Positions 1 through 40,958 of a stretch of DNA of 40,958 nt are shown piece after piece. Location of the stretch: positions 1 to 40,958 of IMG/VR virus record IMGVR_UViG_3300025369_000021, one strand, 5' to 3'. Origin of the DNA: a virus. Made by a program: the position numbers and the translations under genes. The notes below the pieces were generated by a model. The model was not told where the DNA came from and ran no database searches. It worked only from the letters and a program-made list of their open reading frames with translations. Each line of letters opens with the position of its first letter. Position 1 is the stretch's first letter.

Positions 1-7
1 TATTTAG
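1..7 (-). promoter_or_regulatory. Possible late promoter box at window edge
   Basis: The minus strand reads CTAAATA here, the same box found before the sheath gene and between the divergent neck genes. It lies just beyond the terminator of the tail tube gene, so it would serve a minus-strand gene left of the window. T4-family late promoters have a single TATAAATA-like -10 element and no -35. The downstream gene cannot be seen, so this is a placement-based guess. Confidence 0.35.
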
Positions 8-13
8 CCGTAA

Positions 14-43
14 AAAAAGGCCCAGAAAAAACCGAGCCTTTTT
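14..43 (-). terminator. Rho-independent terminator after the tail tube gene
   Basis: A 12-bp stem (14-25 with 32-43, including two G-T pairs) closes a 6-base loop of one repeated base. On the minus strand the stem is followed by a run of T. It begins about 20 bases after the tail tube stop codon, the expected place for the end of the sheath-tube transcript. Confidence 0.75.
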
Positions 44-62
44 ATACTATCTACTACGTTGA

Positions 63-689
63 TTAACCAGCGGCTAATGAACCTAATGTACGACCGACGT
101 TTGTACCGATTCCAATTGGATTACCTGCGGTATCTGTTTGGATCGCGTTATCGAACTTGATTGTTAAGCTGATATCTAACGCTTCTGAACTTGAATAGTC
201 TACTTGTTGATAAGTGATATCACCAACATAGCAACCAATCAACTCAAATGTTTCTAAAACTGTTGGATCAAATGCACCGTTACCACCGTCTAGGATTTCG
301 ATAACAGTTGTGAACTTGTAATCAATGCCTGAACTTGCAGATGCTTGCTCGAAGAAGTCGAATTGTTTCTGAATTTGCTCGCCACATAGCTTGCTAACTG
401 CACTTGACTGATCATCACGGATTACCAATGTGATTGGATCCCATGTGTATTTGCCAGCGTAGTTAATCTTTGAGTTGTAAACATGAAGTTCCATGTTCTC
501 AAAAGATACCTTTGGACGAGTTACGTTCATTACCTGCTTAGTAATTTCAGTTGTTGGTTTAGTAACACCGAAATTCTGTAACTGAACTCTAAAACGATAT
601 TTCAGTTTTGGCATCAACAAGCCTTGACTGCTTGCGCTTTGTCCTGCCGGTAATGGAACTGATAATTTACTTAAACTTGCGATTGCCAT
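63..689 (-). CDS. 19: Tail tube protein, T4 gp19-like
   Basis: This 208-aa protein should form the inner tube of the contractile tail, through which DNA passes, with hexamer rings stacked inside the sheath. Its length is close to T4 gp19 (about 163 aa) and its marine-phage homologues. The core resembles the gp19 family: an N-terminal segment followed by MPKLKYRFRVQL, then a central stretch with WDPITLVIRDD, and near the C-terminus a stretch that includes LDISLTIKFDNA, ending in a short Gly-rich tail. It lies directly downstream of the sheath gene on the same strand with a 33-base gap, the usual gp18-gp19 pair. The ATG at 689 has a good ribosome site (AAGGAG, 7 bases upstream). A terminator follows the gene. 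Identification rests on family resemblance and context. Confidence 0.85.
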   Translation of the reverse strand: MAIASLSKLSVPLPAGQSASSQGLLMPKLKYRFRVQLQNFGVTKPTTEITKQVMNVTRPKVSFENMELHVYNSKINYAGKYTWDPITLVIRDDQSSAVSKLCGEQIQKQFDFFEQASASSGIDYKFTTVIEILDGGNGAFDPTVLETFELIGCYVGDITYQQVDYSSSEALDISLTIKFDNAIQTDTAGNPIGIGTNVGRTLGSLAAG

Positions 690-711
690 CTAAATGCTCC
701 TTATTCTCTTA

Positions 712-718
712 TATTTAC
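712..718 (-). promoter_or_regulatory. Possible late promoter box before the tail tube gene
   Basis: The minus strand reads GTAAATA in the short gap between the sheath stop (723) and the tube ATG (689). The box ends 22 bases before the start codon, which would give a leader of about 16 bases containing the AAGGAG ribosome site. It could give the tube gene its own late transcript beyond read-through from the sheath. The same GGTAAATA string occurs in two other intergenic gaps of this window, although GTAAATA also occurs by chance inside genes. Confidence 0.35.
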
Positions 719-722
719 CCAA

Positions 723-3700
723 TTATGCTTTCTTCAAATCGCCCAAATTACCGGCGGCAATTGCACCTGTGTTCAATAAGCGAACTGGAACATAAATGAA
801 TTCCACTGCTTTAACTGGTTCAATTGCTATGTCGACCCATAATTCTGATCTGTCAATTCTAGCAGGGGTATTGTTGCTAGTATCGCAAACTACCAAGTAG
901 TCATAGATAGCACGTTGACCGACAAGTTCTAATAAGAAACTGTCGACTGCGTTTTTAACTTCGCTACGTGTGATTTGATCGTTTGGTTCAAATAAGTATG
1001 GGCTTACTAAGATACTTAACTGTCTACGTAGGTACGCTACTAAACGAGCTACGTTGATACGATCTAATGCACTTGCGGCAGGTGCACGTGTGTAGTTACC
1101 AAAGTTAACAATACCGCTACCTGTTAGTGTTGGGATTGGATTAACTTTAACACCAGCTAACACATCGCGTAGGCTTTGTGGAAGTGCTGTTGTAATAAAC
1201 TCACCTGTTTGTCCGTCGATGTAACCAACTGATGTTGCATTGTCTACATTACCACGACGGATACCTGCTGGTGCAAACCATTCGTATGATTTAGCATCGC
1301 TGTTGATGAATGTACGTAACATCATATGACTTGGTGGAACAACAATATAGTTTCCTGTATTGTCATTTGTGTAACCACTTGGATAGAACATAGCCATGTA
1401 GTCATCATATGTTACTGCGCCTGTGTCGTTGTTGTCTAATGCTAGGGCGGCATTGCTACCCCAATTTTGTAATGATGTACCATCGCTTGGTAAGCGGAAT
1501 GGTGTATCACCGATAACGAACGCTGTTTGACCGCGGTCTGTATTTAGAGCAACTAAGTTTCCAATAGCTTCTGGATAACCAGGGCAAGCAATCAAGTTAA
1601 ACACTAGGCTGTCTGTATCACGTATCGCTGTGTTTGTATCAATTAGAGCTTTTAGAGCCGCTACTACGAAACCGCGTTGTGCATGGCGACCGAATGAACC
1701 AGAACCATCATTTTGGTTAGGACTTACAGTTACCCAACGTGCAGTTGCATATGGAGTAGTTGAGTTAGAACCATCCATTGGCTCAGTGTAACGTGGGTTA
1801 ACACCGTTATTTGCATAGATGTTAATGTAGTTTGCTTCGTAACGTTTTACGTTAAATCCTGAACGACGTAGGTTCCACAAACGTGTACCACGTGGATAGC
1901 CAGTTGGATCTGGTGCATCTGGATCTAAGAAACTGCTTAACAACATTGTTTGGATTGAAGCAGGTGCTGATGAGTAACCATTAGTTGACCAACGTGCATC
2001 AGCAAATACCCAACCGCTTGGACTTGTGTGATCTGTAACGTCTTGTTGTATCCACTTTAGTAAATTACCATTGTAAACATAAACCACTTGACCATAAGTC
2101 TCGATATCTGAACGATTGATCCAGATATCACCATCTGCAAGAGCTGTTACGCCATTGCTTTGTTTTGTTGGTTGACTTGAGCTTACGATAGGACCGTTTG
2201 GATCAGTTGCTGGGAATGCTGTTCTATAACCAACCCATGCTGTACCGTTGTTGTACATAATATCAACTTGATCGGTAATTGAATCATACCATAATGTGCC
2301 ATCTACTGGAGGTGTTACTGGCTCGCTCGGGCTTGCTGTTGTAAACAATGGCGCCCAGTTACTTGCACAAGTTGTAAAACCGTCTGGCTCGTACTGCCCT
2401 AATGGATAGTAGTTTGCTGTGTATGCAGTTGTAGGAACATCCATGTTATAAGCAGTAAATCCTAATAGACCTAATACATTGTTTGGATCAAAGAATTTAA
2501 TATCACCACCAGTTGCGTGTGTGATTGTTACTGTGTCGTCAGCATTGTGTGTTGCTGTGACGTTAGTAAATCCTGCGGCATTAACGGCTGTTACAAAAGC
2601 ACCTGCCCATGTATCACCTGCGCTTGGTGTTTGAATAGTAACAGTAACACCATTACCATAATTCAACTGACCTGCTAGACTTTCTTTAATCTGTAGAGTT
2701 GCACCGTTTACTAAAGTAGCAGGAACACTTAATGCCTTGCTTGAAATAGTAGTTGGACTAACTGCAACACGTTGCTTGATTTCAAAACCTAATGTGATAG
2801 GTAAAGTTGTTGTTGTCGATGCTGTACCATTACCGTGATCGTAGTTGGCTTCGACAAACAATGTACCAACTGGAATGTTTACACCACCACCGCTCTTGTC
2901 GATGTTATATAATGCGGCCGCTGTGCTTGCATATAATGGAGCCGCAATCTGTGTAAATGATTGTGTCGATGCTGAGTACTGTTTGATTTTCCAACTTGCG
3001 CCACTATTTGGACTTGTTGTTTTTAAGTATATAGAACCGTTTGGTGCTGTGCTATAGTTAGGATATTGTGTATGAGGAGCAACAGTCATCTGTGGACCTG
3101 TATATGTTCCTGCTGGCACACCTAATGTATTAAGCGTAGTTGCGTTACCTGCAACTACAACGTTACCTGGGTACAAGTCTGTGTATAGTTCTAGTTTACC
3201 TGAACTGTTAGCTTTAGCACCAATACCTTTTGTATGTAGTGTGCTGTTGATACTTGCGGCAACGCTTGCTACTGTACTTGCTGTTGTAACAGTAATTGAA
3301 TTACCGTTAATTGTAATAGCACCTGGCGATGTTGCAAAATTTGGATTACTGTTGATACCAGTTACAGCTGGCCAACTTGTTTGCCATGTTGTTGCTACGA
3401 ATGTTGAGTTGTTAACATTCGATGTGAATGCTGTTTCACCTGCTGAACCAACTTGAACCCAATTTCCGTTTGTATTTTTATAATACATTGTATTCATATC
3501 TAGTCTATCTAATACGACACAATATGAACCTTTGGAACCTAGGCTCGGTTTTGGAGTTTCACCGTCGGCACCTACTGTATTATTTGCACGATTTGAAGCG
3601 TCAATAATAATAGGTTGTTTGTTAGCAAATGTACCTGTTGCAGAGTTCCATTCAAATAAACCAAATAGTGTATTTGAACTGTCTAACCAATATGAACCAT

Positions 3701-4100
3701 CTGCGGGAGGACCAGCCGGTGCACTTGATTGGGCTGTTAACTGACTTAGGTCAACGTTAGCACGAACAACGTATGCCTTAGAACTTACACCTAGTAAGCT
3801 GTAAGCGGCTTGTAGACCGTATTCGTTAAGTTCACCACCGTTGATTGGATTACCTTGTGTATCTGTATAGAACACAGGAGTTCCGAATTTATCTGTCAAG
3901 TCACGTTGACTTGTGATTGTGTATACTTTTCCAACATTAGATGGATCTGTTCCAACTGCTAGGCCTGTATTTGAGGCGTTTGATTTGTTTGCGGCGCTGG
4001 CCACAATAACTAGAGGTACTGTACCAGGGGCCGCTGGTGTATAGAAACTCTCATCTATAACTGTTACGCTTACGCCCGGTGATTGTAATGTTTTTGCCAT
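723..4100 (-). CDS. 18: Tail sheath protein, T4 gp18-like, enlarged (1125 aa)
   Basis: The contractile sheath subunit surrounds the tail tube and drives DNA injection. The N-terminus (SPGVSVTVIDESFYTPAAPG) is the conserved gp18 start, and the C-terminal third (from about residue 800 to 1125) carries the sheath core, including FAPAGIRRG, RINVARLVAYLRRQL and a final strand-rich region with SELWVDIAIEPVKAVEFIYV. At 1125 aa it is far longer than T4 gp18 (659 aa). The extra length lies in the middle (about residues 130-700) and includes at least four short modules built around DGSYW, NGSIY, DGTLW and DGDIW, each followed by a second aromatic-rich strand. These probably decorate the outer surface of the sheath. 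The start at 4100 has GGGAG about 12 bases upstream, and a late box lies at 4135-4141. The tube gene follows after 33 bases. Confidence 0.92.
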   Translation of the reverse strand: MAKTLQSPGVSVTVIDESFYTPAAPGTVPLVIVASAANKSNASNTGLAVGTDPSNVGKVYTITSQRDLTDKFGTPVFYTDTQGNPINGGELNEYGLQAAYSLLGVSSKAYVVRANVDLSQLTAQSSAPAGPPADGSYWLDSSNTLFGLFEWNSATGTFANKQPIIIDASNRANNTVGADGETPKPSLGSKGSYCVVLDRLDMNTMYYKNTNGNWVQVGSAGETAFTSNVNNSTFVATTWQTSWPAVTGINSNPNFATSPGAITINGNSITVTTASTVASVAASINSTLHTKGIGAKANSSGKLELYTDLYPGNVVVAGNATTLNTLGVPAGTYTGPQMTVAPHTQYPNYSTAPNGSIYLKTTSPNSGASWKIKQYSASTQSFTQIAAPLYASTAAALYNIDKSGGGVNIPVGTLFVEANYDHGNGTASTTTTLPITLGFEIKQRVAVSPTTISSKALSVPATLVNGATLQIKESLAGQLNYGNGVTVTIQTPSAGDTWAGAFVTAVNAAGFTNVTATHNADDTVTITHATGGDIKFFDPNNVLGLLGFTAYNMDVPTTAYTANYYPLGQYEPDGFTTCASNWAPLFTTASPSEPVTPPVDGTLWYDSITDQVDIMYNNGTAWVGYRTAFPATDPNGPIVSSSQPTKQSNGVTALADGDIWINRSDIETYGQVVYVYNGNLLKWIQQDVTDHTSPSGWVFADARWSTNGYSSAPASIQTMLLSSFLDPDAPDPTGYPRGTRLWNLRRSGFNVKRYEANYINIYANNGVNPRYTEPMDGSNSTTPYATARWVTVSPNQNDGSGSFGRHAQRGFVVAALKALIDTNTAIRDTDSLVFNLIACPGYPEAIGNLVALNTDRGQTAFVIGDTPFRLPSDGTSLQNWGSNAALALDNNDTGAVTYDDYMAMFYPSGYTNDNTGNYIVVPPSHMMLRTFINSDAKSYEWFAPAGIRRGNVDNATSVGYIDGQTGEFITTALPQSLRDVLAGVKVNPIPTLTGSGIVNFGNYTRAPAASALDRINVARLVAYLRRQLSILVSPYLFEPNDQITRSEVKNAVDSFLLELVGQRAIYDYLVVCDTSNNTPARIDRSELWVDIAIEPVKAVEFIYVPVRLLNTGAIAAGNLGDLKKA

Positions 4101-4134
4101 TTACTAACTCTCCCAATAATGGTTTTATCAGAAG

Positions 4135-4141
4135 TATTTAG
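4135..4141 (-). promoter_or_regulatory. Late promoter box for sheath and tube genes
   Basis: The minus strand reads CTAAATA, 34 bases before the sheath ATG, giving a leader of about 28 bases that contains the GGGAG ribosome site. The same heptamer forms both arms of the divergent promoter at 6006-6022. No -35 element is expected for this class. Confidence 0.5.
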
Positions 4142-4161
4142 TGTGTATTGATAATTTTGCC

Positions 4162-4169
4162 CATAAATA
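4162..4169 (+). promoter_or_regulatory. Late promoter box for the HNH-like gene
   Basis: CATAAATA matches the T4-family late consensus NATAAATA. It lies 32 bases before the ATG at 4202, back to back with the sheath promoter box on the other strand (20 bases between boxes). Confidence 0.45.
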
Positions 4170-4201
4170 TCTATGAAAAAGGGCACCTAAAAGGGCGGGG
4201 T

Positions 4202-4540
4202 ATGATTAGATCTCTATGTAAAACGTGCGGCAAACGACCAGTTGCGGTTAATTATCACAAGGATGGCAAAACATTCTATAGGAGCACGTGCGACCATTGC
4301 GCAAGGAGTAGAGATATTGGTCGACCTAAATGGCAAGCCTCGGGCTATAGGTTAAAAGATACTTGCGATAGATGTAGCTATACCAGCAAGTATTTAGAGC
4401 AGTTTGATGTTTACTATGTAGATGGTGATCCTAGTAATTGTAGACTGTCTAATTTAAAAACAGTATGCGCTAACTGTCAACGCATACTGCATAAACTCAA
4501 GCTACCATGGAAACGGGGAGATCTCCGACCAGATTTTTAA
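4202..4540 (+). CDS. Small Cys-rich HNH-like zinc-binding protein, probably catalytically degenerate
   Basis: The 112-aa protein has four CxxC pairs (C6/C9, C30/C33, C55/C58, C89/C92), so it probably binds zinc. The C-terminal half follows the HNH endonuclease pattern: VDGDPSN at 73-79, then NL at 84-85 and CxxC at 89-92. The residues that should be His are missing. The xHxD position is Tyr71-Tyr72 and the usual final His after the CxxC is Gln93, so nuclease activity is doubtful. The ATG at 4202 is chosen because AAGGGCGGGG precedes it. A TTG 54 bases upstream is in frame but overlaps the promoter region. The last 44 bases overlap the dNMP kinase gene tail to tail. It could be a homing-type remnant, a DNA-binding regulator or a nuclease with altered chemistry. 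Confidence 0.65.
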   Translation: MIRSLCKTCGKRPVAVNYHKDGKTFYRSTCDHCARSRDIGRPKWQASGYRLKDTCDRCSYTSKYLEQFDVYYVDGDPSNCRLSNLKTVCANCQRILHKLKLPWKRGDLRPDF

Positions 4541-5153
4541 CCTGATCGTATAAGTCATCGATGCTACCATTATTGTCTAGTATAGCATCAAAGTCTGTTC
4601 CTACCCATGCTGTTTCTGATGCATGGATCCCTGTTTTTTCTAATCTATGTTTACTGGTTGCCCATGTTAAATTACCGTTCGGGCCTTGATTTACACTAAC
4701 TGCGGCATCGTACCATTCGGGCTCTAGCCCGCGGACTACACGAACAACAATGCCGCCAGCGGCTTTAATTGATTTAATTTCATTAGGAAAACGGCAGTCA
4801 CTAATGACTATGTCATCTTTCGAGTTGCGTAGTTTATTCTCTAATGCGGCAATCCAAATATCGTCATGGAAGCCTTTGCGACAAACTTCAGTTCCCCAGT
4901 ATTGTAATACCCAACGTGGTGTTAAATGAGGCATACCTAAACGTTCTGCCCACCACGGATCTACTTGTTCTCGCCATTCGCGGGCTGATTTAGTTCGCCC
5001 CTCTAACATTGTACGGTCCCAGCCGAACACTTGAGCAACAGCATCTTTGAGGCTGTTAGCAAAACTTTCTCTTCTAAATTCGTGGAAATTTGTTAGATAG
5101 TCGGCAATAGTATCTTTGCCCGACCCAATAAAACCGCACACACCTATAATCAT
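4497..5153 (-). CDS. 1: Deoxynucleoside monophosphate kinase, T4 gp1-like
   Basis: This 218-aa enzyme should phosphorylate dNMPs to dNDPs to feed phage DNA synthesis in the cytoplasm. Residues 7-15 (GFIGSGKDT) form a Walker A loop. ISDCRFPNEI at about 118-127 is the conserved segment of the phage dNMP kinase family, and WVLQYWGTEVCR lies at about residue 82. Length is near T4 gp1 (241 aa). It is the only nucleotide-metabolism enzyme among structural genes here. It has its own sigma70-like promoter (5176-5204), unlike its neighbours with late boxes, which fits earlier expression. The start codon lies in a hairpin (5152-5175). The 3' end overlaps the convergent HNH-like gene by 44 bases. Confidence 0.9.
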   Translation of the reverse strand: MIIGVCGFIGSGKDTIADYLTNFHEFRRESFANSLKDAVAQVFGWDRTMLEGRTKSAREWREQVDPWWAERLGMPHLTPRWVLQYWGTEVCRKGFHDDIWIAALENKLRNSKDDIVISDCRFPNEIKSIKAAGGIVVRVVRGLEPEWYDAAVSVNQGPNGNLTWATSKHRLEKTGIHASETAWVGTDFDAILDNNGSIDDLYDQVKNLVGDLPVSMVA

Positions 5154-5175
5154 AGTATCCCCCAGTCGATACTAT
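5152..5175 (-). promoter_or_regulatory. Hairpin over the dNMP kinase start codon
   Basis: A perfect 8-bp inverted repeat (ATAGTATC at 5152-5159, GATACTAT at 5168-5175) closes an 8-base loop. On the mRNA the loop holds the Shine-Dalgarno GGGG and the 3' arm includes the AU of the AUG. The predicted start of transcription from the local promoter (about 5169) falls inside the 5' arm, so only read-through mRNA from the upstream neck gene would form the full hairpin. Confidence 0.6.
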
Positions 5176-5204
5176 ATTTTATTACAACTGTGTTACGAAG
5201 TCAA
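5176..5204 (-). promoter_or_regulatory. Sigma70-like promoter for dNMP kinase
   Basis: The minus strand has TTGACT (5204-5199), a 17-base spacer and TAAAAT (5181-5176), close to the bacterial vegetative consensus TTGACA-N17-TATAAT. It lies in the 61-base gap between the gp13-like stop and the kinase ATG. This is the clearest host-type promoter in the window and would suit early or middle expression by host RNA polymerase. Confidence 0.6.
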
Positions 5205-5214
5205 CTGTTTTTGG

Positions 5215-6000
5215 TTAGCCGACTACAAACCACATTGGTTTTTCGCCAGTTTGATAATTTTGGATTTCTATATCTAGTTTTTCAATCATCTGTGCGCCTT
5301 CGGTTTTTAATTGAGTACCGTTTAAAGTAGTACCACCTTGTGGGCTGGTAATTTGATTGAACTTTTCACGTGCTTCGCCGAGCATGAGTTTGCAGTTTGC
5401 AAGAGTATAATCTTTAACCCATATACCTGCATAGGGGTCATCTAATATAGCAAAATCTGGGCGATAATTATACAACCATAATAGTACAGTTTCCTCGCCA
5501 CGTGGACGTTGCATGATTGTCAATTTGCGTGTTTGCGGATGATATGTAAATTGAATGTAACTACCGAACATTTTACCGACCATCTTTTGATACTGTGCAA
5601 AAGAGTAATAGGTTGCTAAACCGCCCATGTTACTAGACGACAGCAAGTAGGTATTTGTGTAGGCCAAGTTAAATGGCTCAAATAAACTGCCTCCATCACC
5701 GCCACCTGTTCTACTACCAATACTTCTACGGAAAACATCACGGACTTCGATAACTTCGTTTCCTAGTATGTATTCATTTTGATCCTGCTCTAATGTCAAA
5801 TAACCAAAACTTTCTTCTACAGAATTTGCCGAACGCTGTCGGTATTTTGACAGGGCTCTGTCAATTGCTACATTATAGTCTTTTGGTTCTAGTTCAACAT
5901 CAACCATGCTTGCACCTAAAAATGACTTTACATAGTCAATAATTTGCTGGCGAGCAGGTGTTGTATCGGTTATCGTATTGGGAGTGTTAGCTGTAGTCAT
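5215..6000 (-). CDS. 13: Neck protein, T4 gp13-like
   Basis: The 261-aa protein probably belongs to the head-tail connector (neck), completing the filled head before tail joining. The N-terminal region (residues 18-60: QQIIDYVKSFLGASMVDVEL and an acidic stretch ending in RALSKYRQRS) resembles the helical start of gp13-like proteins, which have a xRxLGxPxxxVxV pattern followed by an aromatic-rich helix. WLYNYRPDF and WVKDYTLANCKLMLGEAREKF occupy the C-terminal half, followed by a Gly/Thr-rich loop and a helix. Context supports a neck role: the gp14-like and gp15-like genes start 30 bases away on the other strand. The ATG at 6000 has no Shine-Dalgarno. Only TTGAT separates it from the late box, so the mRNA should be leaderless. 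The exact gp13 assignment is by resemblance from memory. Confidence 0.6.
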   Translation of the reverse strand: MTTANTPNTITDTTPARQQIIDYVKSFLGASMVDVELEPKDYNVAIDRALSKYRQRSANSVEESFGYLTLEQDQNEYILGNEVIEVRDVFRRSIGSRTGGGDGGSLFEPFNLAYTNTYLLSSSNMGGLATYYSFAQYQKMVGKMFGSYIQFTYHPQTRKLTIMQRPRGEETVLLWLYNYRPDFAILDDPYAGIWVKDYTLANCKLMLGEAREKFNQITSPQGGTTLNGTQLKTEGAQMIEKLDIEIQNYQTGEKPMWFVVG

Positions 6001-6005
6001 ATCAA

Positions 6006-6012
6006 TATTTAG
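6006..6012 (-). promoter_or_regulatory. Late promoter box for the gp13-like gene, abutting the start codon
   Basis: CTAAATA on the minus strand ends 5 bases before the ATG at 6000. In T4 late promoters transcription begins about 6 bases after the box, which would put the first base at or next to the A of ATG. It is the left arm of a 7-3-7 inverted repeat with 6016-6022. Confidence 0.6.
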
Positions 6013-6015
6013 CCA

Positions 6016-6022
6016 CTAAATA
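6016..6022 (+). promoter_or_regulatory. Late promoter box for gp14-gp15-NUDIX, next to the start codon
   Basis: CTAAATA on the plus strand ends 7 bases before the ATG at 6030, so the predicted transcript has a leader of 0-2 bases and no Shine-Dalgarno. It is the right arm of the inverted repeat with 6006-6012 (3-base spacer). Confidence 0.6.
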
Positions 6023-6029
6023 GTATACT

Positions 6030-7247
6030 ATGCCAAGACTATCCCTTTACCGTCCCGAAAAAGGCAACGATTTTCGCTTTCTAGATCGGGTTATTAACGA
6101 ACAATTTCAAGTGGGCGGAACTGATATTTTCATCCACAAATACCTGGGCCATGCAGATCCTACAGAGGGAAATGCTACACCAGCGACTCCTAACAATTCT
6201 AATCCTATACCAGAATTAGGAATACAGGACGTATTACTCATGGAAAACCGTGATAGACACTACGCACCCGATGTATATATCATGCGTGGAATTTATCAGA
6301 TGCAAGACTTAGATTTTAATCTAAGCCAATTTGGTCTTTTCTTGAACAATGATAATATCATGTTACACTTCCATCTAAATGGCTGTGTAGAAACACTAGG
6401 TCGTAAGATAATGGCAGGCGATGTATTAGAATTGCCCCATTTAAAAGACGAGTATGCATTAGACAGCAGTACCATAGCATTAAAAAGATTCTATGTTGTA
6501 CAAGATGTTACTCGACCAACTAATGGATTCAGTCAAACTTGGTACCCGCATTTGGTTCGTTGCAAATGTGCTCCTCTAGTCGACAGTCAAGAGTACGCAG
6601 AAATACTGGATGCAAAACAAACAGATTCAAACGGTAATCCTACTAATCAAACCTTACGTGATTTGATTTCAACATATAATATTAGCATTGCCACAAATAA
6701 TGCTGTCCTACAACAAGCAGAATTAGATAGTCCTGCTCATGGATTCGATGACAGTAATTTATATGTTATTCCATTGCAAGCAGATGGTACTGTTGATACA
6801 CAAGACGTTAGCGATACTAGTATTGATAACACCAATTGGGATAATCTTGATGCATCTATTGTATTAAGAAGCCCAGACCATACATACTTTGTACAAGGAG
6901 CAGGTGAAGGTGGTATTCCGCCTAACGGTGCACCGTATGGCGCCGGTATAGAGTTTCCAAGTAACCCAGCTAAAGGACAATTTTTCTTACGCATCGACTA
7001 TCTACCTAACACTTTGTTTAGATTTGACGGTGCTGTGTGGATTAAATTTGAAAGCAATGTGAGAATGACCTTAGATGACTTCGGTGCGCAGGATGTTGCA
7101 CCAGGTACTGCATTCGCTGGAAAACCAATAAGACAAACACAGCTTACTGGATATATTAACAATTTAAGTACTTCAACTATTGCAGGTAGTACTGTTCCAG
7201 AAAGACAAAGTTTAAGCAAAGCATTAAAACCAAAGGCAGATAATTAA
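6030..7247 (+). CDS. 14: Neck protein, T4 gp14-like
   Basis: This 405-aa protein probably forms the neck ring between portal and tail. The first 200 residues fit the gp14 pattern: FLDRVINEQFQVGGTDIFIH (residues 17-36), a segment with LLMENRDRHY, LSQFGLFL, GRKIMAGDVLELPHLKDE and RFYVVQDV, ending in TWYPHLVRCKCAPLVDSQEY. In T4 gp14 (256 aa) the equivalents are the segment before YYVPREY and EGDLIYFP. The C-terminal 200 residues are extra and contain a GQFFLRIDY...FRFDGAVW module like those in the sheath. It starts the plus-strand operon and overlaps the gp15-like start by one base (TAATG), suggesting translational coupling. The start has no visible ribosome site. Confidence 0.65.
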   Translation: MPRLSLYRPEKGNDFRFLDRVINEQFQVGGTDIFIHKYLGHADPTEGNATPATPNNSNPIPELGIQDVLLMENRDRHYAPDVYIMRGIYQMQDLDFNLSQFGLFLNNDNIMLHFHLNGCVETLGRKIMAGDVLELPHLKDEYALDSSTIALKRFYVVQDVTRPTNGFSQTWYPHLVRCKCAPLVDSQEYAEILDAKQTDSNGNPTNQTLRDLISTYNISIATNNAVLQQAELDSPAHGFDDSNLYVIPLQADGTVDTQDVSDTSIDNTNWDNLDASIVLRSPDHTYFVQGAGEGGIPPNGAPYGAGIEFPSNPAKGQFFLRIDYLPNTLFRFDGAVWIKFESNVRMTLDDFGAQDVAPGTAFAGKPIRQTQLTGYINNLSTSTIAGSTVPERQSLSKALKPKADN

Positions 7248-8740
7248 TGGATTATTTTTATGACGGTCAGTTGAGAAGATACCTAACTCAGTTTATGCGA
7301 GTTATGAGCAATTTCTCATACAAAGATTCTAAGGGCAATATAATACAGATTCCTGTTCGCTATGGAGACATGAGTCGTCAAGTCGCACAGATCTTAAACA
7401 AGAATAGTGAAAATACTATTCCTAATGCTCCATTTATTAGTTGCTATATTAAGAATCTAAAAATTGCACGTGAACGATTGCAAAATCCCTATTACGAAAA
7501 TACGTTGAACGTTCGAGAACGTGCAACTCAATACATGGATCAAGATCCTAGCAGTCCAACCTACGGACAAATAGTAGAAGGTGAGGCAAATACACAAGGT
7601 GCAAACTATACAATCAATAGATTGATGCCTACTCCTTATGATTTAGAATTCCAAGCAGACATATGGAGTTCGAACACAGAACAAAAACTACAGATACTTG
7701 AGCAGATATTGGTATTATTCCGCCCTGCTATGGAGATACAAACTACCGCAAACTTTGTTGACTGGACTAGCTTGAGTTATTTAGAGTTGTCAGATCTTAC
7801 TTGGTCTACCCGTGCTATTCCGCAGGGTGTAGAACAGGATATAGATATTGCCAATTTAGGATTTACAGCACCTATATGGATCAGCACACCTATCAAAGTA
7901 AAACAGTTAGGTGTTATTACAAATATTATTTCTAGAATATTCGTAGAACCCACAGGTACTATATCGGAAAGTCCATACGATGATGGTGCGTTCTTTAATG
8001 GCCGTACCCCTACTGCTATTGCAGGTCATGATTTAAAAAATCTAAATGTTATAGTGTTGAACAATGTAGCAACATTAGGACCGGGAGTCAGCTGGTACAA
8101 GATTCTAGATGCGTATCCAGGAACTTTCACAGCAGGAATAAGTCAAATAAGATTTTCAAAAGATTTAGAAACAGAAGTCGTTGCTACAATGTCTCTGAAT
8201 CCAGTAGATGAAACACAAATGATATTGAACATAGATTCGTCTACACTACATACCAACAGTCAAGTGCCTGCTAATAGTGGAAAAACTTACGTAGATGCTA
8301 TTGTAGATCCAACAAAACTTACAACAGATCTCACGAATGTGGGTATACGCTATTTGATATTAGAAGATATCAATCCTGCATATAGGACACCCGTGTATAT
8401 TACTAACCCCGGTTATAATTCAGCAGATCCTGCTAGTCCGCAACAGATAGTTAAACTAGATGCTAACGGTAATCCTGTTTACCAAACACTATATCCAGAG
8501 GCTGGATATGCTGTACATAATTTTAAAAATGCAGACAACAGCATATTTTCAGCAAATGCAAATGACATCATTACCTGGGACGGAACCAAATGGTCGGTCA
8601 TATTCGACTCTTTAGCCGGCACGGTACCTACTTACATAACTAATATACGTACTGGTTCGCAGTATGTATGGGATGGTTCACAGTGGACCTCGAGTTATGA
8701 AGGTGAATATACACCGGGATTTTGGCGTTTATTATTATGA
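7247..8740 (+). CDS. 15: Tail completion / sheath stabiliser protein, T4 gp15-like, enlarged (497 aa)
   Basis: T4 gp15 caps the tail tube and sheath and joins the neck. The first 230 residues fit it well: DYFYDGQLRRYLTQFMRVMS at the start (T4 has GYFYNSSFRRYATLMGDLFS), then IQIPVRYGDMSRQ, PTPYDLEFQADIW and QILEQILVLFRPAME, then a strand region ending in TAPIWISTPIKV. T4 gp15 is 272 aa, so residues from about 260 to 497 are an extension. The extension includes two aromatic DG modules near the end (ITWDGTKW and YVWDGSQW). The start overlaps the gp14-like stop by one base, and the stop overlaps the NUDIX ATG by four bases. Confidence 0.85.
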   Translation: MDYFYDGQLRRYLTQFMRVMSNFSYKDSKGNIIQIPVRYGDMSRQVAQILNKNSENTIPNAPFISCYIKNLKIARERLQNPYYENTLNVRERATQYMDQDPSSPTYGQIVEGEANTQGANYTINRLMPTPYDLEFQADIWSSNTEQKLQILEQILVLFRPAMEIQTTANFVDWTSLSYLELSDLTWSTRAIPQGVEQDIDIANLGFTAPIWISTPIKVKQLGVITNIISRIFVEPTGTISESPYDDGAFFNGRTPTAIAGHDLKNLNVIVLNNVATLGPGVSWYKILDAYPGTFTAGISQIRFSKDLETEVVATMSLNPVDETQMILNIDSSTLHTNSQVPANSGKTYVDAIVDPTKLTTDLTNVGIRYLILEDINPAYRTPVYITNPGYNSADPASPQQIVKLDANGNPVYQTLYPEAGYAVHNFKNADNSIFSANANDIITWDGTKWSVIFDSLAGTVPTYITNIRTGSQYVWDGSQWTSSYEGEYTPGFWRLLL

Positions 8741-9162
8741 ATGTAATTTGTAGCGGCGGACTATTTTTAAGTAAGTCGACTAAAAGATTTTTATTTCTTA
8801 ACAGATCAGAAGGAAAAACTGATGGTACATGGGGTATTGTGGGCGGTAAACACGAACCAAGCGACCAAACTCCTTACGAAGCTCTTTGTAGAGAAGTGCA
8901 AGAAGAAATAGGATTTTTACCAGATATAGAAAAAACTATACCCTTAGAGCAATACGAAAGTAAAGACGGGGGATTTTATTATCACACCTATGTTCTGTTA
9001 GTTAAGGATGAATTTATTCCTCAACTAAATCATGAACATTCTGGATATGCGTGGGTTTCAAAAGACTATTGGCCTAAGCCATTACACTCTGGTCTTAGAA
9101 CTACACTAAGTAGCAAGACAAATAAAGCAAAGATTGATACTATATTTGATGTATTAGCTTAG
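8737..9162 (+). CDS. NUDIX hydrolase
   Basis: The 141-aa protein should hydrolyse a nucleoside diphosphate linked to another group (substrate unknown: NTP, ADP-ribose, NADH or an RNA cap are typical). The Nudix box is clear: GGKHEP (about residues 36-41) and then REVQEEIGF, with the metal-binding Glu residues present. Compared with the consensus GX5EX7REUXEEXGU there is one extra residue (SDQT in place of the common GET), so the first conserved Glu is not in its standard position. The ATG at 8737 overlaps the gp15-like stop (ATGA). A TTG 15 bases upstream is also in frame but less likely. The gene overlaps the convergent 2OG oxygenase gene by four bases, and no terminator separates them. A NUDIX enzyme in a neck operon is unusual for T4-like phages. 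Confidence 0.88.
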   Translation: MNVICSGGLFLSKSTKRFLFLNRSEGKTDGTWGIVGGKHEPSDQTPYEALCREVQEEIGFLPDIEKTIPLEQYESKDGGFYYHTYVLLVKDEFIPQLNHEHSGYAWVSKDYWPKPLHSGLRTTLSSKTNKAKIDTIFDVLA

Positions 9163-9749
9163 ATATCGTCAGCTATTAGATTAAAGCTGATACTGATTCT
9201 ATTGTCGTCTGACAAATTTTCTTCAACACCGTGATCCAACCAACTAGGAAATGCAATGAACATTCCTGGAATCGGTTGGAAACTATAACTCTTATAGTTG
9301 TAATCAATATCTTTTCCGCTATAAAAATGTTGACGTGCCGCTAGATTAGGATTAACGAATGTTATCTTTCCAGAGCGGGGAGGAGTTTTAACATAGATAG
9401 TGCAGGCAAATACACTACGTGGATGTACATGAGGAATCATATATGCGCCCGGCGGGTTGACATTGATCCAATAATTTTCTAATCTTATTTTTGTAACAGA
9501 TTCATAGTCTTTGATCAGCATGCTGGTGCATTTTTGAATCAAAGGCATTAAAACAGGATGGGCGATAGTAAGTACTTTTGAACTTCCGCCGCCGCCCCTT
9601 TTACTTGAAATATCCAAATTAGGATTTTTTTCAACCATCTCATAAGCAAATCTTTCTAATTCCTTTAGATCGTCTTCAGAAAGATCGTTAGTAATAGTCC
9701 ACACCGGAGTGGGGAATATTGTGCTTAGTTTAAGTTCAGATCCAGCCAA
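9159..9749 (-). CDS. Putative 2OG-Fe(II) oxygenase (TIGR02466-like)
   Basis: This 196-aa protein resembles the small 2-oxoglutarate/iron oxygenases common in marine phages. FPTPVW at residues 12-17 is the family start. The likely metal site is His107 and His109 in IPHVHPRS, the distal His173 in FPSWLDHGV and Arg184 in RISISFN for the 2OG carboxylate. Substrate is unknown; these enzymes hydroxylate proteins or small molecules. It is the last gene of the long minus-strand cluster and overlaps the preceding gene by 14 bases. The start must be TTG at 9749: an in-frame TAA lies at 9756-9758, and the first in-frame ATG would delete the conserved FPTPVW. AGGT lies 8 bases before the TTG. Confidence 0.8.
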   Translation of the reverse strand: MAGSELKLSTIFPTPVWTITNDLSEDDLKELERFAYEMVEKNPNLDISSKRGGGGSSKVLTIAHPVLMPLIQKCTSMLIKDYESVTKIRLENYWINVNPPGAYMIPHVHPRSVFACTIYVKTPPRSGKITFVNPNLAARQHFYSGKDIDYNYKSYSFQPIPGMFIAFPSWLDHGVEENLSDDNRISISFNLIADDI

Positions 9750-10395
9750 GTTGTTTTACCTGTAATGGTGTTGAGCAGTTGTTAACTTCCTGCTGGTCAG
9801 ACAACATTTGACCTAACAGTTCAGCTTGACGGTCTTGATATGCGGCTTGTTTAGCAATGGCTTCGCTAGCCAATTGAGATATTGTAACTCCGCTTGCGGC
9901 TGATAGTTTAGATAATAGCGGTGTTGGATAACTGCTATTAGACATATAAGCCTGAGCTTCTGCTAACTGTTGTGTAAATGTACTAGCTTCTAAAGAACTT
10001 GTTGTTACAGTTAAATTAGCAAACTTGGCATCATACTCTGCTTGAATTTCTAAATTGCTTAGATACTTATAACCAGCTAAAAATAAACTAACATGTGTAG
10101 GATCTGTTAGAGTAACAAAAGATTCTAAATGTCCTGATGTAATATCAGAAGGATTTGAATCAACTACAGTAGTGATGTAAGCAACATTACCGTTGTCTAA
10201 TACAGTATAGTTGATATAGTTTAATTCTGATAACAATGTAGGATCTGTAATTTCAGTAATTTTGTACTGAGCAATTTGACCTGCATTGAAACTAGTAATA
10301 GGTAAATCAACTAACATCCAACCGTGGCTAGAATATTTTGTTCCTGGGGGAATCTGGAATGTTAAGGGCGAATTATCAATTTTTAATAAAAGCAT
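9736..10395 (-). CDS. Unknown protein, possibly fibre-associated
   Basis: The 219-aa protein is not recognised with confidence. The first 95 residues look strand-rich and have no known motif. The last 90 residues are helical and Ala/Gln-rich (TFTQQLAEAQAYMSNSSYPT, then SQLASEAIAKQAAYQDRQAE), resembling the helical C-terminal parts of some phage tail-fibre accessory proteins, so a structural or assembly role is possible. There is no signal peptide or membrane segment. The ATG at 10395 has AAGGTC 8 bases upstream. The gene follows the coiled-coil gene after 28 bases and overlaps the 2OG oxygenase start by 14 bases, so the three are probably co-translated. Confidence 0.6.
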   Translation of the reverse strand: MLLLKIDNSPLTFQIPPGTKYSSHGWMLVDLPITSFNAGQIAQYKITEITDPTLLSELNYINYTVLDNGNVAYITTVVDSNPSDITSGHLESFVTLTDPTHVSLFLAGYKYLSNLEIQAEYDAKFANLTVTTSSLEASTFTQQLAEAQAYMSNSSYPTPLLSKLSAASGVTISQLASEAIAKQAAYQDRQAELLGQMLSDQQEVNNCSTPLQVKQLGWI

Positions 10396-10423
10396 GTTTG
10401 TGGGACCTTGCTAAAAAGCGTTA

Positions 10424-11110
10424 TTATGACCTTTCTACTGTGTCCTGAGAACCATCTGGATTAAATTTAATCAGTGTTTCTTTGTCAGGTAGTGAACCTA
10501 ACTGTGGCACAGGCACATAAGCGGCCATTTCATTTGTAATCTTCAATGCTTCCGCTAGGGTTACATGGAAAATCTCTTCTGGTAAATCAAGCATCGCCTG
10601 TAGGTTACCGGTTGAAATTCTACCAGTCGATACAATATCTAAACCTGCCTGACGACCTAAACGTTTGACCCAGTAATCAATTTCGAGAGTGTCTTTCATA
10701 GCTAACATCTCTCCGATATCATAGTTCTCATTAAAATATTCTAATATTTCGTAGAATGTTTCTAATTCACTTCTGATACGTTTAATTTCTTTTACACTTA
10801 GGTAAATCTTTTCTTCTAATTGATGGATTTCTAAATCGATTTCCATCTGATATAAAGGATCAACTTCGCGCTCGCGCTTCTTCTTTAAAATCTCGATCTT
10901 TAATTGATTCTTTTTATCTTCGTATTCTGTCTTGCGTAAGTTTTCTTCACGCACCTCTGCTTCCATTGTAACTTGCTGTAGTTGCTTAATTGGTGTAAGC
11001 TGTGATGCAACTACGAACTGCTTCATTTGGAAGTCGCTCATACCACGTGGAAGCTCTTCTACTAAATCAGCTATTGTCCACTGTTTCTTTTCTTGTGTTT
11101 TTGATACCAT
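10424..11110 (-). CDS. Unknown coiled-coil protein
   Basis: The 228-aa protein has a long charged coiled coil from about residue 45 to 135, rich in Lys, Glu and Leu (for example IEILKKKRERE and LEEKIYLSVKEIKRI), followed by a globular helical part with DYWVKRLGRQAG. The start has AAGGGC 6 bases before the ATG at 11110, and the first 44 bases lie inside the end of the halogenase gene, so translation is likely coupled. No enzymatic motif is visible. It could be a scaffold, a fibre chaperone or a partner of the halogenase. Placement is the only clue. Confidence 0.65.
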   Translation of the reverse strand: MVSKTQEKKQWTIADLVEELPRGMSDFQMKQFVVASQLTPIKQLQQVTMEAEVREENLRKTEYEDKKNQLKIEILKKKREREVDPLYQMEIDLEIHQLEEKIYLSVKEIKRIRSELETFYEILEYFNENYDIGEMLAMKDTLEIDYWVKRLGRQAGLDIVSTGRISTGNLQAMLDLPEEIFHVTLAEALKITNEMAAYVPVPQLGSLPDKETLIKFNPDGSQDTVERS

Positions 11111-12440
11111 TTTTTGCCCTTATCTCGGTTATGTATTTGTAGTGATTTGGTAGCATTTTTTGTGCTAGATAAACTTGCACTTTAGCATCCTTGCTTAATC
11201 TAGGATAATAATGCTCTTCTCCAAACCCCCTTAACAACTCATTCCATTGAAAATAAGGATAACCATTATCTAAGTTATCTTCCTTCGTTGGATATTTATA
11301 TTTAAGAGACTGCCAGAAAAGTTGGAAGTCTTTTGAGTTACGTGCGGCTTTGCTAGCCTCTACCCAAAAAGGTTCTGTTCTCTTGCTAAATGCATAATGG
11401 CCTAACACTACAACTTTAATATATCGTATTCTTGCCTGTATCTCTGCGTTTGCCCAGTCGTGATTTCTTCTGTTGGCTATAACTTCAGTAGCGTATTCCA
11501 TAGTTTTACCAGCTAAATGTATAGCTGTAGCTTCTAAAGGTTCGATAAAACCACTACTCATACCAGACGCTATGATGTTGCCCTTGATGATTTCTTTAAA
11601 ATATCCAGGCTTCATCGCAATTTTACGCGGTTCTTCTATCCCCGTAGCTTGTGCAAATTCTGCACGAGCATCTTCATCACTGATAAATTTGCTACTATAG
11701 ATGTATCCATTGCCTGTTCTATCATATACCGGGATTTTAAATCGCCAACCAGCTGTCATTCCAATACTTGATGTAAAGGGTTCGTATTCTTTTTCTGGGT
11801 TAGTATAATTCTTTTGTCCAACTATAGCGGTGTCAACTAACAGTTCGTCTGCGTAACTTTGGAATTCGCTATCTGTTTTACCAATTAGTATTCTTTTAAA
11901 TCCCGAACAGTCCACAAACCAATCTGCGGTGATTTTAGTATTATTTGCTAGAGTTACACTAGTGCAATTATCACCATCCATTTCTACGTTGGTTATTTCT
12001 GAATGTATTAGTTGTACACCCTTATCTGTACTTCGACGTTGTAGTAGGTTTGCTAGTTCGCTTGCAACAAAATGACAACCGTGCATGCTATCTTCTTGTA
12101 ACCAAGGACATTTATTATTATTTCCCACTGCCGCTGTAAGATCGCTACCCCATGTTTCCCAAGCAGGATCTGTTGATAACCAAAATGGATTCTCAGCAAA
12201 GTCTATAAATTTAATACCTAATTTGACTCCGCCACCAGTCAGCGCAATTAGTTCAGTTGATTTGATTCCTAGGTCATTTAGCATTTTCATAATGCTAGGC
12301 CAAGTGCCCTCACCAACACCGATCGTAGGTATGTTAGGACTTTCGACTAGAGTGATTTTATAATTAGGGAACTTATTAATGAGATAAGCGGCGGAAAGCC
12401 AACCAGCTGTTCCACCGCCTACGATGCATATTGTCTTCAT
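11067..12440 (-). CDS. Flavin-dependent tryptophan-halogenase-like enzyme
   Basis: The 457-aa protein belongs to the FADH2-dependent halogenases, which use chloride, bromide or iodide and O2 to halogenate aromatic substrates. The FAD motif is GGGTAGW (8-14). The catalytic Lys equivalent to PrnA K79 is Lys73 in GVKLGIKF. SGFIEPLEATAIH (296-308) is the family signature, with Glu303 matching PrnA E346. The family WxWxIP motif is WRFKIP (232-237), so the second Trp is Phe. The ATG at 12440 is chosen because it lies 11 bases after the upstream stop and places the FAD motif at the usual distance. Cyanophage Syn10 encodes a related characterised iodinating enzyme, VirX1, so viral halogenases are known. 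Reduced flavin must come from elsewhere, since no flavin reductase lies in the window. Substrate is unknown. Confidence 0.9.
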   Translation of the reverse strand: MKTICIVGGGTAGWLSAAYLINKFPNYKITLVESPNIPTIGVGEGTWPSIMKMLNDLGIKSTELIALTGGGVKLGIKFIDFAENPFWLSTDPAWETWGSDLTAAVGNNNKCPWLQEDSMHGCHFVASELANLLQRRSTDKGVQLIHSEITNVEMDGDNCTSVTLANNTKITADWFVDCSGFKRILIGKTDSEFQSYADELLVDTAIVGQKNYTNPEKEYEPFTSSIGMTAGWRFKIPVYDRTGNGYIYSSKFISDEDARAEFAQATGIEEPRKIAMKPGYFKEIIKGNIIASGMSSGFIEPLEATAIHLAGKTMEYATEVIANRRNHDWANAEIQARIRYIKVVVLGHYAFSKRTEPFWVEASKAARNSKDFQLFWQSLKYKYPTKEDNLDNGYPYFQWNELLRGFGEEHYYPRLSKDAKVQVYLAQKMLPNHYKYITEIRAKNGIKNTRKETVDNS

Positions 12441-12451
12441 GCTTCTACTTA

Positions 12452-13564
12452 TTAAGGTAGAGGACCGTAACAAGCATTTCCTGATGATTGGTTACGTTGG
12501 CTATAAATTGCGCCTAGAACCTGATGACTATCTGATGGATAGTATGTTTTAACCGATACGTTATTTTGGTTACCATTATATCCAGCAATCATATAACCGT
12601 AATCTTGTCCCATAACGCAACATTGTTCACCGTTGTTATACTGCTGGCTTGGAGAGCTTGACCAGCTATCGCTTGATACGTTGTAACGTGACATAGCTGA
12701 AGAAGCATTAGGATTCATGTACCATTTGAACCATTTTGACATCATTGGTTTACCAGCAGTACCGCCACCGAATGGAGCTTCACCTGCTAGGGCACTTGAT
12801 GAATTCATTGTATTGTAGTTCCATTTAAATGCACCGCCCTGGCCTGCTGTAAAGTTATAGGCTGTATTATTTTCAGCAGGACTACCACCACCATATGAAT
12901 GTGAGCCACCTGTGTTATATCCAACACCCCATGAGTTTGTATTATAGTTTAGATAGTTACCTGTACCACCAATCTGTATCATACCGTAGTTGTTATTTGA
13001 ACCAACTTTAGTACCATTGTGCCAAGAATTGGGCGAATAAGAACCTGTTGGACGATTGTTAGAACCAGTTATTGTCCATGTTGCCCAGTCTTGATAAGCA
13101 TACTGAACAGATGAGTTACCTTGATGGTGGTACGCATACCACTCTGAACTCATCCATCCGCCGTAATAACTTGAGAACGGTAAAGTCTGTGGTTGCTCTA
13201 GAGCAACGTCACAGCTATGATGAACACGTAATATGTTTGACCAAACGTTACCACCTACATATCCACCTGATACACATCCCTGTTGCAGGATAATTTCATT
13301 TTTGTAATCGTTTGGCTTAGCTACAAATTTATACCAAGCATAATATGCGGCTGTACCACCCTGTGTAATCTGTGGATATTGGTTTCCGGCAGGGCCAGTT
13401 GATGGATATCTGTTTGTTGAAAATGCAAAATCATTAACGTCAGATATATATGCAATATATCCAGGTGTTGCAGTAGCACTCAAACTTGTGCGGGTTGAGT
13501 ATTTTGCAGGAATAACGTTTCCTGTATTATCAATAACTAATAGTCCGTTGCTGTAAATCGCCAT
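12452..13564 (-). CDS. Putative aromatic-rich adhesin, possibly Kelch-like
   Basis: The 370-aa protein is rich in Gly, Asn, Ser and aromatic residues (12 Trp and about 35 Tyr by hand count). It has no clear family. Near the C-terminus RYNVSSDSWSSSP followed by YGYMIAGYNG resembles a Kelch repeat (strand, W, loop, then GYxxGGYNG), and GMIQIGG near residue 195 may be a degenerate copy, so a beta-propeller is possible. There is no signal peptide, as expected for a virion protein. It lies between the S74 fibre and the halogenase in the same direction and has a late box (AATAAATA) 23 bases upstream, inside the end of the fibre gene. A receptor-binding role is inferred from composition and context. 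Confidence 0.6.
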   Translation of the reverse strand: MAIYSNGLLVIDNTGNVIPAKYSTRTSLSATATPGYIAYISDVNDFAFSTNRYPSTGPAGNQYPQITQGGTAAYYAWYKFVAKPNDYKNEIILQQGCVSGGYVGGNVWSNILRVHHSCDVALEQPQTLPFSSYYGGWMSSEWYAYHHQGNSSVQYAYQDWATWTITGSNNRPTGSYSPNSWHNGTKVGSNNNYGMIQIGGTGNYLNYNTNSWGVGYNTGGSHSYGGGSPAENNTAYNFTAGQGGAFKWNYNTMNSSSALAGEAPFGGGTAGKPMMSKWFKWYMNPNASSAMSRYNVSSDSWSSSPSQQYNNGEQCCVMGQDYGYMIAGYNGNQNNVSVKTYYPSDSHQVLGAIYSQRNQSSGNACYGPLP

Positions 13565-13586
13565 AGTAGTAAATTCCTTGTTATTC

Positions 13587-16256
13587 TTATTTATTCATTA
13601 GTTGTTGCACTAATGCTTTTAATTCATCAATTTGTGCTTGTTGTGCTTGTATTGTGCGCTCATGTTCTTTAATACCTTCAACTAATAGCGGTACAATGCG
13701 CTCGTACTGTGCTGTTAAGTAGTTTTCGCCAGTGCGTGATTCTCCGGTATGCTCATCTCTGTCAAACGGAGCAGGAACTACAACTTCTGGTATTACTGCC
13801 TGAAGTTTCTGAGCACTTAAACCTAATTTTCTACGGCCGCCTTGTACCCCTAATGATGTTGCTATTTCGTTATCGGTGTAGTAAAAACCGTCTAAGGTCA
13901 TTATTTTTGCTATAGCATCAGTGATTGGGGCTTCAATATTTTTAAGTCTTTCATCTGATGTTGCAGTATAAGCATCGCCTACTACATAAAGTGTTCCACC
14001 TACATAATTGTTATTTGTAGTTAGGTCGATATAAAGTGGCCATTGACTATTAACCTGTGCATAATTACCAGCTCCAGATCCATTCGTACCACTTAGCACA
14101 TAAAAATTATTACTGTTGGCATGTAGGTATGCAGTTTTATAAGCAGTATTTTGCAAACATATAGTTGGATAGGTATTTTTAATAATGATGTCGCCACCGT
14201 TACCTGTACCGCTTGCACCTAAATTGATTGCGCCTGCTTGAGATGCTGTTACTGTAATTGTACCTGGTGTGCTTACAGCACCGTTCGTGCTTGATACTGA
14301 GAAGTTATCACCAGTACCGCTGTTTGCGATCCAGTTGTATGTTTGATCAACACGCCAACGATAACCTGTCTGTCCGCTTGAGCCGTCACCTATACGCAAT
14401 AGGTTATTTGAACCATTCAAATAACCGATCTGCATTACAGTACCGTTATTGACTGCGTTGGATGTACTAACACCCACACCAAGGAATCCAGTATAAAATG
14501 CTCCGTTACCCGTTCCACCCGAAGTACTGCCTGTCATAGATAGCACTGCGCCTGCGGCACCGTTACCCGGGTTGAATACCAAGCTAACCGAATCTACGTC
14601 GAGTGTTGTTAAGTTTCCGCTTACGGAGTTAGTAAATGTTGGATAGTAAGTTCCAGCTGTTGTTATATTTGATATAGTAATACCAGCTTGCGCCCATTGT
14701 ATACCAGAACCTGTTGTCTGTAGATAATAACCGTTGGTGCCTGCTGAGTTGTTTGCATATAGCGCACCGCCTAGGTTCAATCCAGACGCAATACTTGCAC
14801 CACCGGATACGATCAATGATCCAACACCCGATGTTGCACTAGCCGCTGTTGTTGCGCTTACAGTAACGTTACCACTACCATCAATGAACAAACGTTGTGT
14901 ACCTGCACCATTTGCAATAATAATTTGGCCTGCGGCACTTAACGAACCACCGCTGTTATTACCAATAATAACACAGTTATCATATCCTGCGGCATTACCT
15001 GCGTTATAACCGATGAACACGCCGTTATTGTTACTAGAAATTGTTGAGCCTGCACCGTAACCGACAGCAGTATTGTTCTGACCAGATGCCATTAATAGCA
15101 ATGCGTTTGTACCAACAGCAGTATTGCCGCCGGTTACTAATGATCCAGACCCTAATGCACGATAACCAATAGCTGTATTATTTTGTGCAGATGATCCTGC
15201 CGCACTGGCCAATGCACTAGTACCAATACCGGTATTGCTTGAGCCAGCACCTAATGTTGCGCCCGTGTTATAACCAATGAAAGTATTATTACCACCACTG
15301 GTTACACCGTTACCTGAATTGTAACCAATTAATGTATTTGAAGTTCCACCGGAAATTAAACTTGCACCTGCACTTGCACCAATGACTGTGTTTGATGGAG
15401 TTGATGCTAAGTTACCTTGACCAACTCTTAGACCGTTAAAATAACTATCTGCTCCTGCATAATGAGCACCACCAGAACTAATACCACCATACGTAGTGAT
15501 AGCACCTGTTGATGTGCTTGTTGCCGCTGTTGATTGAGGAACTAGTATTTGTGTTGAGTTAACTTGCAGAGTATTAATCTGTGTTGCTACTGCTCCTGCA
15601 GATTGACTTGATGCAGATACATAAAAGTTTAGACCACCGGATGCACCTAATTGTAGTTGGGCGTTGTATCCGTTGCCCATAACATAGGTTGTACCTATGT
15701 TGTTATAACTGTTAAATCCAATGCCTAGCGGATATGTGCTTGCACCTACTTGTAATGCTAGACCAGTTGAATTATTGTATGTTAGTAATTCTGCTACGTT
15801 GGTTGTTGTGTTGATCGTTAACCCGTAGTTTCCTGAACTTCCACCTACTCCTAAGTTAGCCTGTAAACTAAATGAACCACCAATATTTAAATTTCCTGAA
15901 ATACCAACACCACCTAATACCTGTAGTGCGCCTGTACCTGTACTTGTCGATTGTGTATTGTTACCTAATGTAACATAACCTTGATAGTTAGCTAACTGTA
16001 TTAGACCCGAGCTGTTTACTGTAATACTAGGAATACCGCTGATATCAGAGACATAGAAATAATTTCCTGTCATGCCATCGCCGACAGTTTGCACTTGTCC
16101 TGCGGTCGCTTCAAAACTTAGTGTACCTAAATCTAGTACACGTGAAAAAAGTGTAGCAGAAGTCGAAGCGCCACCGCCCTGGTACGCAATTATTGGTTCT
16201 GCTGAGCTAGAACCAATATTTGGTGTTATGATAATGTTACGATTGCTGTATGCCAT
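13587..16256 (-). CDS. Tail fibre with YadA-like head repeats and S74 self-cleaving chaperone
   Basis: This 889-aa fibre has three STSTGTGAL-type repeats in its N-terminal and central parts. From about residue 300 to 440 it has YadA-head-like repeats (NTAIGY, NTFIGY and NTAVGY motifs about every 20 residues), which form trimeric left-handed beta rolls. The C-terminus from Ser767 is a peptidase S74 / endosialidase-type intramolecular chaperone: SDERLK (767-772) carries the Ser/Lys pair, and a helical end (ERTIQAQQAQIDELKALVQQ) trimerises. Family knowledge predicts trimer folding, then cleavage just before Ser767, releasing a 123-residue chaperone. It follows the LamG protein by 24 bases. The start at 16256 has GGAA upstream and a GTAAATA box 10 bases away. 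Confidence 0.88.
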   Translation of the reverse strand: MAYSNRNIIITPNIGSSSAEPIIAYQGGGASTSATLFSRVLDLGTLSFEATAGQVQTVGDGMTGNYFYVSDISGIPSITVNSSGLIQLANYQGYVTLGNNTQSTSTGTGALQVLGGVGISGNLNIGGSFSLQANLGVGGSSGNYGLTINTTTNVAELLTYNNSTGLALQVGASTYPLGIGFNSYNNIGTTYVMGNGYNAQLQLGASGGLNFYVSASSQSAGAVATQINTLQVNSTQILVPQSTAATSTSTGAITTYGGISSGGAHYAGADSYFNGLRVGQGNLASTPSNTVIGASAGASLISGGTSNTLIGYNSGNGVTSGGNNTFIGYNTGATLGAGSSNTGIGTSALASAAGSSAQNNTAIGYRALGSGSLVTGGNTAVGTNALLLMASGQNNTAVGYGAGSTISSNNNGVFIGYNAGNAAGYDNCVIIGNNSGGSLSAAGQIIIANGAGTQRLFIDGSGNVTVSATTAASATSGVGSLIVSGGASIASGLNLGGALYANNSAGTNGYYLQTTGSGIQWAQAGITISNITTAGTYYPTFTNSVSGNLTTLDVDSVSLVFNPGNGAAGAVLSMTGSTSGGTGNGAFYTGFLGVGVSTSNAVNNGTVMQIGYLNGSNNLLRIGDGSSGQTGYRWRVDQTYNWIANSGTGDNFSVSSTNGAVSTPGTITVTASQAGAINLGASGTGNGGDIIIKNTYPTICLQNTAYKTAYLHANSNNFYVLSGTNGSGAGNYAQVNSQWPLYIDLTTNNNYVGGTLYVVGDAYTATSDERLKNIEAPITDAIAKIMTLDGFYYTDNEIATSLGVQGGRRKLGLSAQKLQAVIPEVVVPAPFDRDEHTGESRTGENYLTAQYERIVPLLVEGIKEHERTIQAQQAQIDELKALVQQLMNK
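13588..13595 (-). promoter_or_regulatory. Late promoter box for adhesin and halogenase genes
   Basis: AATAAATA on the minus strand matches NATAAATA exactly. It overlaps the last codons of the S74 fibre and lies 23 bases before the adhesin ATG (13564), with AAGGA between. It could drive adhesin, halogenase, the two unknown genes and 2OG oxygenase apart from the fibres. Chance occurrence in the AAT/AAA/TAA codons at the gene end cannot be excluded. Confidence 0.4.
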
Positions 16257-16266
16257 ATTATTCCAA

Positions 16267-16273
16267 TATTTAC
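16267..16273 (-). promoter_or_regulatory. Possible late promoter box before the S74 fibre
   Basis: GTAAATA on the minus strand lies in the 24-base gap between the LamG protein stop and the 889-aa fibre ATG, ending 10 bases before the ATG. A transcript from it would have only a 3-5 base leader. Confidence 0.35.
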
Positions 16274-16280
16274 CTTAAAA

Positions 16281-16934
16281 TTATAGACCGTATCTACCCT
16301 TCAATGCGATATAGGACGCACGAACTTGAGACGCAGACAACGCTGTGTTCCAAAATAGTGTAGGACCTATCAATCCATTACAAGGTCCTGACTGAACTCC
16401 AACTTGGAATGTTGAGTTATTGCTTGACGGACCGCTCAGTGTTCCTGAATTATCTAGTATTCCGTTGTAGTAGATGCTACTAGTAGCTGTTTGTCCACCA
16501 GTCGGAACCCCTGCAAAAGTACAAGTCCAACAATGCCATTGATTTAGAGGAATCGTCGTGTTTGAATATAAGTCGCCGCCACTACCATATGTTTCCCAAC
16601 GTAATTGTGTTAGGTTACCTGCGTACAAGTTAATACTGTTTGATCCAGATATGTAGTTAAAGAAGCCACCGGTTCTACTGTTTAAATTTAAAAACTGCAT
16701 TACAGTAAATCCATTAGTCAAACTCAAGCTATAACTAGCACCACTAGATATTGCGCCAGCTGTAGCATTACTAAAACTACCACTTGCATAACTGATAGAT
16801 GACAGAGTTGAAGGCAGATTGTCTATCAAATTATACGCTGTACTACCCGATCCCGAATAACTTTTAATGTTAAATGGATCTAGATAGTAGACTAGATTTG
16901 ATAGAGGTATTGAAGGTCCTATAGTGAATGACAT
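16281..16934 (-). CDS. LamG/concanavalin-like lectin-fold protein
   Basis: The 217-aa protein has the pattern of a laminin-G-like (LamG_3 type) jelly-roll: LVYYLDPFNIKSY near the start, GFTVMQFLNL in the middle, then NQWHCWTCTF and IYYNGILDNSGTL, and near the end GLIGPTLFWNTALSASQVRA followed by ALKGRYGL. Such domains often bind glycans on cell surfaces, so this is a likely receptor-binding protein. It begins 3 bases after the 4521-aa fibre stop, and its ribosome site (AAAGGA) lies in the last codons of that gene, so the two are probably translated in step. Confidence 0.75.
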   Translation of the reverse strand: MSFTIGPSIPLSNLVYYLDPFNIKSYSGSGSTAYNLIDNLPSTLSSISYASGSFSNATAGAISSGASYSLSLTNGFTVMQFLNLNSRTGGFFNYISGSNSINLYAGNLTQLRWETYGSGGDLYSNTTIPLNQWHCWTCTFAGVPTGGQTATSSIYYNGILDNSGTLSGPSSNNSTFQVGVQSGPCNGLIGPTLFWNTALSASQVRASYIALKGRYGL

Positions 16935-16937
16935 ATT

Positions 16938-19900
16938 TTATCCTTTAAACTCCGTGTTAAGTTTTCCAATATCTTTACGTTCTGCCCATACTGTGTAGAA
17001 GCACTTGCAAGGGCCGCCTAACATTGAACCATTGTCAATGAAGATCTGTCCATGTATAGTATCAATGCTTTCTACATACAATTTCTGGAACTTGCCGATA
17101 GGTGTTAGGTCAACAGTAATAGTGTCCATATCAACCAATCCTGTCCAGTAATCTGGAAGTTGTATTATTCGACCTTCTAACTTACCACGTACATAAACAC
17201 CATTCTCTGGTCCTTCTAATGATCCGTATTGTAATTTCCAACCTTGTTTTGTTGGGTGATCGATCAAGAACGACTTGGTTGTCGCATATAACGATCCACC
17301 TGCATAAATGTTGCCACCTACGCCAATACCACCGTTAGTAATAATCAACGAACCTGTTACTGTTGATGTTGATTGTACACCGCTTGCGATAGTTAAACTG
17401 TTTGGTGAAGAGCCATACAAGCCTAAGTTGCTCATCAATGTAGCAGTTGTAATTACCTGTGCGTTGTTAACTGTTGCTGTGTTAGCAATGTATAAGCTAC
17501 CACCTGCATAGATATTGTTGCTGGTTATTGTTTGTGCATTTGTGTTTAATTGGTATGGTCCAGCTGTATAGCTTGGTTCGGCTTGCGCTCCCCAAATATA
17601 TGCACCTGCTCCGCCAGTACCTGTGAAGCTTGTGTTGCTTCCACTAATAGCAGTATCATAACCTTGTGCAGAATATACACCAACTGTAGTTGTCTGTCCT
17701 GCTGGGCTAGCCCAAACAGTCATTTGACAACGGTACCAGCCATTATATCCAACTGAGTCAATCTTACCAGTTACTTGATACACCGGGCTTGGACCAACTT
17801 GGTATGCGCCTGTGCTTAGGTTAAAGTAAACACCATGTTGTGAACCACCTGAATTGCAGTATAATGCAATGTAAGTACGTGTATTTGCTTTTGCATAGAT
17901 ACTAAATGTTATCGGTCCTGCGTAACCAGTTAATGCCTGTTGGAAATAGTGGTTACCAGTTGCACCAGATTCTGTTAGTAAGGTAGCATCAGTTGTACCG
18001 TCCGGGCTTGTTGTTGCATTTAAGCCTGCGGCGGAGTTACCTTTGGTCCAGTTTGTGTTACTTGCTGACCAGTCTTGTGAGTAGTACAAGTAGTTGTTAC
18101 CACCGGATGCATATATTGATGCGCCAGATACGTTAGCAGTACTTTCAATAGAACCACCGACTTGTACAAATGATCCGCTGTCGTCATATGCTTTGTTGAC
18201 AACTAGTTTCTGACCAACAAATAGATTTCCGTATAATGAACCGCCACCATATGATTGGAATGCACCAGTACCGGTTGATATTGCAACTGTACCACTGGTT
18301 ACAACAATGTAAGGTGTTGATGTAGATGAACCACCTCCACCTCCACCACCTGATCCAACTAATGATCCGTTAGCGTAAATGTTACGTGCATAGATATCAC
18401 GTACACCCATGTCACCTGTGATAACAAGTGCGCCAGTTAGTGTTGAACTTGCTGTTGTAGCATTAGTAATACTTGTTTGACCAGGTATTGTAACTGCTTG
18501 TGTGCTGTTTGCACTGAATACTAAGTTTCCAGCACCGTCTGAAATAATAACGTTGTTGTTTGATGTAGCAATTGATGCTCCGCTGTTACCACCGATAACA
18601 ACGTTGTTACCGCCTGATGTAATACCTTGGCCTGCTTGATAACCAACTAATACGTTCTGTGATCCGCCGGCTAATGTTAGACCAGTTTGATAACCAATCA
18701 ATACGTTTCTTGCACCGCTAGTAATAGCAGTACCTGCTTGATAACCAAACGCAGAGTTACTTCCGCCTGTGTTTGTTCCAGTTACGCCTGCTAGAGCACC
18801 TTGACCTACTGCAACTATGTTAGATCCTTGTGCGTATTGTGCAGATTGATAACCTATAGCAACACCAGAACTGCTTGGAGTCGCTCCACTTAGTGCTTGT
18901 GAACCAATTGCTACGCTGTTAGTAGCGGCACCTGCATTTTGTAATGCTTGTAGACCAACACCAATGTTGTATTGTCCAGAAGTTAAACTGGTCAACGCAT
19001 TATAACCGACTGCGATATTGTATCCGCCCGTTGCCGCGCTACTAATTGCGCCCGATCCAACTGCGATGTTAGTTGCAACTGCGCCGCCACCAAGACCAAC
19101 ACGCATGTTACCAATGAAATGATCTCCTACTGAGTATATAGTGCTATTAACTCCTAGGCCACCTAATACTTGTAATGCGTTACTTGTTGTGCTTACTGTA
19201 CTAGAAGCTGTACTTAAGAATGTAGCAACACCACTTACTGTTAATGAAGATTGTAATATTGTTGCGCCAACATGTGTTGACACACCACCGACCCATAAAT
19301 CTTTAGACGATGCAATACCACCTAATGTGTATAGGGCCCCTGTGCTTGTTGAAGTAGCATTAGCAGAGTTTGCAATATAGATCGGATTGGTTACAGTACC
19401 ACCGTTAAACGCACCAGTAAATGATCCAATGTTAGCTGTTGTAACAATTTGATAACCATTAATCCATCCTGGATTATCTAACCATAAGCTAGAAGCACCA
19501 ATGCCTCCACTAACAACTAATGCATTAGGAGATTTACTACTTGTAGTTGCTACTGATGATGCAATATAAACAGCACCAGTGAAGCTAGAAGCAGAACCAA
19601 CATATAAATTGCCGGTAACACCCACTCCGCCCTGTACTTGTAATGCACCAGTACTTGGAGAAGTTGCAATAGTAGAAGTAGTAACAACTAGTCCAGTTGG
19701 AGTCCACTTACCTACTTCGTATGTATTTTGTACTGAGTAATATAAATTGCTTGAGAACGCTAAGTTAACATCTCCCTGACCTGCGCTTGGGCTAAAGTTT
19801 CCTGCAGATCCATTTATACCTATACGGAAATCTGCTGTGTTACCTGTATTTGTTCTTGTTATGTCTATCGCAACATACTGACTCGAATTGTTAGATAAGA

Positions 19901-22900
19901 ATACGTGTTCTGCGTTACCACTTTGAGCACGGAAGCTACCACGAACATCTAATTTAGCTAATGGTGTTGTAGGTCCTGCGATACCAAGTATCATGTTACC
20001 CGAAGTATCAATCAAACTGCGTAATGTTAATGCACTACCGTTGCTTGTATATAGACCTAAGTTGCCTGATAATCCGCTAACTGCACCAATTGCCGCGCCG
20101 CCGCCTGATAATGTTTGATTCTGGTTCATGAAGCCCATACCAGACACGCCAATAGTAACTAAGTTACTACCAATTTGCCAACGGTATCCAGATTCACTAC
20201 CTTGAACTTCGTAGATTGCATTTGATCCACCGCCACTTGTAATTTGTACACGTGAACTGTTATATGCTCCACTTACAATATTACCGTTGACTTCAAGTGC
20301 TTGTTGTGGGTTGGTTGTTTGAATACCAACGTTACCGCCAAAGTATGAACTAGCGGCATTTGTACCAGCCTGCAATCCACCTGTGATGCTTGCACCGCCA
20401 AGTACTTGTAAGCTACCTGTAGCAGTAGTACCTAGTGTTACTTGTTGATTAGCAGTAGTACCAAAACTACCTAATCCACCTGTATAAATGTTTCCACCTA
20501 TACCAACACCGCCATTTATAACTTGGAATGCTCCTGTTACAGTACTTACAGCTTGTGTTGAACTATTGATAGTTAACGAGCTGTTAATGGTACCACCGGA
20601 GAAATTGTTAATTGTTGCCGCAGTAACGATCTGTGATCCGTTAATGTAGCCGTTATTTGCTAGATAGATACTATAAGCACCAATACCGCCAACAACTTGT
20701 AATGCGTTGCTTGTTGTTGATACAGCACTTGATGTAGTGCCTAGAATCATCGCGGCGTTGCCTACCCACAAGTTGTTACCTGTAGCAATACCGCCCTGTA
20801 TTTGAATAGCGCCAGACTGTGTTGAGAACGCCGAAGTTGTATTTGTACTTGTTAGGATGCCTGTAATTGTACCACCGCTGAATTGATATCCCGCAATGTT
20901 AGCCGCTGTAATAACTGGACTACCTGCAACGTAAGCAGTCTGAGCAACGTTTAGATATTGTGTACCAACACCACCTGCTACATAGAAAGCATTTTGTGTT
21001 ACATTAGCCTGTACTAAATTAAACAACTGACTTGCAACAGTAGCACTTGTACCAATGTTTAGGTTCCCACTAACACCAACACCCCCGGTTACAACCAATG
21101 TACCATTGGTGGCTGTCGTTGATTGTGTACCACCACTCATGCGTGAGAATTGAACGTATGCTGTGCTCCATGGAAGTGTTGGACTACCTAAGTTAAATCC
21201 ACCACTTGTTGTTGGAACTAGATTACCTAATGATTGCCAAGAACTAATACCGTCAAATGCTAAACTTGCAAATACGTTGCCAGGAGCGCCTACTGAAATA
21301 CCTGCACTAGAAGCTAGTGTTGCGTTAGATGATCCTGTACTTAGGTATATTACTTTGTCGCCAGTTTGAATGTTTGTTGTGTTAACGATTGTTTGTGTAC
21401 CGTCAACATATAGATCGCCTAATAGGTGTAAGTTACCGCCGATCCATGTATCCTCACCAATACCAACACCGCCTGCTACTGTTAGAGCACCAGTCAATGT
21501 GTTAACTGCGTTAGTTAAGTTACTTAGATTTAGAGCATTTGCAATCGATCCACCACTAAATGCATTGATTGTAGAACTTGTAACAATCTGTGCACCGTTG
21601 ATATAACCCACTTGTGACAAGTATAAAGATACTGCACCAATACCACCATTTGGCAATGTCAATGCGTTACCTGCGATAGTAGTTGTGCTTGCAACAGAAC
21701 TTAATATAGTTGCGGTATCGTTTACAATTATATTCTTGTTAATACCAACACCACCAGTTACTACTAATCCAGCTGTGCCTGCTGTTACGCCTGCGGCCGC
21801 TGTTGATGTGCTGATAGTTGTGTTACCACCAATATTTAAACTGTTTAGTAAACTGGTGTTAATGTTAGTAAATGTATTGTTGACGGATACTAATCCACCA
21901 TTCATTGTTGCAACACCACCGACGTTCAAGTTTAAGTTAATACCAGCACCACCTTGTACTCTCAAAGCACCTGTGATGTTTGAACTAGATTGTGTTGTTG
22001 TATTGATGTAAAGCGGTGTAGTAATAGTACCACCGTTGAACGCAATCGAGCTTGCATTAGCTGTAGTAATGATCTTGCCGCCTGCAATCCAACCGTCTTG
22101 TGAAATATACAAGTGAGACGCACCAATACCACCAGTAACTTGTAACGCATTGCCTGCGATTGTACTTGTGCTATTGTTAGAACTGTTTAAAATTTCTGTG
22201 TTAGCTTGTATCTGATTCTTTAGAATCAAATTACCAGTAGGAGTAAATCTACCCCATTCAGTTACTGTTGGAAGACCACTGTTGTTATAATAGTTACCAC
22301 CAGCAAATACTAGAGCTTGTGCAATACCTGCGGCTTGTTCACCAACTGATAACCAGTTTTCAAATGTGTTGCCGCCGTCATAGCTAGTTTGTGTAATTTC
22401 AAATGTTGGAGTATCTGCTGTAAAGTTTACTGCCCAGTTAGTTGAGACCAAGCTCAACAGGTTACTGATTGTATTTGCTGATCCAGCTTGACCATTTGGT
22501 GTTACTAAATCAATACCAAATACAGGATTAGTATTTCCAAATCCTGCAACACCTGTATTGAATCTTGCAACTGAATTATTATTGACTAAAACATCAACTG
22601 GTTGATTAGAGTAAGCACCAACTTGAACCGCTGTTAGATCTGATTTAGGTCCAAAGAAACCTTGTGATGTAAAGGTAGGATCAATAAAGTTATGTGAGCC
22701 GCCTGACCAAATATTTCCTCCAACACCCAAACCACCGTTCTGTACAATCAATGCGCCTGTTGTTGTGCTTACTGATTGTGTGCCAGTGTTAATAATCAAC
22801 TGATTGTTAATAGTACCGCCTGAATAATTATTCAGTGTTTGTGCTGTTAGAATTGGACTACCATTTAACCAACCTGCGGTCTTAATGTTCAAGTAGTTTG

Positions 22901-25900
22901 TACCGATACCGCCGCCAACTTGTATTGCATTGCCAGCAATAGTCGAAGTGTTAACTAGTGCGCTAGTACTTGAGAATATACCAGTAATAGTCGCCGTGAC
23001 CATCTGGATACGATTAAACGATGCTGTAGTTTGACTTGTAAATGTTCCATACGCATAAGTTGCGCCACCAATACCAACACCACCTGTTACAGTTAATGCG
23101 CCAGTGATACTACTAGATGCTACTGTGGTTGTAGTAATATTGATTGGTTTATTGATTACACCACCATTGAACGCAAAGTTACCAATGGTCGATGTTGTAA
23201 TGATTATACCGCCATTGATTGTACCAATGGTGTTGATGTTAATCATGTCAGCGTTAATTCCACCGCTAACTACTAATGCATTCGATGACGGAGTTGTAGT
23301 GCTTTCTGTTAGGTTGGCGATATTTACTTGGCCGGTGATATTTAAATTGCCACCTATGCCAACACCGCCTGCTACTTGTAGGGCACCGCTTTGTGTGTTA
23401 AAACTTTGTGTTACACTTGTGAATACTGTATCAAATGGGTTGTTGGTTGTAACAACTTGTGCACCTTGCACCCATGCAATGCCACCAACTGCTAGTGTTC
23501 CGCCAACAAATGCGCCTCCAGCAAGACCTAAACTGTTACCAGACTGTGTTGTTGTGCTTGCGTAAATGCTATTAACGTTGATTGATTCACCTACGTAAAC
23601 TTGTTTACCAATACCAACTCCGCCCGCTACTTGCAATACTCCTGATTGTGTACTTGAAGCGGCTGTGCTTGCTGTAATAGTAGCATTAGCAGAGTATACG
23701 TTACTCCATATTAAACTTGCACTACCTAAATTGTAACTTAGGCTAGACGCTGGAACAATACTTGCTCCACTTTGCCAACTTGAATTACCGTCGAATAACA
23801 AAGTTGCGAATGTTGTTGTAGAAGCGCCAACTTTAATACCAGAACCTGTTGCTGTACCAGCAAGTGTAGATGCTGAGCTTAGGGTAATTGTCTTGTCACC
23901 AGTTTGAATACTTGTTGAATTAACAAGTGTGTTAGTTCCGTCTACAAATAAATCACCTAATACGTGTAGGTCTTTACCTACCCATAAACTCTTACCAACG
24001 CCAACACCGCCAGTTACTTGTAATGCACCGGTTGTTGTGCTAGTTGCTTCTGTAGCATTTGTGATCTGTAAAGCATTATTAATTGCACCACCACTGAAAC
24101 TATTCAGTGTTGATGTTGTAATAATTTGAGAACCGTTAATGTATCCAGCAGTTTGTAAGTATAGATAGCTTGCGCCTATGCCACCGCTTACTTGTAAGGC
24201 GTTACCTGCAATACTTGTAGTTGTAAATGCCGCATTGTTGATTACTATTGTAGCTGTTGTTGTACCGTTTCTTTGTGCGATAGAATCAAGGGTGCTAGTA
24301 TTCCATAATACAATATCACCATAATGAGAAGTTATCGCTGTATCTGTGCCTGCTGTTATACTTGTTACACCTGTGTTAACAAATAATACATTACCAGTAG
24401 AAGTACTAACACTTAGACCTGCGCCCACGGAGACGCCAGTAACACCTATGTTTGTAACTGTTAGTGTTGGGTTAGGTCCTGCAAGTGAAGCAGATCCAAA
24501 ACTGATACCTGTTCCAGCACTTAGATTAATGTTAGTAATTACACGATTGTTACTGTCGTAAACTGCTGATGCATAAACCGATCCGGTAGTATATGAACTA
24601 CCTAATGTGATATTGTTTCCGCCTACATATAAATTCTTACCAATACCAACACCACCTGCTACTTGTAACGCACCAGTTTGTGTGCTTGCTGATTGTGTTT
24701 GATCTGTTTCGATTAACGGTTGGTTAATAGTACCACCGTTAAAGACCTGGGTATACTGAGATAAGTTTGAGCTAGTAATAACCTTACCAGTACCCACCCA
24801 TGCATCGGAAGTAACATATAAATGTGCAACTCCGATACCACCGTTAGGTAATGATAGTGCGTTACTTGAAACAGTAGTTGTGTTCCATTGTGTACTTGTT
24901 GTTGTGGCTGTGGTAAATGTTACGGTACCGGCAGTCATGTTCCAACGTGCTGTAGGAGTACCTAAACTTTGTTGTATATCTAATGTAGGATTGATGCCTG
25001 CCGTTGAGTTCCAGTTACCAACACCGTCGAACAAGAAACTTGCCCATAATGTGCTTGTTGAATAACCAATTTGTAGACCAGACCCGCCTGCCACTGCGGC
25101 ATTGGCAGAACCAGTCGACAATGTAATTGTCTTGTCGCCTGTTTGTAAACTAGTAGTGTTAACAACTGTATTAGAACCATCTACATATAAATCGCCACTG
25201 ATATAAGTTGATCCGCCGATGTAAACGTCTTTGCCAATACCTACACCACCTAATACAGTCAATGCACCAGTTTGTGTATTGATTGCATTTGTAGAATTGG
25301 CAATATATAATGGTGTATTGATCTGACCTGGGAAGCTACTAGAAGCATTTCCTGTTGTAAGAATCTGGCTACCTTGGATATAACCTGCTGTATCTAGGTA
25401 TAGGTATTTTGCTCCAATTCCACCATTAGTTACTGAAATTGCATTACCGGCTATAGTCGATGTACTGAAACTTGCATTTGTAACATTGATCGCATTTGTT
25501 GTTGTAAATCCTCGATCTGTTACAGATTGTAAAGTTGCTGTATCGTTAATTGTTACAGTACCAGTATTTTGACTTACTGAAATATCTGTTCCGGCGATAA
25601 TCTGTGTAACACCAATGTTGTTTAAGCTAAGAGTTGCTGTAACTCCGCTGTAAGAAACACTACCTGCTAATCCTACCAATGCCAATGTCAATGAACTTAA
25701 TACATTCATTCCATTGTTTTGTTCTACTAGTCCGCCAACATATACATTTTTAGCAATACCAACACCGCCTGCTACAGTAAATGCACCTGTATTTGTGCTT
25801 ACAGAATCTGTAGTAGTCGTAATATACAATGCGTTAGGAACATTACCGCCTAAAACGTTACCAATGGTTGCTGTTGTAACAATCTTAGCATTATTAATAA

Positions 25901-28900
25901 AACCTTGAGTCGCAATATAAAGAGTTTGCGCACCAATGCCACCATTAGGCACACTGACTGCGTTTCCTGCAATCGCATTAACATTTGATAGTGTACCGGC
26001 GATATAGACGTCACCACCGATGCCAACTCCGCCAGTTACTTGCAGGGCACCTGTTGTAGTGGATGTAGAATCTGCACTACCGGGAATTGTTAGTGTTTGA
26101 ACACTGAAACCACCGTTGACCTGCAGGTTACTTTGTACAATAGTGTATGTTCCGGCAGGGTTGATGTTAATGTTACCAGCTGAACTACCTAATGTATTCC
26201 CGCTAATAAACATCTCACCCGCAGATACGCTACCTGGCAGGATTGTTGTTGCGTTTGTACCATTGCTAATCTGTAGGCTAGCAAGGCTTGTTAAGTTTAA
26301 GTTTGCATTACCAAAGCTAACCGCGCCAGTTGCTTGGCTAACATAGAAACTGTTACCAACACGGAAGTCACCATTCTGATCAACTGTTTGATAGAATACT
26401 TTACCACCGTTGGTTTGTATAACTTCGTTGGCCTGTACAGTTAGGCTAGCGTCATCTGTTATGTCGCCGCCTGCACCTATAAAGCTCATATTGAATGCTA
26501 TCAGTTTTAAGTCAGTACCAGTACCGTTAGCTATAACACCTTGATTACCAAATACCGCGGCAGAACCGATAGAGCGTAACTCTGCACCAAACTGATGATA
26601 GTCTGCTAATTGAACTTGTTTAGCACTTGCAGGACTATTACCTGTTGAGTAGATATTTTGTACTTGTGTAGCATCTGTTGGGAAATTTGTACCAGCATTG
26701 GCCCCATCCATATGCATTAAGAATACAGTATCTATATCATAACCAAATGCCGCACTTGGAATACTAAAAGAAGTTGTGTAACGAACTACGTTACTTACAC
26801 GGAATTCATCGATGTTACCAGTGTAATACCATTGTCCGTTCGTTGAATCTGCACCAATGTCAAATGGATCTGTGTTGTTTACACTAGCAACCACACTTGA
26901 CACACTTGCTTCAACGTTACCATCTAAGAATAATGTAACTGTGTTATTACTTGGATTACGGACTAATGCAACATGGTGCCATGCACTAGTTGATAATACT
27001 GTTGATCCAGTTAAAATAGATGTGCCGTGTTCTGCAACTAACACACCTGAGCTGTTGATTCTAACACCAAAACTTGTACTAGGACTGTTTGGATTACCTT
27101 TGTTCCAAATTACCTGTGTGCCACCAACTGATGTAACATAGATAAACGATTCAATCGTATATGCACCGTTGCCGAATTGCATACTAGTATCGCTGAGTAT
27201 TTGTAGATAATCGTTAGTAGTTGCACTAAATGCCGCACTAGCTGTACCAAATTTTTCAAGAGAGGTTACAGTTTGTACATTACCATAAGGAGTTACTACT
27301 TTTGCAGTACCGCTAACTGCCGGAGCAAAGCCCCAAACGGCACCGGAAATGTAAACATAAGTTCCGTCATTAGATGCAATAGTTCCTGTAGCAATAGGAG
27401 ATCCTAGTGGATCAACATAATGTATGGTATCGCCGGCTGTGAATGTTCCGCTTACGTTTGATAATTTTAGTCTTGTTCTACCTAAGCTAGCAACACCTGC
27501 AGATCCAGCTTGAGCATTAATTGCCTTAGCGGCAAAATAGAAGAATGTGTTAACAATCTCTGCTCGAACACCGTTGGTCATATACATACCAGTTGCGGCT
27601 GGAACAATGAATGTTACTTCATTAAACAGCATTGTAGGTTCTAATGAATTTGCATTTAGAATACTAGCATCTAAATATGCACCATTACCTGCATTACCTG
27701 CATTATATCCGTAAGGGTCAGTTGATGTTGTAGTTGAGCCTTTTGTTATAAAACTTATACGCTCAAGATATGGTGATTTGGTTGTAATTTTACAACCGTT
27801 AGCAAATTTAACACCGTAACCTGGGCTGTAATATCCGCTGACTACAAAATCACTTATCGTAGTTTCGCCGTTTAATAAGAAACCATCATTTGTATTAGTG
27901 CCACTAGTTGGTTGAATAACAGTTGAACGTATTCCCGAACCGCGTATGGTTACGCCCTGTGGAACAGTTAATGGGAAGTTTTCTGTGAAAGTGCCTGCAC
28001 CAACTATAATTGTGCCACCAGATTGGACAACGCTCAGTGCATGAGCTATAGTTGCAAATGCAGTCGATTCTCTCAGACCATCATTTGAATCACTACCATT
28101 TGATTGAACGTAATAAACATTAGCTAGATAGTAAGTTAAATTAACATTGTTTGCATAGATAGCCCCAGTAGAACCACCTGTGCTGGTTGATAGATATAAG
28201 TTGGCATTAGGGCTTGTAATAGTTCCAACAAATAATGTGCCTGTTGTGTAAAGGTTTCCACCTACTGTAGAATTTCCACCAACGCTACTTGTGCCACCTG
28301 CAGAAAAGTTCTGATTTACAACTAATGGACCTTGTACGTTTAAATTACTTCCAAATCCAACGCCGGCATCAACGATCAATGAACCAGTTTGTGTACTTAC
28401 TGATACAGTACTAGAAGTAATATGAATTGCATTAGGAATAATGCCGCCCAAACTGTTATTAATAGTACCTGTTGTTAAAATTTCACTACCATTGATAGTA
28501 CTTTTGCTAGCCAGCATAATACTATAAGCATATATACCGCCAGGACCAGTTCCGCCCTGACCTGCTAGATACAATGCGTTAGTTGAAGAGTTAGTAATAC
28601 TTGCTCCGCTGTTGTTCAATATTACTTGATATGAACTTGTATTACCGCGAGATGTAACTGTTTGTAATGTAGCTTGGTTCTGTATTACTAAATTGCCAGT
28701 AAGCTGACCTGTTATCAACAAATCGTTGTTTGTAGATGATGTTGATAGGCTTATAACGCCAGCGTTAGAAATAGTAACAACGCCGGTTGCAGAATTTACA
28801 CCACCGTTTACATAAATTCCACTACCTGGTATAAGTGATGTAACACCAATGTTGGTTAGTGTAACAATAACACCTGTTGCAGTTGTAGTAATGCTTGCGC

Positions 28901-30503
28901 TTATACCTGTACCGGTTGTAATACTTGTACTGTTTAGTACTCTATGACCATAATCATATATTGCAGTAGAATATAAACTACCATTAAAGCTACCGCCACC
29001 TGTAACTATTAAGTCACCTGTTCCATAACCTGTAGATGGATTTCCACCAACTAAGTTTAATACTCCAAATCTAACATTACCATAGTTTCCACCAGCCAAT
29101 GGATTTGTTAAGACTTCTGTTGTACCGCCTGGTTGAATATCTGTTAAGAATACTAGTTCACCACTTGAACTTCTACGGCCGATAAATGCGTGGTTATCAA
29201 ATAATGTACTAGAACCTGTATTGTAGTGTATTACGATACCGCGATCCAGTGTGTCATTGATTGATAATACACTATCGTTAGGGCCTGTTCCAATATCAAT
29301 CAACGGACTTTCGATATATGTCTGAGTTGAGTTAACTGTAACAGTTGTATATGTACCTAGTACGTTTAAACTTCCATATATAGTAGCATTACCATTTACG
29401 TTTAATGTTTTACCAACAAAAAGATCTCGGCCAATACCAACACCACCTGCGACAATTAGTGCACCAGTTTGTGTATTAACTGCATCTGTAGTATTTTCAA
29501 TGTCTAATGGATTGCGGATCGTACCGCCAATGAACTGATTAATTGTTGATGTGGTAACAAGTTGTGCACCGCCTTGATAGCTGGTGTTAAGAACGTTGAT
29601 GCTACCAAAACTTGCGCCACCTAATACGTTAAGAGCATTAGAATTCGTACTGTAAACTACGCCTGCATTTGCAGTTGTGGTTGTAAGGGTTATAATTTGG
29701 TTCGAAATAGAACCACGTGCAGTAACTGATTGTAAAGTACTAATGTCACTGATTAAAACGCTACCAGTGCTGGTGCTTAATTGTATGTCGGTGCCGGCTG
29801 TAACTTGTTGCACACCAATGTTGGTGATTGTAATGTTACCAGTAGAAGTATTAATATTAATACCGGTACTAGCTTGTAAACTTAGTACGCCGGCATTACT
29901 TAAAGTAATTACAGCATTCGTGGCACTTAAAGTACCACCGCCTGCTAGACCTGTTCCTGCTGTAACAGTTAATAATGTAGGAACTTGATAACCCAACGAG
30001 TACATTGCGCCAGTTGCAGTTACTATTCCACCCACCCATAGGTCCTGACCAATACCTACGCCGCCTGGTGTTACTAAAGCACCTGTTTGTGTACTGGTTG
30101 AGTTTGTTGTTGTATTAATTATTAGCGGTTGACTGATTACACCGCCTTTGAAGCCATCAGCTTGTGTTAAAACCTGTGAGCCTTTAACAAACGCTGTGCC
30201 GGAAATATTAATTGCGGCCGCAAAAATACCGCCAGTGACTTGGAGGGCATTTCCTGCCGCGGATATTGTTGCTGTGTTGATTGCAGAGCTAAGGATCTTA
30301 GCTACATCATTAACTTGTAACTCTGCTAAAGTTGCAGATGTTAATACGTTAAGTTGTCCGCCGATGTAGGCGTTTCCACCGATGCCCAAACCACCTGGGG
30401 TTGTTATTGCACCTGTTTGTGTACTTGTTGAATTGTAATTTGCTAGGTTTGTGGCACGAACCACAAGACCATTTTTGACTATAAAGTCATCGGTATAAGC
30501 CAT
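16938..30503 (-). CDS. Giant modular tail fibre (4521 aa)
   Basis: One uninterrupted 13.6-kb reading frame. Most of it consists of about 25 copies of a module with STQTGAL-like and GGVGIG-like motifs, ending in a VGG-type turn. These alternate with NGSQIITT and NIGVTxITAGT segments, predicted to form a long beta-rich trimeric shaft. Other domains by approximate residue: pectate-lyase-like beta-helix starting YYVQSNGSDSNDG (about 795-960), a LamG-like lectin domain (about 1083-1265), a KVFYQTVDQNGDFRVG module (about 1361-1400), YadA-like head repeats (about 3810-3990), a carbohydrate-binding-like domain starting YYSQDWSASNTNWTKG (about 4136-4321) and a C-terminal domain with FLIDHPTK and LEGPENGVYVRG (from about 4410), seen in marine-phage fibres. 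There is no S74 peptidase. The start codon lies in a 14-bp hairpin. The far end probably contacts the host. Confidence 0.88.
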   Translation of the reverse strand: MAYTDDFIVKNGLVVRATNLANYNSTSTQTGAITTPGGLGIGGNAYIGGQLNVLTSATLAELQVNDVAKILSSAINTATISAAGNALQVTGGIFAAAINISGTAFVKGSQVLTQADGFKGGVISQPLIINTTTNSTSTQTGALVTPGGVGIGQDLWVGGIVTATGAMYSLGYQVPTLLTVTAGTGLAGGGTLSATNAVITLSNAGVLSLQASTGININTSTGNITITNIGVQQVTAGTDIQLSTSTGSVLISDISTLQSVTARGSISNQIITLTTTTANAGVVYSTNSNALNVLGGASFGSINVLNTSYQGGAQLVTTSTINQFIGGTIRNPLDIENTTDAVNTQTGALIVAGGVGIGRDLFVGKTLNVNGNATIYGSLNVLGTYTTVTVNSTQTYIESPLIDIGTGPNDSVLSINDTLDRGIVIHYNTGSSTLFDNHAFIGRRSSSGELVFLTDIQPGGTTEVLTNPLAGGNYGNVRFGVLNLVGGNPSTGYGTGDLIVTGGGSFNGSLYSTAIYDYGHRVLNSTSITTGTGISASITTTATGVIVTLTNIGVTSLIPGSGIYVNGGVNSATGVVTISNAGVISLSTSSTNNDLLITGQLTGNLVIQNQATLQTVTSRGNTSSYQVILNNSGASITNSSTNALYLAGQGGTGPGGIYAYSIMLASKSTINGSEILTTGTINNSLGGIIPNAIHITSSTVSVSTQTGSLIVDAGVGFGSNLNVQGPLVVNQNFSAGGTSSVGGNSTVGGNLYTTGTLFVGTITSPNANLYLSTSTGGSTGAIYANNVNLTYYLANVYYVQSNGSDSNDGLRESTAFATIAHALSVVQSGGTIIVGAGTFTENFPLTVPQGVTIRGSGIRSTVIQPTSGTNTNDGFLLNGETTISDFVVSGYYSPGYGVKFANGCKITTKSPYLERISFITKGSTTTSTDPYGYNAGNAGNGAYLDASILNANSLEPTMLFNEVTFIVPAATGMYMTNGVRAEIVNTFFYFAAKAINAQAGSAGVASLGRTRLKLSNVSGTFTAGDTIHYVDPLGSPIATGTIASNDGTYVYISGAVWGFAPAVSGTAKVVTPYGNVQTVTSLEKFGTASAAFSATTNDYLQILSDTSMQFGNGAYTIESFIYVTSVGGTQVIWNKGNPNSPSTSFGVRINSSGVLVAEHGTSILTGSTVLSTSAWHHVALVRNPSNNTVTLFLDGNVEASVSSVVASVNNTDPFDIGADSTNGQWYYTGNIDEFRVSNVVRYTTSFSIPSAAFGYDIDTVFLMHMDGANAGTNFPTDATQVQNIYSTGNSPASAKQVQLADYHQFGAELRSIGSAAVFGNQGVIANGTGTDLKLIAFNMSFIGAGGDITDDASLTVQANEVIQTNGGKVFYQTVDQNGDFRVGNSFYVSQATGAVSFGNANLNLTSLASLQISNGTNATTILPGSVSAGEMFISGNTLGSSAGNININPAGTYTIVQSNLQVNGGFSVQTLTIPGSADSTSTTTGALQVTGGVGIGGDVYIAGTLSNVNAIAGNAVSVPNGGIGAQTLYIATQGFINNAKIVTTATIGNVLGGNVPNALYITTTTDSVSTNTGAFTVAGGVGIAKNVYVGGLVEQNNGMNVLSSLTLALVGLAGSVSYSGVTATLSLNNIGVTQIIAGTDISVSQNTGTVTINDTATLQSVTDRGFTTTNAINVTNASFSTSTIAGNAISVTNGGIGAKYLYLDTAGYIQGSQILTTGNASSSFPGQINTPLYIANSTNAINTQTGALTVLGGVGIGKDVYIGGSTYISGDLYVDGSNTVVNTTSLQTGDKTITLSTGSANAAVAGGSGLQIGYSTSTLWASFLFDGVGNWNSTAGINPTLDIQQSLGTPTARWNMTAGTVTFTTATTTSTQWNTTTVSSNALSLPNGGIGVAHLYVTSDAWVGTGKVITSSNLSQYTQVFNGGTINQPLIETDQTQSASTQTGALQVAGGVGIGKNLYVGGNNITLGSSYTTGSVYASAVYDSNNRVITNINLSAGTGISFGSASLAGPNPTLTVTNIGVTGVSVGAGLSVSTSTGNVLFVNTGVTSITAGTDTAITSHYGDIVLWNTSTLDSIAQRNGTTTATIVINNAAFTTTSIAGNALQVSGGIGASYLYLQTAGYINGSQIITTSTLNSFSGGAINNALQITNATEATSTTTGALQVTGGVGVGKSLWVGKDLHVLGDLFVDGTNTLVNSTSIQTGDKTITLSSASTLAGTATGSGIKVGASTTTFATLLFDGNSSWQSGASIVPASSLSYNLGSASLIWSNVYSANATITASTAASSTQSGVLQVAGGVGIGKQVYVGESINVNSIYASTTTQSGNSLGLAGGAFVGGTLAVGGIAWVQGAQVVTTNNPFDTVFTSVTQSFNTQSGALQVAGGVGIGGNLNITGQVNIANLTESTTTPSSNALVVSGGINADMININTIGTINGGIIITTSTIGNFAFNGGVINKPINITTTTVASSSITGALTVTGGVGIGGATYAYGTFTSQTTASFNRIQMVTATITGIFSSTSALVNTSTIAGNAIQVGGGIGTNYLNIKTAGWLNGSPILTAQTLNNYSGGTINNQLIINTGTQSVSTTTGALIVQNGGLGVGGNIWSGGSHNFIDPTFTSQGFFGPKSDLTAVQVGAYSNQPVDVLVNNNSVARFNTGVAGFGNTNPVFGIDLVTPNGQAGSANTISNLLSLVSTNWAVNFTADTPTFEITQTSYDGGNTFENWLSVGEQAAGIAQALVFAGGNYYNNSGLPTVTEWGRFTPTGNLILKNQIQANTEILNSSNNSTSTIAGNALQVTGGIGASHLYISQDGWIAGGKIITTANASSIAFNGGTITTPLYINTTTQSSSNITGALRVQGGAGINLNLNVGGVATMNGGLVSVNNTFTNINTSLLNSLNIGGNTTISTSTAAAGVTAGTAGLVVTGGVGINKNIIVNDTATILSSVASTTTIAGNALTLPNGGIGAVSLYLSQVGYINGAQIVTSSTINAFSGGSIANALNLSNLTNAVNTLTGALTVAGGVGIGEDTWIGGNLHLLGDLYVDGTQTIVNTTNIQTGDKVIYLSTGSSNATLASSAGISVGAPGNVFASLAFDGISSWQSLGNLVPTTSGGFNLGSPTLPWSTAYVQFSRMSGGTQSTTATNGTLVVTGGVGVSGNLNIGTSATVASQLFNLVQANVTQNAFYVAGGVGTQYLNVAQTAYVAGSPVITAANIAGYQFSGGTITGILTSTNTTSAFSTQSGAIQIQGGIATGNNLWVGNAAMILGTTSSAVSTTSNALQVVGGIGAYSIYLANNGYINGSQIVTAATINNFSGGTINSSLTINSSTQAVSTVTGAFQVINGGVGIGGNIYTGGLGSFGTTANQQVTLGTTATGSLQVLGGASITGGLQAGTNAASSYFGGNVGIQTTNPQQALEVNGNIVSGAYNSSRVQITSGGGSNAIYEVQGSESGYRWQIGSNLVTIGVSGMGFMNQNQTLSGGGAAIGAVSGLSGNLGLYTSNGSALTLRSLIDTSGNMILGIAGPTTPLAKLDVRGSFRAQSGNAEHVFLSNNSSQYVAIDITRTNTGNTADFRIGINGSAGNFSPSAGQGDVNLAFSSNLYYSVQNTYEVGKWTPTGLVVTTSTIATSPSTGALQVQGGVGVTGNLYVGSASSFTGAVYIASSVATTSSKSPNALVVSGGIGASSLWLDNPGWINGYQIVTTANIGSFTGAFNGGTVTNPIYIANSANATSTSTGALYTLGGIASSKDLWVGGVSTHVGATILQSSLTVSGVATFLSTASSTVSTTSNALQVLGGLGVNSTIYSVGDHFIGNMRVGLGGGAVATNIAVGSGAISSAATGGYNIAVGYNALTSLTSGQYNIGVGLQALQNAGAATNSVAIGSQALSGATPSSSGVAIGYQSAQYAQGSNIVAVGQGALAGVTGTNTGGSNSAFGYQAGTAITSGARNVLIGYQTGLTLAGGSQNVLVGYQAGQGITSGGNNVVIGGNSGASIATSNNNVIISDGAGNLVFSANSTQAVTIPGQTSITNATTASSTLTGALVITGDMGVRDIYARNIYANGSLVGSGGGGGGGSSTSTPYIVVTSGTVAISTGTGAFQSYGGGSLYGNLFVGQKLVVNKAYDDSGSFVQVGGSIESTANVSGASIYASGGNNYLYYSQDWSASNTNWTKGNSAAGLNATTSPDGTTDATLLTESGATGNHYFQQALTGYAGPITFSIYAKANTRTYIALYCNSGGSQHGVYFNLSTGAYQVGPSPVYQVTGKIDSVGYNGWYRCQMTVWASPAGQTTTVGVYSAQGYDTAISGSNTSFTGTGGAGAYIWGAQAEPSYTAGPYQLNTNAQTITSNNIYAGGSLYIANTATVNNAQVITTATLMSNLGLYGSSPNSLTIASGVQSTSTVTGSLIITNGGIGVGGNIYAGGSLYATTKSFLIDHPTKQGWKLQYGSLEGPENGVYVRGKLEGRIIQLPDYWTGLVDMDTITVDLTPIGKFQKLYVESIDTIHGQIFIDNGSMLGGPCKCFYTVWAERKDIGKLNTEFKG
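17300..30450 (-). repeat. Coding repeats of the 4521-aa fibre
   Basis: About 25 copies of the GGVGIG-type module by hand count, irregularly spaced, some separated by longer unique domains. At DNA level the strings CCAATACCAACACC and GCACCAGTTTGTGT recur (for example near 21466, 24634, 25755 and 29431), so copies are similar enough to recombine. Confidence 0.85.
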
Positions 30504-30572
30504 TAGTTTCCCTCTCCACGTCTGGCAAAAATTGCTGTATCAACTATTTACCAAAGACAGGGAAACTAATGG
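30500..30572 (-). promoter_or_regulatory. Long hairpin over the 4521-aa fibre start with a late box in its loop
   Basis: CCATTAGTTTCCCT at 30500-30513 is a perfect 14-base inverted repeat of 30559-30572, with a 45-base loop. On the mRNA the 3' arm contains AGGG of the Shine-Dalgarno and the AUG, so read-through mRNA would hide the start. The loop contains the late box at 30545-30551, and transcripts begun there lack the 5' arm. The 5' arm begins 3 bases after the stop codon of the upstream fibre gene, so a terminating ribosome could also open it. Confidence 0.65.
30545..30551 (-). promoter_or_regulatory. Late promoter box for the giant fibre, inside the hairpin loop
   Basis: GTAAATA on the minus strand, 41 bases before the ATG at 30503. 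Predicted transcription start is near 30539. The leader would contain GGAGAGGG followed by AAACTA and the ATG. Confidence 0.5.
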
Positions 30573-30575
30573 TTT

Positions 30576-33500
30576 TTATGCGATTGTAGTTCTGTTAACC
30601 CTTACAGTTAGAGCAGTTGGAGTATAGTTTGGAGTAAATGTTAGGGTAACTGTACCGCCTGATAACGCGGCATCAAAGGTACCCAAATCTCCAGTATTGC
30701 TAGCGATTCCGTATTCTGATATGTATGCGCTACTTAGTCCATCATGGAACAACATAATTTCACTCACATATACTTTATTTGGTTGGCCTGCGGCTGTTAC
30801 GTCTACTACTTGTACTAGATATTTGGCGCTGTGGTAGTTAGCAACTCCAAAACTGTCTAGGCTTAGTTGAGCCTGCGCACTTACTGTTGGGCTTGTATAA
30901 GTGTAGATCTCGCTGTTTCCAACGTTTATAGTATTTCCACTTACATATACGTTTCCGCCAACGTTTAGTGATCCACCAACACCAACACCGCCTGCTACTT
31001 GTAAAGCACCTGTGCTAGGAGTTGTACTTACTGTATTAGAACCAACATAAACGTTACCATTGTTTACATATAAGCCCCACGGACGAGTAATAGTTGTGTT
31101 TCCGTTACCGGCTATAGGACTATTTTTAATGTAAACGGTCGCAACATCGTTATAAGTTGCTACTCCGCTAGTTGCGCTGATTGTCGGTTGACCAAACACA
31201 TTAACGTGTGCAGTGCCAACAACACCTTGAGATGTTAAATCGTCATAAGTTGCATCTAATATCGATAGTGCGATACCGTTTGAACCCCAACCATTGGAAA
31301 GTACTGTGCCTATACGCTGGATAGTTCCTGTAGTAATAATATTACCAGCATTTAACGGAACATTTATAGATACTCCGTTGTTATAGAACACAGTTGATGT
31401 GGTGCCTGCAACACTTACAAAGACTTCTTGTGGTGCTGTGCCGCTATCAATAACTGTTACGCTAGAAGTGCTTTGGAAGATCTTATTAGGATTTAATCCT
31501 AAATATCCGCCTGTTGCACTGATAGTGCCTTGTACATATAAATTATTGCCAATCGCAACACCACCTAAGATCTTAACAGCACCTGTTAGGGTGTTAGTTG
31601 AAGAAGTCAAGTTAGTAAAGTTAGCAAGACCGGTTATTGTAGTATTTGGTGTATTGATTGTTGCAGAAGTTTGCGCACTTAGATTAACACTTGTTGCTTG
31701 TAGTGTAATAGATCCTGCGTTTCCTGGAACTTGTAACAATGCGGCATCGTTTGCAAGAGCAACAATTGAACTTCCAGTAAATGAGTAGTCTGCTATTGTT
31801 GCATACGGAGCAGTTAAAGTGCCAATTACTGTAGAATTTCCACCAACAAATAAGTTTTGACCAATGCCGGCGCCACCGCCTACCACTAATGCACCATTAT
31901 AGATATTTGTAGATGTAGTTGTGTTATTGATAATAACAGCATTAGTTGTTGTATTACCGTGATCAGTTACAGATTGTAAAGTTGCATAACTCCAAACTGT
32001 GACTGCACCAGTAGCCGCACTTACGTAGGTATCTGTACCAGCAGTTAACGCTGTTACACCTGCGTTGGCGATAAACAACGATCCTGTGCTCGTTGATAAT
32101 GTAAGTCCAGATCCTACAGCAGTGATGTCTGTTACACCAATATTGCTGATTGTGATAGTACCTGTGCTTTGATCAATATTGATTCCCTTGCCAGATACTG
32201 CGCTTGTAACACCTAAATTAAGAAGTCTTACTGTACCTGTACTGGTTGTTACTCCGCCTAATGATCCTATAGCACCCAATCCAGGTCCAACAGTTATACC
32301 TGTTACACCAATGTTAGTGATTGTAATTATAGAACCGCTAGATGTTGATAACGAAATACCTGTACCAGAACCTAAGTTTGTTAATCCTGTATTAGTTAAT
32401 GCGATTGTGACACCGCTTGCAGTAGTTGTAACACCGCCGCTTAAACCTGGACCTAGTGCTAGACTGATATTTGTACTTAAAGGTTGGCCGTTTTGATAAA
32501 TTGCACTAGCGTTGATATATCCGCCAACGTTAACGTTACCACCAACTCCAATACCACCTGTACCATTAACTAAAATCGCACCAGTTTGTGTGCTAGTTGA
32601 AGGTGTAAGACTATTAGAAATCAAGTCTTTATAGATCGTACCACCGTTAAAGTTACTTGCTGTAGATAACAAGTATCCATCAAGTATCAAATTACCAGCA
32701 ATATAAACATCTTTGCCAACTCCCAATCCGCCTGCCAACTGTACAGCACCTGTTTGACTGCTAATTGTATTGGTTGTATTATTAAAGACAACCTGCCCAG
32801 CAAATGTTGAGTTTCCGCTAATGCCGATACCGCCTGCAACTTGTAAGTCGCCTGTGGTTGGTCCTGTGCTTGCAACTCCCCCGATTAAATGTAAATCGCT
32901 AAAGATTGCTCCACCAACTGTGCCGGTTGTGTTATATGGATTTGGTACTGTTTCAAATCCACCTGGATAGATATTTGTGCGGAATGTTAGCTTACGGCTA
33001 GCATGTTCCATACCTAAGAATGCGTGATTATCAGCCGCAGTACTTGCACCTGTATTGTAATGTATTAATAGGCCCTTGTCGTAACCATCATCTCCAGTCA
33101 ATGGAGTATTGTTTACGTTTGTACCAATATCAATTACCGGATCTGTTAACGCTGTTTGAGTACTATTAACGATTGTTTGGCTACCTTGGACAACCAAGTT
33201 ACCAGAAATTAACGCTGTTCCGTTGACAGTCAAGCTACCTAACGTGCTTGTTCCAGCAAATAATGTTCCAACTGTTGCACTAGATCCTACAGATAAACTT
33301 CCGCCAATAGTTGCAGTACTATAAACATTAAGTGCCGTGCCGGTTGATGTTAACGTGATTGGACGATCAGTTACTGCACCTCGTGCCGTTACCAGTTGTA
33401 GAGTATCTATACTTGCAATAGCTACAGAACCTGTGCTTGTTGATAAGCTAATGCCACTGCCTGCTGTTACACTAGTTACGCCAACGTTGCTAATTGTAAT

Positions 33501-36500
33501 ATTGCCAGTTGCGGTATTAATATTAATACCAGTTCCGCCAGTTGCACGTAAAACACCAGTATTAACTATAGTAACGTTACCAGTAGCTGTGTTTAGACTA
33601 ATGCCTGCGCCAGCAATGTTGCTTAGAACACCAGTATTTGTTATTGTTAGTATTGCATTTGGTCCAAATGCAGTTCCGCCTCCAGAAATTCCAGTGCCTG
33701 TAATAATGTCAATGCTGGTTATTACACGGTTGTTAGTGTCGTAGATCTGGCCAGCAACAATGTTATTGCCGACTTGTAAATCTTGACCAACAGCCAAACC
33801 GCCTACTAATTGAACTGCACTTGCTGATTGTGAGCTTGTTGAGGTAGCGGTAGTGCCAATGTAAACTGTTCCACTGTTGACGTACAAGGAATATGCTGAA
33901 CCAAATACCACGTTGCTTGAATTTGCAACAGGTGCGCCACCGATATAAACGGTTGCCGCAGTATTATAAACAGTTGTGTATGCGCTATCAAATGTCGGAG
34001 TATCAATAAATGTTGAATAAGCCGATGTATATGTTCCTAATCCGCTAATGTCATAGTACAATGCGCTAGGTAGATTTAAACTAACACCTTGGCCTGCCCA
34101 GTTATAAGTTTTTAGATCGCCTTCACGACTTAGTGTGCCACCTAAATGGATACTCTTAGCAACACCGAATCCACCATACGATATTAATGCACCGCTTTGT
34201 GTATTGTATGATTCAACGGTAGAATTTAATGTTAATGCTGTAGTGTTTAATAAGTTGTTTGGATCACCAATAACTAATGGATAATGAATAACACCACCGT
34301 CAAAACCAGTCGGAGTTGCTGTAGTTAATACTTGCGCACCGTTTGAATACAATACTTGTGCAGATAACTGTCCACCGACGATTAAATTCTGTCCAATAGC
34401 AACACCACCATAGACTACTAATGCACCAGATGCTGTGCTGGTAGCTGTTGTGCTGTTTGCAATAATTAACGGATCACTGATTGTTCCGCCGTTAAAGTTT
34501 GTTAATTGTGTCTGTCCGGCGTCGGTGAATAATTTGTGGCAATATAAATCGCCGTTAAATCCGCCGCCACCGCCGACAATCAATGCACCTGTGCCTGTCG
34601 ATGTAGCACTTGTGCTTGCGTAAATGTGTACAGGACCGCCTAGGCTTGAATTACCCACTACACCTAATCCGCCTGTGATTTTGACTGCACCTGTAGTCGG
34701 ATCGCTACTTGCAGTTGCATTTCCAAATCCAACGATTCCACCAAAGTAAGAGTCGCCTGCTACTCCGATACCGCCTGCTGTTACCATCAATGCGTGATTT
34801 AATGTTACTGTTGAATTTGCACCGGTGTTAGATAATGTAATTCTTCCTGATAGGTATGAATTTCCTGCTACACCAATGCCACCCAATACTTGCAAATCAC
34901 CGGTGTTGGTTGAAATAGCACCAATGCCACCTAGTAAATGTAGGCCACCAAATTGTGCTGTTCCAAAGCTACCTGTGCTTGCAAAACTAGGCGCAAAGTT
35001 TTCATATCCACCTGGGTAGATATTTGTTTTATAGGTTAAGTATCCTGTGCTTGCATCACGACCTAGGAACGCATGATTATCTGTTGCAGAACTAGCACCG
35101 GTATTGTAGTGTAATAGTAGACCACGATCTAAACCATCATTAGTTGTTAGAGGAGTGTTATTAATTCCTGTACCAACATCAATAACTGGATCAATAACGT
35201 ATGTGTTCTGTGAATCAACAGTTGTTTGTGTACCTAATACTGTTAGATTGCCGCTGATAACTGTGTTACCGTAAACACTTAAATCTTTCTTAGTTGATAA
35301 GCCACCCTCGATATAAACAGCATTGTTGTAAAAATTGCTTGTGTCGCTTGCTGTACTTGTTACATGTAAGCTAACAAATGTCGCTGTAAATGATGTTCCA
35401 AATTGTAGTGATCCACCAAGATTTAAATTGCCACCAATGAACACATCTTTTTGTATTCCTACGCCACCTACGACAGTAATTGCACCTGTAGTTGAACTAG
35501 TTGAGTTTGTAGAAGATGTTACTTGTAAAGTTTGTACAGACAAATTACTACCTGTACCTTGGAATATTAACTGTCCGCCAACTACTAAATTGCCACCAAC
35601 GCCCACTCCGCCTTTAACTGTAATCGCACCAGTAGTTGTTGATGTAGAATTTGTTGTAGAGTTTACAGTAAGAGTTGATAAACTTAAATCACCGCCATTA
35701 CCTGTAAAGTGTAGTTGACCACCAATCCATACATCTTGCCCAATACCAACACCGCCGGTTACTATAACACCGCCGGTTGTTGTGCTTGTTGAGTTTGTTG
35801 ATGTTGTAACTTTTAATGATTGAACAACTAGAGCATTACCTTGACCGCTGAATATCAGTTGTCCGCCTAATACTAAATCTTGAGCAATACCAACACCACC
35901 AGCAATTATTAAAGAACCGCTTGTTGTGCTTGTTGAGTTTGTCGAGCTCGTAAATATCGATTGGCCAGATACAGTTAAGTTTGTAGCACTAATGTTACCA
36001 GCCGCAATATTACCTGTGGCTTGTCCGCCTGCACCGCTTAACGATAAATTTCCACCAACTGTTAGATTTTTTCCAATACCAACGCCGCCTGTTACAACTA
36101 AAGCACCTGTTGTAGTTGATGTTGAATCTATAGATGATGTTATGTATTCTTGTGTTGTTACTTGTAAAGTTGTAAATGTTGCTGGACGGGGAGTATTACT
36201 GCCAATGACTATGTTATCCATTGTACCTGCATTACCCGCGCTGATAACAACTGTACCTGTACCGGTTGGCGAAATATTTACATTGGCATTAACAGGGTCC
36301 ATAGTAACTGCGCCCAGGACTGATAAAGATCCTGTTACAGTAAAGGAATTTACGTTAAAGTTTGTCGCAGTTAATGTTGTAAACTGAGCAGGTCCGGGTT
36401 GAGTTATACCAATGCTTGAATTTTCAATGTCTTTATTGTATACTGTTTGTGTAGAAACATCGTCGATGATTTCACGCCAGTATATTGGATCAACACCTAC

Positions 36501-37136
36501 TGTGTCTGTTGATCTAAATGTTGTAAAGAATAATGTACGGCCGTATGTGGTTCCTCTAATAACAGGAATAGCCGCATGTGATAACTGTACTGTAGTATTT
36601 GCATCTGAAGAACGAATTAATGTAACAGCCGAACTAGCAGTTGATGCTGGAATTAAGGTAGCTGTTTGAACAACATAAATGCCGTTCTCTGCTGGATTAT
36701 CTTGTGCTCTAACAACAATTCTATCTAAGTATGTGATTGAAACACCGTCATATACAACTGTACTGGTGCTTGTGTTAATTACAATAGAACATGTAGTTGC
36801 CGCAATCGCTTCTTTCTTGAAACCGTTACCAATAATACCTTGAGGAATATTAACAGGACCGTTAAGTGTAATGGTACCTGTACCGCTTGGATTTAATACT
36901 AGATTACCATCTGTTGTTTGACTTGTAATAGTACCAGATGTAAATCCAATATTACCTAAACTGTTTGTAAATGTTGCAACACCGTTTGCGCCAACAACTA
37001 ATGTATAACCTGTGGTTTGACTAGGTGTGGCACCAAGCGCGGCCTGTGCTTGGCTCAGCGTGATGAATTGATATCGTAGCGGACTTAAACTTCCGCTAGG
37101 TGTAGCTCTTGTTGTTCCGCCTAGTAGTGTTGGCAT
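30576..37136 (-). CDS. Large modular tail fibre (2186 aa)
   Basis: The second giant fibre has about 19 copies of the TSTTTGAL / GGVGIG module. It starts with a distinct N-terminal region (MPTLLGGTTRATPSGSLSPL, then TLSQAQAALG), which may attach to the baseplate or another fibre. Two near-identical longer segments with DPVIDVGTG, GLDRGLLLHYNTG and NIYPGG lie in the middle, and a third copy occurs in the 4521-aa fibre. The C-terminal domain (KYLVQVVDVTAAG, SEIMLFHDG, SEYG, TLTFTPNYTPTALTVRVNRT) is a terminal domain I recall from marine T4-like fibres. The start has AGGA 8 bases upstream and follows the 135-aa gene by 15 bases. Confidence 0.85.
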   Translation of the reverse strand: MPTLLGGTTRATPSGSLSPLRYQFITLSQAQAALGATPSQTTGYTLVVGANGVATFTNSLGNIGFTSGTITSQTTDGNLVLNPSGTGTITLNGPVNIPQGIIGNGFKKEAIAATTCSIVINTSTSTVVYDGVSITYLDRIVVRAQDNPAENGIYVVQTATLIPASTASSAVTLIRSSDANTTVQLSHAAIPVIRGTTYGRTLFFTTFRSTDTVGVDPIYWREIIDDVSTQTVYNKDIENSSIGITQPGPAQFTTLTATNFNVNSFTVTGSLSVLGAVTMDPVNANVNISPTGTGTVVISAGNAGTMDNIVIGSNTPRPATFTTLQVTTQEYITSSIDSTSTTTGALVVTGGVGIGKNLTVGGNLSLSGAGGQATGNIAAGNISATNLTVSGQSIFTSSTNSTSTTSGSLIIAGGVGIAQDLVLGGQLIFSGQGNALVVQSLKVTTSTNSTSTTTGGVIVTGGVGIGQDVWIGGQLHFTGNGGDLSLSTLTVNSTTNSTSTTTGAITVKGGVGVGGNLVVGGQLIFQGTGSNLSVQTLQVTSSTNSTSSTTGAITVVGGVGIQKDVFIGGNLNLGGSLQFGTSFTATFVSLHVTSTASDTSNFYNNAVYIEGGLSTKKDLSVYGNTVISGNLTVLGTQTTVDSQNTYVIDPVIDVGTGINNTPLTTNDGLDRGLLLHYNTGASSATDNHAFLGRDASTGYLTYKTNIYPGGYENFAPSFASTGSFGTAQFGGLHLLGGIGAISTNTGDLQVLGGIGVAGNSYLSGRITLSNTGANSTVTLNHALMVTAGGIGVAGDSYFGGIVGFGNATASSDPTTGAVKITGGLGVVGNSSLGGPVHIYASTSATSTGTGALIVGGGGGFNGDLYCHKLFTDAGQTQLTNFNGGTISDPLIIANSTTATSTASGALVVYGGVAIGQNLIVGGQLSAQVLYSNGAQVLTTATPTGFDGGVIHYPLVIGDPNNLLNTTALTLNSTVESYNTQSGALISYGGFGVAKSIHLGGTLSREGDLKTYNWAGQGVSLNLPSALYYDISGLGTYTSAYSTFIDTPTFDSAYTTVYNTAATVYIGGAPVANSSNVVFGSAYSLYVNSGTVYIGTTATSTSSQSASAVQLVGGLAVGQDLQVGNNIVAGQIYDTNNRVITSIDIITGTGISGGGTAFGPNAILTITNTGVLSNIAGAGISLNTATGNVTIVNTGVLRATGGTGININTATGNITISNVGVTSVTAGSGISLSTSTGSVAIASIDTLQLVTARGAVTDRPITLTSTGTALNVYSTATIGGSLSVGSSATVGTLFAGTSTLGSLTVNGTALISGNLVVQGSQTIVNSTQTALTDPVIDIGTNVNNTPLTGDDGYDKGLLIHYNTGASTAADNHAFLGMEHASRKLTFRTNIYPGGFETVPNPYNTTGTVGGAIFSDLHLIGGVASTGPTTGDLQVAGGIGISGNSTFAGQVVFNNTTNTISSQTGAVQLAGGLGVGKDVYIAGNLILDGYLLSTASNFNGGTIYKDLISNSLTPSTSTQTGAILVNGTGGIGVGGNVNVGGYINASAIYQNGQPLSTNISLALGPGLSGGVTTTASGVTIALTNTGLTNLGSGTGISLSTSSGSIITITNIGVTGITVGPGLGAIGSLGGVTTSTGTVRLLNLGVTSAVSGKGINIDQSTGTITISNIGVTDITAVGSGLTLSTSTGSLFIANAGVTALTAGTDTYVSAATGAVTVWSYATLQSVTDHGNTTTNAVIINNTTTSTNIYNGALVVGGGAGIGQNLFVGGNSTVIGTLTAPYATIADYSFTGSSIVALANDAALLQVPGNAGSITLQATSVNLSAQTSATINTPNTTITGLANFTNLTSSTNTLTGAVKILGGVAIGNNLYVQGTISATGGYLGLNPNKIFQSTSSVTVIDSGTAPQEVFVSVAGTTSTVFYNNGVSINVPLNAGNIITTGTIQRIGTVLSNGWGSNGIALSILDATYDDLTSQGVVGTAHVNVFGQPTISATSGVATYNDVATVYIKNSPIAGNGNTTITRPWGLYVNNGNVYVGSNTVSTTPSTGALQVAGGVGVGGSLNVGGNVYVSGNTINVGNSEIYTYTSPTVSAQAQLSLDSFGVANYHSAKYLVQVVDVTAAGQPNKVYVSEIMLFHDGLSSAYISEYGIASNTGDLGTFDAALSGGTVTLTFTPNYTPTALTVRVNRTTIA
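30960..36120 (-). repeat. Coding repeats of the 2186-aa fibre
   Basis: About 19 modules, five of them almost in tandem near residues 340-560 (about 36120-35440), each with NSTSTTTG-like and GGVGIG-like motifs. The five are more alike than the rest, suggesting recent duplication. Confidence 0.8.
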
Positions 37137-37151
37137 TTCTAATTCCTAAAA

Positions 37152-37559
37152 TTATTGGTTAGCTGTTTCTAATACACTTAGAACTAACTTACATACTCCT
37201 GCTTGATCTGCATACGCAATCACGCTATCAAGCTGTTCGATAATCATCTTACCCGGTATCATGTTTGCAGAATCGTTTGGTGGAATTTGGAATTGACTAA
37301 CTAACTCTGTAGTTATGTTACCACCTTGTCCCCCATTGCCCTGTGCATCTGCTAAAACTGGTAAATTTCTATAGTGTGCAAAGGTTACAGCATGTACACC
37401 CTGCGCCACTGTGGCAGTTGTATAGCTGTCAATGTTTGCTATGTTTGCCATCAAAATAATGGCCGTAGTTCCCACAGGAGCTGTGTAGACTCTTGCGTTA
37501 GTTGCTGTTGTTAAAACTGTTGTCTTAGTTTTAAACGTGTTTAATGGAATTAATGCCAT
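37152..37559 (-). CDS. Small virion-associated protein, unknown
   Basis: The 135-aa protein begins MALIPLNTFKTKTTVLTTAT and contains VYTAPVGTTAIILMANIANI, a strand pattern like small beta-sandwich head or fibre decorating proteins of marine phages. The C-terminal half has a Pro-rich loop (FQIPPNDSANMIPGK) and a terminal strand. Its place between two fibre genes (12 bases after the CxRD protein, 15 before the 2186-aa fibre) suggests a connector or capping role in the fibre assembly. AAGGA lies 8 bases before the ATG at 37559, overlapping the upstream stop region. Confidence 0.6.
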   Translation of the reverse strand: MALIPLNTFKTKTTVLTTATNARVYTAPVGTTAIILMANIANIDSYTTATVAQGVHAVTFAHYRNLPVLADAQGNGGQGGNITTELVSQFQIPPNDSANMIPGKMIIEQLDSVIAYADQAGVCKLVLSVLETANQ

Positions 37560-37571
37560 GTTATTTTATCC

Positions 37572-40500
37572 TTATAGTCCTTCAATTGCCAACACGAACG
37601 GTGTTAGGTTAGCAAATAGTGATTTTGTAAATGTTCTTCCTGATAACACACCAGTCGCCTGACTAATTACCAATCCCGGACCAATACGGAAGTCACCGTT
37701 TTGGTCAGTTGATGTAAAGAACACCTTACCATTATTTAACTGTATAGTTTCATGTGCTTGTATCGGATCTGCGTAACCTACATAAGGTAGGGCACCGTAG
37801 TTAGAACCAGCACCTACATACTCAAACAAGTAACCAGAAGCAGACATGTATGAGCGTCTGTAGAAGTTAATTCTATTCTTATCTGGGAATAGTGTAGCAT
37901 CTGCAACGTTGTCTTCTAGTGTTACTAAATGGTGTGTTCCTGCTCTTGCAAAATAACTTTGTCCTGCTAAAACAGATTGATAGTTACCGCCGTTGGCTAA
38001 GTCTGTTGCTATAGCATCTATGATCAATCCTACATCTCTCTTACAAATAGCCTGATTATATTCAAAACCATTGTATTTTGCATCAATGTATGCAAGAGTA
38101 TTTGTAATCATTGTGCTAGAATTGCTAGAAATAATTGTTTGTACACCAGATACTGCATTATCATGTGCCGGAGCAGTTGGATAAACAATCGCCGGAGCCG
38201 AATTAATTCCGTTACTTATAATATTAGAAACAATGTTAGTCAATAGAGTTAGTGTCGGTACTGCATCAGATCCGCCTAATAAGCTAGGATTAATGTACTG
38301 AGCTACAGTATTTTGATAATAACTTGCTGGCTGAGTGTTAGTTACAATATAACTAAACAACTGGCCAATAAAGTTAACTGCTCCTGCTGTTTCAGGTATT
38401 TCATTTGGTATTAAACTTGTTTCGCCAACAGTATTTGCCTTCCAGTATTGCAAACCTGCATCAACAGATTGCCAGTTTCCACCATACATCAAATCATATA
38501 GTATACCTTCAACAATAAACTGTATATCTCTCTTACATGTATCTTGATTGTAAGTAAACTGAGTATAAGTTTGATTGATCCAAGTAATAGTTTCGCTAGC
38601 TAATGTGTACTTGTCTGCTTCGATAGTTGTGCTAGCTAGATTAGCATAACCCGGCACAGGTATATTGATATCGCTGATCAACGGTGCCGCACCTGGACCG
38701 TTTTGAACAATGTTACTCATATCAGTTACTAATGTTGCAATCGTATTTGCCGCATTGGCACCTAATGTCAATGTGTTATTGATATACTGTGTAGCAGTTG
38801 TATAAACTGTTGTAGGTGCAGTATTTCTAATAACTTTCTGTGCAAGTGTATTGATATAGTTAATAGCTGAAACAGTCTGCGGTGTTTCATTTGGAATTAC
38901 ACTGACGTTGTTGTTTGCACTATTAAAATATTGAAGTGCGGCATCAACGCTCATTGAGTTACCACCATACGTCAAGTCGTAGATCAATGCTTGTGTTAAG
39001 AATCCAACATCGCGTTTGCATTTTGATCTATCATAAGTGAATCCACTTGGATACAACTGATTGATATAAGCAATAGTCTGTGCTTGAATAAATGTTCTGT
39101 TAGCTTCCAACATCTTCGCAGTATTTTGTGCGTTGGCATCGCCTTGTGTTAGACCGATACTTGTTGGACTTGCGGCTACAGTTGGACCATTAGTGATAAT
39201 ATTAACAATATTAGCAACCAACGATGTAGCTGTATTGGCATTAGCAACAGTACCCGCTGACAAGTTTGTAACTTGTGTAACAGTACTTTGATATGTTGTT
39301 ACCGCTGTGCCTTCAATAATGCTTGGCAATATTGAGCTAATATAGTTGTAGGCTTGAGTTACTTGTACGCTTTCGTTTGGAATAGCACTTGAAGTGTTTG
39401 AATATCCAAAATAGTAAACTCCGCTTTGAACTGCTTGTCTGTTTCCGCCGTACAATAAGTCAAATGCAACAGAATCAACCATATAGCCAATATCGCGAAC
39501 ACACTTAGTACCGTCATAAGTGAATCCTGATGTCTTAGTAGCATCAACGTATGCTTTACCTTCTGCTTGTAAGTAGGCCTTATTGGCTTCTAATATAGCA
39601 TAAGCATGTTGTACATTAGCATTACTGCTTGATGTTACACCATTAGGTACAATGATATCTGTTACACCGGCTGTGCCGTTTGTAATGATGTTTGTAATTA
39701 CAGAAAAATCTGTAGAAACTATAGTTTGTTCAGCACTTGTTGCCGCAGGTAAATTTGTAACCTGTGTTACTGTCGACTGATAGCGGACGCCGGTAGTATC
39801 GTTCAGTAAAACTTTTTGTGCTAGTCCTGCAACGTAGTTGATTGCATTTGTGGTTGTTGTAACTTCACCAGGGATAGTTGTTGTAGTTTGATTCCAATAT
39901 TGGATACCGGCAAAAGTTGATTGGCTTGTACCACCAAATAAAATGTCTTGTGCAACTGCATCAACAATTAATCCCGTGTCACGATAGCACTTGGCTTGAT
40001 TGTATGTGAATCCACCAAATGTATTGAATACATATCCTTCAACTTCTGATTGGATAAATCCTAAGTTGTTTTGTATCAGTTGGCTAGCACTAGCAAATCC
40101 GCTGTCGATGCCTGCTGGTAAAGGATAAGTTACAGTTGGGCTTACGCTCAACCCATTCTGAACGATATTATTGATAGTAACAATATCATTAATTACCTGT
40201 GTAGTAGCTGTTGAGCTTGCGGCTACGTTTGGTAATGCCTGTACTAGACCGCTTATATAGTTAAATGCCCCAACTGTCTCAGTTAGTTCATTGTTAATAA
40301 CATTATTTGCATTACCTCTGTAGTATGCTTGACCTGCTTTAACTGCACGATAGTTAGAACCTGTTAAGATATCTGCTGATAGTGCATCTAGGATATAACC
40401 TAAATCTCTTGTGCATTTAGCTTGATCGTATGTGAATACTGTGTAGTTGGCGTTGATCCAAGCAATAGTCTCTGCTTTGATAAAGTTCATGTTATCAAGG

Positions 40501-40958
40501 ATCAATGTCTTAGCATTGCTGACTCCTAGGTCAATTCCAGGATAATCTGGAAGTACTAGAGCAGGCTGTGAACTTGTACCATTGTCAATAATATTATTGA
40601 TGTTAACAGCACCTTGTGTCACGTTTGAAATAGCTTCACCAACGTTGCTGATACCGGCTAAGTTAGTTACTAGTGACGCTATGTGTGAAATAGCATCAGT
40701 AGTTTGTGTCATTTCGTTTTGTAAAACGTATGCACTCGCCGCACGTTGATAAGCATTACCACACTTGCGTGATTGATAATTGCTTTGATAGAATACATCA
40801 TATGCAAAGCCATTTAATATATAACCTAAATCTCTTCTGCAGGTTGCGTGATCATAAACAAAATATAAACTATTCAAGTATGCAAGAGTTTCTGCTTGGA
40901 AGAACGCTTTATTTTGTAATAATAATGAGGCCGCACTAGCCGCACCTGCCACAGGAGT
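37572..40958 (-). CDS. CxRD-repeat structural protein, 5' end outside window
   Basis: At least 1128 residues are in the window. The frame is open to the right edge, so the true start lies beyond 40958 and the GTG at 40952 is only an internal Val codon. It contains seven repeats of about 145-160 residues. Each has FxYxxxxCxRDxG, a run ending in D..xGxNxxSV, a Gly-x-x-Tyr, then ENxxxT-like and a helix with AxxYI. The protein ends with an unrelated module (VFFTSTDQNGDFRIGPGLVI and SLFANLTPFVLAIEGL) shared in part with the 4521-aa fibre. I recall similar repeats in uncharacterised fibre-like proteins of marine T4-like phages. It is the first visible gene of the fibre cluster. Confidence 0.75.
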   Translation of the reverse strand, partial: TPVAGAASAASLLLQNKAFFQAETLAYLNSLYFVYDHATCRRDLGYILNGFAYDVFYQSNYQSRKCGNAYQRAASAYVLQNEMTQTTDAISHIASLVTNLAGISNVGEAISNVTQGAVNINNIIDNGTSSQPALVLPDYPGIDLGVSNAKTLILDNMNFIKAETIAWINANYTVFTYDQAKCTRDLGYILDALSADILTGSNYRAVKAGQAYYRGNANNVINNELTETVGAFNYISGLVQALPNVAASSTATTQVINDIVTINNIVQNGLSVSPTVTYPLPAGIDSGFASASQLIQNNLGFIQSEVEGYVFNTFGGFTYNQAKCYRDTGLIVDAVAQDILFGGTSQSTFAGIQYWNQTTTTIPGEVTTTTNAINYVAGLAQKVLLNDTTGVRYQSTVTQVTNLPAATSAEQTIVSTDFSVITNIITNGTAGVTDIIVPNGVTSSSNANVQHAYAILEANKAYLQAEGKAYVDATKTSGFTYDGTKCVRDIGYMVDSVAFDLLYGGNRQAVQSGVYYFGYSNTSSAIPNESVQVTQAYNYISSILPSIIEGTAVTTYQSTVTQVTNLSAGTVANANTATSLVANIVNIITNGPTVAASPTSIGLTQGDANAQNTAKMLEANRTFIQAQTIAYINQLYPSGFTYDRSKCKRDVGFLTQALIYDLTYGGNSMSVDAALQYFNSANNNVSVIPNETPQTVSAINYINTLAQKVIRNTAPTTVYTTATQYINNTLTLGANAANTIATLVTDMSNIVQNGPGAAPLISDINIPVPGYANLASTTIEADKYTLASETITWINQTYTQFTYNQDTCKRDIQFIVEGILYDLMYGGNWQSVDAGLQYWKANTVGETSLIPNEIPETAGAVNFIGQLFSYIVTNTQPASYYQNTVAQYINPSLLGGSDAVPTLTLLTNIVSNIISNGINSAPAIVYPTAPAHDNAVSGVQTIISSNSSTMITNTLAYIDAKYNGFEYNQAICKRDVGLIIDAIATDLANGGNYQSVLAGQSYFARAGTHHLVTLEDNVADATLFPDKNRINFYRRSYMSASGYLFEYVGAGSNYGALPYVGYADPIQAHETIQLNNGKVFFTSTDQNGDFRIGPGLVISQATGVLSGRTFTKSLFANLTPFVLAIEGL
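37980..40900 (-). repeat. Seven CxRD coding repeats
   Basis: CxRD motifs lie near 40840, 40410, 39985, 39503, 39020, 38525 and 38040, spaced about 425-495 bases. The Cys, Arg and Asp are invariant in all seven while the linkers vary. Confidence 0.85.

Follow-up and report, generated by a model that had tools for sequence, protein, structure and literature searches.

In a giant fibre gene of a phage, a hairpin over the ribosome-binding site encloses a late promoter motif and suggests a translation switch set by transcription start

Introduction

How might a phage control translation of a 13.6-kb fibre gene that follows another very long virion gene? The question is raised by the window, i.e. 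the whole 40,958-nt stretch of viral DNA analysed here (IMG/VR record IMGVR_UViG_3300025369_000021), which is a fragment and comes from a relative of T4-like jumbo phages. The giant fibre-like protein begins with MAYTDDFIVKNGLVV, and the C-terminus of the 2186-aa protein encoded upstream of it weakly resembles the C-terminal domain of T4 gp9/gp10 (Pfam T4_gp9_10_C, E 0.0017, under the curated cut-off). Hairpins that sequester a ribosome-binding site (RBS) have precedents in T4 e, soc, 49 and I-TevI and in Aeh1 mobE (PMC3014915). On the strength of sequence comparison and folding we propose, with a probability of roughly three in four, that the giant fibre gene carries a transcription-start-dependent translation switch of the T4 gene e type.

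Results

The start of the giant fibre gene lies in a perfect 14-nt inverted repeat on the minus strand, with 45 nt between the arms (Table 1). This confirms the initial observation of a sequence-only reading of the window, in which a 14-base repeat covers the start codon and part of the Shine-Dalgarno (SD) sequence and holds GTAAATA in a 45-base loop. The 3' arm takes in the ATG (30503-30501) and AGGG, the 5' arm is an exact inverted copy of AGGGAAACTAATGG, and the pairing can be extended to 23 nt at 87%, with one G.G mismatch adjoining the 14-bp core. Of all inverted repeats within 120 nt that the 41-kb window contains, this one ranks first, and the arm sequence is present there solely as these two copies. 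Folding of positions 30490-30590, done on the plus strand, where the complementarity of the stem is identical, gave -31.6 kcal/mol versus -17.6 ± 3.0 kcal/mol for shuffled sequences (z -4.7), and 0 of 200 shuffles were as good.

Table 1. Positions of the hairpins, promoter motifs and genes in the window.
Feature	Positions	Strand	Basis or remark
5' arm of the read-through hairpin (anti-RBS)	30559..30572	-	conserved part 30555-30567; pair counts in relatives
3' arm, AGGGAAACTAATGG, over SD and start codon	30500..30513	-	conserved RBS part 30505-30517
Upper stem, 5' strand UUGGUAA	30548..30554	-	predicted to pair with 30522-30528 in read-through RNA; RNAalifold, 9 leaders
Upper stem, 3' strand UUGCCAR	30522..30528	-	RNAalifold, 9 leaders
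GTAAATA, putative T4-type late promoter -10 box, in the hairpin loop	30545..30551	-	enrichment, conservation, gp55 homologue
Leader hairpin of the late mRNA, GCCA..GU-GGAGAGGGAA-AC..AUGGC	30498..30529	-	covariance model R1, 37.2 bits, E 0.0003, the window leader having belonged to the R1 training set
GGAGAGGGAA, invariant SD-containing apical loop of the leader hairpin	30508..30517	-	these bases also pair with the 5' arm
Upstream gene, 2186-aa fibre/baseplate-type virion protein	30576..37136	-	ORF list
Controlled gene, 4521-aa giant fibre-like virion protein	16938..30503	-	ORF list; relatives in viral contigs
TAAATA late-promoter-like site	16267..16272	-	11 nt before an 889-aa fibre gene
TAAATA late-promoter-like site	712..717	-	upstream of the tail tube gene

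A 13-pair stem over the SD is kept in nine aligned related leaders, in which 99.1% of cells are paired, compared with 51-73% when the arms are slid by 1 to 3 columns; a shuffle control on the nine-leader stem was uninformative. Five stem pairs show compatible changes in the window lineage, all of them one-sided because the 3' arm, being the RBS, is invariant there. Arm changes facing G are all C or T, the one exception being the window's own G.G, and arm bases facing A in the arm-bearing lineages are T in 75 of 75 cases and never C, as expected from RNA G-U pairing and not from a DNA palindrome. With one change excepted, the arm changes preserve pairing solely in the mRNA strand. The same patterns bear on whether the palindrome works as DNA, for instance as an operator that surrounds the late promoter, a site of recombination or a cruciform. 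A near-perfect inverted repeat does surround the promoter in a fibre region, and inversion systems are known in fibre regions of other phages, but relatives pair only via G-U in one strand, which breaks symmetry at the DNA level, the RBS function of the 3' arm explains its invariance, and the arm sequence is limited to two copies in the window, all of which makes a role as DNA very improbable.

The extension over the AUG (CCATT/AATGG) was found only in the window and in L003, a contig of identical sequence there; pairing over the AUG itself thus appears peculiar to the window phage, relatives keeping the part of the stem that covers the SD. Arms of different sequence stand at the same place in a second lineage (L079, L080, L093 and L105) and, as weaker single cases, in L097 and L029, and these arms usually end 1-3 nt before TAAATA (8 nt in L029). 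At one R/Y position the L079 and L097 types have A-U where the window lineage has G-C or G-U, and the tree forces at least two gains or losses of the arm. The sequence-only reading had named compensating changes as support for the hairpin; what relatives show are pairing-compatible changes, one-sided within the window lineage and G-C/A-U between lineages. Leaders of other lineages gave modest energy p-values (0.007-0.04; about 0.1 for L093 and L105 singly), and the lopsided composition of pyrimidine versus purine arms helps chance pairing. In a swap-partner null over 220 promoters the p-values for the fibre gene are conservative, because homologous fibre genes that share the RBS dilute the null.

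GTAAATA is so placed between the arms that its inferred transcript, expected to start at ~30538-30541, would lack the 5' arm, and GGTAAATA is invariant across the nine aligned leaders. TAAATA is probably the late promoter of the window phage, since it is enriched between genes (observed versus expected, 7 vs 0.2 in the window, and 36 vs 3.1 and 65 vs 6.6) and since a homologue of the T4 late sigma factor gp55 is found in 7 of the 8 related contigs searched (E 1e-6 to 4e-19).

The SD is predicted to be unpaired with a probability of 0.00-0.25 in the read-through RNA versus 0.38-0.99 in the promoter-initiated RNA of all 15 arm-bearing leaders. For the window, the predicted values are 0.17 for the SD and 0.00 for the AUG in read-through RNA, and 0.73 for the SD in the inferred late RNA. 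The same method applied to T4 gene e yields 0.00 versus 0.30 for the SD in read-through versus promoter-initiated RNA. By contrast, the T4 soc SD was not reproduced as closed; the AUG of soc came out closed instead, irrespective of the RNA form. This folding measure is thus not universal.

From the computed arms, motif, conservation and accessibilities we infer promoter activity, transcript start, repression and purpose as follows. In RNA entering from the 2186-aa gene, the 5' arm would pair with the SD region, and here also with the AUG, and exclude the ribosome. A gp55-type late promoter in the loop would instead begin RNA downstream of the 5' arm, so that the read-through hairpin could not form and this RNA, with its SD presented by the loop of a small leader hairpin, would be translated. 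The likely purpose would be to have the 13.6-kb gene translated only from promoter-proximal late mRNA, with dose and timing insulated from the upstream operon. The layout of T4 e and soc that the sequence-only reading had named is thus supported insofar as an RBS-sequestering hairpin with a late promoter inside is kept in relatives by pairing-compatible changes.

The same reading had taken the silenced RNA to be early, which found no support. A strict gene e timing, in which early or middle transcripts cross the fibre gene and need silencing, has the T4 precedent (PMC3014915), and in the relative G011 another hairpin-gated fibre-like gene follows a ClpP-like gene (judged by eye from its C-terminus) that may be expressed earlier. 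On the other hand, virion genes lie upstream in the window, a search of the coding strand between 30300 and 31300 gave no sigma-70-like promoter, and a terminator in the same slot of relatives suits insulation from any upstream transcription; we therefore consider early silencing unlikely. Since the upstream genes are of the virion type and no early promoter was found nearby, the read-through RNA here probably stems from upstream late genes, and insulation then fits better than early silence.

Also weak is the other suggestion of that reading, a coupling of the two fibres, whereby ribosomes ending the 2186-aa gene invade the 5' arm and open the hairpin so that the giant fibre is translated from the same message. 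The stop, at 30576, is 3 nt from the arm in the window and 0-5 nt in most relatives, but the distance reaches 10-16 nt in L005, L006, L097 and L029 (0-16 nt among relatives altogether), and the ATG is 61-84 nt beyond the stop, a gap too long for ordinary re-initiation. Moreover, the hairpin would re-form once the terminating ribosome departs, and coupling is unnecessary as a promoter sits between stop and start. We regard coupling as improbable.

The slot of the hairpin is occupied by a terminator in many relatives, and hairpin and terminator occur together in 0 of 12 cases; the two look mutually exclusive (Fisher p 0.057), and hairpin versus no promoter gave p 0.19, with no significance claimed for either. 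Relatives appear to solve one read-through problem either by hairpin or by terminator. The device is not essential, since an arm and a terminator are both missing from many leaders (L014, L090 and L083).

The small leader hairpin is far more widespread than the upstream arm, which is missing from most leaders. It covaries strongly, with the SD within a GGANAGGGAA loop and the AUG within the stem. About 70 distinct viral leaders have it, as a single copy in each genome, placed at this fibre gene. These facts also favour the idea that the leader hairpin alone is functional and the upstream arm a by-product or minor tuning of an unrelated pyrimidine tract. However, a bare pyrimidine tract would yield neither the complete lack of C facing A (0/75) in arm-bearing lineages nor the sharp difference in accessibility between RNA forms, and we doubt this explanation strongly. 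The notion that L079-type leaders lack the local stem proved wrong, as a bulged C is present with GCCGUUA/UAAUGGC outside, and a separate GTAAC..GTTAC stem as main structure was dropped because the same bulged-C stem explains these leaders.

No Rfam family was found at gathering score at the locus or in seven related loci, and sub-threshold matches (miRNA and RAGATH-13 models) were taken as chance similarity to any hairpin. At the fibre junction there was no nucleotide match, and for the window-type or L090-type fibre N-terminus no protein match, among named phages; the leader was not found in prokaryote genome contigs. A cyanophage-like N-terminus gave matches that were weak or to internal fibre repeats only, and in the one matching P-SSM2 gene inspected the start is elsewhere, without a gap to hold the leader.

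Discussion

The element resembles the T4 lysozyme gene e in that the RBS is shut in read-through RNA, one or more TAAATA-type late promoters lie between the arms and the late transcript is open, with an equal accessibility pattern by the same method. It differs in that the target is a 4521-aa virion fibre and not a lysin, the promoter is GGTAAATA and not TATAAATA, the 3' arm doubles in a second conserved leader hairpin, and read-through is probably late. It also shares with T4 soc, T4 49, I-TevI and Aeh1 mobE a cis-acting intramolecular helix over the SD and/or AUG (PMC3014915), whereas those control other gene types. A sequestered-RBS hairpin on a tail or baseplate fibre was not described in the literature searched, and our proposal would carry the hairpin-gated late translation of T4 beyond a lysin and small proteins, to a structural gene of very large size.

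The leader hairpin is a conserved RNA at the start of a virion gene and directly testable by reporters. Tentatively, it could represent a class of cis-regulatory RNA not described before, belonging to a large group of uncultured phages and present once per genome, with the SD in an invariant loop and the AUG in a covarying stem, and possibly bound by a protein, of phage or host origin, that adjusts fibre dosage. A read-through 'anti-loop' arm capturing exactly this loop would then have been added in some lineages, creating a two-state switch governed by transcription start. We hold this to be possible rather than probable. Protein binding by the element, if real, would open a way to study how fibre stoichiometry is set in large phages.

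As in the split-SD hairpins of T4 genes 25 and 38, a conserved RNA structure sits at the translation start of a tail gene. The helix in those two genes, however, separates SD from AUG and reduces their spacing, whereas the present hairpin carries the SD in its apical loop and the AUG in its stem. The presence of GGA and AGGGA in the SD-overlapping loop is reminiscent of CsrA/RsmA operators, which carry GGA in hairpin loops over the SD; a CsrA homologue was found in only 1 of 10 related phage contigs.

The fibre gene start lies in a predicted hairpin

The 72-nt gap between the 2186-aa and 4521-aa ORFs contains CCATTAGTTTCCCT, one arm of a perfect 14-nt inverted repeat whose second arm, AGGGAAACTAATGG, extends into the start of the 4521-aa (fibre) gene after a separation of 45 nt. 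Rechecking the ORF ends, the arms and the loop motif confirmed every position assigned in the sequence-only reading. The repeat ranked first among the window's inverted repeats within 120 nt and its region folds with a z-score of -4.7; the ATG and the AGGG of the Shine-Dalgarno (SD) sequence both lie inside the 3' arm, and GTAAATA is located in the loop.

We then compared this gap, as had been proposed, in relatives collected by the fibre N-terminus, which gave nine distinct leaders (including that of the window) that align nearly gap-free. Pairing was retained: 99.1% of cells in the SD-covering 13-pair stem are paired, falling to 51-73% when one arm is slid by 1-3 columns. As the 3' arm is invariant in the window lineage, stem variation there is one-sided. 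Five stem pairs vary, all opposite G and as C or U (with the exception of one G.G, in the window), versus no variation in columns opposite A (Fisher p 0.015). Across 14 leaders, arm bases opposite A are T in 75 of 75 cases, and those opposite G are C (42), T (20) or others (3). Judged from sequence variation, this pattern bears the mark of a helix formed by RNA of the mRNA strand; in the opposite strand, or as a DNA palindrome, mismatches would occur. RNAalifold added a mostly invariant upper stem of 7 bp, formed between UUGGUAA, from the promoter sequence, and UUGCCAR. The AUG-pairing part of the arm occurs only in the window and one related locus (L003).

Coordinates of features in the window and in related contigs
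Feature	Position	Strand	Remark
2186-aa fibre ORF	ends 30576	minus	ORF list
4521-aa ORF	starts 30503	minus	ORF list
Leader hairpin, window	30498-30529	minus	GCCA/UGGC plus GU/AC
TAAATA 5' of window genes	genes starting 689, 4100, 6000, 6030, 13564, 16256, 30503		mostly (G/C)TAAATA
Divergent TAAATA pair	6006-6011; 6017-6022	minus; plus	gap 6001-6029
TAAATA, sheath-kinase interval 4101-4496	4135; 4164; 4391	minus; plus; minus	
147-aa gene	G011:305182 (L157 5182)		late promoter in RBS-sequestering hairpin
301-aa fibre-like gene	G011:25285 (L143 5285)		same layout, largely retained in L204
Leader in G022	L202 5434-5465		
CsrA homologue	L341 (G022:55057-55203)		E 6e-21

The loop motif as a probable late promoter

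TAAATA was found between genes seven times in the window versus 0.2 expected, and 36 versus 3.1 and 65 versus 6.6 times in two relatives. The prevailing form of the window sites (Table) makes GGTAAATA the version proper to this phage, not a poor T4 TATAAATA. The surrounding genes code for tail tube, gp1-type nucleotide kinase, head-tail adaptor, tail sheath-type proteins and several fibres; the 1125-aa sheath is closest to those of jumbo T4-like phages (e.g. PA5oct and Atu_ph07, ~44-46% identity), related viral contigs reach 331 kb, and seven of eight related contigs encode T4 gp55 homologues. Given the enrichment and gp55, the assignment of the loop motif as a late promoter is well supported though not demonstrated. 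Elsewhere in the window, a 29-nt gap of divergent genes holds a near-palindromic late-promoter pair, and the ~400-nt sheath-kinase interval, with three TAAATA sites and no strong ORF, could contain a small RNA or small gene.

Partition-function folding, with promoter-initiated RNA taken to start ~6 nt after TAAATA, predicted for 15 of 15 arm-bearing leaders that the SD is unpaired with a probability of 0.00-0.25 in read-through RNA versus 0.38-0.99 in promoter-initiated RNA. In armless leaders the SD is mostly open in both forms, a few being intermediate (L083, L025, L111). The identical method gave 0.00 and 0.30, respectively, for T4 gene e, which together with soc, 49, I-TevI and Aeh1 mobE is a documented precedent for RBS hairpin control (PMC3014915). 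Most likely, RNA entering from upstream would be folded shut at the fibre gene RBS and RNA initiated in the loop would leave it open. Translational coupling of the two fibres, the alternative raised earlier, is disfavoured by their variable spacing among relatives.

A comparison of 220 TAAATA-gene pairs, drawn from five relatives plus the window, placed the fibre gene among the top-scoring pairs; it ranked first in each of the four arm-carrying genomes or fragments. Two further, virion-like genes of a related jumbo contig (G011; Table) share the layout, so hairpin-gating is probably used on several virion genes of related phages.

Arms and terminators in other lineages

In the wider family, the leader GTGGANAGGGAAAC..ATGGC precedes proteins with an N-terminal DFxVKNGL motif. 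Arms lie just 5' of the respective TAAATA in L079, L080, L093 and L105 (TTTTCCTTTTCAC type) and, more weakly (p about 0.04), in L097 (GTTTCTCTTT) and L029 (AGTTCCTTC). The sole variable RBS base shows a two-sided change across lineages: the window lineage has G there, opposite C or U, and the L079 and L097 types have A opposite U. The hairpin state requires at least two changes on the protein tree, whose deep forks are poorly resolved. An intrinsic terminator lies 5' of the promoter in 16 other leaders and in none of the arm-bearing ones; 11 leaders have neither promoter motif nor convincing arm. The arm, terminator and promoter contrasts agree in direction and are singly not significant. Layout, conservation and predicted accessibility support the proposed late-promoter switch but not strict early silence. 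Since virion genes lie upstream, and a terminator occupies the same slot in alternative lineages, we read its purpose as shielding the giant fibre from transcription that enters from upstream, more than as a strict block on early translation.

A second hairpin in the leader

Lifting the constraints on loop flanks revealed that the leader of the wider family itself folds as a hairpin that places the SD within its loop and the AUG within its stem: a 5' strand often with GCC and with GU at its end, the loop GGANAGGGAA, and a 3' strand AC-NN-AUG-GGC. Across 51 leaders, two-sided compatible cells number 25 versus 5.2 +/- 2.2 when shuffled (0 of 500), and covariation is 0.249 versus 0.118 and far lower in all slid registers. 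Flank pairs include GG/CC, CG/CG, AG/CT, TC/GA, AAA/TTT, TTGG/CCAA and GAG/CTC, and L211 retains GCCGUUA/UAAUGGC despite insertions. About 70 viral leaders and the window share the hairpin with its invariant loop. In six genomes or fragments (1.23 Mb), GGANAGGGAA occurs exactly once in each, always at the fibre gene, and a covariance model (training leaders included) found no second convincing site. The element has no Rfam entry, nor did we find a description in the literature searched. Since the read-through arm pairs with exactly the GGAGAGGGAA loop plus ACU, the two hairpins are mutually exclusive. Besides presenting the SD, the leader hairpin may be a protein operator; CsrA, a homologue of which is encoded in a related contig (G022), is only a lead as its binder. 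In the same contig the first ATG past the fibre leader is out of frame, and the fibre probably starts at the second, 8 nt downstream.
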